Part shown: in pieces, positions 1 to 39,209 of the stretch
How positions within the stretch are numbered: position 1 is the first letter of the stretch
Layout of the letters: every line of letters starts with the position of its first letter
Source of the DNA: a virus
IMG/VR virus record: IMGVR_UViG_3300027987_000156
Coordinates: 1 to 39,209 of that record
Length of the DNA stretch: 39,209 nucleotides
Reading direction: 5' to 3' (one strand)
Notes under the pieces: model-generated
Seen by the model: only the letters and a program-made list of their open reading frames with translations
What the model was told of the DNA's origin: nothing
Database searches by the model: none
Program-made: the position numbers and the translations under genes

Positions 1-130
1 GCCCACCGTCTTCGGCGAATGAAACGTTGGCAAGCGTCTTCGCCCGATTGAACGCTACCTTCTGCGGATGGCTCTTTAGGTCGAGTCCGCCAAACTCCGC
101 TTCGACAAATTTTGTGCTTGGCTCGGGCAT
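1..130 (-). CDS. Tail nozzle-like protein, 5' fragment (wraps to 38995)
   Basis: This is the first 43 codons of the 1001-residue tail protein at 35990-38995, cut by the window edge. The start is the ATG at 128-130, overlapping the stop of the next gene as TGATG. The encoded start contains the FGGLDLKSHPQKVAF stretch seen at the complete copy. It is not a second gene: it exists because the linear sequence overlaps itself. Confidence 0.9.
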   Translation of the reverse strand, partial: MPEPSTKFVEAEFGGLDLKSHPQKVAFNRAKTLANVSFAEDGG

Positions 131-344
131 CAGAAAATCCAGAGCGTTAGCGATTTGAAGCCAAGTGTCGTGTACAGCTCGATATACTTGGTTCCAAGCG
201 CAGCGTCCTTGCGGCGGTATAGCGAAAAGTCGCCAGTCTCACCTGTGCCGAACTCGACATCATAGACCATGAATCCGCGCGGCTTACGCCCCAATCTGTG
301 CACAACGGTGAATGTGCCCGCCGATTGGGCATCTACATCTACCG
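1..344. repeat. Terminal redundancy, left copy
   Basis: This stretch recurs at 38866-39209 in the same orientation with 10 mismatches in 344 bases. The first 135 bases are identical and all differences fall in the small gene at 130-453. Translating both copies gives one amino-acid change (Val to Ile), so nine of ten differences are silent. That fits true strain variation at the closing overlap of a circular or circularly permuted genome better than sequencing noise. A genuine terminal repeat cannot be excluded. Confidence 0.9.
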
Positions 345-453
345 TCTTGCCGTCGAGGAACGGGATGGCTTCGTAGGCCCTTAGCCGATCTGTCACCTGC
401 AGATCGAATGGAGCTGCGGCAAACGGTGGCTCTATGGGATAGCGCTCGCTCAC
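130..453 (-). CDS. Small structural-module protein, 107 aa
   Basis: A protein of unknown function between the putative adaptor and the nozzle-like gene. It is rich in predicted beta strand (TFTVVHRLGRKPRGFMVYDV) and has a hydrophobic C-terminus (LTLWIF). No signal peptide or membrane segment is evident. Its start overlaps the adaptor stop by four bases and its stop overlaps the nozzle start, so it is translationally coupled to both. Position and size suggest a head-tail or tail accessory protein, but no family was recognised. A second, incomplete copy at the window's right end differs by one residue. Confidence 0.75.
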   Translation of the reverse strand: MSERYPIEPPFAAAPFDLQVTDRLRAYEAIPFLDGKTVDVDAQSAGTFTVVHRLGRKPRGFMVYDVEFGTGETGDFSLYRRKDAALGTKYIELYTTLGFKSLTLWIF

Positions 454-1223
454 AGCTCAATGATCCTGGTGTTGCTGCCACGGGGGCCGTTTCGCCATGT
501 GTCTTGTGTCCTGGTGGGCTCGCTGATGCTTCGGTCGACAAGTCCCTTTGTCAGCTCTACATAGCGATCGTCGCGCTCGACACGCAATGCTTGTGCATGA
601 GTGTATTTCTCCTCGTCGTTGAGTAGTTTGATTGAGGCATCGAGTACCGCCCACTGCTCCCATCCGGCAATCCCGTCGAACTTGTCTGTGGATGCTGTGA
701 ATGCCGGCTTCCATTCGTCGCTAGTATTCAAGAAGATGTCGGTGGGTACGAAGTAGACTGTCACATCATGCACGGCCCGTGGAGTCGGAGCCCAATAGAA
801 TCGAGAGCCTATCAGGCGGTACTTCGGCCACACGTTACCCCAACCACCGATGCTATCTCCCTCCCTGTCGATTGAGTTGAGTCCACTCTCTGGGATGCGG
901 TCTCGAATGCCGTCGATCGTCACTCGCAGCATGACAATCTTCCAGACGTTCCATCCGCCCATGCTGTCCTCGAGTGTGGGGCTCGCTGCCGCGGCGAGTG
1001 CTCCTGCCAAGTCTGTGTATTGCTGGTCTGCTACCGTCTGCACGTACGCTTCTTGCGCCCAATATAGCTCGTCATAGTCAGAGAGTAGATTCATCACCAG
1101 GGATCGGCACGACTCAGTGAGGTATTGCCGAATGGTCGCATCGTCGCGGAACGACCCAGATATATGATCGGTCCGGTTCCTTACGTCCGTTGTCAACAAT
1201 GCTGCTGTGCGGGTTAGTCCCAT
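450..1223 (-). CDS. Putative head-tail adaptor/connector
   Basis: A 257-residue protein after the capsid genes and before the nozzle-like gene, the usual place of a podovirus adaptor that docks below the portal. The N-terminal third looks helical (RQYLTESCRSLVMNLLSDYD). The middle is aromatic-rich with IGSRFYWAPTPRAVHDVTVY, and a helical stretch near WEQWAVLDASIKLL precedes a C-terminal segment with many charged residues (RVERDDRYVEL). This helix / beta insertion / helix pattern resembles adaptor proteins, but the assignment rests mainly on gene order. It ends by an ATGA overlap with the 107-residue gene. Confidence 0.5.
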   Translation of the reverse strand: MGLTRTAALLTTDVRNRTDHISGSFRDDATIRQYLTESCRSLVMNLLSDYDELYWAQEAYVQTVADQQYTDLAGALAAAASPTLEDSMGGWNVWKIVMLRVTIDGIRDRIPESGLNSIDREGDSIGGWGNVWPKYRLIGSRFYWAPTPRAVHDVTVYFVPTDIFLNTSDEWKPAFTASTDKFDGIAGWEQWAVLDASIKLLNDEEKYTHAQALRVERDDRYVELTKGLVDRSISEPTRTQDTWRNGPRGSNTRIIEL

Positions 1224-1229
1224 GGCTCT

Positions 1230-1457
1230 TTAGAGAAAAGGCTTCAGATCTCTCAGCGCGCGAACGAATGCGTCCACGTCGTCGTTACGCATGGCGCGCA
1301 TGGCGCGAGTACCAGCGTCCTTGCGCGCTCGCTTGTCTACTTCGTCTTTGTCGCCGTCGTCGTCGTCATCCCGCTTTCGGGAGCTCGGCTCGTCCTCACC
1401 CGACGAGCCGAGCTCCCGCGAGAGCGCCCCCGCCAAGCCTGACGGCTTAGCTGTCAT
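1230..1457 (-). CDS. Small acidic/basic charged protein, 75 aa
   Basis: The start chosen is the ATG at 1455-1457, preceded by AGAAGGAG with good spacing; this overlaps the previous gene's stop (1447) by 11 bases. The protein is highly charged, with a run of aspartates (DDDDDGDKDEVDKRARK) and a short C-terminal helix (DVDAFVRALRDLKPFL). It is probably largely disordered. A perfect 17-bp inverted repeat lies inside the gene (1378-1418). Its place between a head protein and the adaptor suggests a small head or assembly factor; no family was recognised. Confidence 0.6.
   Translation of the reverse strand: MTAKPSGLAGALSRELGSSGEDEPSSRKRDDDDDGDKDEVDKRARKDAGTRAMRAMRNDDVDAFVRALRDLKPFL
1378..1418. repeat. 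Perfect 17-bp hairpin inside a coding region
   Basis: Left arm 1378-1394 and right arm 1402-1418 are exact reverse complements, with the 7-base loop CTCACCC. The stem is GC-rich and has no following T-run on either strand, so it does not look like a standard intrinsic terminator. It lies in the charged 75-residue gene. It could be a transcript stability or attenuation element within the head operon. Confidence 0.85.
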
Positions 1458-1845
1458 AGTTGGCTCCTTCTGCAACTGATCCATAACGCATGATCAGCTC
1501 GAAGAAGATCTTGTTGTCGGCATCGGCTGCGATGTCTGCCAGCGATCCGCCTGTCAAATTGCGAATAACAAGCGTGCCTGCTGACTTGTCGTATGCGCCG
1601 AAGTGTGGAGTGACATCAGCGGATGATGCGAGCTGTACACATAGCCCGCCGTACCCAATCATGTCGCGCCGATATTCAGACTTCAGCGTTACGGTCCATA
1701 CTCCAGTGCTTGTGTGCGCTACGCTTTCGATAGCGCGCCCGTAGAACGTCGTCGGGTCGCTCGCGGCATTCGTAGCAAATCCACATGGGATATGCTGCTG
1801 CTGCTTGCTTGCGCCAGCTACGTTATGTGAGACGTATTCACCCAT
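1447..1845 (-). CDS. Putative head decoration or minor capsid protein, 132 aa
   Basis: A 132-residue protein directly after the major capsid gene in the transcript. It appears beta-rich, with alternating strands such as TGVWTVTLKSEYRRD and AGTLVIRNLTGG, and has no membrane or signal segment. Gene order and size match head decoration or cement proteins, which often follow the capsid gene. Sequence alone does not identify the fold. The N-terminus (MGEYVSHNVAGASKQQQ) has the polar, flexible look of a capsid-binding tail. It starts 25 bases after the capsid stop. Confidence 0.5.
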   Translation of the reverse strand: MGEYVSHNVAGASKQQQHIPCGFATNAASDPTTFYGRAIESVAHTSTGVWTVTLKSEYRRDMIGYGGLCVQLASSADVTPHFGAYDKSAGTLVIRNLTGGSLADIAADADNKIFFELIMRYGSVAEGANYDS

Positions 1846-1870
1846 TGATGTCTCCTAGGCTATGCCCGCA

Positions 1871-3136
1871 TCAGAGGCTGGCTAGAGTGTTGCGGATGTT
1901 CCGGCCTGGGGCTCGGCAGCCTAGATTGCCTCGGTGCTTGACTTCGATCTTCCACGTGTCGCCGCTGCCACGGCGGATGGTCAGACCATCATCATCGATC
2001 GTGTGGACAAGGCGATCACCGGAGTACCCGATGATCCAGCTCGAACGTGTGAGGCCCAGCCCCTCATTGATCCCGCAGCCGCCATCGCTGACGCATGGGA
2101 CTACGCCTTGCTCGCCAGTGAATGCGAGCGCCTGGAATGACACCATGGCTCGCCCGGCGCGACCAGTCATCATCATGCGACGATTACCCTGGTCAGCCCC
2201 AATCGAGTTAGAAATGTTCGCCCACCTTACCGGGTTGACGACATAGGTGTCTATCATTGCATCGTACAGATTCGCATAGCCCAACGACTCAACGATTCCT
2301 TCTTCGACGGGCTTACCGCTGATGTCCAGCCGGATGCCGCTAAGACGCAACACGTCCGCAGTGCGATCGACGCCGTGATGACTGTCGCCAGCGGATGGGT
2401 CGGTGTCTGGAATCCAGCCACGCATGCCCGTCCACTTGGCTCGGAAGTCTCCATCGGCAAACAGGTAATTCGTTGCCGCAAGACCGCTGATGCTAACGGT
2501 GACATCGCTGGCGAACTCCAAGAACCCCTGCATCCTGTCGATGCCAGTGATCGTGACCGTGTTGCCGCTATCGAGAACCACATGGCTGCTGCTGCTGCCA
2601 TCATTGGCCGAAGATTGCAGGACCATGCCCTCCTCGAAAAACTTCGAGTCTGTCACGTTGGTGAGCACGATGCGCGTATTTGCGCCCGCATTACCCGTTG
2701 TGATCGAGCTGATTCTTCCGCGATAACCGCCAACATGCCCGAACATGCCATGCTGTAGATCCTTGCGCATGTTCGCGATTGCACCTTCCATCTCGGTGTC
2801 AATGGCTTCGGCGATCGCGTTTTCATTGCCACTCGTATCGTCGACGGTATTACCTTCGATCTTGGCGATGTGGTAGTTGGAGACGTATTCAACGTCGAAT
2901 CTGACCATCTGGCTTGATGCCGCATTTTGGTCAGCTTTGGTATAGTTGGCCGAGCGCCCCTGCGTGCCTACACGCATATAGGGCAGGCTCATGTAACGGC
3001 CGCCTAGCTGCCTGTCGCTCGTCTCCAGCATTGCTAGCAGTGGGGCGTTTGCGACGACGGCCTGCATGATCGAGTCAGGCTCGATCCAACGCTCCTTCAT
3101 ATATGCAACGATCGCCGCTCTGTTGAGTGCTCCCAT
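1871..3136 (-). CDS. Major capsid protein
   Basis: A 421-residue protein following the scaffold gene. The N-terminal helix-like stretch (MKERWIEPDSIMQAVVANAP) and central LQHGMFGHVGGYRGRI segment precede a beta-rich insertion at roughly residues 140-225. The C-terminal half carries the SLGYANLYDAMIDTYVVNP stretch and ends with basic NLGCRAPGRNIRNTLASL. Length, composition and position immediately after scaffold match HK97-fold capsid proteins of podoviruses. It would assemble the icosahedral shell. No protease is encoded nearby, which suits a podovirus with a separate scaffold. Fold assignment is by context rather than by a diagnostic motif. Confidence 0.75.
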   Translation of the reverse strand: MGALNRAAIVAYMKERWIEPDSIMQAVVANAPLLAMLETSDRQLGGRYMSLPYMRVGTQGRSANYTKADQNAASSQMVRFDVEYVSNYHIAKIEGNTVDDTSGNENAIAEAIDTEMEGAIANMRKDLQHGMFGHVGGYRGRISSITTGNAGANTRIVLTNVTDSKFFEEGMVLQSSANDGSSSSHVVLDSGNTVTITGIDRMQGFLEFASDVTVSISGLAATNYLFADGDFRAKWTGMRGWIPDTDPSAGDSHHGVDRTADVLRLSGIRLDISGKPVEEGIVESLGYANLYDAMIDTYVVNPVRWANISNSIGADQGNRRMMMTGRAGRAMVSFQALAFTGEQGVVPCVSDGGCGINEGLGLTRSSWIIGYSGDRLVHTIDDDGLTIRRGSGDTWKIEVKHRGNLGCRAPGRNIRNTLASL

Positions 3137-3150
3137 GATTCAATCCCCGA

Positions 3151-4143
3151 TCATCTACCGCCAGATGACGCTCTCCTGAGCGCTTCGATCCCGCGGGAAC
3201 GCAGCTCTTGGGCAGCCAGCTTCGTCTTGTCGACGCCGTCGCCCCGATCGCTTGCGAGTTCTTGTGACAGAGCACGTGGACCACCCGCATGCTCATTGTT
3301 ACCCGTTGTCACTGTGGGCTTGCTCGTTGTTGCAGTTGTTGCAGATCCACTTTCGCTCGTTAGCCCAAGGTGCTTATTCAGCAACTCTTTGCCGGCTGGC
3401 GTTGCCGCCAGCGCAGCGAGCTGCTTATCCACCTGGGCTATGAATCTGCTTTCTACTTCACGCGCGACTTCCCTTGCTTCAGGGGCCTCGCCCGCGGATT
3501 CCTTTTCTCTCCACAGCGCCACCATGTGGTTCTCCCCGCCGAGCGCTGATGCTATGGGCGTATCTCCTGAGGAGAGGAACTGACGCGCTGCTGCCAAGTC
3601 CGCAGCATTCATCTCAGCCTGACGCTGGCGCTGCTCATACTCTCGCCTTTGCTGCGCTTCGCTCTTGAGTTCGTCTAGTTCTTCAAGCTTCTTGCGTAGT
3701 TCAGGGGATAGCTTCTTCGCGTCAATATACTCGTCAGGGTCAACCTTGTGGCCTGCCTGCCGAAGCACATGGTCTGTCCACTCTTCGTACGTCAGGCCTA
3801 GCTCTTGTGCCAGTTCGAATTTCTTTTCCGGATCCTTCAGCGCGTCGAAACGGGCGAGACGTTGTGCGAGCTGCTCGCGATCCTTTCGCTCCTTCGCGAG
3901 CTGCTGTTCGACCTGCCTATAGCTCGCGGCAAGCCGTGCAAAACTCTGCCCGTCATCTCCGCTGCTCTCTGGCGCAGTGCTCTCGGCTGGCGCAGTAGCA
4001 TCTCCGCCGGAGGCGCGCGCAAGGGCATCCGCTCGTAGCTGTTCAGCGGTAGGTGTCTGCTGCACGGATGCTTCGCTGCCAGATGTCGCTTCTCCGGCAT
4101 CTCCGCCCTGTGCCTGTGTCTGTGTCTGTGCTTGCTGATCCAT
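3151..4143 (-). CDS. Capsid scaffolding protein
   Basis: A 330-residue hydrophilic protein between portal and capsid. Residues 1-75 are low-complexity and rich in Gln, Ala, Ser and Thr. Residues about 76-190 form a charged coiled coil (YRQVEQQLAKERKDREQLAQ and later REYEQRQRQAEMNAADLAA). The C-terminus is basic (RSRGIEALRRASSGGR), as in scaffolds that contact the capsid through a basic helix. It would guide procapsid assembly and then leave. Its first ~30 codons are duplicated in the mini-gene at 4153-4356, and its start is preceded by the same GCATAGAC sequence as that gene. Confidence 0.8.
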   Translation of the reverse strand: MDQQAQTQTQAQGGDAGEATSGSEASVQQTPTAEQLRADALARASGGDATAPAESTAPESSGDDGQSFARLAASYRQVEQQLAKERKDREQLAQRLARFDALKDPEKKFELAQELGLTYEEWTDHVLRQAGHKVDPDEYIDAKKLSPELRKKLEELDELKSEAQQRREYEQRQRQAEMNAADLAAARQFLSSGDTPIASALGGENHMVALWREKESAGEAPEAREVAREVESRFIAQVDKQLAALAATPAGKELLNKHLGLTSESGSATTATTSKPTVTTGNNEHAGGPRALSQELASDRGDGVDKTKLAAQELRSRGIEALRRASSGGR

Positions 4144-4152
4144 CGTCTATGC

Positions 4153-4356
4153 CTAGTGCTTGACCTTTACTCGCTTCATCTCACCGCGCTTCACCATCTC
4201 TCGCATTTCATCGATGATGATGCGTGCAATGTCCGTGAAGAATTGATCAAACGCTTCCGCTGTAGGTGTCTGCTGCACGGATGCTTCGCTGCCAGGTGTC
4301 GCTTCTCCAGCATCTCCGCCATGTGCCTGTGTCTGCTGATTCATTGTCTCTGTCAT
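4153..4356 (-). CDS. Chimeric mini-gene: scaffold N-terminus fused to portal fragment
   Basis: A 67-residue open frame between portal and scaffold. Residues about 5-34 nearly copy the scaffold N-terminus (GGDAGEATPGSEASVQQTPT). Residues about 35-67 copy portal residues about 416-450 (RIIIDEMREM is identical). Both its start and the scaffold start are preceded by TAG GCATAGAC(A/G) ATG, so the gene junction has been duplicated as well. The portal-derived part differs from its source at many codons while keeping the frame, arguing against an assembly artefact. It may encode a small helical protein able to bind portal or scaffold partners, or may be a decaying duplication. Confidence 0.6.
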   Translation of the reverse strand: MTETMNQQTQAHGGDAGEATPGSEASVQQTPTAEAFDQFFTDIARIIIDEMREMVKRGEMKRVKVKH

Positions 4357-4365
4357 TGTCTATGC

Positions 4366-6270
4366 CTATGCTGCGGCTACCGGCGCCGCAGGCACTTGCT
4401 CGGCAGCTACAGGCGCTGTGCCTGCCGCTGCAGGTGTGGGAGCTGCGCCGGCCGCAGCTTGCTCGGGCGATGTTTGAACCGGCTGCTGTGCCTGCTCAAA
4501 CAAAGATCTTAGGTCGTCAAGATAGAGATACAGTAGCTCAATCTTCTCTGGATCTAGCCTGCGCAGGCGAAACTTGTTGACAGAGAATGTACATAGCTTG
4601 ATCGCCAACTCGATGTCATCCGTAGGCTCGGGAGGGAAGTATTCGCCCTCTTCAATGATTCTCTCTATCGTGTCTAGGATGATGTCATGCGCTGACAGAT
4701 CAAGGCTCTTGAATCGCTCAAGATCTGGGAAATCAAGCAACGCCTTTGCTTCGTCGATCGAGATAAAGCCAGCAGCATACCAGTCCTCCACCGTCTGCGT
4801 TCGTCCAGCTGTCGAATCTGGGAGGGAGCTTGCTGGAGTTAGATCTAACTCGTATTGGTCATCATCGAGCGCGACTTCTTTCCAGTCGATTAGCTCGATC
4901 TTCGTGCGCGCGCCTTTGCGGTGACTGACCTTTACTGGCTTCAACTCGCCGCGCTCTGCCATCTCTCGCATTTCATCAATGATGATGCGGCCAAGATCTA
5001 GGAAGAATTGCTCGAACGCTTGTGTCTTCGTTATCCAGCGCTTACTGCCCGTGTCCTCTATCTCTCTGATAGCTGCTCCACTCTCCACGCCTCTTGGGAC
5101 TTGCCCTGTGGCGCGGAGTTGGTTTAGTCCGATTTGGGCATAGCCGTCTTCTATGATTTCACGCCGATAGGAAAACCATTCCGTAGGAACGCCGTTGGCT
5201 GTGAGTTGCATAGGTGGCGTGCCGCCAGATGGCACGCGATAGACAGTGGCTGGGTCATTATTTATGTGGTGGACACTGACCTTTGGGCCGTCGCGGGGGC
5301 CGTCGAACACTACGAAGTTACTTCGGCTGTTGAAATGAATTGCATCTGCGATCTTTAGGTGCAGATAGTTCAGCGCTCTCTGGTGGCCTCGCAGTTCTTC
5401 CACGATCCCCTGGCCGTAGAATCCTACCTGGCGAGTCTCCCATCGTAGGAATGCAATGGGGAAGCGCGACCGTTTGTATTCGCGTTTCTCCAGCAGCTTG
5501 CCTGGCACAGCTACCGCGTACTTGCCAGGCTTGTCTTCGCATCCGAGCCGCCATGACTGCACTAGCGCGACTTGGTCAAGCGTCTGATCGTGGTCAGCCC
5601 ATTTGAAGAGTTGCCTAAGCCTACCCTCCCACCCGCTACCGCTCGACATTGGTATCTCGGAGCCGTAATACTCTTGCAGGACTTGCCGGTCCATCATACG
5701 CACTCGATAGATGGTGCGCGGCTTGCCGTAGTATCCCTCACGCACGTCTACGAGGATTTCTCCGGGGAAGCATCGCTCTAGTTTGACGCGTCCCTCTTCA
5801 GAGAACACCACCACTGCCCCAAGAGAGCTAACGCCGCTGTCAATGAACGCTTGACGCCCCAGCTCGTATGCCCCGTTTTGAGCAAACACTCCCTTCACGA
5901 CTTGTTCACACGACTGCGCTTTCCGCGTGAGTCCCCAGTCCGCATCATCGGTCTGGAACTTGACCTTTGGCCGCTTGCTCGCGATATGTGCTGCTGCGGT
6001 ATTCACGACGCTGCCGCACAGATTGAATTTTAGCTTGGCCAGCGCTCGTCGCTTGAGTGACTCACTTGCGTCAAGTGGGATGTCAGACGTACCCACCAGG
6101 TCCTGCGCACCATACATCTCCATGAACAGCGCATCATCTGCACGACGGCGTCTGTTCTGACCTTCGATCTTGGTCACATCATCGAAGATAGACTCTGCAA
6201 TGTCGTCGCCGTCGACGGTCCACCAGCGCGGCCGCTCGTTACGCAATGTGCTGGGTAGTGAGTAGCTCAA
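4366..6270 (-). CDS. Portal protein
   Basis: A 634-residue protein located between large terminase and scaffold, with the length expected of a podovirus portal. Such proteins form the dodecameric ring for DNA entry and docking of the tail. Visible stretches include an N-terminal part with ALFMEMYGAQDLVG, a wing-like central domain, the LNYLHLKIADAIHFNSRSNF helix, and GLNQLRATGQVPRGVESGAA, which resembles the stem/channel region of podovirus portals. The C-terminus is an Ala/Pro/Gln-rich tail (AAAGAAPTPAAAGTAPVAA). Fragments of residues about 416-450 and 488-516 are duplicated in neighbouring mini-genes. Confidence 0.85.
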   Translation of the reverse strand: MSYSLPSTLRNERPRWWTVDGDDIAESIFDDVTKIEGQNRRRRADDALFMEMYGAQDLVGTSDIPLDASESLKRRALAKLKFNLCGSVVNTAAAHIASKRPKVKFQTDDADWGLTRKAQSCEQVVKGVFAQNGAYELGRQAFIDSGVSSLGAVVVFSEEGRVKLERCFPGEILVDVREGYYGKPRTIYRVRMMDRQVLQEYYGSEIPMSSGSGWEGRLRQLFKWADHDQTLDQVALVQSWRLGCEDKPGKYAVAVPGKLLEKREYKRSRFPIAFLRWETRQVGFYGQGIVEELRGHQRALNYLHLKIADAIHFNSRSNFVVFDGPRDGPKVSVHHINNDPATVYRVPSGGTPPMQLTANGVPTEWFSYRREIIEDGYAQIGLNQLRATGQVPRGVESGAAIREIEDTGSKRWITKTQAFEQFFLDLGRIIIDEMREMAERGELKPVKVSHRKGARTKIELIDWKEVALDDDQYELDLTPASSLPDSTAGRTQTVEDWYAAGFISIDEAKALLDFPDLERFKSLDLSAHDIILDTIERIIEEGEYFPPEPTDDIELAIKLCTFSVNKFRLRRLDPEKIELLYLYLDDLRSLFEQAQQPVQTSPEQAAAGAAPTPAAAGTAPVAAEQVPAAPVAAA

Positions 6271-6770
6271 AGGTGTGCGAGATCCAGCTCGTCACCATTT
6301 CGCTCGCTCTCGTCGTCGCTGTCAGGCGATGGCGGAAGATCGGTGAGTAGGGCGTCGGGCCCAAAGGCGCCATATAGCTCGGGCATGTCCTCTGGCCGTA
6401 TCAGGGTGGCGGCACGTGTCGACGATGTCAAGGGCGGTGGTGATGCGGCGTCCAGCTGTACAGCCTCGACTGGCGTCTGCTGCAGTTCGATCATCACGCA
6501 CGCATCCTGCCCGCAAGGCAGCGATACGCGGGTCACACCGTACCTTTGCAGTTGCTCCATGTTTGAAAGTAACTCCTTGAAAATACGTAAAGAATCGTCG
6601 GTAAGATCCATCTGTCCTCTACATGTCTGGAGCATCGTTGTATCGCGGCTGTGATAGCTCCCATTCACCGCGGTCCTCAGCTCTGGGAAATCAAGCAACG
6701 CCATGGCTTCGTCGATCGAGATAAAGCCAGCAGCATACCAGTCCTCTATCTTCTGCGTTCGGTCAGCCAT
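6267..6770 (-). CDS. Chimeric protein: portal fragment and terminase-tail duplication ahead of a small protein
   Basis: From the ATG at 6768-6770, preceded by AGAGGACAG, the frame encodes 167 residues. Residues 1-30 copy portal residues about 488-516 (WYAAGFISIDEA). The next stretch is a copy of the terminase 3' end read in another frame. The remainder, from MDLTDDSLRIFKELL, is a 114-residue protein with its own ATG at 6609-6611 and an identical AGAGGACAG leader. The ancestral gene is therefore probably 6267-6611, and the rest an in-frame insertion. The 114-residue part has a helical start and an acidic C-terminus (SPDSDDESERNGDELD). Its function is unknown. Confidence 0.6.
   Translation of the reverse strand: MADRTQKIEDWYAAGFISIDEAMALLDFPELRTAVNGSYHSRDTTMLQTCRGQMDLTDDSLRIFKELLSNMEQLQRYGVTRVSLPCGQDACVMIELQQTPVEAVQLDAASPPPLTSSTRAATLIRPEDMPELYGAFGPDALLTDLPPSPDSDDESERNGDELDLAHL
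6614..6677. repeat. Duplicate of the terminase 3' end and junction
   Basis: This segment repeats 6775-6838, which covers the last codons and stop of the large terminase and the following AGAGGACAG leader. Only about three bases differ over the compared span. Between the two copies lies a ~85-base copy of an internal portal segment (source about 4722-4806). Together they form a composite tandem duplication at this gene junction. Confidence 0.85.
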
Positions 6771-6777
6771 CTGTCCT

Positions 6778-8244
6778 CTACATGTCTGGAGCATCGTTGT
6801 ATCTCGGCTGTGGTGGCTCCCATTCACCGCGGTCCTCCTGCACGTGTCGCGGGACGGTAGGTGCAGGCGGACGGGCTTCAGGGTTATCGTAGGCTGGGCA
6901 CTCACGATACGCATACAGCCCCGCATCAGCCGTATCATCGTCCTGGCCCTCTGCGATGTCCTTTCGTTCTTCGTCCCACACCAGCGTAGCCCATTGCTGT
7001 TGCAGACTGTCGTCACCCTCTAGTGGCAGCTGCTGGCCATTATCGAGCTTGACCACGATAGGCTCAAATGCAGTCAACAATCGCAGCCTCCCAGTGTGTA
7101 GAGCGTCGCTAGTCATCTCGAGTGCTCCGCGCTTATCTGCCTTCTTTGCTGGTCGTATCGGGATGTCTGGCCAGCGCTTCAGGAACTCGACGGCATACGC
7201 CTTGCCCAGCCCTCCGACGTCACCCACTACAGAATCTGGATCGAAGTGGTCAATCAATGCCTTCATCCAATAGGCAAAATCGCTAGGCACCAGTCCATGC
7301 TTCTTCCCAGCGTGCACCACATAAGCATCGCTACCCCATCTCTCCGGATAAGCAATCACGGCCCATGCACACGCATCGCCATACCCGAAATCGAATGCAA
7401 TCGTGTGTGCCCATTTGTCCCCAATCGACAGCTCTGGCAAGGCAGACGCAAGGTTGCGATTTGGAGCATACTGAAAGACTCGGCGTGCGCTGTCGACGAT
7501 CCATTGAGCAAGGTACTCACGTCGCCAAATCGGATTGCTGTCATCCCATTTTCTGCGCGCGAAAAGTCGCTTCTTGAAAGCCTCAAAGTCAACGTGCGGA
7601 TTGTCTTTGGCTGTCCACCCATGCCTAGACCATCCAGGTAATCTGCCCGTGCACGCTTCATAGAAATACCCGTACGCCTGCGGAGTAGGCGTGCCCATAA
7701 GCCAGACGTCGCCGCCGCGATCCATCGTGGTTGCTTCGAGAACTTCGTCTATGAGGTACTTGAGGTAACTCGGACGCTGTGCTCCGCACTCATCTATTCG
7801 AATCTTGTCGAGTGCCCATCCGCGCATCTTTTCGAGTTCGCGAATGTCATCCATGCCTCGGACGTACAGTTCGCTGCCATTTGGCGCGCGCGCGATAGCT
7901 TCGCTCTCGTTGAGCTTGAGTCGCCAGTCGTAACGGTCATTGAGCTCTCTAAGTGGCCTCCAAAAGATTGCTTTTGCGCTTGGCCTGGAGACGCCAACAT
8001 ACAGGCCGGTTGAGCCTGCATCACTGTGCATGCCAGCGACGAAATCTGATAGCGCACAGATTGTCTTGCCGCTACGACGCCCGCACAGCAGCGTCTTGAA
8101 TGGCTCTGGATCGCTGATGACTGCGCGCTGGCACTCGAATAGATTGTCTAATGGATTGGATGTGATGCGAGCGGCCGAGCGGCGCCTCGCCTTTTCGGCG
8201 AGGGCCGATGCCAACATGCGCCGTATCGCGTCATGGCCTCCCAC
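6778..8244 (-). CDS. terL: Terminase large subunit
   Basis: The 488-residue ATPase/nuclease motor that packages DNA into the procapsid. The Walker A motif is CGRRSGKT (residues 54-61), Walker B is IRIDE (148-152) and the coupling motif is LMGTPT (182-187). The RNase H-like nuclease domain shows acidic residues in AFDFGYGD (283-290), VVGDVGG (339-345) and DDDTADAG (435-442). Length is typical. The C-terminus is proline-rich and may contact the portal. Residues about 193-248 are duplicated in the mini-gene at 8752-8958, and the last codons are duplicated at 6614-6677. Confidence 0.95.
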   Translation of the reverse strand: MGGHDAIRRMLASALAEKARRRSAARITSNPLDNLFECQRAVISDPEPFKTLLCGRRSGKTICALSDFVAGMHSDAGSTGLYVGVSRPSAKAIFWRPLRELNDRYDWRLKLNESEAIARAPNGSELYVRGMDDIRELEKMRGWALDKIRIDECGAQRPSYLKYLIDEVLEATTMDRGGDVWLMGTPTPQAYGYFYEACTGRLPGWSRHGWTAKDNPHVDFEAFKKRLFARRKWDDSNPIWRREYLAQWIVDSARRVFQYAPNRNLASALPELSIGDKWAHTIAFDFGYGDACAWAVIAYPERWGSDAYVVHAGKKHGLVPSDFAYWMKALIDHFDPDSVVGDVGGLGKAYAVEFLKRWPDIPIRPAKKADKRGALEMTSDALHTGRLRLLTAFEPIVVKLDNGQQLPLEGDDSLQQQWATLVWDEERKDIAEGQDDDTADAGLYAYRECPAYDNPEARPPAPTVPRHVQEDRGEWEPPQPRYNDAPDM

Positions 8245-8266
8245 ACTCTACACTACACGCATGCGA

Positions 8267-8752
8267 TCACTGATTTTTGTACTTGGGCTTCTTGGACTTC
8301 TTTTGGCTATCGACCCACGGTTTGTGGTCATCGCCCTTGGAGTACCGATTGCTCTCTGGATTGCGCGCGCTTGACTCTGGTTCGCTATGCGCCTGGACGC
8401 TGGCTGGTTCCTTCGGCACTTCCGGTGAATCTGACACCGGGTCATGCGGCGCCGCAGACACAGAAAACGTGTGGCCCTTGCAATCGTCGCGACTTTCGAG
8501 GACCGCAATAAGCCGCTCTTCTCCGACGACGACCAAGTCACGCAACGTGCGTATGACCAGTCCATGGTATTCGTGGTCTGGGACCAAGCCCACCAAGATA
8601 CGAGCAAACTCCGCCGCGCGCTCTCGCATACGACAGCTAGGTGTCTCCAGAAGTTGGGCTCGGCGCTTCGCCCCAGGCGGGTCTGGCGCTACTTGCCTGG
8701 GCGCGAACGTTTCCCTGATACGTATGTTTGTTGGAACCGTTGTATTGGCCAT
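8267..8752 (-). CDS. Uncharacterised protein upstream of large terminase, 161 aa
   Basis: A 161-residue protein of unknown function. The N-terminal half contains a probable helical region (RMRERAAEFARILVGLVPDH) and LVIRTLRDLVVVGEERLIAV. The C-terminal 60 residues are hydrophilic and disordered-looking, ending in a lysine-rich tail (DSQKKSKKPKYKNQ). It starts with a TAATG overlap with the preceding mini-gene. The basic tail suggests nucleic-acid binding, possibly a packaging accessory, but that is inference from composition and location. Its first ~15 codons are duplicated at the start of the mini-gene at 8752-8958. Confidence 0.6.
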   Translation of the reverse strand: MANTTVPTNIRIRETFAPRQVAPDPPGAKRRAQLLETPSCRMRERAAEFARILVGLVPDHEYHGLVIRTLRDLVVVGEERLIAVLESRDDCKGHTFSVSAAPHDPVSDSPEVPKEPASVQAHSEPESSARNPESNRYSKGDDHKPWVDSQKKSKKPKYKNQ

Positions 8753-8958
8753 TATTCGCTAGCCTTCTCAAGATACTTACGCTGCCAGATAGGATTGCTG
8801 TCGTCCGACTTTTTGCGCGCAGAAAGTCGCTTCTTGAACACGTCAAAATCGACGTGTGGTTTGCTTTTTGCTGCCCATTCATGCCTGGGCAATCCAGCTT
8901 CGTAAAAATACCCGCACGGCACGTGAGTTGACCTGATGCGTATGGATGTACTGGCCAT
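8752..8958 (-). CDS. Chimeric mini-gene: 5' end of the next gene fused to terminase fragment
   Basis: A 68-residue frame. The first ~15 codons resemble the start of the following 161-residue gene (TSIRIR against TNIRIR), including the GCGAATAATGGCCA junction. Residues about 15-62 copy large-terminase residues about 193-245: PHVDFDVFKKRLSARKKSDD here, PHVDFEAFKKRLFARRKWDD in the terminase. The nucleotide copies are clearly diverged but remain in frame. It overlaps both flanking genes by stop/start sharing, so it is probably translated. The source segment lies between the terminase ATPase and nuclease domains, so a dominant-negative or regulatory peptide is conceivable. Confidence 0.6.
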   Translation of the reverse strand: MASTSIRIRSTHVPCGYFYEAGLPRHEWAAKSKPHVDFDVFKKRLSARKKSDDSNPIWQRKYLEKASE

Positions 8959-9215
8959 TATTCGCCAACTTCCTTCGTCTCATAGTCGATAGCTCGAATG
9001 TTCACCGCAGGAACATAGCGCGAATACACTCCAGCGTCTTTGCCGCGCGAATCCAGCGGATATAGCCGGATGCCAGGACCAAATACTGGATGCTCCACCT
9101 CTTCGACTCCCTCTACACTGTTCGGCGCTGCTACTATTCGACTTCCCTCCACCACTCCGAGCTTAGGTTGGTGTTCCCGGAATATCACTCGTAAAATTCG
9201 CTTCTTCGTGCTCAC
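8958..9215 (-). CDS. Uncharacterised basic protein, 85 aa
   Basis: An 85-residue protein starting with a basic segment (MSTKKRILRVIFREHQPKLG), then predicted beta strands, and a C-terminus with YVPAVNIRAIDYETKEVGE. An AGGAGGATC-type ribosome-binding site precedes the ATG. No cysteine cluster, membrane segment or known motif was found. The stop overlaps the start of the terminase-fragment mini-gene as TAATG. Its location in the packaging gene block suggests a phage-specific accessory role only. Confidence 0.65.
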   Translation of the reverse strand: MSTKKRILRVIFREHQPKLGVVEGSRIVAAPNSVEGVEEVEHPVFGPGIRLYPLDSRGKDAGVYSRYVPAVNIRAIDYETKEVGE

Positions 9216-9237
9216 TGTCTGATCCTCCTTCGGCTTG

Positions 9238-9690
9238 CTATTCCTGCTTGGCCCATTCGTGTGGCCTGTATGCCCATCCTCGCCGCTCTGCCACTGCTAG
9301 TATCTGTGCCCTGGCCTTGCCTCCATTCGTCGATGGCCTAAACGTGTATGCGCTTGGTTCGCCGTCGCATGCAGCAGCGGCCAGTCTTGAAGCAAATCCA
9401 GCGCGGCGAAACGGACGCTTGACGTAGACGTAGTGCAGCTCGCCGCCTCTATTGCCGCAGGCCCATCCGAGCCATACGTCCGGCTCGTCGGTAAGCCGCG
9501 CGAGCGCTATGCGTTGGGTCCATAGTAGGCGCAGAAGTCGGTCATGCATTACGTCGTAATAGCGCCCGGTGCCCATGCCCAGCTCGATGCACCCTAGAGG
9601 CTGGTATGACCGTAGCCAAGACTTCAGCACGAATCCGACCAGCTCTTGTGGCAGGGAATCTGCGATCTCTACAGTGACCGCGTCAGGCAT
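9238..9690 (-). CDS. GNAT-like acetyltransferase
   Basis: A 150-residue protein with a GNAT-like core: the central strand pair (VWLGWACGNRGGELHYVYV) is followed by KRPFRRAGFASRL, matching the acetyl-CoA-binding R/Q-x-x-G-x-G/A loop and helix. Phages often carry such proteins beside terminase genes, and their substrates are mostly unknown. It overlaps the small terminase stop by one base. The family assignment is moderate; the acetylation target cannot be deduced. Confidence 0.6.
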   Translation of the reverse strand: MPDAVTVEIADSLPQELVGFVLKSWLRSYQPLGCIELGMGTGRYYDVMHDRLLRLLWTQRIALARLTDEPDVWLGWACGNRGGELHYVYVKRPFRRAGFASRLAAAACDGEPSAYTFRPSTNGGKARAQILAVAERRGWAYRPHEWAKQE

Positions 9691-10160
9691 CAGTTAGGCA
9701 CTCCGCCGACTGGCGACTCCCCAGCTTTTTTCACGTAGCCCAGATCGTCTAATGTGCCCTCGATTAGCCTATCTAGATCCTCGTCTGGGAGCTCTGCGAT
9801 AGGAGAGCGCTTGCCTTTTTCTCCGATGTCTAGCCGGTCAAGCACCAGCTTCGCAGTGTGCAGTCGCAGCATGTTGCACTTCACTCTTGCCTCATCCTGG
9901 TCAGGCTCCAGGCAGTCTTCAATGGCGCGAATACTCACGATAGCCAAATTGCGTAAGTCGCGCCTGGCTTGCTCGATTACACCCGCAGACACCTGATCTT
10001 CGATCATTCTGAACTCGAGAGTCTGCCTCCACTCCCATAGTGTCTTGCGTTGGATGCCTATCGTATCAGCTACTTCTTGCCATGACTTACCTTCACCAAT
10101 ACGCATCGCTACTGCTTCAGCGTATCGCGTTGTTTTGTGTGGGACTTTTGCGTTTGGCAT
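9690..10160 (-). CDS. terS: Terminase small subunit (putative)
   Basis: The protein contains an N-terminal helix-turn-helix (GKSWQEVADTIGIQRKTLWE), a central helical region with many acidic and basic residues, and the C-terminal PIAELPDEDLDRLIEGTLDD segment. This arrangement (DNA-binding HTH, helical oligomerisation core, C-terminal contact region) and its place upstream of the large terminase match small terminases, which recognise phage DNA to start packaging. The ATG at 10158-10160 is chosen because AGGAG lies 10 bases upstream and it follows the previous stop at 10168; a TTG at 10181 is an alternative. Confidence 0.7.
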   Translation of the reverse strand: MPNAKVPHKTTRYAEAVAMRIGEGKSWQEVADTIGIQRKTLWEWRQTLEFRMIEDQVSAGVIEQARRDLRNLAIVSIRAIEDCLEPDQDEARVKCNMLRLHTAKLVLDRLDIGEKGKRSPIAELPDEDLDRLIEGTLDDLGYVKKAGESPVGGVPN

Positions 10161-10167
10161 CTTTTGT

Positions 10168-10476
10168 CTACTCCTGTTCAATCACAGCAACTATCTCGCT
10201 CTCTGGCATCACCGTAAGTGTCTCTCCGCCGAACTCTATATCAGTCCCAGCCATCTCCCAAAACAGCACGCGGTCCCCCGGTGAGACTGCCGTGCAGTCA
10301 CGATAGGTGGATACGACAGTGCCACGCTCGTCACATGCCTTGCGGCCTGCAGGAGACCGCGCGGCTTGCCGCACAGGTTCTGGTATCGCGATTCCTCCAT
10401 CGCTGTGCATAGGCCTCGGGTCGCGCCGAACCACAATGCGACCCATTCCACCTATCGGCCTGAGTTCGGCAGGCAT
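10168..10476 (-). CDS. GroES-like co-chaperonin
   Basis: A 102-residue protein of Cpn10 length. It shows the beta-barrel start GRIVVRRDP, a GGI-containing mobile-loop region (HSDGGIAIPEPVRQ) that in GroES contacts GroEL, the AVSPGDRVLFWEMAGTDI strand pair, and the classic end VMPESEIVAVIEQE. It would replace host GroES to fold phage proteins such as the capsid, as T4 gp31 does. The ATG at 10474-10476 overlaps the preceding stop as TGATG; a 12-residue longer form is possible. No chaperonin (GroEL) gene accompanies it. Confidence 0.85.
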   Translation of the reverse strand: MPAELRPIGGMGRIVVRRDPRPMHSDGGIAIPEPVRQAARSPAGRKACDERGTVVSTYRDCTAVSPGDRVLFWEMAGTDIEFGGETLTVMPESEIVAVIEQE

Positions 10477-10742
10477 CAATCGGTGAGCCCCCGGTATGAC
10501 AGCTCTGCCCACCGGCGTAGACAGCTGTCGATGACTACAGAATAGCCTGCCTCATAGCCAGCATGAGCTGTGCAGTCCTGAATCCAGGCTCTGCATGACG
10601 CTAGCTGCGAACAGTTGTTGTACTTCTGGGAGCTGGCGGGGGATGGGCGTCCTATGGTGTCCAATAAGAGCAGCAGGCATAGCCCCATCGCTGCCCCGTA
10701 ACACATTCTCGTTAGCCACCTCGTTATGTTTGTCGTCGTCAT
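10476..10742 (-). CDS. Small exported or membrane-anchored Cys protein, 88 aa
   Basis: The ATG at 10740-10742 follows AAAGGA and shares ATGA with the end of the micropeptide at 10739-10840. The N-terminus has a basic start followed by CYGAAMGLCLLLLLDTIG, a signal peptide or membrane anchor. After that, a short polar domain carries four cysteines (NNCSQLASCRAWIQDC and SCLRRW) that could form disulfides in the periplasm. It may be a superinfection-exclusion or lysis accessory factor. The family was not recognised. Confidence 0.6.
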   Translation of the reverse strand: MTTTNITRWLTRMCYGAAMGLCLLLLLDTIGRPSPASSQKYNNCSQLASCRAWIQDCTAHAGYEAGYSVVIDSCLRRWAELSYRGLTD

Positions 10743-10840
10743 TTTCGTCGTTTCCTTTCGCTCTTTAGAACGCACAGCAATAGATCTATAGCGCGCCATG
10801 CTACCGCGCCAAGCACGCGGTCAAGACGTTTTACCATCAT
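10739..10840 (-). CDS. Basic membrane micropeptide, 33 aa
   Basis: A short gene inside the 3' end of the nuclease gene and the following gap. It starts at the ATG at 10838-10840 with the strong GGGGAGG site a few bases upstream; a second ATG follows immediately. The peptide has an amphipathic/hydrophobic helix (VLGAVAWRAIDLLLCVL) and a strongly basic tail (KSERKRRK). Its TGA shares ATGA with the start of the exported Cys protein gene. This resembles small membrane-active phage peptides. Support comes from the ribosome site and the exact overlap; the function is unknown. Confidence 0.55.
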   Translation of the reverse strand: MMVKRLDRVLGAVAWRAIDLLLCVLKSERKRRK

Positions 10841-11168
10841 TCACCCTCCCCGTTAGCGCAGCCAGCGCCTCCTGCTGGCTCCTAACGATGAACACAGCGT
10901 GCCCCATGCCGCGCGCGCGCTCATGCCATGCCACTTGTGATGGCTGCAGCTTGCCTTTGGCCGTCTTGACCTCGAACCATACCACTTGGCCTTGCGTTAG
11001 CATCACCAAGATATCAGGCGTCCCTGCCTCCCCCACGCGATAGGGCGCAGCCTTGCCGGTGCTCTTGTTCGCCGCCCACATGGTGCCTGCATTCATTCTG
11101 ATAGGATGCCCTAGTCCAGATAATTCGATCGCGTGAATAATCGCGCGCTGTAATTCTCGCTCACTCAT
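10821..11168 (-). CDS. VRR-NUC domain nuclease
   Basis: A 115-residue stand-alone nuclease of the PD-(D/E)xK fold. The sequence shows an N-terminal helix (MSERELQRAIIHAIELSG), the core GTPDILVML with catalytic Asp, FEVKTAKGKLQPSQ with the E-x-K catalytic pair, and the following helix with WHERARGMGHAVFIVRS. VRR-NUC proteins in phages are predicted structure-specific endonucleases resolving branched DNA in replication or packaging. The start overlaps the stop of an upstream small frame as ATGA. Confidence 0.9.
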   Translation of the reverse strand: MSERELQRAIIHAIELSGLGHPIRMNAGTMWAANKSTGKAAPYRVGEAGTPDILVMLTQGQVVWFEVKTAKGKLQPSQVAWHERARGMGHAVFIVRSQQEALAALTGRVNDGKTS

Positions 11169-11245
11169 CTGCGATGCTCACTCATGGCGCCCCCCGCGGT
11201 GAAGCGGACCTTGAACTCGTGGTTGCGCTTTGGGTCGCTAGACAT
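11165..11245 (-). CDS. Possible 26-aa microprotein
   Basis: A short frame between the nucleotidyltransferase and the nuclease. It begins at the ATG at 11243-11245 inside the previous gene's last codons and ends at a TGA that overlaps the nuclease ATG. The translation (MSSDPKRNHEFKVRFTAGGA then MSEHRR) is basic and has no known motif. It is the only frame bridging this gap, and its exact four-base overlap supports translation, but such a short frame could be chance. Its last codons resemble the start shared by the genes at 11983 and 12322. Confidence 0.35.
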   Translation of the reverse strand: MSSDPKRNHEFKVRFTAGGAMSEHRR

Positions 11246-11621
11246 TGCGGTACCTGCTTGCCCCGAGCCCGCGAACGCCCAGGGCGATCCGCTTTCCACT
11301 GTGGTCCGTGTTGGCGGCGTCGACTTCCTGAAACTGCAGCTCAACAGGTAGCGAGGTTTGGTCTCCGATCAGCTTGGAGAATGCGATGCATGTGATTTCC
11401 CAGCGCGCGCTCAGCCACGGCGCCGATGGGTCGAGTTCTCCGAACATGCCCCGCCACTCCTTGCCGGATAACAGAACCCGGACGTCGACATCGCGATAGT
11501 CGGCACGGGTGATGCACGAGCCGACTAGGTACACGCCCTCCTCAAACGCTTGGTCGAGCGGAGCGCATGCGATGTCGAGCGCGATCAGCTGTGGGCGGTT
11601 CAGGTAGGTGATTCGGCTCAT
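11238..11621 (-). CDS. Minimal nucleotidyltransferase-like protein
   Basis: The protein is about 127 residues from MSRITYL (GGAG six bases upstream); a start four codons earlier at 11633 is possible. Motif LVGSCITRADYRDVDVRVLL matches the Pol beta-like nucleotidyltransferase signature, with GS, then a D-x-D pair that binds metal. A third acidic residue may be in VELQFQEVD. Phage members could modify tRNA, antibiotics or proteins, or act in toxin-antitoxin-like MNT modules; no HEPN partner is adjacent. The family call is fairly secure, the substrate unknown. Confidence 0.65.
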   Translation of the reverse strand: MSRITYLNRPQLIALDIACAPLDQAFEEGVYLVGSCITRADYRDVDVRVLLSGKEWRGMFGELDPSAPWLSARWEITCIAFSKLIGDQTSLPVELQFQEVDAANTDHSGKRIALGVRGLGASRYRNV

Positions 11622-11630
11622 GGCTCGCTC

Positions 11631-11658
11631 CATTTCCGAGGCTCCGCCAGGTTGAGAC
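11631..11658. repeat. Duplicate of a neighbouring gene's 3' end
   Basis: This segment nearly repeats 11984-12011, the 3' end of the zinc-ribbon gene (coding LAEPRK and stop on the minus strand), with one or two differences. Here it creates a 14-codon frame (MSLNLAEPRKWSEP) whose stop overlaps the nucleotidyltransferase start as ATGA. It is another example of a gene end copied to a nearby junction. Confidence 0.75.
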
Positions 11659-11667
11659 TCATGGGCT

Positions 11668-11970
11668 CTAGTCTCTTTCCAATTTATCGGCGAATGCCAG
11701 CTCGCGCTTCAACCACTTCGGCCCCCGCGGGTCCGGAGCCCTGCCGTTGGTCTCGTCACGTCTGGTCGCAGCTTGATAGATCGCGTGTGCCCGGGCGCGC
11801 CACCATGGGGCCCATGTATGGTCTACATACGGCCCACGCAGCTTCACTGTACGGTACACCTCCCGCTGTTTGTCGGAATCCACGGTTGCCCAGCATGTCG
11901 CGCACATCAGGTGTGCGGGCGGGCAAGGAGAGCTGCAGCCGAGTGCATGGCAGTAGTGATTCATCTTCAT
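11668..11970 (-). CDS. Small zinc-binding phage protein
   Basis: The protein begins MKMNHYCHALGC, with GAGGA five bases upstream of the ATG at 11968-11970; the ATG two codons later is possible. Cysteines in CHALGCSSPCPP and MCATCW could bind zinc, followed by a helix typical of a recurring phage family of about 100 residues whose start reads MNHYCHAxGC and which has an aromatic-containing middle (WAPWWRARAHAIYQAA). Its role is unknown; such proteins sit in early or DNA-metabolism clusters. Confidence 0.65.
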   Translation of the reverse strand: MKMNHYCHALGCSSPCPPAHLMCATCWATVDSDKQREVYRTVKLRGPYVDHTWAPWWRARAHAIYQAATRRDETNGRAPDPRGPKWLKRELAFADKLERD

Positions 11971-11982
11971 GCTCTTCCTCAC

Positions 11983-12318
11983 TCATTTCCGAGGCTCCGC
12001 CAGGTGGAGACGCAGCTCCGCCTGGTGGAGCTGCGTCTCCACGTCATCGAGGCCGCTGCGCGCGGTGGCATGAAGCCAGTCCCCGAAAGTCACGCTAGAG
12101 CCGTCAAGCGTCATCTCGATAATCGAGATGAGAGCGTCGAGCTGGGAGGCCGTCAGACGAAGCGTAACCGGCCTCGGCAGGTCGACGATACGCCCTGTTG
12201 CCTCGCACCGCCCCACAGCGCCGTTGTGACGATGCAGACGCCCGTTGCGGCGTACAGCGACACGCCGCCCGCACACGGGACACCGAGTCGATTCGGGCGT
12301 GTTGCGGTGCTCATTCAT
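11983..12318 (-). CDS. Zinc-ribbon protein, 111 aa
   Basis: The N-terminal region holds CPVCGRRVAVRRNGRLHRH and a later Cys (GRCEAT), suggesting a zinc-binding ribbon with C-x-x-C and H/C ligands. The C-terminal half is helical (PVTLRLTASQLDALISIIEM) with a heptad-like end (VETQLHQAELRLHLAEPRK). Its first codons (MNEHRNTPE) are nearly the same as those of the next gene upstream (MSEHSNTPE). A perfect 16-bp inverted repeat lies within its 3' end. It may be a DNA-binding or regulatory protein. Confidence 0.6.
   Translation of the reverse strand: MNEHRNTPESTRCPVCGRRVAVRRNGRLHRHNGAVGRCEATGRIVDLPRPVTLRLTASQLDALISIIEMTLDGSSVTFGDWLHATARSGLDDVETQLHQAELRLHLAEPRK
12004..12042. repeat. Perfect 16-bp hairpin in the zinc-ribbon gene
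   Basis: Arms 12004-12019 and 12027-12042 are exact reverse complements around the 7-base loop GCCTGGT. There is no T-run after either arm. Stem length and loop size resemble the hairpin at 1378-1418. Confidence 0.85.
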
Positions 12319-12321
12319 GGA

Positions 12322-12942
12322 TCATCCTCCATGCCTTGCCTGCTTGGCGAGCCCCACGAGCCACAAAGCAAACGCCGGCGGGGTCCGCCGACGCTGTTGC
12401 GCGCTGCAGACCTTGATCCCGGAAGGTACCGCGCACCCGGTGCGCTTGTAGTTCGCGGGGTATTGTCTGCCGCCGCCGGTGCGGAACCCCGCGCACCAGT
12501 GCGTTGGCTCACGGGGCGGTGGCAGCTCCCCGACGTCATGCACGCCAACCAGATAGAGCCACGTTCGCTTGCGCGCGACGTGCCCCCAATCGACTTGACA
12601 CACTTCGATCGTGTAGCCGCCCCAAGTGTCCGGCAGGTCGCCCGGCCGGGGAAGTCCGCAGTTCTGAAAAAGCTTCGAATGAGCCGGGTGCTCGAGCACA
12701 CCACCCCACGCCCTTACTTGCTCCACAGCCCGCAGCGCGCACTCTGGATCCTGTTGCTTGGCTAGATGCCTCATACGCCCCCATGGACCGCATGGCGGAT
12801 GTGCCACCACGGGGTGGGGGCCGGTGTAGCGCTTGGCATCGCGGGTGACGTCCCAGCAGTCTACCTCGGATAGCGCGGGGTAGGGGCCGCGCGGATCGAT
12901 GTATAGCGCCGCCACCTCGGGCGTGTTGCTGTGCTCACTCAT
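12322..12942 (-). CDS. DNA methyltransferase-like protein (phage PPC family)
   Basis: A 206-residue protein with AALYIDPRGPYP, then VVAHPPCGPWGRMRHL (residues 45-60), whose PPC resembles the catalytic Pro-Cys loop of C5 cytosine methyltransferases. It also has GGVLEHPAHSKLF and a C-terminal RRRTPPAFALWLVGLA, as at the end of Dcm-like enzymes. It lacks a full-length N-terminal SAM domain, so it may be a divergent or inactive enzyme; a role in protecting phage DNA from restriction is inferred. Its start overlaps the upstream stop by four bases. Confidence 0.6.
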   Translation of the reverse strand: MSEHSNTPEVAALYIDPRGPYPALSEVDCWDVTRDAKRYTGPHPVVAHPPCGPWGRMRHLAKQQDPECALRAVEQVRAWGGVLEHPAHSKLFQNCGLPRPGDLPDTWGGYTIEVCQVDWGHVARKRTWLYLVGVHDVGELPPPREPTHWCAGFRTGGGRQYPANYKRTGCAVPSGIKVCSAQQRRRTPPAFALWLVGLAKQARHGG

Positions 12943-13538
12943 GGCTCATTCTCCCTTTCCAGGTTATCCAAAATCTCCAGGCCGTCTGCCATCCCCACTG
13001 CGACGTCCAGCAGCTCGATGTCGAGCTGACGCAGCACTTTCCCGACCGTCCACCCTTCAGGCGCTCCAGGCGCCTGTACGCCTCCCAGAGCCTCTGAGAC
13101 CGTGAGGCGCCACCCTGGGCGCCTCAGCTTGCGTTCTGCCCACACAGAGGCGTCTGGGGCCCAGCAACGGCCCTCTTCGCACGCCCTGGCCAGCACGCGT
13201 AGCTCCTGGCCGTCGAATGCTGGGGTCTGCACTTCGACGCAGCGGGCGCACACCTCACCCGACGTACTCATCACCACCGGCCGACCCCCCAACGATACCA
13301 ACATCGTAGTGGGCTCAGGTAGGTCACGTAACCACCTCATCGGATACGTAAGCAATTGTGCCGAATACTGTTGCAAAATAGCAACAGGGACGGGTTGGAC
13401 GGGTTCCAGCAAGAGTCCCTCCTGTGCGCGCGCGCGCACGTCCGCGTCGCGCGTGTTACGCGCGTATATGCGCGCAGGAGACACTCTTGCGACAACCCGT
13501 CCAACCCGTCCCTCCTTTTTGGAACCATTCGTTATCAT
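12939..13538 (-). CDS. Uncharacterised protein upstream of the methyltransferase
   Basis: About 199 residues from the ATG at 13536-13538, preceded by GGAGA seven bases upstream; a shorter form from the ATG at 13340 would leave the large inverted repeat non-coding. The middle includes VCARCVEVQTPAF and ACEEGRCWAP, a possible zinc site. The C-terminal ~70 residues (PEGWTVGKVLRQLDIELLDV) look helical and acidic. The N-terminal basic part is encoded by the inverted-repeat DNA and may be untranslated. The function is unknown. Confidence 0.55.
   Translation of the reverse strand: MITNGSKKEGRVGRVVARVSPARIYARNTRDADVRARAQEGLLLEPVQPVPVAILQQYSAQLLTYPMRWLRDLPEPTTMLVSLGGRPVVMSTSGEVCARCVEVQTPAFDGQELRVLARACEEGRCWAPDASVWAERKLRRPGWRLTVSEALGGVQAPGAPEGWTVGKVLRQLDIELLDVAVGMADGLEILDNLERENEP
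13386..13513. repeat. Large imperfect inverted repeat, possible replication origin
   Basis: Positions 13386-13405 and 13494-13513 are perfect 20-base reverse complements. Pairing continues inwards with interruptions, including a shared AGCAAGAG/CTCTTGC part and CTCCTG/CAGGAG, toward a GC-alternating centre. The outer arms also contain direct 9-base repeats of GACGGGTT(G/C). The element lies close to the primase and helicase genes, as expected of an origin or primosome-loading site. A transcription control role is also possible. Confidence 0.6.
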
Positions 13539-13580
13539 TGCTAATTCTCCAACCCCCAACCTTTACGGGGGGTAACAAAA

Positions 13581-15074
13581 TCACTCACCGTCACCACCAC
13601 TACCAACATTGCGCAGTCCTAGCCCATTGCGCCACCTGCGATCACTAGATTTGCTTTCTCGATACCCAAGCTCAGACAGCCGACGGCCGAACGCAGTCAT
13701 TGTTAGGGGGGTCGCCGTCCCGCTCGCACGCGCCCAATCGGCGTACGCCGAATACAGCTGACCTGCAGCGCAACGCGCAGACGGTAAGCGTACGCACATC
13801 TCGAAAATAAATTTGGCTAACTCATCGGACTCTTCTCGCCACTCCCGGGTAGCTGCCATGACAGCCTCTGGGGGACGCAGCCCACCGTCCATCCATTGGG
13901 ACATTCCATCGAGCATCCAGGCCAAGATCCCAGGCGCCTCAGAGCGCATTCGATGTCCAATATTAGGGTCGCGTTCTTCTTCAGGTATCTGTACCTCAAA
14001 TGGTATCAGCCTGAGGCGCCTCCAGATGGCTTCATCGCTGCCGTTCACATCCGGTTTGTGGTTGGTCGCGAGCCAAATTTTGGCTACAGGGACAAACTCG
14101 ACAGGCTCATGGTAGAGCAGCCGAGCGGTCATGGTGTCTCCACCGGTCAGACTCTTGATTCGTGGTTCGTCGAGTTTTCGTCCCTCTTCAGTCTCGATCG
14201 CGGTCACAAATCGAGCGCCCCGTAGCCTCATCAGGTCATTATCAGCGCCGCGCGCCCTGCCTATCGACATCAGCGTGTCGCCCTGTACATGCACCGCATA
14301 GTCCCCCAGCACATACCGCACGGTCTCGAGCAGCGTGCTCTTGCCGTTGGCTCCCAGGTGACCATGGCAAACGAACATGCATTGCTCACCAGTGTGCCCG
14401 GTCAACGAATAGCCGAGTGCCCGCTGCAAAAATGCTCGTATCTCAGGATCTGGCTGTATTCGCTCAAGAAAAGCCTCCCATATAGGCGCCTCAGCGTCGC
14501 GCGCGTAGCCGGTATTGGCCAATCTCGTAATCATGTCTTCTCGCCGGTGAGGCATCATCTCTCCGACATACGTGCCGGTAAGGCATGAGATAGCGCCCGG
14601 GTCACGATCAAACGCATTCGCGCGCACCCTCACTTCTGACAGATCGCGCGCTACGTTCTCTGCAGATGACATCCCCTTCTTGCGTTGCAGCCCAGTCCCC
14701 CAGTCACCTATGCGCTTAGCCTCGGCAGCAAGCGCATTGGCCTCTTCGGCGTTGCCGTTGCGCCTTTCTTTCGCCGATGCAATGCGCAATTGCTTCGCTG
14801 ACATCTCCAGCGACCGCCCGATGTCGTGCAGGCGTCTATGTACCTCGCCCATCTGGTCACGCTGCCATCGCATGCCGTCCCACACGAGCCAATCGAGCTC
14901 TGCGCAATAGCACAGATCAGCCCCATGGCGGCGCACGAGCAGATAGGCGCTCGCCAGGTCAGTGCCAGCAATCACACCAGCAGGCAGCTCGATAGACAGC
15001 GCCTCTGGCACATCGGGAAAATTTGGCTCCTCACCTGCAGGCCAAGAAAAGTCATCACCGCTATCGCCTCGCAT
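13581..15074 (-). CDS. SF3/D5-like replicative helicase
   Basis: A 497-residue helicase with a D5-type N-terminal region and a superfamily 3 ATPase. Walker A is GHLGANGKST (238-247), Walker B FVTAIETEE (289-297), the sensor LATNHKP (335-341), and the following basic WRRLRLIPF stretch may supply the arginine finger. It unwinds DNA ahead of the phage primase; the separate primase gene lies immediately upstream in the transcript. The ATG at 15072-15074 is preceded by GGGAGG, in contrast to the distal GTG at 15123-15125. It overlaps the stop of the 32-residue zinc peptide as TGATG. Confidence 0.9.
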   Translation of the reverse strand: MRGDSGDDFSWPAGEEPNFPDVPEALSIELPAGVIAGTDLASAYLLVRRHGADLCYCAELDWLVWDGMRWQRDQMGEVHRRLHDIGRSLEMSAKQLRIASAKERRNGNAEEANALAAEAKRIGDWGTGLQRKKGMSSAENVARDLSEVRVRANAFDRDPGAISCLTGTYVGEMMPHRREDMITRLANTGYARDAEAPIWEAFLERIQPDPEIRAFLQRALGYSLTGHTGEQCMFVCHGHLGANGKSTLLETVRYVLGDYAVHVQGDTLMSIGRARGADNDLMRLRGARFVTAIETEEGRKLDEPRIKSLTGGDTMTARLLYHEPVEFVPVAKIWLATNHKPDVNGSDEAIWRRLRLIPFEVQIPEEERDPNIGHRMRSEAPGILAWMLDGMSQWMDGGLRPPEAVMAATREWREESDELAKFIFEMCVRLPSARCAAGQLYSAYADWARASGTATPLTMTAFGRRLSELGYRESKSSDRRWRNGLGLRNVGSGGDGE

Positions 15075-15172
15075 CACTGCAGCCTCCCGAGCGGCCGATA
15101 GCCGCAATATAGACACCGCCACCACTCAGGCTGTACCCAGCCACCACAGCGTGGGCACTGACGCCCCGTCAC
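15074..15172 (-). CDS. Zinc-ribbon microprotein between primase and helicase, 32 aa
   Basis: A 32-residue frame starting with GTG at 15170-15172 (GTGA shared with the primase stop) and ending with a TGA that overlaps the helicase ATG. It encodes CPRCGGWVQPEWWRCLYCG, a full C-x-x-C ... C-x-x-C zinc ribbon with aromatic residues between the pairs. The exact stop/start overlaps on both sides and four spaced cysteines make it very likely real. It could bridge primase and helicase or bind DNA. It is easily missed because of its length. Confidence 0.75.
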   Translation of the reverse strand: MTGRQCPRCGGWVQPEWWRCLYCGYRPLGRLQ

Positions 15173-16152
15173 GCAGCGCCTCGAATCCCCAGCAGCGCCA
15201 GCCAGTCGGCTGCCTGCAGTCGGGCGCAGTGGGCGTGCAGGCATCGCAGACACCCTAGCGTCTGACCGGCTCCGGGGGCAATGAGCACCGTCGACCCGTC
15301 ACCTTCACGCCCGCTGGTGTGCTGGCCTGCATTCGGGCATCTGATCACCCACCCTAGACGATGGGACGCCAACACGTCACCACGGGCCTCTAACGCCTCA
15401 TAGAGCGCCCCACGAGGATCCGAGCTCCATACAGCAGGCACGCGCTGGCGCATGCCCTGCAGATTGCCTACGCGCGCCGGCATTCTGGACCGAGGAAACG
15501 CAGTCGGCAGCAGCACCTTTGCGCGCTCAACATGCGCTGCGCTAGGCGCGATGCGCAACACACCTATCTCCGACGGGTCTCCCACGCCGCCCCAATCCTC
15601 GACATCAGAGCCAGCATCACGCATGGCATGGGGCAGGCGATACAGGCGCGTCCAGTCGCCGCAGGCAAGGTCAGCCTCGATGCTGTACTCGGCACCGATC
15701 CACGCGCACGTGACAGCATATCGAGCTCTCCATAGCGCAGCGTCGCGCGGCGTCCGCAAGGCCATCGGCTCGATCCGATAGACGATGCGCGCGCCACCAC
15801 GCGTGTGGTACAGATACCCACCTGGATGGTCCGAAAGAAGGCCTGCAAATCGTCGCTCGAGCTCGGCGCGCCAGCTGGCCGGAGCAGGCTCGGATGTCCC
15901 GTGCACCGCGGCGCAGTCGACATCGAGCACCAGGCATGTCATCTCCACGTCGACCTGCCCCACGGAGGCAGTGCTCAGACGCCGCTGTCGGTCGCTACGG
16001 TAGGCCCCAAAATGCGCGTCAGAAGCGTACGTCGACATCAGCGCGTATGACAGCGGTACCGAGTAGCAGCGCCGCCCACGAGCATGGACCGGCCAGGAGC
16101 GCACGCGGGGGTGACGCATAATCGTGACGTGCGGCTGAGCACACGACGACAT
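15169..16152 (-). CDS. AEP-type DNA primase
   Basis: A 327-residue protein of the archaeo-eukaryotic primase (prim-pol) type. The catalytic D-x-D-like motif is in LVLDVDC (74-80), with TRGGARIVYRIE (117-128) and DWTRLYRLPH (166-175) forming the other active-site strands. The C-terminus carries a Cys/His zinc site (CPNAGQHTSG and LGCLRCLHAHCA) that may bind DNA template. It makes primers for the adjacent helicase. The start chosen is the ATG at 16150-16152, overlapping the preceding stop as TGATG. Confidence 0.8.
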   Translation of the reverse strand: MSSCAQPHVTIMRHPRVRSWPVHARGRRCYSVPLSYALMSTYASDAHFGAYRSDRQRRLSTASVGQVDVEMTCLVLDVDCAAVHGTSEPAPASWRAELERRFAGLLSDHPGGYLYHTRGGARIVYRIEPMALRTPRDAALWRARYAVTCAWIGAEYSIEADLACGDWTRLYRLPHAMRDAGSDVEDWGGVGDPSEIGVLRIAPSAAHVERAKVLLPTAFPRSRMPARVGNLQGMRQRVPAVWSSDPRGALYEALEARGDVLASHRLGWVIRCPNAGQHTSGREGDGSTVLIAPGAGQTLGCLRCLHAHCARLQAADWLALLGIRGAA

Positions 16153-16442
16153 CAGCCGCCATTCACCCAATACATCCCATGTGCCTTCTCACGCTCGATC
16201 TCAGGATAGCCCCGCCAACGCTTCCGCGTCATCCGGCAGACGTCATCGGGTACGCAGCGCCACCGAGCGCGGCCCCCCTCGGGGCACAGGCGCTCCAGGC
16301 GTACGCTGTGCACCATCCTCGCGTACCGCGGCGTAACGGAGCGTAGGTACCCCGTATTGCCGCATTTAGGGCAGACGCCCAGGACGATCTTGGCTGCCAG
16401 CGCCACGCCAGGGGGATACTTGGTGTAGTCAATACGTGTCAT
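16152..16442 (-). CDS. Zinc-ribbon protein, 96 aa
   Basis: It has one clear C-x-x-C pair (GVCPKCGNTGYLRSV) and later cysteines in RLCPEGG and DDVCRM, suggesting a zinc-binding domain in a basic protein (RKRWRGYPEIEREKAHG). Its start overlaps the repressor stop by ATGA and its stop overlaps the primase start. Being the second gene in the leftward unit, it may regulate or assist replication. The family was not identified. Confidence 0.65.
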   Translation of the reverse strand: MTRIDYTKYPPGVALAAKIVLGVCPKCGNTGYLRSVTPRYARMVHSVRLERLCPEGGRARWRCVPDDVCRMTRKRWRGYPEIEREKAHGMYWVNGG

Positions 16443-16678
16443 CGCGCATCGCTCTCCGCCGTGCAGTCGCCCGGCTCGTCCGGCTCGGTAGTCCAGGCCT
16501 CTGGAGGGATCCCCACCACATGATGGATCCTACACGCGAGCTCCAGGCCGGGCCTGCGCTCTCCACGCTCGATTCGTCCCAGAGCTGTCGCGTCCGACCC
16601 GATCTCCGTCGCCGCCATAGTCAGCGACCGATAATGCCGCCAATCCCGAAGTCGCCTCGCCGCCTCTGTCCTGTCCAT
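16439..16678 (-). CDS. XRE/Cro-type transcription regulator
   Basis: A 79-residue protein containing the HTH typical of the phage Cro/CI-like XRE family: RSLTMAATEIGSDATALGRI, followed by ERGERRP, which matches the conserved E-x-G motif after helix 3. It is the first gene of the leftward unit and faces the rightward unit across a 131-base region containing paired operator-like sequences. It probably represses one or both divergent promoters. There is no obvious multimerisation or cleavage domain, so it is more Cro-like than CI-like. Confidence 0.85.
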   Translation of the reverse strand: MDRTEAARRLRDWRHYRSLTMAATEIGSDATALGRIERGERRPGLELACRIHHVVGIPPEAWTTEPDEPGDCTAESDAR

Positions 16679-16711
16679 ATGCCAGCCAGCTTCCCATGCG
16701 AAAAAAACGAA

Positions 16712-16740
16712 GTCAACTGACGATTTTCGCGTCAGCTGAC
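16712..16740. promoter_or_regulatory. Paired operator-like sites
   Basis: GTCAACTGAC (16712-16721) and the exact palindrome GTCAGCTGAC (16731-16740) have the same core TCA(A/G)CTGA and sit 19 bases apart. They lie in the only divergent intergenic region, next to the XRE-type gene, so they are the best candidates for its operators. Their spacing would place two dimers on the same DNA face. The left site also overlaps a possible TTGACT -35 element of the leftward gene on the minus strand. Confidence 0.6.
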
Positions 16741-16769
16741 TTGCATCGTGCTCGCTGACGAGCTACATT
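16741..16769 (+). promoter_or_regulatory. Putative sigma70-like promoter for the rightward unit
   Basis: TTGCAT (16741-16746) and TACATT (16764-16769) are separated by 17 bases and lie directly beside the right-hand operator-like palindrome. The matches to consensus are moderate. A short inverted repeat (GCTCG ... CGAGC) sits inside the spacer. Repressor bound at the adjacent palindrome would be expected to block polymerase here. Confidence 0.5.
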
Positions 16770-16809
16770 GTCTTCAGGTCGCAAGGGGCGGCCGGGGAGA
16801 GCGAGAGAC

Positions 16810-17451
16810 ATGACTACAGAGACCCACCCAGTTGTCGAAATGATCCTCGACATCATTGCGGAGCGTGAGCAGTGCCCCACCCTGCAGGTATTCACCGAGC
16901 TCGCCAGTGAGCTGTGTGGCGAGCTGGCGCGTGACTGGCCTGACGCGGTAGCTGAGTACGCCGCGGCGCTCGACGCCTGTCACATGTGCGGCGGCGCTGG
17001 CGCCGTCGAAGCCGCGAAGAATCCGAGGTACGCGTGCAATGGAGGCACGGCAGAGTGCCCCGTGTGCTGGTCCAGCGGAGACGCCAGCGAGCCCTGCACC
17101 CCTCCCACGCTGGACGCAGTGCAGACGGCCCCGCTGACTCCCACCGCATTCTGCCCCTCGCAGAGCGAGCAGGACGCGATGGAGACCATGCGCGGCACGG
17201 TGCCCATGATGACTGCTGCGCAGTCAGACGTGCTGGACGCCTACCAGCAGCTGTGCTCGACCCCCCCCGTCGAGCTCACCGCGCGCGCGAAGGCATTCGC
17301 GAGCGAGTGCATCTGCGAGCACCGCTTTCTCGTCGACGGCGACGATGTCCGCGTGTGGGACGATGTGGCCGGGCACTACACGACGTGCCATGCCCTGGGC
17401 GCATCTGCCGTGCGGCGCATCCGCCGCATTGCTGCCGAGGTGGCGTCATGA
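16810..17451 (+). CDS. Cysteine-rich early protein, 213 aa
   Basis: The first gene of the rightward unit. The start at 16810 is chosen because the purine-rich GGGGAGAGCGAGAGAC precedes the ATG. After a helical N-terminal stretch, residues about 57-97 contain a zinc-finger-like cluster (CHMCGGAG, later CPVCW and a further Cys), reminiscent of DnaJ-type C-x-x-C-x-G repeats. The C-terminal half carries the conserved-looking WDDVAGHYTTCHALGAS. It shares ATGA with the first pentapeptide-repeat gene. The function is unknown; a host-takeover or regulatory protein is plausible. Confidence 0.7.
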   Translation: MTTETHPVVEMILDIIAEREQCPTLQVFTELASELCGELARDWPDAVAEYAAALDACHMCGGAGAVEAAKNPRYACNGGTAECPVCWSSGDASEPCTPPTLDAVQTAPLTPTAFCPSQSEQDAMETMRGTVPMMTAAQSDVLDAYQQLCSTPPVELTARAKAFASECICEHRFLVDGDDVRVWDDVAGHYTTCHALGASAVRRIRRIAAEVAS

Positions 17452-18212
17452 GCATCATCCGCATTCAACTCGAGGCGCACGCCGAACGCAATCGCCAAGA
17501 GATGGCGCATGGCCGCACGCGCACGCCATGGTCCGGTGGATGGCTCGCTGGCGCAGACCTCGTGGGCGCCAACCTCGCGCACGTTTGCCTCACTGGCGCC
17601 AACCTCACATGCGCCAATCTCACGGGCGCCGACCTCGTGGGTGCCGATCTGGTGCACTCCAACCTCGTGGGAGCAAAACTCACGGATGCCATCCTCACAC
17701 ACGCCGATCTCGAGGTCGCTAATCTCGCTGATGCCAACCTCTATCGCGTCAACCTAACTGGCGCCAACCTCTATCGCGCAAACCTCACACAAGCCAAACT
17801 CATTGGCGCCGACCTCACACATGCCAACCTCTATCGCGCCGACCTAACTGGCGCCAACCTCACTCACGCCAGCCTCTATCGCGCCAAGCACGCCGACACC
17901 ACGGGCGCAACGTGGCTACGCCGCCCCGACATGCCAGACCCATCCGAGCTACGCGCCCGCGTAGCCGATCACATCGCAGCGCACCCGAAGCTACACGCTC
18001 AGGGTGAGTGGGGCGACGGCAGCGGCGAGCCTGCGTGCCAGACGCCGTGCTGCGTCGCTGGCTGGGCGTGCCACCTGGGCGGTGGCAGCTATGGTCTCGA
18101 AGTGCCTACGGCCGCGACGATCCTGCTGCACGTCGACGGTCAGCCCATGCCGTCATTCGTAGCTGCTGCTACGCGTGATGAGATACTTCGCGCACTCCGA
18201 GGTGAGTCATGA
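17448..18212 (+). CDS. Pentapeptide-repeat protein 1 with C-terminal CCVAGWAC domain
   Basis: A 254-residue protein. Residues 1-31 form a shared N-terminal cap (QLEAHAERNRQEM then RTPWSGG). About 22 pentapeptides of type A(D/N)LxG follow, predicted to fold as a right-handed four-sided beta helix. The C-terminal ~95 residues are a domain shared with three of the paralogues, with PACQTPCCVAGWACHLGGG and ending LRGES. Pentapeptide proteins such as MfpA and Qnr mimic DNA and bind gyrase, a possible but unproven role here. It shares ATGA with both neighbours. Confidence 0.9.
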   Translation: MSIIRIQLEAHAERNRQEMAHGRTRTPWSGGWLAGADLVGANLAHVCLTGANLTCANLTGADLVGADLVHSNLVGAKLTDAILTHADLEVANLADANLYRVNLTGANLYRANLTQAKLIGADLTHANLYRADLTGANLTHASLYRAKHADTTGATWLRRPDMPDPSELRARVADHIAAHPKLHAQGEWGDGSGEPACQTPCCVAGWACHLGGGSYGLEVPTAATILLHVDGQPMPSFVAAATRDEILRALRGES

Positions 18213-18901
18213 ACATCCGAGAACAACTCGAGGCGCACGCCGAACGCAATCGCCAAGAGGTGGCGAGCGGCCGCGCGCGTACGCCATGGTCCGGGGGATC
18301 GCTTGCTGGCGCTAAGCTCGCGGGAGCCGATCTCGAAGGCGCCAACCTCGCGTACACCGATCTCGAAGGCGCCGATCTTGAAGACGCCGACCTCACCGAC
18401 GCCGAGCTCTATCGCGTCGACCTAACGAACGCCTATCTCAGTGAGGCCAATATCACTGAGGCCAATCTCACTGAGGCCAACCTCACTAACGCCGATCTCA
18501 CTAACGCCTACCTCACGGGCACCGACTTCTTTGGCGCCGATCTTACCGGCGCCGCTCTCGAAGGCGTCGACCTCACAGACGCCGATATCACGGGCGCCAC
18601 GGGTCTACGCCGCCCCGGCATGCCAGACCCATCTGAGCTACGACGACGCGTAGCCGATCACATCGCCATGCATCCGGAGCTACACGCTCAGGAGGAGTGG
18701 GGCGACGGCAGCGCCGAGCCTGCGTGCCAGACGCCGTGCTGCGTCGCTGGCTGGGCGTGCCATCTTGGCGGTGGCACCTACGGTCTCGAAGTGCCTACGG
18801 CTGCGACGATCCTGTTGCATGTCGACGGTCAGCCTATGCCGTCTTTCGACACCGTCGCTACGCGTGATGAGATACTTCGCGCACTCCGAGGTGAGTCATG
18901 A
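18209..18901 (+). CDS. Pentapeptide-repeat protein 2 with C-terminal CCVAGWAC domain
   Basis: A 230-residue paralogue with about 19 pentapeptides. Its repeats are notably acidic (ADLEGANLAYTDLEGADLED), which would give a negatively charged helix surface as in DNA-mimic pentapeptide proteins. Cap and C-terminal domain match protein 1 (CCVAGWACHLGGGTYGLEV). The GAGGTGAG at the end of gene 1, read there as LRGES codons, supplies the ribosome-binding site. Confidence 0.9.
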   Translation: MNIREQLEAHAERNRQEVASGRARTPWSGGSLAGAKLAGADLEGANLAYTDLEGADLEDADLTDAELYRVDLTNAYLSEANITEANLTEANLTNADLTNAYLTGTDFFGADLTGAALEGVDLTDADITGATGLRRPGMPDPSELRRRVADHIAMHPELHAQEEWGDGSAEPACQTPCCVAGWACHLGGGTYGLEVPTAATILLHVDGQPMPSFDTVATRDEILRALRGES

Positions 18902-19590
18902 ACATCCGCAAGCAACTCGAGGCGCACGCCGAACGCAACCGACAAGAGATGGAGAGTGGGCGCGCGCGCACGCCATGGTCCGGGGGATCGCTCGCTGACG
19001 CCAAGCTCGCGGGCGCCAACCTCGAATGCGCCTACCTCATGGGCGCAAAACTCATGGGCGCCAACCTCTCTCGCGCCGACCTCACACGCGCCGACCTCAC
19101 ACGCGCCGATCTCACTTGCGCCAAACTCACGCTCGCCAACCTCACACGCGCCAACCTCTATCGCGCCAACCTCACATACGCCAACCTCGAATGCGCCGAC
19201 ATCATGGGCGCCAGTCTCGCGTATGCCGACCTCACCGGCGCCGATCTCACTGACGCCTATCTCACAGACGCCAACATCACTCGCGCCATGGGTCTACGCC
19301 GCCCAGGCATGCCAGACCCATCTAAGCTACGTAGACGCGTAGCCGATCACATCGAGGCGCATCCAGAGCTACACGATCAAGGCAAGTGGGGCGACGGCAG
19401 TGCCGAGCCTGCATGCCAGACTCCATGCTGCGTCGCTGGATGGGCGTGCCATCTGGGCGGTGGCAGCTATGGTCTCGAAGTGCCTACGGCCGCAAAGATC
19501 CTGCTGCACGTCGACGGTCAGCCCATGCCGTCATTCGACTCCGACACTAAGCGTGAGGAAATCCTCGCGGCACTCCGAGGTGAGTCATGA
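18898..19590 (+). CDS. Pentapeptide-repeat protein 3 with C-terminal CCVAGWAC domain
   Basis: A 230-residue paralogue with about 19 pentapeptides, richer in Arg and Met at outward positions (ANLSRADLTRADLTRADLTC) than protein 2. The different surface charge suggests a different partner. The C-terminal domain is again complete, with SELR replaced by SKLR and CCVAGWACHLGGG retained. It overlaps the flanking genes by ATGA. Confidence 0.9.
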   Translation: MNIRKQLEAHAERNRQEMESGRARTPWSGGSLADAKLAGANLECAYLMGAKLMGANLSRADLTRADLTRADLTCAKLTLANLTRANLYRANLTYANLECADIMGASLAYADLTGADLTDAYLTDANITRAMGLRRPGMPDPSKLRRRVADHIEAHPELHDQGKWGDGSAEPACQTPCCVAGWACHLGGGSYGLEVPTAAKILLHVDGQPMPSFDSDTKREEILAALRGES

Positions 19591-20531
19591 ACATCCGCAA
19601 GCAACTCGAGGCGCATGCCAAACGCAACCGCATCCGAGAACAACTCGAGGCGCACGCCGCTCGCAACCGCCAAGAGATGCGGGGGATACGGCGCGCGCGC
19701 ACGCCATGGTCCGGTGGCTCGCTTGTTGACGCCGAACTCGCGGGCGCCTACCTCGAGGGCGTCAACCTCGCGGGCGCCGATCTCACGGGCACCGACTTCT
19801 CGGATTCTTCGCTCTCTCTCGCCAACCTCTCTCATGTCTACCTAACGGGCGCCAACCTCGCTGGCGCCACCCTCACTGACGCCAATCTCACTCGCGTCAA
19901 TCTCTATTGCGCCGGTCTCACTGGCGCCGATCTCACTGGCGCCAAGCTTTATCGCGCCAGGCTCTGTCGCGCCAGGCTCTGTCGCGCCAACCTCACTGAC
20001 ACCGATCTCACGGGCGCCGAGCTCACAAACGCTAACCTCACATGCGCAAAACTCACAGGCGCCAATCTCGCTGACGCCTACCTTGCTGGCGCCGATCTCA
20101 CTGCCGCCAACCTCGCGGGCTCCAACCTCTATCGTGCCAAGCTCATGAACGCCAACCTCACTGGCGCCGATCTCACTGGCGCCGACATCGAAGGCGCAGA
20201 TCTCACTGGCGCCATCCTTATGGGCGCCACGGGTCTACGCCGCCCCGACATGCCAGACCCATCCGAGCTACGCGCCCGCGTAGCCGACCACATCGAGGCG
20301 CATCCGGAGCTGCACGATCAGGAGAAGTGGGGCGACGGCAGAGCCGACCCTGCATGCCAGTCTTCGTGCTGCGTCGCTGGATGGGCATGCCACCTTGGCG
20401 GTGGCACCTACGGTCTCGAAGTGCCTACGGCTGCGACTATCCTGCTGCATGTCGACGGTCAGCCCATGCCGTCATTCGAAGCCTACGCTACGCGTGAGGA
20501 GATACTCGCAGCGCTCCGAGGCGAGTCATGA
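19587..20531 (+). CDS. Pentapeptide-repeat protein 4, longest paralogue
   Basis: A 314-residue paralogue with about 33 pentapeptides. The cap has been duplicated (IRKQLEAHAKRN followed by IREQLEAHAARN), and the repeats include unusual pentads with Cys and Arg (AKLYRARLCRARLCR). The C-terminal domain is present but one of its cysteine-flanking residues differs (ACQSSCCVAGWAC). The extra repeats suggest expansion by unequal recombination between 15-bp units. It shares ATGA with genes 3 and 5. Confidence 0.9.
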   Translation: MNIRKQLEAHAKRNRIREQLEAHAARNRQEMRGIRRARTPWSGGSLVDAELAGAYLEGVNLAGADLTGTDFSDSSLSLANLSHVYLTGANLAGATLTDANLTRVNLYCAGLTGADLTGAKLYRARLCRARLCRANLTDTDLTGAELTNANLTCAKLTGANLADAYLAGADLTAANLAGSNLYRAKLMNANLTGADLTGADIEGADLTGAILMGATGLRRPDMPDPSELRARVADHIEAHPELHDQEKWGDGRADPACQSSCCVAGWACHLGGGTYGLEVPTAATILLHVDGQPMPSFEAYATREEILAALRGES

Positions 20532-21070
20532 ACATCCGAGAACAACTCGAGGCGCACGCCAAGCGCAACCGCCAAGAAGTGGCGAGTAGGCGCGCGCGCA
20601 CGCCATGGTCCGGGGGATCGCTTGCTGGCACCAAGCTCGCGGGCGCCAATCTCGAATGCGCCAACCTCTATCGCGCCGAGCTCGGAGGCGCCGAGCTCGG
20701 AGGCGCCGACCTCATTGGCGCCAACCTCACATACGCCAACCTCACGCGCGCCGACCTCATTGGCGCCAACCTCTATCACGCCAACCTCACTGGTGCCAAC
20801 CTCACGGGCGCCAACCTCACGGGCGCCAACCTCACGCGCGCCGATCTCGAGGACGCCAAGCTCACGGGTGCCAACCTCACACGCGCCAAGCTCATTGGCG
20901 CCAACCTCTATTACGCCAATCTCACGGGTGCCAACCTCACACGCACCGACCTAATGGGCGCCAGTCTCGCGTATGCCGCTCTCACCGGCGCAGACATCAC
21001 TGACGCCGACCTTACTGACGTCTATCTCGATGGCGCAAACCTCGATGAAGCCGTGGTGAAGAATGACTAA
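20528..21070 (+). CDS. Pentapeptide-repeat protein 5, without the C-terminal domain
   Basis: A 180-residue paralogue with the common cap and about 28 pentapeptides, among the most regular (ANLTGANLTGANLTGANLT). It ends after the last pentads at DEAVVKND and lacks the CCVAGWAC domain, so it is close in size and layout to stand-alone pentapeptide proteins of the MfpA/Qnr size class. Its stop overlaps the next gene. Loss of the C-terminal domain may be by recombination at the end of the array. Confidence 0.9.
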   Translation: MNIREQLEAHAKRNRQEVASRRARTPWSGGSLAGTKLAGANLECANLYRAELGGAELGGADLIGANLTYANLTRADLIGANLYHANLTGANLTGANLTGANLTRADLEDAKLTGANLTRAKLIGANLYYANLTGANLTRTDLMGASLAYAALTGADITDADLTDVYLDGANLDEAVVKND

Positions 21071-21350
21071 ACGGAGTATACTATCTCTCGTACCAGCAAA
21101 TGCGGATGAACCGACCGCCGCTGGTACACAGCCTCCCCACCGCAGCAGTTACCCCAGCGGTGGGGAGGCTACTCCCCCCTCTCGCACGTCACTCCTTGCT
21201 GCGCGCCATAAGCGACAAGGGTACCCTGCACAATGCACGTGCGGGCGTAGCATCGGTGGTGACAGTCGCCATTGGACTAGTCTGCAGACGGGCCGTGCAT
21301 ATTGTTCGATTCGATGTTTTTTGTGCACCGAGCGGGGGATGCGAGGATGA
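21063..21350 (+). CDS. Small Cys-rich protein, 95 aa
   Basis: It starts inside the end of pentapeptide gene 5 with GGTGA before the ATG. The C-terminal third has spaced cysteines (QCTCGRSIGGDSRHW, then AYCSIRCFLC), a likely zinc site. The N-terminal part is hydrophilic and is encoded partly by a perfect 14-bp inverted repeat (21130-21170). It ends in ATGA shared with the next gene. The function is unknown. Confidence 0.65.
   Translation: MTKRSILSLVPANADEPTAAGTQPPHRSSYPSGGEATPPSRTSLLAARHKRQGYPAQCTCGRSIGGDSRHWTSLQTGRAYCSIRCFLCTERGMRG
21130..21170. repeat. Perfect 14-bp hairpin
   Basis: AGCCTCCCCACCGC (21130-21143) and its reverse complement (21157-21170) flank a 13-base loop. It lies inside the Cys-rich small gene just after the pentapeptide cassette. 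A following CTCCCCCCT run is not U-rich, so a classic terminator is unlikely; attenuation between cassette and recombination genes is possible. Confidence 0.8.
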
Positions 21351-21607
21351 CAGATCTACCAGTCACGTACCTACTCGATGACATTGTCTCGCTGCCGACC
21401 GTATTCCATCGCATAGCGAGGCTCCAAGATGCAGGCTGGGATCTACAGCTCGCATGCGATTACGTTATCCAACGCGGCTTGGCCGACGATGGTGTCGTGA
21501 CAATCGATGTGGTCGGGAACGGGCGCTCCCCCAGCCCGTGTCATCCTATCTTTCGCATTCGAGGTGGCGACGGTGCTCCTATTAGAGTGGTTGAGGCACT
21601 GGCGTGA
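21347..21607 (+). CDS. Uncharacterised small protein, 86 aa
   Basis: The start at 21347 is chosen because its ATG shares ATGA with the preceding stop; a longer form would overlap the previous gene by almost 50 bases. The protein has a helical N-terminal half (SLPTVFHRIARLQDAGWDLQ) and a strand-rich end (GVVTIDVVGNG and GAPIRVVEALA). Its stop overlaps the start of the exonuclease gene, and that position suggests recombination or replication context. No family was recognised. Confidence 0.65.
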   Translation: MTDLPVTYLLDDIVSLPTVFHRIARLQDAGWDLQLACDYVIQRGLADDGVVTIDVVGNGRSPSPCHPIFRIRGGDGAPIRVVEALA

Positions 21608-22812
21608 AAGCGTGGAATTACAAAAAATGGGCTACGCTTCATCAGCCCGTGCACAAGAGCGATCTGTCATCGCTCACTAGCAGCACGTTCGGCTGCACGG
21701 AACGGTTCCGCAGAAGGAAGGACTCCGAAGAAGGTGCGGCGCAGCGCACAGATACGATCTGGGGCAAGAGGATCTACGGCACGGCTGTGCATGAGACAAT
21801 CGCGCGCGCACTATCGAGCACAGAGCTGTCCGATCGACTGCTAGGAGGTGGAGCCGTCTCACTGCAGCGCATTGACGACGTGTTTGCTGCTGAGGTGATA
21901 CGCGCAGCCGAGGGGCGGGAGATCGTCTGGTACGGCAAGGCCGATTCTCCGGACAAGCTAGCGTCCGAATGCGTAGCGATGATTCATGGCCTGCTTACCG
22001 ACTTGCACCGATGGGTTGCGAAAATAATGCTCGTGGAGCCTGGATTCATATCTCCGCTAGGAGACTACTGGATCGCTGGCTACACCGACCTGGTATTCCG
22101 CCCACGGTCAAACCCATCTGGTATCGCATTCGCGGATTGGAAAACGGGAGTCTCGCTACCGCATCAAATAGAGCTAGATCATGGGTTCGAATCCGGGTTC
22201 TATGCTCAGGCGCTGTCACACGGGTCATTCTTGCAGCGCGAATTCATAGAGTCTCGCGGCAACAACGGATTATGGAGCGCGCATAGCCCCTACGCGTCAT
22301 CCTACGACAAGGCAACACGTTTTGACGCGGAGCGCGCGTGTATGGAGTCGTCACTCGTACACCTAGCTGAGGTAGCGTCCGCAGAGAAACCCACGGTGCA
22401 CTTCGGCGAATTCCCTTCCGAGCTGTACTACGTGCATTTGCGTGACTATATCCCATACGAAAAGAGCGGCACCAAGCAGATCGATAGGTCGGAGCAGCTC
22501 GCATTCTATGGCCAGCAATCGCAGTGTAAGGTGCGTTATGCTGCTGGCGACACGCGCGGCCCAGCATGGTATTCGATGCGGCGCACGAAGAGTGATGTGC
22601 CGCGCCTGGAGCATCTATTGCGCCGCGTCGTAAAGATGGTGCGCATGGGCGTCTTCTTTGAGTCGATCGACGGAAACAAATGCAGCCGGTGTCCGTTTAG
22701 GAACGATTGCCTCAATGATGGTTATGAGCTGCGCGGCGAAGAGAAGAAGGATGCCGAGCGCGTGTTGCGCAATGAAGAGATAGACTTCGATGGGCTGGGC
22801 GGAGTAGCTTAG
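21604..22812 (+). CDS. Cas4/RecB-family PD-(D/E)xK exonuclease with probable Fe-S cluster
   Basis: A 402-residue nuclease. Motif I GTAVHE (59-64), the Asp motif GYTDLVF (159-165), the D-x-K core ADWKTG (177-182) and a Gln motif (FYAQAL, about 199-204) form a PD-(D/E)xK active site. Cysteines at about 31, 360, 363 and 369 (FGCTERF and CSRCPFRNDC) match the four ligands of the AddB/Cas4-type iron-sulfur cluster. Such enzymes resect DNA ends for phage recombination, and the ssDNA-binding candidate and RecD2 genes follow. No cas genes or arrays are present. Confidence 0.85.
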   Translation: MKAWNYKKWATLHQPVHKSDLSSLTSSTFGCTERFRRRKDSEEGAAQRTDTIWGKRIYGTAVHETIARALSSTELSDRLLGGGAVSLQRIDDVFAAEVIRAAEGREIVWYGKADSPDKLASECVAMIHGLLTDLHRWVAKIMLVEPGFISPLGDYWIAGYTDLVFRPRSNPSGIAFADWKTGVSLPHQIELDHGFESGFYAQALSHGSFLQREFIESRGNNGLWSAHSPYASSYDKATRFDAERACMESSLVHLAEVASAEKPTVHFGEFPSELYYVHLRDYIPYEKSGTKQIDRSEQLAFYGQQSQCKVRYAAGDTRGPAWYSMRRTKSDVPRLEHLLRRVVKMVRMGVFFESIDGNKCSRCPFRNDCLNDGYELRGEEKKDAERVLRNEEIDFDGLGGVA

Positions 22813-22846
22813 CCCATCCGGCGAATAGGCAACCAGGAGACAGGCA

Positions 22847-23704
22847 ATGTCAAAAAAGAATGAAGCGAAAAAAGATACGAATGGAGCGCTGGCGCTATCA
22901 GGAGGCGCCCATGATGATCTAGCGGATATCATCGGCGAGATAGACCTCGACGAAGATGGCCTAGGTCCGATTGAAGAAGGTGACATCAAGCTCCGCCTGA
23001 TGCTCTTCAACTTGAAGGGAAAGACAGAGTCAGGAGTACAGCTACGGCAAGACGCCTTCGTGGACTCTATCACCGAGGAAATGCAGTCTGAGATCGAGTG
23101 CATTTGGGTAGTGCGTGAGCGTAGCAACATGTGGTCAGAGTATGATGAGGCAGAGGGCCGTAATGTAGTCATGTGCAGTTCAGGTTTTGGCCGGCAGCAT
23201 GGCACAATGGCGGATGGCACCCTGCGCCCGTGTGCTGGATGTCCTGATGCGCAATGGTTCACTGACCCCAAAGGGAAGCGCAGCAAAAAATGTGGGACAG
23301 TGCATTGGCTCGTAGGTATTGAGCTGAGTACAGGGATGCCATTCGTGGTCAAATTTCGCCGCACGAGCGAGCCTGCAATCCAGAACTACCTCAACCGCCA
23401 TCACTACGGGCGCCGTCGTACTGCGTCAGGCCAGATCGGGAACTATCCGCTGTATTTCTTCAAATCCAAGATACGGCTGGAGATGCACGACAGCGGAAAC
23501 TACGCGCTACCCGTGATCGAGCGAGGCGACCGTGTCCCCGACAAGGAAACGTTCATGGAGCTTCAGGAGCAAGCCAAGATGGCTCGCCTGTGGCTGGAGA
23601 GCAGTCGCCGCAAGTTTGAATCCGAATCCAATGATGAAGGCACGGGCAACGACGCTTCATTTGATTTCGGGGTCAATGCTGCTGGCCAGGATGTACAGCT
23701 GTAA
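22847..23704 (+). CDS. Putative ssDNA-binding/recombination protein
   Basis: A 285-residue protein after the exonuclease, with a good CAGGAG site upstream. The central section has cysteines in PCAGCPDAQWF and KKCGTVHW, possibly zinc ligands, then PFVVKFRRTSEPAIQNYL and NYPLYFFKSKIRLEMH, which look like an OB-fold style beta region. The C-terminus has an acidic stretch followed by FDFGVNAAGQDVQL, similar to SSB-like tails. Neighbourhood with an exonuclease and RecD2 favours a gp32/gp2.5-like role. No conclusive motif was found. Confidence 0.45.
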   Translation: MSKKNEAKKDTNGALALSGGAHDDLADIIGEIDLDEDGLGPIEEGDIKLRLMLFNLKGKTESGVQLRQDAFVDSITEEMQSEIECIWVVRERSNMWSEYDEAEGRNVVMCSSGFGRQHGTMADGTLRPCAGCPDAQWFTDPKGKRSKKCGTVHWLVGIELSTGMPFVVKFRRTSEPAIQNYLNRHHYGRRRTASGQIGNYPLYFFKSKIRLEMHDSGNYALPVIERGDRVPDKETFMELQEQAKMARLWLESSRRKFESESNDEGTGNDASFDFGVNAAGQDVQL

Positions 23705-23732
23705 GCCTTAGACTAACTCTACTCAACCCAAA

Positions 23733-23783
23733 AGCCTCAACGCGTGGCGTCGCACACTGGACACCGCGTCACGCGTTGGGGCT
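23733..23783 (+). other. Stable hairpin in the gap before the RecD2 operon
   Basis: Bases 23733-23750 pair with 23766-23783 over 18 positions, 15 of them Watson-Crick and three G-U, leaving a 15-base loop. It occupies most of the 106-base gap after the ssDNA-binding candidate, followed by AGGA-type ribosome site for the next gene. It may stabilise the upstream mRNA or separate expression of the recombination and helicase genes. There is no run of Ts, so termination is not clearly supported. Confidence 0.6.
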
Positions 23784-23810
23784 ACCCCCTTATGAAGAAG
23801 GAAAAATTCC

Positions 23811-24017
23811 ATGGCACGAATGAGTTACGAGGAAAAGATAGCTGCTCTGCAGGAAAAGTATGCGCATGACGAAGCTCTAGCGAAGGCGCGTGACCAAGCA
23901 ACTGGTATCCGCAGTCTCATCGGTCGAAGGAAGTATGCTGAGGCGCGTATGCAGCTGAAGCTTTTACAGCAGACACTCGAAGTGCTCGACCCTGAAGATA
24001 CTGATTCTGACGAGTGA
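23811..24017 (+). CDS. Small helical protein, 68 aa
   Basis: A hydrophilic, almost entirely helical protein (SYEEKIAALQEKYAHDEALA, then ARMQLKLLQQTLEVL) with an acidic end (DPEDTDSDE). GAAGGAAA precedes the ATG. It lies directly before the split RecD2 genes, starting four bases before the next ATG after its stop, so it may act with the helicase. No family was recognised. Confidence 0.65.
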   Translation: MARMSYEEKIAALQEKYAHDEALAKARDQATGIRSLIGRRKYAEARMQLKLLQQTLEVLDPEDTDSDE

Positions 24018-24021
24018 TCTA

Positions 24022-24963
24022 ATGCCCCGTGCCACCCATTCGTCTGTTACGCGAGATTCAAGTCCGGCAGACCTGAAAACGCTACGAGGTAAGCTAAGCA
24101 GCTTCCGATCACGCACAGCGGACGGGTGGGGGACTGGCATCCTCGAGACTGATGTGGCTGGTGATGTCGCCGTTACAGGAAAGCTGCCAAGCATACAGCC
24201 AGGCGACACTGTAGAAGTCGAAGGGAGGTGGAAGGCTCACCCGCGTTATGGTGACCAGTTCCAGGTCCTGAGCGCGGTGGCTTGCGAGCCGCAGGGAGCC
24301 GAAGGTCGCGTCGCGTGGTTAGCAGAAAGGCTGCCCAACATCGGCCCACAACGCGCGCGCGCGCTTGTGGACGCATTCGGCGACAAATTGTGGGAAACCA
24401 TCGAAGAGCAGCCTGACTGGCTTGCCAGTGTAAATGGTATTACCGTTGCTATGGCGCGGGATATAGCAGAGGTGTACTCGCGCCACAAAGGCGAGCGCGA
24501 TGCCATGATCAGGCTACGCGAATGGGGGCTAACCAATAGCCAAGTCGGCCGCTGTGTCGATTATTGGGGATGCCTCGATGCTGTCATTCGTGCGTTGTCC
24601 GAAGACCCCTATGACCTATGCGTGCATATCTATGGATTTGGGTTTGTGCGCGCGGATGCCATCGCGCGCAAGATGGGTGTCCCGCGCGAGGCCCCGACAA
24701 GAATACGCGCATGTCTGGACTATGTATTGGCCGATGCGCAGCAAGCAGGGCATTGCTACATGTCCGGCAAACGGCTCCAGGAAGCCGCGGCGCAAGTGCT
24801 AGGGATCGATAAAGGCGTGGTTGGTCAACACATGCTCGATAGCGCCGGGAGTGGCCGCTTGGTGCGCCGAGGTTGGCGCTGGTATTCACGCCATATCGAC
24901 ATGGCGGAAGCAACATGTGCAGACAGACTGAGAGCGATGATTGGGGAAGACGATGGGCAATAG
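24022..24963 (+). CDS. RecD2-like N-terminal part (split helicase)
   Basis: A 313-residue protein matching the N-terminal domains of RecD2: an OB-like region (GDVAVTGKLPSIQPGDTVEV and GDQFQVLSAVACEPQG), then helix-hairpin-helix units (LPNIGPQRARALVDAFGDKL and VNGITVAMARDIAEVY), and a helical region to DDGQ. It has no ATPase motifs. The ATPase half is the next gene, in another frame, whose ATG lies eight bases before this stop. Together they make about 755 residues, comparable to RecD2. Either two subunits form one helicase or a frameshift joins them. Confidence 0.75.
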   Translation: MPRATHSSVTRDSSPADLKTLRGKLSSFRSRTADGWGTGILETDVAGDVAVTGKLPSIQPGDTVEVEGRWKAHPRYGDQFQVLSAVACEPQGAEGRVAWLAERLPNIGPQRARALVDAFGDKLWETIEEQPDWLASVNGITVAMARDIAEVYSRHKGERDAMIRLREWGLTNSQVGRCVDYWGCLDAVIRALSEDPYDLCVHIYGFGFVRADAIARKMGVPREAPTRIRACLDYVLADAQQAGHCYMSGKRLQEAAAQVLGIDKGVVGQHMLDSAGSGRLVRRGWRWYSRHIDMAEATCADRLRAMIGEDDGQ

Positions 24964-26281
24964 CGCAACGGATGAATCCCCCCCCGAGCTCTGCGATGAT
25001 GATGTCCCGTTTGATGAAAGTCTCTCTGGCAATCCGGCCAGTGAGCCACCGGCGCCGTGTGCTCTGCAGATGAAAAGCACCCCTCAAGCGGCGCCGGTGG
25101 CCTTCTCCCTTGACCCAATCCAGCAGCAAGCGGTCGCGCTTGCAGTGGCTAAGCCGCCTGGATGCGGCATCATCACAGGCGGTCCGGGCACCGGTAAGAG
25201 CACATGCCTGCGCCACGCACTCGACAGACTAGACTCCGAGCAATGCAGCTACGAGCTAGCCTCGCCTACCGGCAAGGCCGCAAAGAGAATGAGCGAAGCA
25301 ACGGGGCGTCCAGCGCGCACCATCCATCGGCTACTCGAATACAAGCCTTATGAAGGTGGCTTTGCGCGCAATGAGAATTCACCGTTAGAGTGCGACTCTG
25401 TGATAATCGATGAAGCCTCCATGGTGGATATTGAGTTGTTCGCGGCGCTGATGCGCGCAATCAACCCGCAGCATACGAGGCTGACGCTGGTAGGTGATGC
25501 GGATCAGCTCCCGAGTGTGGGGCCAGGCCGCGTACTAGCCGACGTGGTGGAGAGTGGTCGGGTGCCAATCGTGCGGCTGCAGACTGTACATCGCAGCGCA
25601 CGCGACAGCTGGATCTACGCGAATGCTCCTAAGATTCTGCGGGGGAAAACGCCTGACTTGGCGCCGTGCAACGATTTTCGCTTCGAGCGCGCTGATGAAG
25701 CCCGTGACATCCCAGGGATCGTCACGCGTATATTGACCAAAGAATTGCCGCATGAATCAGATGTGCAAGTGCTGTCGCCGCAAAGCACGGGAAAGGCAGG
25801 CACGGGCGCTCTCAACCATGCATTGCAGGAGGCCCTCAACCCGGGGCGCGGTGGGCCATCGATGCCTCGTGGAGACCATGAGCTGCGTGTTGGCGACCGT
25901 GTGATTCAGACCAAAAATAACTACACGCTAGAGGTTTTCAACGGAGAGCTCGGGACAATCGTTTCGTGCGAGAGCAGTCGACTCTTGGTGGATTTTGGTG
26001 ACCGCGAGATAGAGTACGATCTACAAGACGCTAATGCGCTGCAGCTCGCCTATGCGCTGACCGTTCACCGCAGCCAAGGCAGTGAGTTTGATTGGGCGGT
26101 TATCATATGCCACTCAACGCATACGCACATGCTTACCAGGCAGCTGATCTACACGGCCGTCACACGCGCTAAGCATGGTGTAGTGATCGTAGGGAATGAC
26201 AAGGGACTAAGGGTAGCCCTGAGTAGCAAGTCTATGCATCGGCGTAACACTGGCCTATTGGAGAGATTGAATGATGACTGA
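24953..26281 (+). CDS. RecD2-like SF1B helicase, ATPase part
   Basis: A 442-residue protein with Walker A GGPGTGKST (76-84), motif Ia SPTGKAAKRM (104-113), Walker B IIDEASMVD (151-159), motif III GDADQLPSVGPG (181-192), and the C-terminal helicase motifs ALTVHRSQGSEFD and LIYTAVTRAKHGVVIVG. It moves 5' to 3' on ssDNA. The N-terminal 50 residues are a disordered linker. The start at 24953 overlaps the previous stop; a TTG at 24941 is an alternative. An eight-C run follows the overlap but is downstream of the stop of the first frame. Confidence 0.9.
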   Translation: MGNSATDESPPELCDDDVPFDESLSGNPASEPPAPCALQMKSTPQAAPVAFSLDPIQQQAVALAVAKPPGCGIITGGPGTGKSTCLRHALDRLDSEQCSYELASPTGKAAKRMSEATGRPARTIHRLLEYKPYEGGFARNENSPLECDSVIIDEASMVDIELFAALMRAINPQHTRLTLVGDADQLPSVGPGRVLADVVESGRVPIVRLQTVHRSARDSWIYANAPKILRGKTPDLAPCNDFRFERADEARDIPGIVTRILTKELPHESDVQVLSPQSTGKAGTGALNHALQEALNPGRGGPSMPRGDHELRVGDRVIQTKNNYTLEVFNGELGTIVSCESSRLLVDFGDREIEYDLQDANALQLAYALTVHRSQGSEFDWAVIICHSTHTHMLTRQLIYTAVTRAKHGVVIVGNDKGLRVALSSKSMHRRNTGLLERLNDD

Positions 26282-26684
26282 ACGAGCAAGACGAGTGATG
26301 CAAGCAATCCGCGACGCAGAGACCAACGCGATCGAAGTCGTGGAGGCGGTGCTGCGCAACGAGATCGAGTCTGCGCGTGGAGAGCCAATGCATTGTCGAA
26401 AGCACGGCGTGCGCCGATGCGGTATATGCGAGCGCGAAGCTATCGATGCTTCGCGAAACCCCCAGGCCAGCCGTCCACCCGGTTGGACTGATCACCCAAG
26501 CGACATGAAGCGCGCCATGCCGATTAGCACTGATGAGAAGAGCGCGGGTGAGAAGTGCGCGGGTGAGGAATACGAGAAAGGCTACGCACAGGCCATTCAA
26601 GACGTGTGTGCCCTACTCGAGCGAGGCCGTTGGCCACATATACGCAACGAGGTAGAGGCCATGCTTCGCAGGCGCAGCGACTGA
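26271..26684 (+). CDS. Zinc-finger-like protein, 137 aa
   Basis: It follows the helicase with ATGATGACTGA overlap, so the start may be either of two ATGs. It begins with a helix (ARRVMQAIRDAETNAIEVVE), then has HCRKHGVRRCGICE, a C/H-rich potential zinc site, then a hydrophilic linker and a helical end (EVEAMLRRRSD). It is the last gene of the rightward unit; its stop is one base before the stop of the convergent gene at 26686. The function is unknown. Confidence 0.7.
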   Translation: MMTERARRVMQAIRDAETNAIEVVEAVLRNEIESARGEPMHCRKHGVRRCGICEREAIDASRNPQASRPPGWTDHPSDMKRAMPISTDEKSAGEKCAGEEYEKGYAQAIQDVCALLERGRWPHIRNEVEAMLRRRSD

Positions 26685-26685
26685 C

Positions 26686-27003
26686 TTATTCTCGCTTCTT
26701 TTGCGGCGCTTCTTCCCACGCATAGGGGCGGCGCGGTGTCTCGGCATCTTGCGCCCAGCCAGCGGGGAACGGATGCTTTCGCGTCCTGCACTGCGGACAG
26801 ATGTGGAGGCTATCACCTGTCTGTGGATCCTGATCTACCTCCCACCCGCGGGACAGCAGAGTCAAATCACCGTCGACTGATGCCCCTGGTAACCCACCTG
26901 TGGCAAGCAGGCGCCCGAGGGTGGGTATGTCCAGCTCGCCATACCGATGCGACTCCTGGCAGTGGTCGCACACGGCCAGGTCGAGTTGCAGCCGATACCG
27001 CAC
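26686..27003 (-). CDS. Zinc-ribbon protein, 105 aa
   Basis: It contains two C-x-x-C pairs: CDHC near residue 12 (LAVCDHCQESHRYGELD) and CPQC near residue 69 (HICPQCRTRKHPFPAG), an arrangement fitting one split zinc ribbon. It is the last gene of the leftward unit, convergent with the gene at 26271 with one base between the stops. The C-terminus is basic and proline-containing (PRRPYAWEEAPQKKRE). The function is unknown. Confidence 0.7.
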   Translation of the reverse strand: MRYRLQLDLAVCDHCQESHRYGELDIPTLGRLLATGGLPGASVDGDLTLLSRGWEVDQDPQTGDSLHICPQCRTRKHPFPAGWAQDAETPRRPYAWEEAPQKKRE

Positions 27004-27006
27004 CTA

Positions 27007-27606
27007 CTATCCAATTCTCCGGCTGCTCCTGCGAGCGACATGGCATCGCCAGCATGGTCGGTCGGACCGGCTAACCCAATACAGACGCCCCTGGCTATGC
27101 ATCCGCGGGTATCCACGGTCTCCGCGCTCTCGCCACTTCCGCGACTCGGACGCTTGCCCCCAGGCTACTCCAAGCAACATGCCGATTACGATGCCCCATC
27201 CTCCGATCATGATCTCGGTGGCTGTCGGCAGCATCGGTGCTGCGGCGCAGCCACCCAAGAGCAGCATCACGCCGATCAGATGTATCTTGTGCAGCATCCC
27301 ACGCATGACGCCGCCCATCCCAGGGGCAATCATGGCCAGCAGCGACATCGAGCCTGATGGTCCTTTACCCAGGGCCGCAGGTAGCTGCACGATTCCGAGT
27401 ATTGCGAGTATTGAGCCTACCCAATAGTACCATTCGACTGCGGGATATCGGCTCGACAGATAGCATACTGCCAAGATCCCCATGACATGCTGGACGCCGG
27501 TCCAATGGACAGCAGCAGCGCGCGCCGCAGGTGGCGTGCTTGTGGTGCGCGGCTGATGCTCGCTAGGGAGCTGAGCCTGGGGGATGGTAGGTCTGTCATC
27601 ATGCAT
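27007..27606 (-). CDS. Multi-pass membrane protein, lysis candidate
   Basis: From the ATG at 27604-27606 (weak ribosome site) the protein has 199 residues; a longer form to 27732 overlaps the previous gene. Hydrophobic segments occur at about 36-50, 60-79, 108-120 and 131-150. An internal MLHKIHLIGVMLLLGGC resembles a lipoprotein signal with lipobox LGGC, so a second start could produce a lipoprotein. The tail is highly basic. It may be a holin or combined holin/spanin-like protein; no endolysin was found beside it. Confidence 0.5.
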   Translation of the reverse strand: MHDDRPTIPQAQLPSEHQPRTTSTPPAARAAAVHWTGVQHVMGILAVCYLSSRYPAVEWYYWVGSILAILGIVQLPAALGKGPSGSMSLLAMIAPGMGGVMRGMLHKIHLIGVMLLLGGCAAAPMLPTATEIMIGGWGIVIGMLLGVAWGQASESRKWRERGDRGYPRMHSQGRLYWVSRSDRPCWRCHVARRSSRRIG

Positions 27607-27631
27607 TTGCCCATGCCTATCTTGGAGCCCC

Positions 27632-28033
27632 CTACGAACGGATTTCAGATGATAGTGCCCGCTGACCGCCTCCGCCTTGCCCCCCAGGGTTCCGCGGAGG
27701 CCCATTAGGGTTTGGATTAGCGTCCAGCGCATCTTGAACTGCTGCTGATAACGCAGATCGATCTACGAGTAGATCGGATGGGTCGTCTGGAACATTGCCC
27801 TCGCCAGCGCTAGGCACCTCTAGCACGTGCATGCCTGCCAACTGTCGATACCGCGCGACTGCTGTAGTGCGCGCTTGCGCCAATGGCAAGATGCGCCCAT
27901 TGCGATAGTCGAGCGAATCAGTCGCAGGATTGGTGCCGCGTGCCGCATGCTCTGCCTGCCGATAGCGTTCGAACATATCGGCAGCTTGCGTGAGCGCCGC
28001 AGCGCGCGACGCGTGAATTCGATAGCGCGTCAT
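27632..28033 (-). CDS. Uncharacterised virion-module protein, 133 aa
   Basis: A helical N-terminal half (MTRYRIHASRAAALTQAADM and FERYRQAEHAAR), then a Pro/Gly/Asn-rich C-terminus (NPNPNGPPRNPGGQGGGG). It shares ATGA with the LamG-like gene upstream in the transcript. No motif is recognised. The position after tail/fibre genes suggests a late protein. Confidence 0.55.
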   Translation of the reverse strand: MTRYRIHASRAAALTQAADMFERYRQAEHAARGTNPATDSLDYRNGRILPLAQARTTAVARYRQLAGMHVLEVPSAGEGNVPDDPSDLLVDRSALSAAVQDALDANPNPNGPPRNPGGQGGGGQRALSSEIRS

Positions 28034-28827
28034 GTCAATGTCATCCCAAAGCGTGACTCAAAGTACGGCTTGATGTTGTCGTTCCAGCGAGTGAGCGACA
28101 TGTTGTCTACGAGTAATGTACAGGCCCAAGACCCGCCTGCACTCGCAGAGTCGAATAGCGTAGCCACGTCAAACTCGCGCATGGCGCTCGATCCAGTTGG
28201 CTGCGGTGTCGTGTTCACCCCGTCGAACTGAAACTGCGCTCCAGATGCATACGGGAGCCACGCTACAGAGTGTGGATTTGTATCGTGCGCAGGCACGGTG
28301 ACGTCGATTAGTTGCGCGCCTGCAGAGAACCCGAACTCGGAAGCGAACCCTGGCGCAGCGTCGTTACGCGCTCGCACTGTGAGAGATGGTGTAGACGTGT
28401 TGATTGCGAACAGTACGCGACTCGCCGTAGAACTGAACGTGCCGAGTAGCAGAGTCGCTACTCGGCTCCCCGACGCAATTCCGATGGAGGTGCTATTCAT
28501 GTAGCGCGTGCTGGATTGCGCCGTGAGGTATGGAGCAGACGATCCGTTGAACCCGCTGCTTACCCACAGCAGTTGGTTGCCTGCGGTTGCTTGGTTGTAG
28601 TACGGCAGGGTCGGCGTGACTAAATCTGTTTCACGCAAATCAAACACATCGACCGCGGTAGCGGTAGGGTCAGTGCCGTTGAGCGTCAGAAAATCTTCGC
28701 GCGCTTCCCACCATCCCTTTATGTCGCTGCCCAGGGCAAGAATGAGTGCATCTATGCCAGAGCTGCCGCCTGCCAAATTGCCTGCGACAGCTCCGGCCAA
28801 GTCACCTGCGATTTTGCCAGCAACCAC
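28030..28827 (-). CDS. LamG/concanavalin-like tail or fibre protein
   Basis: A 265-residue protein with a short Gly/Ala helix start (IAGDLAGAVAGNLAGGSSG), then ALGSDIKGWWEAREDFLTLN followed by a long beta-rich part including VATLLLGTFSSTASRVLFAI and LDVTVP-like strands, and a C-terminal SRFGMTLT. This arrangement is characteristic of LamG-type jelly-roll domains in phage tail appendages, where they bind surface glycans. A receptor-binding role is likely but not proven. Confidence 0.6.
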   Translation of the reverse strand: MVAGKIAGDLAGAVAGNLAGGSSGIDALILALGSDIKGWWEAREDFLTLNGTDPTATAVDVFDLRETDLVTPTLPYYNQATAGNQLLWVSSGFNGSSAPYLTAQSSTRYMNSTSIGIASGSRVATLLLGTFSSTASRVLFAINTSTPSLTVRARNDAAPGFASEFGFSAGAQLIDVTVPAHDTNPHSVAWLPYASGAQFQFDGVNTTPQPTGSSAMREFDVATLFDSASAGGSWACTLLVDNMSLTRWNDNIKPYFESRFGMTLT

Positions 28828-28840
28828 CTAGGCGATCCTA

Positions 28841-29524
28841 TCAAGCAAACGCAGCATCGTATTCGATGTACACAGCATGCATCGTGACATCATCGGTGCC
28901 TAGCGTACCATCGGTAGGCTGTATCGACAGCGCAAGCGCTGCGGGTGGCGAAGACAGGTCTGCAGCATCGATTGTTGCCGTCACGCGTTGGACCGTCTTT
29001 GCGGTTGCGTCGCCGGTCATGGCAGAGCTTGTCTCACCACAGTCAGCATCAGCGTCATGCAGCGCGCCGACGGTGAGGTAGTACGCCACGCAATCGAAGG
29101 TAACTGCGTCTGCTAGAGTAGCACCCGACTTCGATGCTAGGATCACCACCTCCAAGTCAGACCCCGGATGCATGTCGAGCGGCATAGGCACGATCGTCAT
29201 TACAGGATCTGGAGCAGCAGCATTATTCCATCGGATGCCTGGTGCCTCACTGTTGTCCACGGCATACCCGGGGGTGTTGCTGATGCCACCAACAAACGCC
29301 GCGAGAATCGTAGCGTCTGCCTCATGAAAAGAAGAGATGGCAATTGGAATCGTCTTCTTTCCTGCGAGCGGATTCCACAACGACGCCGCTGCATCACCTG
29401 CAGCGATCGTCTTCCACAGCGAACCGTCGGACAACACGCGCCAAGGTTCACCGACTTCGTTTGCGGCCACGTCATGCGCCAAACGCTCTGCGTGGTCCTT
29501 GAACTCCCTGATTACACTGTTCAT
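28841..29524 (-). CDS. Structural protein, possible tail appendage, 227 aa
   Basis: A mostly beta-rich protein in a run of fibre-like genes. After an N-terminal helix (IREFKDHAERLAHDVAANEV) it has strands such as MTIVPMPLDMHPGSDLEVVI and ends DDVTMHAVYIEYDAAFA, an ending seen in phage tail proteins with jelly-roll folds. Trimerisation or host binding is plausible. The family was not established. Confidence 0.5.
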   Translation of the reverse strand: MNSVIREFKDHAERLAHDVAANEVGEPWRVLSDGSLWKTIAAGDAAASLWNPLAGKKTIPIAISSFHEADATILAAFVGGISNTPGYAVDNSEAPGIRWNNAAAPDPVMTIVPMPLDMHPGSDLEVVILASKSGATLADAVTFDCVAYYLTVGALHDADADCGETSSAMTGDATAKTVQRVTATIDAADLSSPPAALALSIQPTDGTLGTDDVTMHAVYIEYDAAFA

Positions 29525-29530
29525 TTTTAG

Positions 29531-30001
29531 CTATCCTCCACTCTTGAAGCACGTTGCCGCGCCATCGGTGCCCGCCGTTCCGGACACATATCGAACCCGC
29601 GTCCATGCGGGCAAGTTCTCCAAATCTACGATGAACGTCCCTGCCGTATCGTCGACAGCGACAGTGCCGCTGCTAAGTGCTGCGCCTGCGGATGCTGTTG
29701 CGTCTGGATGCAATGATCCTGTCGGCAGCGTTAGCGTGGAGCTTTTTGCATCTGTGGTGCCAGACAGATTGTCCCGCTCACACTGCGGATCGTCGCTGCC
29801 TTCAAAATGGAATGCCCCTACGCGTGCTGCCCCGCTATCGGCAGTGAGCGAGAGCGTCCAACTCATCCGACGCACGCCATGCGTCTTGATCCATTGGCCC
29901 GTGATGTCGGCCGTAGTAGCCTGAGAATCGAAGTCTGCCCGGCTAGTGTTATCTCCGGCGAGCTTATACAGGCCGGGGTCAATGACTCGAGTGTTGCTCA
30001 T
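29531..30001 (-). CDS. Structural protein, 156 aa
   Basis: A beta-rich 156-residue protein with alternating polar strands (RMSWTLSLTADSGAARVGAF and TFIVDLENLPAWTRVRYV), no helix-rich or membrane part, and a few scattered cysteines. It shares ATGA with the large internal protein gene upstream. Position and composition suggest a tail-associated beta-sandwich; function unknown. Confidence 0.5.
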   Translation of the reverse strand: MSNTRVIDPGLYKLAGDNTSRADFDSQATTADITGQWIKTHGVRRMSWTLSLTADSGAARVGAFHFEGSDDPQCERDNLSGTTDAKSSTLTLPTGSLHPDATASAGAALSSGTVAVDDTAGTFIVDLENLPAWTRVRYVSGTAGTDGAATCFKSGG

Positions 30002-32484
30002 GTCGATCCCTGTAATTGCTGCGATGCTGATGCTTGCGCTCCCGACAGCTGTGGAGCGCGCCTGTTGCCCGGGGTAAGTCCCTGCCGTTGGCCCTGCTGC
30101 TGGGCCTGCCGTTGATTAGCATAGACACCTTGCGTCATCCTCAGAAACCCAGGCTCTAGCGAGAAGTGTAGCGGCGTGCCGAGCATCAGTGACAGCTGCG
30201 TCAGCTTGCCGTACCCGAGCCTCGTTGTAGTCCTAAGCATCTGTTCCTGCGCCTGCGATACTACATGCTGATGCAATCGCGGGTAAACCACGCGCAATAC
30301 CTCTGCCCCTTCGCGCGTCATTTGCCCCTTGCTAAATGACTGTATCACACCCCCAGGGTCCTTCACAGCTTCGGCATATCGCAGCCATCGAGCCATGTCA
30401 GCCCCGCTTCGACGCCTTTGCTCAGGTGGACGCAAGTGCCATTGGACATCACTCGCACGTTGCATGCGCTGCGGAAGTTTCTGGCGAAGAAAATCAACGC
30501 CGCGTTGACTCACTTCGCGTACATGTTGGGCTATCGCAGGGGCCGTCTGATCGGTGTCTCCAAGCGACGAGCGCAGCTTGCTTTCCGGTGCCTGAGAGAA
30601 TGACTCGAACGCGCTAACTTCCTTGTCGAATTTGTCTGCAAGCGATGCGCTGGCTGCATTGGTTGCGGTTGGGCGGGCTACGATTGGCGTCCCGCCAGCA
30701 ACAGCGCCACGCTCTGCGGCATTGAAGAACCCATTCACAGCCTTGTCGATGCTCGCCCCTGATGCTTCGGCGGCCTTTGCGATGTCTAGCGTCTTTTGCC
30801 CAATGCGGCTTGCGATTCCTTGGCCTTGCTCTCGCAAAAACTTGTTGACAGCGCCCGCTGCAGCGCCAGTCATCGCGCCCATGAACAGAGAGCCAAGCAC
30901 GCTTGCATCTCCGCTAGCAAGTCGCATGAGTGTACCGCCAGTAAAGCCTGAACTCGCTGCAATCGTATCGGTCAGTCCGACAGTGCGGTTGCTAAGCTCA
31001 CTGGTTGCGTTGTTGTCGGCCTGATCGTTGAGCCATTTTAGCGCGCGCCATCGCACCTTGTTCGCTGCATAGGTCTCACCGACTCTACCCCCTACACTGT
31101 TAGCCGCGCTGTCTGCAGCAGTTGTGATCTCATCCTCCATGAGACCACGGATCTTCCGGTACGCCAGCTGCTTTGGGTTCGGGTCTGCAGCACGCCACCC
31201 TGCCAGATCGTCGACCCTTTGCCTTAGCTGATGGAGCTTGCCGAACGTGGCTGGCGCGGCCGCCTCTTCACTCAGGAAATCGAACTCTCGAGTGATGCGT
31301 TTCGCGAGTACGCGGTCACTGCGAATGCCGCTTTGCTCGAGCCCTTTGATTACATCGGAGCGTACACGTTGAGCGATCCGTTGGGCGGCTACCGGAGCTG
31401 CTGCTGGTAGAGCAGCATCGATAGCGGCAAGGTCATCGCCAATCCTGCGGCCAGCAGAGCCAAAGGCTGTCTTCGTGGCTTGACTGATTTCATCCCATGT
31501 CGACCCGCGTACTATGAGCTGATCAAGCCCTTCTTCGCGCACGGCGCGCCCGATAACCGCTTCCGCTTCGTCGCCGAAGTCAGCCCGCAGACGTTTGAAC
31601 GCATTCTTTCCTCGACCTTGGGCCCATTGACGTAGACCAGATCGGTCAACGAACTTTTGCAGATTTTCAACTGACAGCTTTTCTCGCAGAGCTGGAAGCA
31701 CATGCCGTTCGATGCTACCTGCGGCTGTGCCCAGTACGCCGCCCGCGGCTCCACCCCACAGCGCCCCGGTCTTCGCTCCTGCCATGAGTCGCTCTGCAGT
31801 CAGCGGTGCATCCTGTAGAGCAGCTTCGCTGACCGCGTGCCCCATCCCATACAGCCCACCCTCGACAGCGCCAGCTGCCAGTCCCGAGGCGCCTCGGGCC
31901 ACCACGCTTTCTCCAAGCAGTCCTTCGGCTGCGGCTTGCACGCCGCGCCCTATAGCAGCCACGCCACGCACAGGCGCTCCTGCCACTCGAGTGGCAGCGG
32001 CCAAGCCGCGTCCAGCGGTCTCAAGAGCGCCTTGTGCTGGCGCTGATGCGCCACCTGTCAGCAGCAGCGGCGCGAGCGCGCCGCCAATCTCGCCGGCCAA
32101 CGCAAGCCGAGAATTTTCCTCTTGGCGCGCTCTTAGGTCTTCCGGCGAGACGCCAAGCTCGACCATGAGCCTGTCGCTAAGACCCACACTAAGCCCACGC
32201 AGCGCCGCCTCTCCAGCCGCCCGCGTTGCCTGCACAGCGTTGCCGTATTGCTGCTGCCGGCGATATGCAGAGACCTCGCTCGAGCCAGCAACACGCCAGC
32301 CTGCATCCAATGCGCCTGACAGATCACTCGCAGCAATTGTCTGCACAGAGCCATCATCGACGATGACAGGCACGCGCGCGCCTTGCGCTAGCTGGATCTT
32401 ACCTTGGGCCAGTAGATCGCCCACTTGGTCGAGCGGCACGTCGATCGTGTCGCCAGTCACCGCGTCAATGGCCTTCTCGGTCAC
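29998..32484 (-). CDS. Putative internal virion/ejection protein, 828 aa
   Basis: The third of three long proteins after the nozzle gene, the arrangement of ejection proteins in podoviruses. An N-terminal region with TGDTIDVPLDQVGDLLAQGK precedes a Gly/Ala-rich hydrophobic section (residues about 135-260, including LALAGEIGGALAPLLLTGGA and GALWGGAAGGVLGTAAGS) that could insert in the inner membrane. The remainder is helical with a basic Gln-rich C-terminus. Such proteins form a transenvelope DNA channel. No lytic transglycosylase motif was visible. Confidence 0.65.
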   Translation of the reverse strand: MTEKAIDAVTGDTIDVPLDQVGDLLAQGKIQLAQGARVPVIVDDGSVQTIAASDLSGALDAGWRVAGSSEVSAYRRQQQYGNAVQATRAAGEAALRGLSVGLSDRLMVELGVSPEDLRARQEENSRLALAGEIGGALAPLLLTGGASAPAQGALETAGRGLAAATRVAGAPVRGVAAIGRGVQAAAEGLLGESVVARGASGLAAGAVEGGLYGMGHAVSEAALQDAPLTAERLMAGAKTGALWGGAAGGVLGTAAGSIERHVLPALREKLSVENLQKFVDRSGLRQWAQGRGKNAFKRLRADFGDEAEAVIGRAVREEGLDQLIVRGSTWDEISQATKTAFGSAGRRIGDDLAAIDAALPAAAPVAAQRIAQRVRSDVIKGLEQSGIRSDRVLAKRITREFDFLSEEAAAPATFGKLHQLRQRVDDLAGWRAADPNPKQLAYRKIRGLMEDEITTAADSAANSVGGRVGETYAANKVRWRALKWLNDQADNNATSELSNRTVGLTDTIAASSGFTGGTLMRLASGDASVLGSLFMGAMTGAAAGAVNKFLREQGQGIASRIGQKTLDIAKAAEASGASIDKAVNGFFNAAERGAVAGGTPIVARPTATNAASASLADKFDKEVSAFESFSQAPESKLRSSLGDTDQTAPAIAQHVREVSQRGVDFLRQKLPQRMQRASDVQWHLRPPEQRRRSGADMARWLRYAEAVKDPGGVIQSFSKGQMTREGAEVLRVVYPRLHQHVVSQAQEQMLRTTTRLGYGKLTQLSLMLGTPLHFSLEPGFLRMTQGVYANQRQAQQQGQRQGLTPGNRRAPQLSGAQASASQQLQGST

Positions 32485-34208
32485 TGCGGCTCTCCCAACG
32501 GACGCGTTTGTGGCGGTCCTCCGCTGCCACCGACCAGTCCCGATTGCTGATAGCGAGCCTGTTGTGATGCAGGGACGCTTGCCCGAGACACACGAAAAGT
32601 CTTGTTTGCGAGTTCCGCGCGCACACGCGCCCTGAGTTCAGAGGCCACTCTATCGAGGGTCGGTGATACAGTGGTGAAGTCCGCAGGACTTGGCCCGAGT
32701 TGGTCTTTCAGGAATTGAGAATCGCCCTCAGACAATGCGCCTAGCCCAGCAATAGTATTCAAGTCCGTAGTGAGACTCGAATAGATTGCCTTCATTTGAT
32801 TTCTGTCTTGAGGCGATAGCCTGTTGCCTTGCTTAGACAGGCTCTGCAACTTGTCTATGTTCGCGCGCATCACCTGTACGCGCGCAAGTCCGTTGCGTAG
32901 ATTGCGCGCCTCTTCTGGCGTGGCTGCCTGAAGCGGTACCCCCACGATCTTCTCGGACGCAGGGATGAACTTTTCTTGCTCGAATGGCGCGAACGCTGCC
33001 TTCTCCAATGCGTCTGCTTGCTGAGCCGCAGGGCTTTTTACGGCGCCACCTGCGACTGGGATTCGCTGCGTGACTACGTTGCCGCCTGTGGTCAGTGCTA
33101 GTTGCTGCGCCTCTTGCGCATTCGTTCGCCGAAGGGTCGCGTTTGTCTCCAGTGCTCTGGCCTTGATCACTGGATCGTTTGTCTGCTCAGCAATCTGTGC
33201 CGACTGCTCAGCGACAAGCTCGCGCCCTACGATCAGTGCTGCTTTGCGCTGCTCTGCCTGGGTCTGGTACTTGTCGGATACTAATCCGAGAATGCCTCGA
33301 CGGTCGGCAATCTCTTGGCGCTTGCCTTGCCTGTTTGCGAGTTGCGCGTCGATGTCCTGTTGGATCTTCTTGTCGATTATCTGCAGCGCGGTATTGGGCA
33401 CAGCTCCACGTGAAAGCCCTTGGGCATAAGCTCCCATAGCCATCGACAGAGCAGCCAATATGGTCTGACCAGTAGACTTCTCTCGCCACCAACGCTTTGG
33501 GTCTATGTTCTGCTTTGCCTCTTGCGTTAGTTGCTCTATTTTCACTAACTCTTCATCTACTCGTTGCCTGTACCTTGCGTCATCATCGGCTTGTGCGCGC
33601 TGCGCTTTCTCGATCTCCCCAGCTTGTCTGGCGTGTAGCTTTGCCATCTCTTGCGCTTGCTTTGCTTGCGCGAGTGCGGCTTGGCCACGGGCTTCTTCTG
33701 CGACGTTTGTATTTTCTTCAACTCGCGCTTGCTGCTGCAAAGCAGCTGCCACCCCTTCTTCTGCTGGACGGCTTGTCTGAGTGGTTGTGCGCGTTCCTCC
33801 GCCTACGCGCGCGACTTGCGGCTGCGCGCGTAGCTGAGCAATGCGCGCATCTACACCGGCTAGCGGATCTACATTGATGGGGGTTGCACGCTCGGGCTGT
33901 TGGCTTGCGGCTTCTGCTGCTGGGGCTGCCGCAGCTCCTATAGTGCTACCATATGGCGCTTGTCTCGCCGGACGCAGTTGGCTTGCATTTCCGATGCCCG
34001 CAATATCCGCTGCGGACGGTGCGGGCTGCACACTTGGATGGGCTATGCTTTGCTGGCCCTCTGCGGCGTCAACCGCGCGTTGAATCGGAGCCGTAGCAAA
34101 GCTCCGAGCCATCCGGATTCTTTGACCGCTTGGCGCGATGACCTCTACCTCATTGGCATCATAGCCAGTGATTCTGGTGCCATCTGCAAGTGTGATTGGC
34201 TCGCCCAT
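32481..34208 (-). CDS. Putative internal virion protein, coiled coil, 575 aa
   Basis: A long helical protein rich in Ala, Gln and Glu. Residues about 165-235 form a coiled coil (ARGQAALAQAKQAQEMAKLH), followed by KRWWREKSTGQTILAALSMA and further helices. The N-terminus contains beta-like GYDANEVEVIAPSGQRIRMA. It lies between the other two internal virion candidates and overlaps the 828-residue gene by four bases. It would be ejected with DNA or form part of an internal core. Confidence 0.6.
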   Translation of the reverse strand: MGEPITLADGTRITGYDANEVEVIAPSGQRIRMARSFATAPIQRAVDAAEGQQSIAHPSVQPAPSAADIAGIGNASQLRPARQAPYGSTIGAAAAPAAEAASQQPERATPINVDPLAGVDARIAQLRAQPQVARVGGGTRTTTQTSRPAEEGVAAALQQQARVEENTNVAEEARGQAALAQAKQAQEMAKLHARQAGEIEKAQRAQADDDARYRQRVDEELVKIEQLTQEAKQNIDPKRWWREKSTGQTILAALSMAMGAYAQGLSRGAVPNTALQIIDKKIQQDIDAQLANRQGKRQEIADRRGILGLVSDKYQTQAEQRKAALIVGRELVAEQSAQIAEQTNDPVIKARALETNATLRRTNAQEAQQLALTTGGNVVTQRIPVAGGAVKSPAAQQADALEKAAFAPFEQEKFIPASEKIVGVPLQAATPEEARNLRNGLARVQVMRANIDKLQSLSKQGNRLSPQDRNQMKAIYSSLTTDLNTIAGLGALSEGDSQFLKDQLGPSPADFTTVSPTLDRVASELRARVRAELANKTFRVSRASVPASQQARYQQSGLVGGSGGPPQTRPLGEPQ

Positions 34209-34210
34209 GG

Positions 34211-35989
34211 TTATGCCAGCGCGGCGATCGCCGTTGCGATGCCGCTAGTAGTAGCGGCCTGTTGCGTGGCCTGATTTGTTCCGGCGCCTACAGCCAGATT
34301 TGCGTTGATCGTCTGGGCTTGGATCGAGCTCTCCGCAAGCAACCGTTGGAGCTGAATCTGGCCATCTTGTGTTCGCGCGTCTATGCCTAGCAGTTGACCC
34401 ATGGCGCGGAATCGCGCCTCATCATCAAGTCCACGGGAACGCAGCTGTGCATCCATATTGGCTATCGATACTGCCTGTTGCGCATTGAGCTGCCCGAGTG
34501 CTAGTTGCGATCCTGCTTGCAGTCTTGCATTGTTTTGCGCCACTTCGGCTGCCGTGGCTGCTCCGAGGCGGGTGGTTTCTGCGCCGAGTTCGGCCAGGCG
34601 GCCCTGCGTCTGTGCCTGCAGATTGGCTTGCGCGAGTGAGGTCTCTGCCCCGATGCCTTGCCCCAAGCGCGTTGTCTCGGCGCCGAGTTCGGACAAACGA
34701 CCTTGTGCTTGTAGTTGGGCATTGTTTAGCGCGATTGCTTGGTCCGCCGATAGCTGCGACTGCGCAGCGCCCAGACCTAGCTGTCCGATGCCTAGCCCAA
34801 GCTGACCACCCTGCAGATCTGCAGCGCGGATGCCTTGCAACGCTTGCGTCTCGAGTGCACGCGCGCGCGCCTGCTCGTCTGCACGAAGAGCCGCTGCATT
34901 GGCGTTGGTCTGTGCCGCCAGGCTGGCATTGGCTGCTGATGCTCCGCGCCGTGCAAGGACTTGCGCAGCCCCACCACCGCGCGCGCTCGATGCGAGTGCC
35001 AAATTCTGCCTTAGCCCGCGGTCAAGCCCTTGGCGGAGCTGAATTTCGGCTGCGCTAGGAGCCTGTCCCTGCGCCGCCTGGGATAGCCTGCCTGCCGAGC
35101 CGAGTTGCAGGTCACGCGCAGCTTCGGAATTGGCAACGGCGCCACCCGTAACGCCGAGGCCTGGTGCCAGCTGACCTGTATCGAGAATCTGACGGTTCGC
35201 ATTGCCGATCGTCACGTCGGGTCGTCCGGAAAGCGCCTGCTGCGCTCCGGCTCCCAGCTGAGCCGTAGGGATCGACACATCAGGCCTGGCAGCCAGAGAA
35301 CGCCTATACCCCGCATCCTGTTGCGGTAGCTGCCCGATCGCAGCGTCGATTATGTTTTGAGGCTGCGCGTTCGCCGCATTGAACGCGTTGACCTGCGGGC
35401 CCACGGATTGCAGGCGCCCTGTGGTGATGCCCTGCTGCGCAATGCTGTTCGCGTCTACTCTAGCCCCAGGAGACACCGTGTGTGGGCCCGTCACTGGTGC
35501 GATTGCCTGATTTGCAGGGTTGGCGAATCCTCCTATGGGATTGGCTGCCGCGGTAATCCGCGCGCCTGCAGGCACGGTCGCTGGCCCTGGCCCCAGGGTC
35601 GTCAGTGCCCCCGGTGGGGGGAGAGATGGCCCACCGGGGGCACCGACTATTGGTGAAGGTGACGGCACCGTAGGAGTCGGCACTCCAGCCTGCCCAGGGA
35701 CCGGAGCGGGCGCATAACCGCCGCCACCACCACCTCCAAAACCAAACCCAGGAATGGCTGCCTGCGGGACGTCCCTTGGCGCGGCATAGGCTGAATTGAG
35801 CAGCCCTTGTTCAAGATCTGATGATGGGTTGCTAAATGCAGATTGGTTTATGTTCGGCGTGCGCGCGCGCGCCGCTGCAATGGCTTCTTCGTCCGCTCCC
35901 CCTTGGAATAGCCCAAGCGGCTCAAAGACGTTCTCGTCTACACCTTTGATAACATCGCCAACTAGCGGAACGCCTGACAATAGAGTCAT
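34211..35989 (-). CDS. Putative internal virion protein with internal repeats, 592 aa
   Basis: A low-complexity N-terminal half rich in Pro, Gly and Ala (GFGGGGGGGYAPAPVPGQAG), then a helical C-terminal half with imperfect repeats of GRLSELGAETTRLGQ / GRLAELGAETTRLGA type. Many Ala and Gln residues support a long coiled coil. It follows the nozzle gene directly (stop/start one base apart). The likely role is DNA ejection or internal core formation. The perfect 14-bp hairpin at 35605-35643 lies inside it. Confidence 0.6.
   Translation of the reverse strand: MTLLSGVPLVGDVIKGVDENVFEPLGLFQGGADEEAIAAARARTPNINQSAFSNPSSDLEQGLLNSAYAAPRDVPQAAIPGFGFGGGGGGGYAPAPVPGQAGVPTPTVPSPSPIVGAPGGPSLPPPGALTTLGPGPATVPAGARITAAANPIGGFANPANQAIAPVTGPHTVSPGARVDANSIAQQGITTGRLQSVGPQVNAFNAANAQPQNIIDAAIGQLPQQDAGYRRSLAARPDVSIPTAQLGAGAQQALSGRPDVTIGNANRQILDTGQLAPGLGVTGGAVANSEAARDLQLGSAGRLSQAAQGQAPSAAEIQLRQGLDRGLRQNLALASSARGGGAAQVLARRGASAANASLAAQTNANAAALRADEQARARALETQALQGIRAADLQGGQLGLGIGQLGLGAAQSQLSADQAIALNNAQLQAQGRLSELGAETTRLGQGIGAETSLAQANLQAQTQGRLAELGAETTRLGAATAAEVAQNNARLQAGSQLALGQLNAQQAVSIANMDAQLRSRGLDDEARFRAMGQLLGIDARTQDGQIQLQRLLAESSIQAQTINANLAVGAGTNQATQQAATTSGIATAIAALA
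35605..35643. repeat. Perfect 14-bp hairpin in an internal protein gene
   Basis: GTGCCCCCGGTGGG (35605-35618) and its reverse complement (35630-35643) surround an 11-base loop. The stem is very GC-rich and sits in codons of the Pro/Gly-rich region. It has no T-run and could arise partly from codon bias, but an exact 14-bp match is noteworthy. Confidence 0.75.
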
Positions 35990-38900
35990 TTAGCTTGCCC
36001 TCACTAGATCACGCTTGTACGTTGCGCCGCCCGCCTCGACTTCCACGCGCGCGGACAGAAGCTCGCTAAAGCCAGTTACCTCAAGAGAGAATGCGCGCAT
36101 CTTTCGGCTAGTGAGCGGGAACTCGATCTGCTGGTCGCTGCTGTTATCCCCCCAAGTCGAAAATGTTTGCGCCGCAGAATCCGAGTGGTCGGCGTAGACT
36201 TTCAGCGTCGCGCTGGTCGGGAACTTGCCAAGCAAGTACACATTGCGAACATTGAGCTCGCTCTGTGGGCTCCCTGTGGTCAACCATCCAGTACGCCATT
36301 GCGCAGCCCCTGGGACAGATGCAAGCCCAGGGTCACTCGTCGCCCCTGAGACTTGCTTCCAGACTGACGCGTTTGCGTCAGCGATTACATGAGCACCATC
36401 CCAGAACGCGGCAGCTACAGGATCTGTCGAGCCATTGAGCTGATAGCTATGCCATAGCTGCTTTTCGAGCTCATAGGCAATCACCAATGCATCAGGTGAT
36501 GTACCAGTGGTCCATCGGACTTCGTTCGCGCTGTCTACATAGACTGCGCTGGTGAAGTCATAACTATCATACGTTGCGATGTCTCGGCCAATCCTCGTGA
36601 GCTGCAGTCCTGGGTCGAGCAGATAGATGCCATTTCGCGGCGAGGCGAACATGAAACCAAGTGGGGTCTTGACCAGGCTCTTGATTTTGCCCAGCCCAAT
36701 TCCGCGCTGCGGAATCAATACTGGCTCACGAAGGGTTCCTGGGTTGCCGACATCATCGCCAGCGGTGCCTACCATTACTCCGATCGCATCGTCCCACCAT
36801 ACGATCAGCCGCTCGTCCATCGTGCTGATCCACTTCGGCAGCCTTGTATGGATATCGGTCTTGACTGACAACCCAAGGTGAAAGCCTGGCCACTCACCGT
36901 CGACAATTTGCTTGCTGGGCCATACGCGCCCAGTCTCGCTGTCGAGGCACACGATTCTGTTGCGCCATATTGCGATGGATTTGGTGGGTGGCGGCGCGTA
37001 GTTAGGTAGCTCTCCACCTCCTGCATCCGTCTGCGTCAGTACCTCTTCATCCGTAATCGTCGCGTCGCTTGTCGTGTCTGTATACGTGATGGTCGTGGGC
37101 TCTACTACGTCGAGCCGATAGAGAATGATGTCAGACGGGTCTCCTTCGCTACGCCATATTACCAGCCGCCAGTTGTTCGACGAATAGCCGGGCTGAACTG
37201 GCCCTCCAGATGCCCATAACGTGCTAGACGTAGACATCCAAGATAGGTCGATGTCGACTTCATTTTGGCCCGCTGCTAGCGTATGAGCGACGACTGTGGA
37301 TGGCCTACCGCGATGCAGTCGACCTAGCCGATCTACATATTCGTAACTGAATGCGTAGTAATAGGTTGCCGCGGTGTCCAATGACCCACCGGCTCCGGCG
37401 TCTGTAATCAGCGAAGCTTCGATCGGTGGGTCAATGAGTGGCATGGTGCCGATTAGGCCATCATTGATCATGATGCCCTTGTTGGCGATCTTCGGGATGC
37501 TCGCTGCAATCATAAGCACGCCATCGAACTCAATGGCGTTGTGCGTCTCGTCTGTGTCGAAGCTTAGCTCGAGCAAGTCATTGCGTAAGTACGTGACGAA
37601 ACCGTCCTTGCCTTCGAGGACGACTCCTATCCAGTAGGCGCTAGTGCCCACTAGCGCGTATCCGCTAACATGGCTTGAGATCGAGCTCGTTAGCTGGATG
37701 AATTGCGCGACGGGTGTCATGACACCACCGTCTTGATATGCCTGCGACAAGCAGTAGGCAAATTGCGTTGTGCCCTGTGTGCCAGGCAGCTCGGCTGCAA
37801 CAAGCACGTAGACCCTGCCGTCCCATGCACTCCTGCTAGTGACGAGCGCTCTGCCCACGACCCATACGCCGCTGATAGATGGTGTATAGGATACGTTGAT
37901 CAAAGCGCCGGAATCTAGATTCAGATACCCGACATGCATGTAGTCCGTGTATGACGACCCTGGGGTGTCAGGGCCATAAATGACTACTGCTCTATTTGCG
38001 GAGTTATCGCTGTAAGCGATCACTGTAGATCGGCCAGCAGTGATTGAGCTCTCTACCGTGAATAGCGAAGTGAGCGCTGTCGCCACAGCAGAGTACGAGC
38101 GCGCCACTTGCGAGTTTGTCCCAGCATCGCTCCATGTCGCTACTATGATGGCAGCAGCGTTATTAATGTCGATGCTCAACGCGCTAACTGCGCCTGTTGG
38201 CGTCGTCGCTGTCCCGTTTGTAAGCGACGGTGTTGCCCCGCTTAGCGTAATGTAGCCGACCTGTACATCGCCAGATGAATCGACGTAAGCAACGGCAATG
38301 ACGCCAGTCCCGGAGTGAACGTCTACAGCGGCGTCGAATGTCTGTGCCGCGAGCGACGTCGCCAATGATGTCCCAGCGCTCCACCCTGCATCGATGTCTG
38401 TGATGTCGAGTGTCGCAGCATATAGCGTGGTGCCATCGATGTAGACAGCTACCAAATAATCGGTAGATGAATACTGCATTAGCCGCAGATAGCTCGTGGT
38501 AATGCTTAGCTCAATGTGGCGAATATCATATGTTTCTGCATCAATGATGTGGATTGCGGTGTTGCGCAAGTGGACGGCGAAGTACCCGTTGCTGTGGTAA
38601 GCTACGTCCGTTGCGTACGTAGTACCTCTGCCAGCATTGCGGATCTTGTGTGCTCGGCTGATCGGTAGCGCTGTCTTCGCGACTTCAAGCCACCGAGACT
38701 CGGCTGCGGACCAGCGCCACAAAGATTTGCCTGACTCCGTGTATAGCTTGTCTCCTGCTACCATGAGCCCCTTTTCCGGGATCATCGTCGCAGTATCGTC
38801 TACCGCTCCACTATCGTATAGGGTTGCGTTCGTCGATAGCCCACTATGTCCATCGCGCGCTTTTAGCCCACCGTCTTCGGCGAATGAAACGTTGGCAAGC

Positions 38901-38995
38901 GTCTTCGCCCGATTGAACGCTACCTTCTGCGGATGGCTCTTTAGGTCGAGTCCGCCAAACTCCGCTTCGACAAATTTTGTGCTTGGCTCGGGCAT
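35990..38995 (-). CDS. Tail nozzle/hub-like protein, 1001 aa
   Basis: The longest gene. The N-terminus (FGGLDLKSHPQKVAFNRAKT and LKARDGHSGL) resembles podovirus tail nozzle or stabilisation proteins, which start with a FGGLD-type segment and form a beta-propeller tube under the adaptor. The long central part has repeated strand-rich blocks, including LYAATLDITDIDAG and VIAVAYVDSSGDVQVGYI, consistent with a propeller. A later domain (PPPTKSIAIWRNRIVCLDSE and LGFMFASPRNGIYLLD) and a beta-rich C-terminus follow. It would close the tail and contact the host surface. It follows the 107-residue protein with TGATG overlap. Confidence 0.65.
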   Translation of the reverse strand: MPEPSTKFVEAEFGGLDLKSHPQKVAFNRAKTLANVSFAEDGGLKARDGHSGLSTNATLYDSGAVDDTATMIPEKGLMVAGDKLYTESGKSLWRWSAAESRWLEVAKTALPISRAHKIRNAGRGTTYATDVAYHSNGYFAVHLRNTAIHIIDAETYDIRHIELSITTSYLRLMQYSSTDYLVAVYIDGTTLYAATLDITDIDAGWSAGTSLATSLAAQTFDAAVDVHSGTGVIAVAYVDSSGDVQVGYITLSGATPSLTNGTATTPTGAVSALSIDINNAAAIIVATWSDAGTNSQVARSYSAVATALTSLFTVESSITAGRSTVIAYSDNSANRAVVIYGPDTPGSSYTDYMHVGYLNLDSGALINVSYTPSISGVWVVGRALVTSRSAWDGRVYVLVAAELPGTQGTTQFAYCLSQAYQDGGVMTPVAQFIQLTSSISSHVSGYALVGTSAYWIGVVLEGKDGFVTYLRNDLLELSFDTDETHNAIEFDGVLMIAASIPKIANKGIMINDGLIGTMPLIDPPIEASLITDAGAGGSLDTAATYYYAFSYEYVDRLGRLHRGRPSTVVAHTLAAGQNEVDIDLSWMSTSSTLWASGGPVQPGYSSNNWRLVIWRSEGDPSDIILYRLDVVEPTTITYTDTTSDATITDEEVLTQTDAGGGELPNYAPPPTKSIAIWRNRIVCLDSETGRVWPSKQIVDGEWPGFHLGLSVKTDIHTRLPKWISTMDERLIVWWDDAIGVMVGTAGDDVGNPGTLREPVLIPQRGIGLGKIKSLVKTPLGFMFASPRNGIYLLDPGLQLTRIGRDIATYDSYDFTSAVYVDSANEVRWTTGTSPDALVIAYELEKQLWHSYQLNGSTDPVAAAFWDGAHVIADANASVWKQVSGATSDPGLASVPGAAQWRTGWLTTGSPQSELNVRNVYLLGKFPTSATLKVYADHSDSAAQTFSTWGDNSSDQQIEFPLTSRKMRAFSLEVTGFSELLSARVEVEAGGATYKRDLVRAS

Positions 38996-39209
38996 CAGAA
39001 GATCCAGAGCGTTAGCGATTTGAAGCCAAGTGTCGTGTACAGCTCTATGTACTTGGTTCCAAGCGCAGCGTCCTTGCGTCGGTATAGCGAAAAGTCGCCA
39101 GTCTCCCCTGTCCCGAACTCGACATCATAGATCATGAATCCTCGCGGCTTACGCCCCAATCTGTGCACAACGGTGAATGTGCCCGCCGACTGGGCATCCA
39201 CATCTACCG
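38866..39209. repeat. Terminal redundancy, right copy
   Basis: It is the same 344-base segment as 1-344 with 10 mismatches, in the same orientation. It contains the 5' end of the nozzle-like gene and part of the following small gene. Confidence 0.9.
38995..39209 (-). CDS. Small structural-module protein, 3' part (second copy)
   Basis: This is the C-terminal ~71 codons of the 107-residue protein (complete at 130-453), cut by the window end, so its start is outside the window. It differs from the complete copy by one residue (FMIYDV here, FMVYDV there). The internal ATG at 39201 should not be taken as its start. Confidence 0.85.
   Translation of the reverse strand, partial: VDVDAQSAGTFTVVHRLGRKPRGFMIYDVEFGTGETGDFSLYRRKDAALGTKYIELYTTLGFKSLTLWIF

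Follow-up and report, generated by a model that had tools for sequence, protein, structure and literature searches.

Three gene junctions in the morphogenesis operon of this phage carry units of one build, in which a gene boundary that occurs twice encloses an internal piece of the portal gene or of the large terminase gene (TerL). We regard these units as probable scars of local, direct-orientation duplication or template switching at short homologies, kept by survivorship. The duplication mechanism has precedents in phage T4, and what is new here is the presence of three in-frame chimeras in one operon.

Genomic context of the junctions

The window, i.e. the whole stretch of DNA that was analysed, is an IMG/VR virus record of 39,209 bases. 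Its morphogenesis genes all lie on the minus strand, as do all parts of the junction units described below. In gene order they are a small-terminase-like gene (9690-10181, with a weak PHROG match), a GNAT gene, an 85-aa gene, mini3, a 161-aa gene, TerL (6778..8244), mini2 with gene X, the portal gene (4366..6270), mini1, a gene in the scaffold position and the capsid gene. TerL, the portal gene and the scaffold-position gene (330 aa, 3151..4143) are intact; the last is named by its position before the capsid gene, and an informative family match was not found for it. Gene X (114 aa, 6267..6611) has its own ATG (6609-6611) and its own AGAGGACAG, and the small genes that relatives carry at the same TerL-portal position show weak sequence similarity to it. 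A GroES-like co-chaperonin gene (window 10168-10512) adjoins the small-terminase-like gene. RecD-like helicases and PD-(D/E)XK nucleases are common, and this lineage encodes both.

Anatomy of the three units

Self-comparison resolves each of the three junctions into an A-B-A' arrangement, comprised of a boundary copy (A), an internal portal or TerL piece (B) and the boundary again (A'). The copied boundary consists of a stop, a spacer and a start with flanking codons. The sequence-only reading had reported a boundary copy joined to an internal portal or TerL piece at these three junctions, and all three are confirmed on the minus strand by self-search; its description of the layout as boundary plus piece is corrected here, since the piece has a boundary copy on each side. 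The B copies were recovered with E-values of 2e-29 to 3e-22, and below E = 1 the self-search found no other repeats beyond the junction units, a pentapeptide-gene array, the contig ends and two further boundary pairs. The copies differ from their sources by 4-22%, and the sources of the B pieces lie ~0.7-2 kb from the junctions in direct orientation.

At the scaffold junction, the 67-aa mini1 ORF (4153..4356) begins as the scaffold N-terminus, continues as portal codons and ends at the copied TAG and GCATAGAC spacer. In gene direction, A comprises a stop, GCATAGAC and the first ~30 scaffold codons, B comprises 33 portal codons, and A' repeats the stop, spacer and start. The boundary copy A1 (4255..4335) is 94% identical over 81 nt to A1', the real scaffold gene start at 4042..4122, and B1 (4156..4256) is 82% identical over 101 nt to its source at 4921-5021 in the portal gene. 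A1 differs less than B1 (5/81 versus 18/101, P = 0.024). Going by position alone, the predicted portal structure suggests that B1 spans a long helix and the strand after it.

The TerL-portal junction consists of the last TerL codons, AGAGGACAG and ATG (A), 29 portal codons (B), and a second TerL end, likewise followed by AGAGGACAG and ATG (A'). Here the boundary copy A2 (6767..6837) matches A2' (6608..6678, before gene X) at 96% over 71 nt, and B2 (6679..6767) matches its source at 4721-4809 in the portal gene at 91% over 89 nt; B2 is also more diverged than its A flank, although not significantly. By its position in the same portal model, B2 would cover two later helices, and a nearly invariant portal Asp (99%) is changed in it. 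The mini2 frame, preceded by AGAGGACAG, crosses the TerL-end copy in a frame other than that of TerL and then enters X, forming a single 167-aa ORF (6267..6770). mini2 is an N-terminal extension of X and not a separate gene, and the closed mini-gene that had been placed at 6267-6770 does not exist.

At the junction between the 85-aa and 161-aa genes, the 68-aa mini3 ORF (8752..8958) has an N-terminus that resembles the downstream 161-aa gene, followed by TerL residues ~192-246, with a TAATG stop/start overlap on both sides. In gene direction, A holds GCGAATAATGGCCA with the initial codons of the 161-aa gene, B holds ~50 TerL codons, and A' holds GCGAATAATGGCCA once more. The boundary copy A3 (8947..8974), which spans the end of the 85-aa gene, GCGAATAATGGCCA and the start, is 82% identical over 28 nt to A3' (8741..8768), located before the 161-aa gene. 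B3 (8769..8935) derives from 7509..7693 in TerL; 7509-7637 aligns with 8769-8897 at 78% over 129 nt, and the similarity extends to 8935. Relative to its sources, mini3 has indels of 18 nt (a deletion in B3) and 12 nt, both multiples of three. Solved terminase ATPase domains can be aligned with the predicted TerL model (mean pLDDT 89.5) up to about residue 250, and B3 corresponds to residues 192-246 of the model, at the end of the ATPase domain.

All three B pieces lie on the same strand and in the same reading frame as their source, and six of six joints are in frame, which for freely chosen frames has a chance of ~(1/3)^6 = 0.0014 (1 in 729) by a post hoc calculation. The mini1, mini2-X and mini3 frames are open, as had been noted earlier; mini3, like mini1, terminates at the copied stop.

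Two further boundary pairs on the minus strand have an A-x-A' layout around small genes, without terminase or portal pieces. One of them (11984..12014 with 11631-11661, 94% over 31 nt) flanks a 104-aa gene. The other (12917..12954 with 12293-12330, 89% over 38 nt) includes the ribosome-binding region, the start codon and the peptide MxEHxNTPE, and stands before two neighbouring genes. A gene start lies within each of the five boundary repeats. In addition, the window carries at 17400-21070 a tandem array of five adjacent overlapping pentapeptide-repeat genes, mostly with ~70-78% DNA identity. The further boundary pairs and the array show the same duplication tendency elsewhere in the genome.

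Relative ages and selection

Divergence between B and its source, counted as synonymous differences per site, is 0.16 for mini2, 0.34 for mini1 and 0.60 for mini3. Judged from these values, the units most likely record three events at three times, mini3 being the oldest and mini1 and mini2 younger. Both the proposal that the copies arose at different times and the proposal of repeated duplication at gene junctions are borne out by these three copied-junction units of differing divergence.

The comparison of dN/dS with the sources gave a divided answer. Pairwise values are 0.54 for mini2, 0.34 for mini1 and 0.12 for mini3, with a pooled value of 0.23 (bootstrap 0.13-0.41). We simulated a constrained source and a copy that is neutral after copying, matched for synonymous change. 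The expected and observed numbers of non-synonymous differences are ~6-7 and 6.0 for mini2, ~14-15 and 11.2 for mini1, and ~40-42 and 15.5 for mini3. Neutral post-copy change is compatible with mini1 (P 0.32-0.34) and mini2 (P 0.51-0.59), whereas for mini3 neutrality is rejected (P 0.005-0.01) if the divergence came after copying; the mini3 test uses a small sample, and a diverged donor would weaken its conclusion. A protein-level role is plausible for mini3 alone, which may be a small protein under constraint, built from the end of the TerL ATPase domain; mini1 and mini2 fit neutrality and resemble spacer frames that evolve almost neutrally. That such products modulate packaging or assembly, as the sequence-only reading suggested, is conjecture.

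Conservation among 200 TerL relatives adds to this picture. In mini3, five of seven conserved TerL residues are changed versus 9 of 42 others (P = 0.015), and the residues that it carries at conserved sites have a mean frequency of 0.04 in these relatives. Among the changed residues are a Glu conserved at 97% and, in the WTxxDNP stretch, the Thr and the Asn. Pooled over the three minis, conserved-site changes show no enrichment (P = 0.60); the mini3 signal stands alone and is modest. mini3 has retained much of its sequence yet lost what a terminase requires. Since conserved TerL residues are altered, it is not simply a fragment of another phage's working terminase.

Authenticity of the sequence

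The window is an uncultured assembly, and its ends (1-344 and 38866-39209) overlap imperfectly, with 10 mismatches over 344 nt (97%), a feature in favour of an assembly or amplification artefact as the origin of the units. Against this stands a second record, IMGVR_UViG_3300027985_001226 (17,453 bases), which represents the same phage at 99.9% and comes from a sample that may not be independent. It differs from window positions 1-12822 at seven sites, none of which falls within 4153-8958. It also matches the left copy of the end overlap; the right end therefore represents a strain variant, and the closed genome measures ~38.87 kb. Moreover, differences of 4-22% between copies and sources, with third-position and in-frame patterns, are unlike chimeric reads. 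The artefact reading is largely refuted already, and we consider it extremely improbable.

Rarity among related phages

A search for such mini-genes in related phages, as suggested in the sequence-only reading, found none: copies of TerL, portal, scaffold or capsid pieces are absent from 229 other phage loci (219 with TerL, ~110 with portal), each protein being compared with its own locus. About 100 of these loci come from the wide TerL/portal family to which this phage belongs, recovered in alignment-based scans at ~24-37% identity. A unit as old as mini3 would be detectable by this approach (E ~1e-16 in the window). The sole match, an inverted copy with 100% identity that lies at the end of a contig in locus L022, was rejected as an artefact. 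Short-range direct repeats of any kind number 7 in 13 kb here versus 44 in 2.13 Mb of the other loci, where those inspected were promoters, terminators, and whole-gene or repeat-domain duplications.

Pelagibacter phage HTVC010P (L008) has two small genes between the terminase and the head-tail connector that share a duplicated C-terminus of ~35 residues (2216-2437 and 2640-2882); this duplication was set aside as containing no terminase or portal sequence. In a locus with a related terminase (L175), one gene's end recurs at the end of the GNAT-like gene that follows it (1919-1959 and 2490-2530, 88%), a copy that resembles the A repeats. In another relative (L094, 5213-7138), the large terminase is apparently split by an intein-like insert (CFVAGTLIATHRGEIPIEMV ... 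VHNC).

IMG/VR scans with single proteins (terminase, portal, capsid) returned the same phage only, and scans of bacterial and archaeal genomes gave no match. The phage collection yielded no DNA, portal or capsid match and only distant terminase matches (22-28%). The collections searched contain no relative close enough for a frame-conservation test, nor one showing an empty or intermediate junction. The literature searched, from which most subscription papers were absent, describes no comparable terminase/portal chimeras.

Origin of the units

During phage replication or break repair, copying would jump from the junction (A) to a nearby TerL or portal site (B) through a few bases of chance homology and then return to the junction. 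This could occur in a single template-switching event, or by a tandem duplication from which most of the surplus sequence was later lost, so that A-B-A' remained. The nearby source, the direct orientation and the few bases apparently shared at the joints fit either template switching or duplication-deletion. The apparent homology spans only ~1-4 nt by eye, blurred by later divergence, and its shortness counts against this account. Survivors would be only those inserts that are in frame and duplicate the whole junction, so that flanking genes, ribosome-binding or coupling signals and downstream reading are unharmed. In an operon whose genes abut or overlap, an insert that brings a second boundary would damage neither neighbour, and the two would stay translationally coupled, which would explain why the units survived where they did. 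The in-frame joints can be explained without protein function, since translation of the downstream gene would lose its coupling if the insert were out of frame. Within this account, we infer the short-homology mechanism, the survivorship and the translation of the frames.

The lesser divergence of A1 than of B1 counts against a single simple event with equal rates; to account for it, the A copies would need to have undergone gene conversion with each other, or the donor of B would need to have been diverged already. Such a donor is the core of an alternative explanation, in which illegitimate recombination with a related, co-infecting phage supplied the B pieces, already diverged from the resident genes before insertion. 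Besides the excess divergence of B1 (P = 0.024), paralleled in direction at junction 2 without significance, such a capture would account for the mainly synonymous divergence of B3 with no selection on mini3. However, the residues of mini3 at five of seven conserved sites are unlike those of functional TerLs, and these changes postdate its departure from a working TerL; the nearly invariant portal Asp is altered in mini2; and the A copies of the boundary correspond to the phage's own junctions. We therefore judge capture unlikely. Somewhat more doubtful still is the explanation that all three units encode selected small proteins acting on terminase or portal assembly, as dominant-negative or regulatory fragments. 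The open frames, the retained start/stop coupling or ribosome-binding sequence, the in-frame indels, the pooled dN/dS and the rejection of neutrality in mini3 speak for it, but mini1 and mini2 are indistinguishable from neutral post-copy change (P ~0.3 and ~0.5), their changes are unpatterned, mini2 runs on into another gene, and the units are absent from all relatives scanned.

Other known sources of repeated sequence can be set aside. Insertion of a transposon or homing element was rejected, as B is coding sequence of the phage's own genes without inverted ends or an enzyme gene, and the repeat is a 28-81 nt gene boundary. Start-associated regulatory repeats were rejected too, since each boundary repeat is distinct and present twice, with no consensus upstream of many genes. 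T4-type phages carry repeated promoter cassettes, in which gene-start copies occur across the genome with a regulatory consensus at many genes. The start-associated sequences of cluster K mycobacteriophages (PMC3203893) likewise involve copies of gene-start sequence spread over one genome, but these are short or regulatory consensus elements at many genes, whereas here a unique boundary is copied once, beside itself.

The closest parallel to the duplication or template switching that we favour is T4, in which recombination at short homologies readily amplifies parts of the genome, genes 16-18 among them, while headful packaging forces compensating deletions (PMC9391042). The T4 cases (Hp17 with genes 16-18, and dmd-tifA; PMC9391042) are direct-orientation phage duplications, with the terminase region among them, that rely on few-base homology; the copies described here are likewise direct and close to their source, and may have arisen through similarly short homology. 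The T4 duplications are whole-gene tandem arrays observed during selection, in contrast to the present units, which hold a boundary and an internal piece only and are diverged by 4-22%. No full-length tandem unit is found at these junctions; as A-B-A' alone remains, such a unit either never existed or has since been deleted.

Significance

Avs1-Avs4 (AVAST) recognise terminase and portal (PMC12931631), the same two proteins that supplied the pieces here, TerL and portal, in what is a coincidence of targets only (PMC12931631; PDB 8dgc). By analogy, mini3 and possibly the others could be decoy or competitor proteins made from pieces of packaging proteins that Avs sensors recognise, a notion that we hold to be very improbable. 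If it were true, junction duplication would be a phage route to counter-defence or assembly-tuning proteins from the phage's own parts.

Tailed phage genomes are tightly packed, and the entry of new small genes between coupled genes is rarely caught in progress. This one genome keeps three events of different ages, in which the source, the copied junction and the product are all legible, and one of the products may have evolved on under protein-level constraint. For annotators, the units are a warning: a small frame at a junction of this type can be a scar. Finally, gene birth from a duplicated junction becomes directly testable.

Follow-up and report, generated by a model that had tools for sequence, protein, structure and literature searches.

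The window analysed here is the whole of a 39,209-nucleotide IMG/VR virus record (IMGVR_UViG_3300027987_000156), in which an operon of head genes lies on the minus strand. In the direction of transcription, this operon includes the gene for the terminase large subunit (terL, 6778..8244; phrog_2, 1.4e-36), a small gene (6267-6611), the portal gene with a TTG start (4366..6270; phrog_156/332; PF12236, 1e-10; portal folds with Z up to 27), the scaffold gene (3151..4143), and the gene for the major capsid protein (MCP, 1871..3136; phrog_14242, 1.7e-6). No family match was obtained for the 3151..4143 product, and its identity as scaffold was assigned from the position of the gene between portal and MCP. 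Over 344 bases, the two ends of the record (1-344 and 38866-39209) repeat each other at only 97% identity, and their junction is spanned by a sister contig (IMGVR_UViG_3300027985_001226; 17,453 bases); the record represents a genome that is circularly closed or permuted and whose join varies between strains. The sister contig, the only near-identical one found in IMG/VR, is 99.95% identical overall to the window, with zero differences across about 2.3-11.7 kb.

Between portal and scaffold, an initial annotation had placed a 67-residue open reading frame (ORF) that it read as a hybrid of the two genes. The ORF was found on the minus strand at 4153..4356 with an ATG start, and the hybrid reading was borne out by self-comparison of the window, each half being in the frame of its parent gene. 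A copy of the scaffold start (4255..4372), including the stop and spacer TAGGCATAGAC and the start codon, matches the true scaffold start with its own spacer (4042..4160) at 84% over 120 bp (E 5e-25; 93.8% over 81 gap-free bases). It is fused to a copy of an internal portal fragment, codons 418-450 (4156..4256), that matches 4921-5021, also on the minus strand, at 82% over 101 bp (E 3e-20); these E-values reject chance similarity. The scaffold-derived stretch comprises about the first 33 residues of the ORF (hereafter hybrid 1), rather than the roughly 30 first proposed, and because its first residues (MTETMNQQTQAHGG) are unlike the MDQQAQTQTQTQAQGG-like start of the scaffold, it is a diverged copy. 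Changes have turned the portal half strongly basic (pI 9.5 versus 5.1). The order portal, hybrid 1, scaffold that had been described is correct for the transcribed strand, and the duplicated spacer that had been taken as a trace of origin was recovered within a longer repeat of stop, spacer, and start: TAG, GCATAGAC, one base, and ATG precede both hybrid 1 and the scaffold gene.

The same self-comparison revealed two more chimeras within 5 kb of hybrid 1. Hybrid 2 contains a copy (6679..6767, minus strand; 91%) of portal positions 4721-4809, and it lies between two copies of a stretch comprising the terL end and the next gene's ribosome site and start codon. The first of these copies is the true terL end (6759..6837, minus strand), which is 92.6% identical to the second (6598..6678, minus strand), where the ribosome site and ATG are those of the small gene 6267-6611; the copied start codon is at 6770, and reading continues from it in frame through the portal fragment into this downstream gene. 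Hybrid 3 is a 68-residue ORF (8752..8958, minus strand) whose opening copies the start of the next gene (8267-8752); a TerL fragment (8769..8897, minus strand; 78% to 7509-7637) follows in frame, and the ORF closes on a copied end of the previous gene (8958-9215). All three partial copies sit at gene junctions of the terL-scaffold operon, and each consists of a fragment of a neighboring gene flanked on the same strand by direct repeats of the target junction. None of the six joins breaks the reading frame, an outcome with a chance of about 1/729 by a test devised post hoc. The identities of fragment and flank were 82/84%, 91/93%, and 78/82% for hybrids 1, 2, and 3, respectively; fragment and flank thus diverge alike within one event, and divergence differs between events. 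The flanking repeats of two of the three inserts contain exact runs of 34-37 bp. A mobile element or target-site duplication was rejected as the source because every insert is a different local gene fragment. An assembly artefact was likewise rejected: the sister contig has the same three inserts, and an error is unlikely given that the hybrid 1 ORF is unchanged there (100% amino acid identity).

Relatives of the virus were gathered by a TerL motif pattern followed by TerL alignment, and 15 of them had portal matches at E 1e-30 or better, with identities of 24-32%. The relatives are distant (portal identity 21-32%). In seven (L025, L027, L028, L029, L032, L041, and L047), portal is directly followed by scaffold with no hybrid ORF, and in some others different genes lie between the two. 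As far as such distant relatives show, the lack of this ORF among them makes hybrid 1 novel to the lineage. Neither the relatives nor other phage loci totaling about 670 kb contained fragment copies of portal or terL. This zero is to be read as a lower bound, since the three-part-pattern scan recovers hybrids 1 and 2 but not hybrid 3, in which the copied flank is short; what the scan matched in L047 and L069 has the look of repeat families. IMG/VR yielded no homologue of hybrid 1 besides the sister contig. The portal relatives found are uncultivated contigs, and a tblastn search with the portal in 50,697 phage records gave no relative at E 1e-5. No match to the MCP was obtained in phages at E 1, in plasmids the portal had a single weak match (E 0.04) covering 25% of the query, and scans of GTDB genomes with TerL and a portal stretch yielded nothing confirmed.

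The threefold recurrence with the frame kept is more informative than hybrid 1 alone, and its simplest reading is repeated duplication and shrinkage. We consider it probable that hybrid 1 is what is left, after shrinkage, of a tandem duplication reaching from within portal to the scaffold start, and that its peptide has no selected function. The duplicated unit would have begun at portal codon ∼417, ended at scaffold codon ∼35, and measured ∼0.77 kb; a template switch or an unequal exchange, in which two related phages perhaps took part, may have produced it. The second copy of portal would then have lost an internal stretch, from codon ∼450 to the portal stop, leaving a remnant that keeps the scaffold start signal and the portal stop and spacer. 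Scaffold-start copies lie on both sides of the portal fragment with strand and order preserved, the joins show short overlaps of 2-4 bases, and the portal source (4921-5021) and the scaffold start are less than 1 kb apart in one contiguous neighboring stretch; judged from the sequence, the observed order of the pieces appears to fit duplication plus internal deletion exactly. At least two further rounds of the same process, separated in time, would have occurred in the lineage, one upstream of terL and the other at its end, so that one duplication of a contiguous 0.8-2 kb unit and one deletion in the redundant copy could account for each of the three cases. Hybrid 1 is predicted to be translated as a small operon insert. 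Frame-breaking products would be purged from an operon that needs to stay translatable; the probable reason for frame retention is that, after a frameshift, translation would stop early and a gap without translation would open ahead of the essential head genes.

A related process is known in T4, in which tandem duplications arise at 2-10 bp homologies and deletions follow (PMC9391042). The T4 cases (tifA; genes 16-18) resemble the present one in combining short-homology tandem duplication with DNA loss in a dsDNA phage but differ in that whole genes were amplified under selection and the deletions were located elsewhere (PMC9391042); here, just ∼90-150 bp fragments are left within the duplicated unit, as in-frame mini-ORFs. 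A literature search for in-frame partial duplications in phages found no report on point. Counting against duplication followed by deletion, the full tandem duplication expected as an intermediate was not seen in any contig, and a single templated insertion would give the same picture. Direct repeats with exact runs of 34-37 bp should be easily lost by recombination, yet both contigs retain all three inserts, which may point to selection. The shortage of nonsynonymous changes in the TerL-derived fragment (see below) also counts against it.

A co-infecting relative may have supplied the second copy, as may the genome itself, both donors being compatible with the pieces as they stand. In the donor variant of the duplication-and-deletion explanation, which overlaps with it, the inserts are scars of unequal crossover between diverged alleles of co-infecting related phages and not products of internal duplication. 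We regard this variant as possible but somewhat unlikely. It would yield high synonymous divergence without great age, above all in the TerL fragment (pS 0.56), and the 3% difference between the record ends indicates that strains mix in the population. However, no donor genome was found, and the loss of N215 and E243 from the TerL fragment, residues that nearly all related TerLs keep, implies much change after capture.

Selection on the fragments was assessed by counting codon differences and by simulations of decay in which omega was 0.1 for the parent; hybrid 2 and the scaffold half of hybrid 1 were too short to be informative. The portal half of hybrid 1 carries 11.2 nonsynonymous and 6.8 synonymous differences, compared to 11.7 nonsynonymous differences expected under neutrality (P 0.50), and its pN/pS of 0.41 is compatible with omega 1 on the fragment branch, albeit with the low power of 33 codons. 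For the TerL fragment of hybrid 3, 14 nonsynonymous differences were counted versus 30 under neutral decay (P 0.005). This deficit, taken together with the changed N215 and E243, can mean either new constraint or the capture of an already diverged allele that then drifted briefly; of the three hybrids, the TerL one alone hints at constraint.

A role for the insert could also lie in translation control, such that a coupled short ORF with a duplicated scaffold start region shifts the ratio of portal to scaffold and the protein is irrelevant. Portal is present in 12 copies and scaffold in hundreds. The TAG-GCATAGAC-N-ATG context is preserved ahead of hybrid 1 as well as scaffold, and junction context and frame are kept in three of three hybrids; the relatives, however, manage without an insert, and we consider this reading improbable.

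The initial annotation had further proposed that a peptide with parts of both proteins could compete in, or tune, procapsid nucleation. Spelled out, the proposal would have a portal-wing-like helix and a scaffold-like N terminus bind a partner and thereby tune portal incorporation. The ORF is open and carries the scaffold's own start region, and an AlphaFold2 model of hybrid 1 (single sequence, mean pLDDT 74) contains one confident helix, residues 33-56, after a disordered first half; the basic charge of the portal half also counts in favor of the proposal. In the portal model (13 sequences, pLDDT 71.5), the parent of the copied fragment is the end of helix 410-440 plus strand 446-452. This model matches the portals of P22, T7, and PaP3, with P22 chain residues 6-522 aligned to model residues 23-481. 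The wing of the P22 portal comprises residues 6-319 and 417-524 (PMC12005531), and on the basis of the structural alignment ranges, which place the piece at the level of domains, the copied portal piece falls within the wing domain, in its second half. It is at the wing that the P22 scaffold binds portal (PMC12005531, PMC13386823).

P22 shares the gene order terL-portal-scaffold-coat, and its procapsid portal (9jga, Z 24.7) has the same fold, but in P22 13 bases separate the portal stop from the scaffold start, with no insert. In P22, moreover, the elements that touch the portal wing belong to the C-terminal half of the scaffold (base, C-loop, and C-terminal hook) and not to its N terminus (PMC12005531), whereas the part copied here is the scaffold N terminus, which is disordered in the model. 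The copied portal piece thus comes from a suitable domain, and the copied scaffold piece, by analogy with P22, does not. Against the proposal stand also the portal half, which fits neutral decay, the absence of the ORF in the seven relatives, and the similar hybrids at two junctions at which scaffold plays no part. Of the initial reading, the hybrid formed via duplication and the spacer as its trace are retained; the nucleation function is unsupported, and we consider it very unlikely. It is harder still to credit that the lineage repeatedly makes and keeps small in-frame chimeras of its own portal and TerL, of which at least one, likeliest the TerL one, acts as a decoy or dominant-negative against defense sensors of portal and TerL or against the packaging of competing phages: the pattern-recognition defense proteins Avs1-4 are described as sensing TerL and portal (PMC12931631), from which the fragments derive, but they read structural patterns of folded proteins, and the fragments are 30-45 residues.

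If hybrid 1 and its two counterparts arose by duplication and deletion, one operon with three events of different age would illustrate a route to new small phage genes, in which the start signal of a neighbor is copied, a piece of another gene follows in frame, and a stop is inherited. If any of the peptides is used, the operon would be an example of ongoing gene birth out of structural genes; if none is used, the case is a caution against inferring function from hybrid ORFs in phage genomes.

Other copied segments were observed elsewhere in the window. At 12293-12330 and 12917-12954, two adjacent genes have near-identical first nine codons (MSEHSNTPE and MNEHRNTPE), so that a gene start has putatively been copied in another genome region as well. 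At 11587-11661 and 11931-12014, the end of a gene together with its junction (ACCTGGCGGAGCCTCGGAAATG) is repeated, with a copy placed directly ahead of where the next gene starts. On the plus strand, four to five pentapeptide-repeat genes form a tandem family at 17000-21070; most of them share a C-terminal domain and the start MNIRxQLEAHAxRNR. Outside this virus, the podovirus Pelagibacter phage HTVC010P (L009) has a 106-base repeat (2339-2439 and 2779-2884; 72%) at the ends of the two small genes between terL and portal, which may be a comparable duplication of a junction at an equivalent place in the operon.

Follow-up and report, generated by a model that had tools for sequence, protein, structure and literature searches.

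The DNA analyzed here, referred to as the window, is a whole virus record of 39,209 bases (IMG/VR IMGVR_UViG_3300027987_000156), which seems to derive from a virus of bacteria or archaea. On its minus strand, a compact cassette runs from a regulator-like gene to a replicative helicase, and a 32-codon open reading frame with a putative zinc-ribbon product lies between the primase and helicase genes. In the order in which they would be transcribed, the features of this region are:

16439..16678, minus strand: HTH_3 regulator-like protein (Pfam match), head of the cassette, ATGA overlap
16152..16442, minus strand: 96-aa ORF with CPKCG, directly upstream of the primase, TGATG overlap
15169..16152, minus strand: probable archaeo-eukaryotic-type (AEP) primase, 327 aa from the ATG at 16152, assigned by Foldseek and by homology to L216 and L142
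15226..15339, minus strand: C/H/C/C zinc module of the primase (CPNAGQHTSG...CLRCLHAHC), aligned with L005 and L216
15179..15182, minus strand: Shine-Dalgarno-like GAGG, 6 nt before the ribbon GTG, within primase codons
15074..15172, minus strand: putative 32-aa C4 zinc-ribbon ORF, GTG start, TGA stop
15083..15087, minus strand: Shine-Dalgarno-like GGAGG, 8 nt before the helicase ATG, within ribbon codons
13581..15074, minus strand: standalone P4/D5-type replicative helicase, 497 aa (D5_N, DUF5906, Pox_D5, TIGR01613, phrog_1156)

The frame that the initial annotation had described between primase and helicase, 32 residues with CPRCG...RCLYCG, is present exactly: from 15172 to 15074 the minus strand reads VTGRQCPRCGGWVQPEWWRCLYCGYRPLGRLQ* over 32 codons. 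The four cysteines follow the pattern CPRCG-x9-CLYCG (C-x2-C-x10-C-x2-C), with a glycine after the second cysteine of both CxxC knuckles, and the peptide, with five Arg and one Glu, is basic and has many aromatic residues. Its frame is -1 relative to that of the primase and is open upstream of the primase stop, where it can be extended to 59 aa from a GTG at 15253; hence a longer form that starts upstream of the GTG at 15172 may exist. The overlaps claimed on either side are likewise there, with the primase TGA (15171-15169) overlapping the ribbon start as GTGA and the ribbon TGA (15076-15074) overlapping the helicase ATG (15074-15072) as TGATG. The claimed compactness extends to the cassette as a whole: with the ribbon counted, four successive junctions between the HTH gene (16678) and the helicase measure -4, -1, -4, and -1 nt, and without it the primase–helicase gap would be 94 nt, exceeding every other gap in the cassette. 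The 96-aa ORF further upstream (16152-16442) contains CPKCG and further cysteines, matches no family, and is another possible small zinc protein.

It is plausible from this layout that translation of primase, ribbon, and helicase is coupled. Ribosomes ending the primase would restart at the GTG of GTGA by termination-reinitiation, and those ending the ribbon would go on to the helicase by restarting at the ATG of TGATG, such that one message would yield all three proteins, with the ribbon ORF itself presumably translated. A structured RNA element at the locus is unlikely, in that folding showed none beyond shuffled sequences (z-score -0.23). The sole Rfam match, to the HDV-like CPEB3 ribozyme (15236-15299, minus strand; 20.6 bits versus 35, E 0.44 for the window), is full-length and falls within the codons of the primase zinc module, but several of its stem pairs are unformed and it is probably due to chance.

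Both neighbors have the identities first proposed for them. The helicase exceeds the Pfam cut-offs for D5_N, DUF5906, and Pox_D5, and scores 277 bits against TIGR01613 (phage/plasmid primase P4 family C-terminal; cut-off 108.7), marking it as a P4/D5-type replicative helicase. The primase, which most likely starts at the ATG at 16152 that overlaps the stop of the 96-aa ORF as TGATG (a TTG at 16170 would give 333 aa), matches no Pfam family. Its assignment to the AEP type comes from Foldseek matches that are weak (E 0.16 and above; model pLDDT 56) and mostly to AEP enzymes, among them the LigD polymerase domain, Prim-PolC, CAPP, PriS, and the poxvirus and ASFV primases, together with the conserved motifs DVD, TRGG, and D-x-TRL and homology to two proteins. 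These two are the only full-length relatives found (36–37% identity): one, in an Anaerolineales MAG (L142), is fused to a D5 helicase, and the other, in an IMG/VR record (L216), to a different ATPase-like region. In a search of 400 genomes from the phylum of L142, only the genome of L142 itself matched. The C-terminal C/H/C/C module of the primase is common to L216 and to Guernseyvirinae helicase-primases. Judged by these alignments, the primase is complete with a zinc module of its own, and the ribbon is an additional element.

The relatives of the helicase reveal how such enzymes are usually arranged. Among 213 relatives in alignments (32–44% identity; many are near-identical Bacillus phages, and the counts are therefore not independent), the same frame extends at least 200 residues upstream of the helicase match in 180, and this long upstream region is a primase region in those inspected; the remaining 33 are shorter or are ended by contig ends. 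Hence AEP primase and D5 helicase appear as one chain in most relatives. Only two of the 213 (L148 and L177) have a C4 motif in the 600 nt preceding the helicase match, and none of the fused primase–helicase relatives has this C4 ribbon at the joint. Furthermore, the fused profile phrog_16950, which spans both proteins, has ~26 positions between its primase and helicase parts, where the primase and helicase of the window supply ~33 residues without the ribbon. Since fused relatives have no ribbon at their joint, the ribbon is an extra element and not, as far as sequence comparison can tell, a piece displaced from either enzyme. In L037, two overlapping frames (444-2245) of an SF2-like helicase directly precede a standalone D5 helicase.

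The family and fold of the peptide can be described only in general terms. Its best Pfam family is Zn_ribbon_3 (PF13248; E 2.1e-4, 21.1 bits, below the gathering cut-off of 27), followed by DZR (PF12773; 19.5 bits, below the cut-off of 27.3). The peptide resembles both in its two CxxC(G) knuckles and differs from them in standing alone, not as part of a larger protein, as well as in its sub-threshold scores. Neither Prim_Zn_Ribbon (PF08273) nor zf-CHC2 matched the ribbon at E up to 0.1 in the Pfam search, and its potential ligands are all four cysteines, not CHCC. AlphaFold, given the single sequence, returned a model with a mean pLDDT of 80.4; Foldseek matches to this model are weak (best E 1.5, none significant singly) but mostly to zinc fingers and ribbons, including NZF and RanBP2-type fingers, ribosomal zinc proteins, and RNA polymerase small subunits. 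At the sequence level, all tblastn matches of the peptide in phages had E 0.4 or worse (including helicases, NinB, and a transposase), and the best match among PDB sequences was a halogenase (E 0.044). These features suggest that the peptide would fold round one zinc ion held by its two CxxCG knuckles.

Could such a frame arise without being a gene? An untranslated spacer that is open and cysteine-rich by accident has in its favor that 27% of off-frame 32-codon windows within large genes are open, such that the open frame alone means little, and that the ribbon was singled out from the whole window. Codon usage does not discriminate: it is uninformative at this length, the unique region of the ribbon scores unlike a typical gene, and the C-terminus of the primase scores no better. 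The motif is harder to explain in this way. CxxC-x(6-20)-CxxC occurs in 2 of 1,869 start-led, stop-free 32-codon stretches (six frames, whole record), namely the ribbon and one other; this rate of ~1/1,868 other stretches, multiplied by the chance of an open frame, gives ~1e-4 for a given spacer. Per shuffled window, the general C4 pattern appears 2.7 times and the CxxCG...CxxCG form 0.03 times. When the two exact overlaps, the Shine-Dalgarno-like sites, and the otherwise gapless cassette are considered as well, an accidental spacer is very unlikely and the ORF is a probable microgene. The same overlaps and Shine-Dalgarno-like sites would also be expected if the ORF were translated merely to carry ribosomes over the primase–helicase junction and thereby set the level of helicase, the peptide itself being inert. 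This is quite unlikely, in that it leaves both the rare C4 motif and the Zn_ribbon_3 match unexplained, and a primase directly abutting the helicase would couple the two equally well. It is also worth considering that the ribbon could be a C-terminal extension of the primase made by -1 frameshifting, or the relic of a fused primase–ribbon–helicase split by indels, given that the ribbon frame lies at -1 to the primase and is already open before the primase stop, and that in most relatives the helicase has a long N-terminal region fused to it. However, frameshifting is unlikely because the final 230 nt of the primase gene contain no slippery heptamer, and a relic would require two indels and is at odds with both the ribbon-free joints of fused relatives and a phrog_16950 joint that the flanking enzymes already fill; we regard the pair as extremely unlikely.

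A different question is where a translated ribbon would act. A role unrelated to the primosome, such as transcription regulation or host takeover, is unlikely in our estimation, even though small zinc ribbons are found in phage contexts unrelated to primase (as in the pattern scan described below), jumbo-phage zinc ribbons have also been proposed as transcription factors (PMC7824862), and an HTH regulator heads the cassette. That the ORF sits exactly between the primase and helicase genes and overlaps both favors shared function or stoichiometry with these enzymes, but only indirectly. To the reading that this is a genuine, translationally coupled C4 zinc-ribbon microprotein that acts with the split primase–helicase we give an even chance. 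The ribbon would then probably serve with the flanking products as a ssDNA-binding or docking element, or as a primase–helicase bridge, and might thus help a separate AEP primase to work with the D5 helicase ring. Any binding of DNA or protein by the ribbon, and any role in priming, is something we infer, and gene order is the one basis for its tie to the primosome. Nor is a second zinc module needed, given the one within the primase. A more specific proposal, that a split primosome of AEP primase and D5 helicase has the ribbon as its dedicated third subunit, replacing in trans the covalent linker of fused relatives, is tentative and rather doubtful; were it true, the ribbon would be among the smallest replisome subunits.

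It is informative to compare this arrangement with known systems. In jumbo phages, a standalone primase-type zinc ribbon lies beside DnaG (PMC7824862), and the ribbon described here is similar in being a separate small zinc ribbon that accompanies a phage primase. The partner there is a DnaG/Toprim primase with a primase-type ribbon, whereas here an AEP-like primase and P4/D5 helicase flank a plain C4 peptide of 32 aa. Given that precedent, the arrangement described here can be viewed as an AEP/D5 variant. A Zn-binding or PriCT domain often comes after the AEP domain in mobile elements, where the helicase is either fused or close by (PMC5862659), and the fused AEP-ZnBD/PriCT-helicase proteins of phages and plasmids have the same order of AEP, Zn-binding domain, and helicase. 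In contrast to these fusions, primase and helicase are separate genes here, the AEP protein keeps its zinc module, and the extra ribbon is a gene of its own. A parallel in layout is found in a Betaproteobacteria MAG (L148), where a small C4 protein directly precedes a split D5-type helicase; this 96-aa protein (phrog_1333, E 0.0036) is longer, has other cysteine spacing and an extra helical-looking part, and is without clear sequence homology to the ribbon. The small C4 frame of L148 (3605-3895), directly upstream of the standalone D5 helicase, also has an HPDKH (J-domain-like) motif.

The same primase–ribbon–helicase architecture was not found in IMG/VR, INPHARED, or GTDB species genomes, sets that may omit records very near this virus, such that absence of kin is no proof; single-protein scans of IMG/VR with the helicase and the primase also gave no relatives. 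A scan for the DNA pattern of a C4 ribbon with TGATG coupling gave at least 14 in frame, none of them near a D5 helicase among the matches listed. The doubly coupled GTGA...TGATG pattern had five matches in IMG/VR, and none was a counterpart between primase and helicase; the only one in frame lacks a primase upstream, and its C4-like peptide, which differs from the ribbon, precedes an unrelated 478-aa frame. Ribbon and architecture are thus known from one genome only. If the preferred reading of a microprotein acting with the split enzymes is true, a split primase–helicase would be held together or aided by a minimal zinc ribbon, a very small and testable replisome subunit, inviting the use of primase–helicase junctions as a place to look for missed microgenes.

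Elsewhere in the record, five pentapeptide-repeat ORFs lie in tandem, one directly after another, at 16986-21070 on the plus strand (Pfam Pentapeptide in each), and at least two of them share a near-identical C-terminal region with CCVAGWACHLGGG; such an expansion within one phage is unusual. Further along the plus strand (24022-26281), a RecD2-like helicase is apparently split into two overlapping frames, the first (24022-24963) with OB and HHH_RecD2 domains and the second (24941-26281) with a Dda/exonuclease V-like ATPase.
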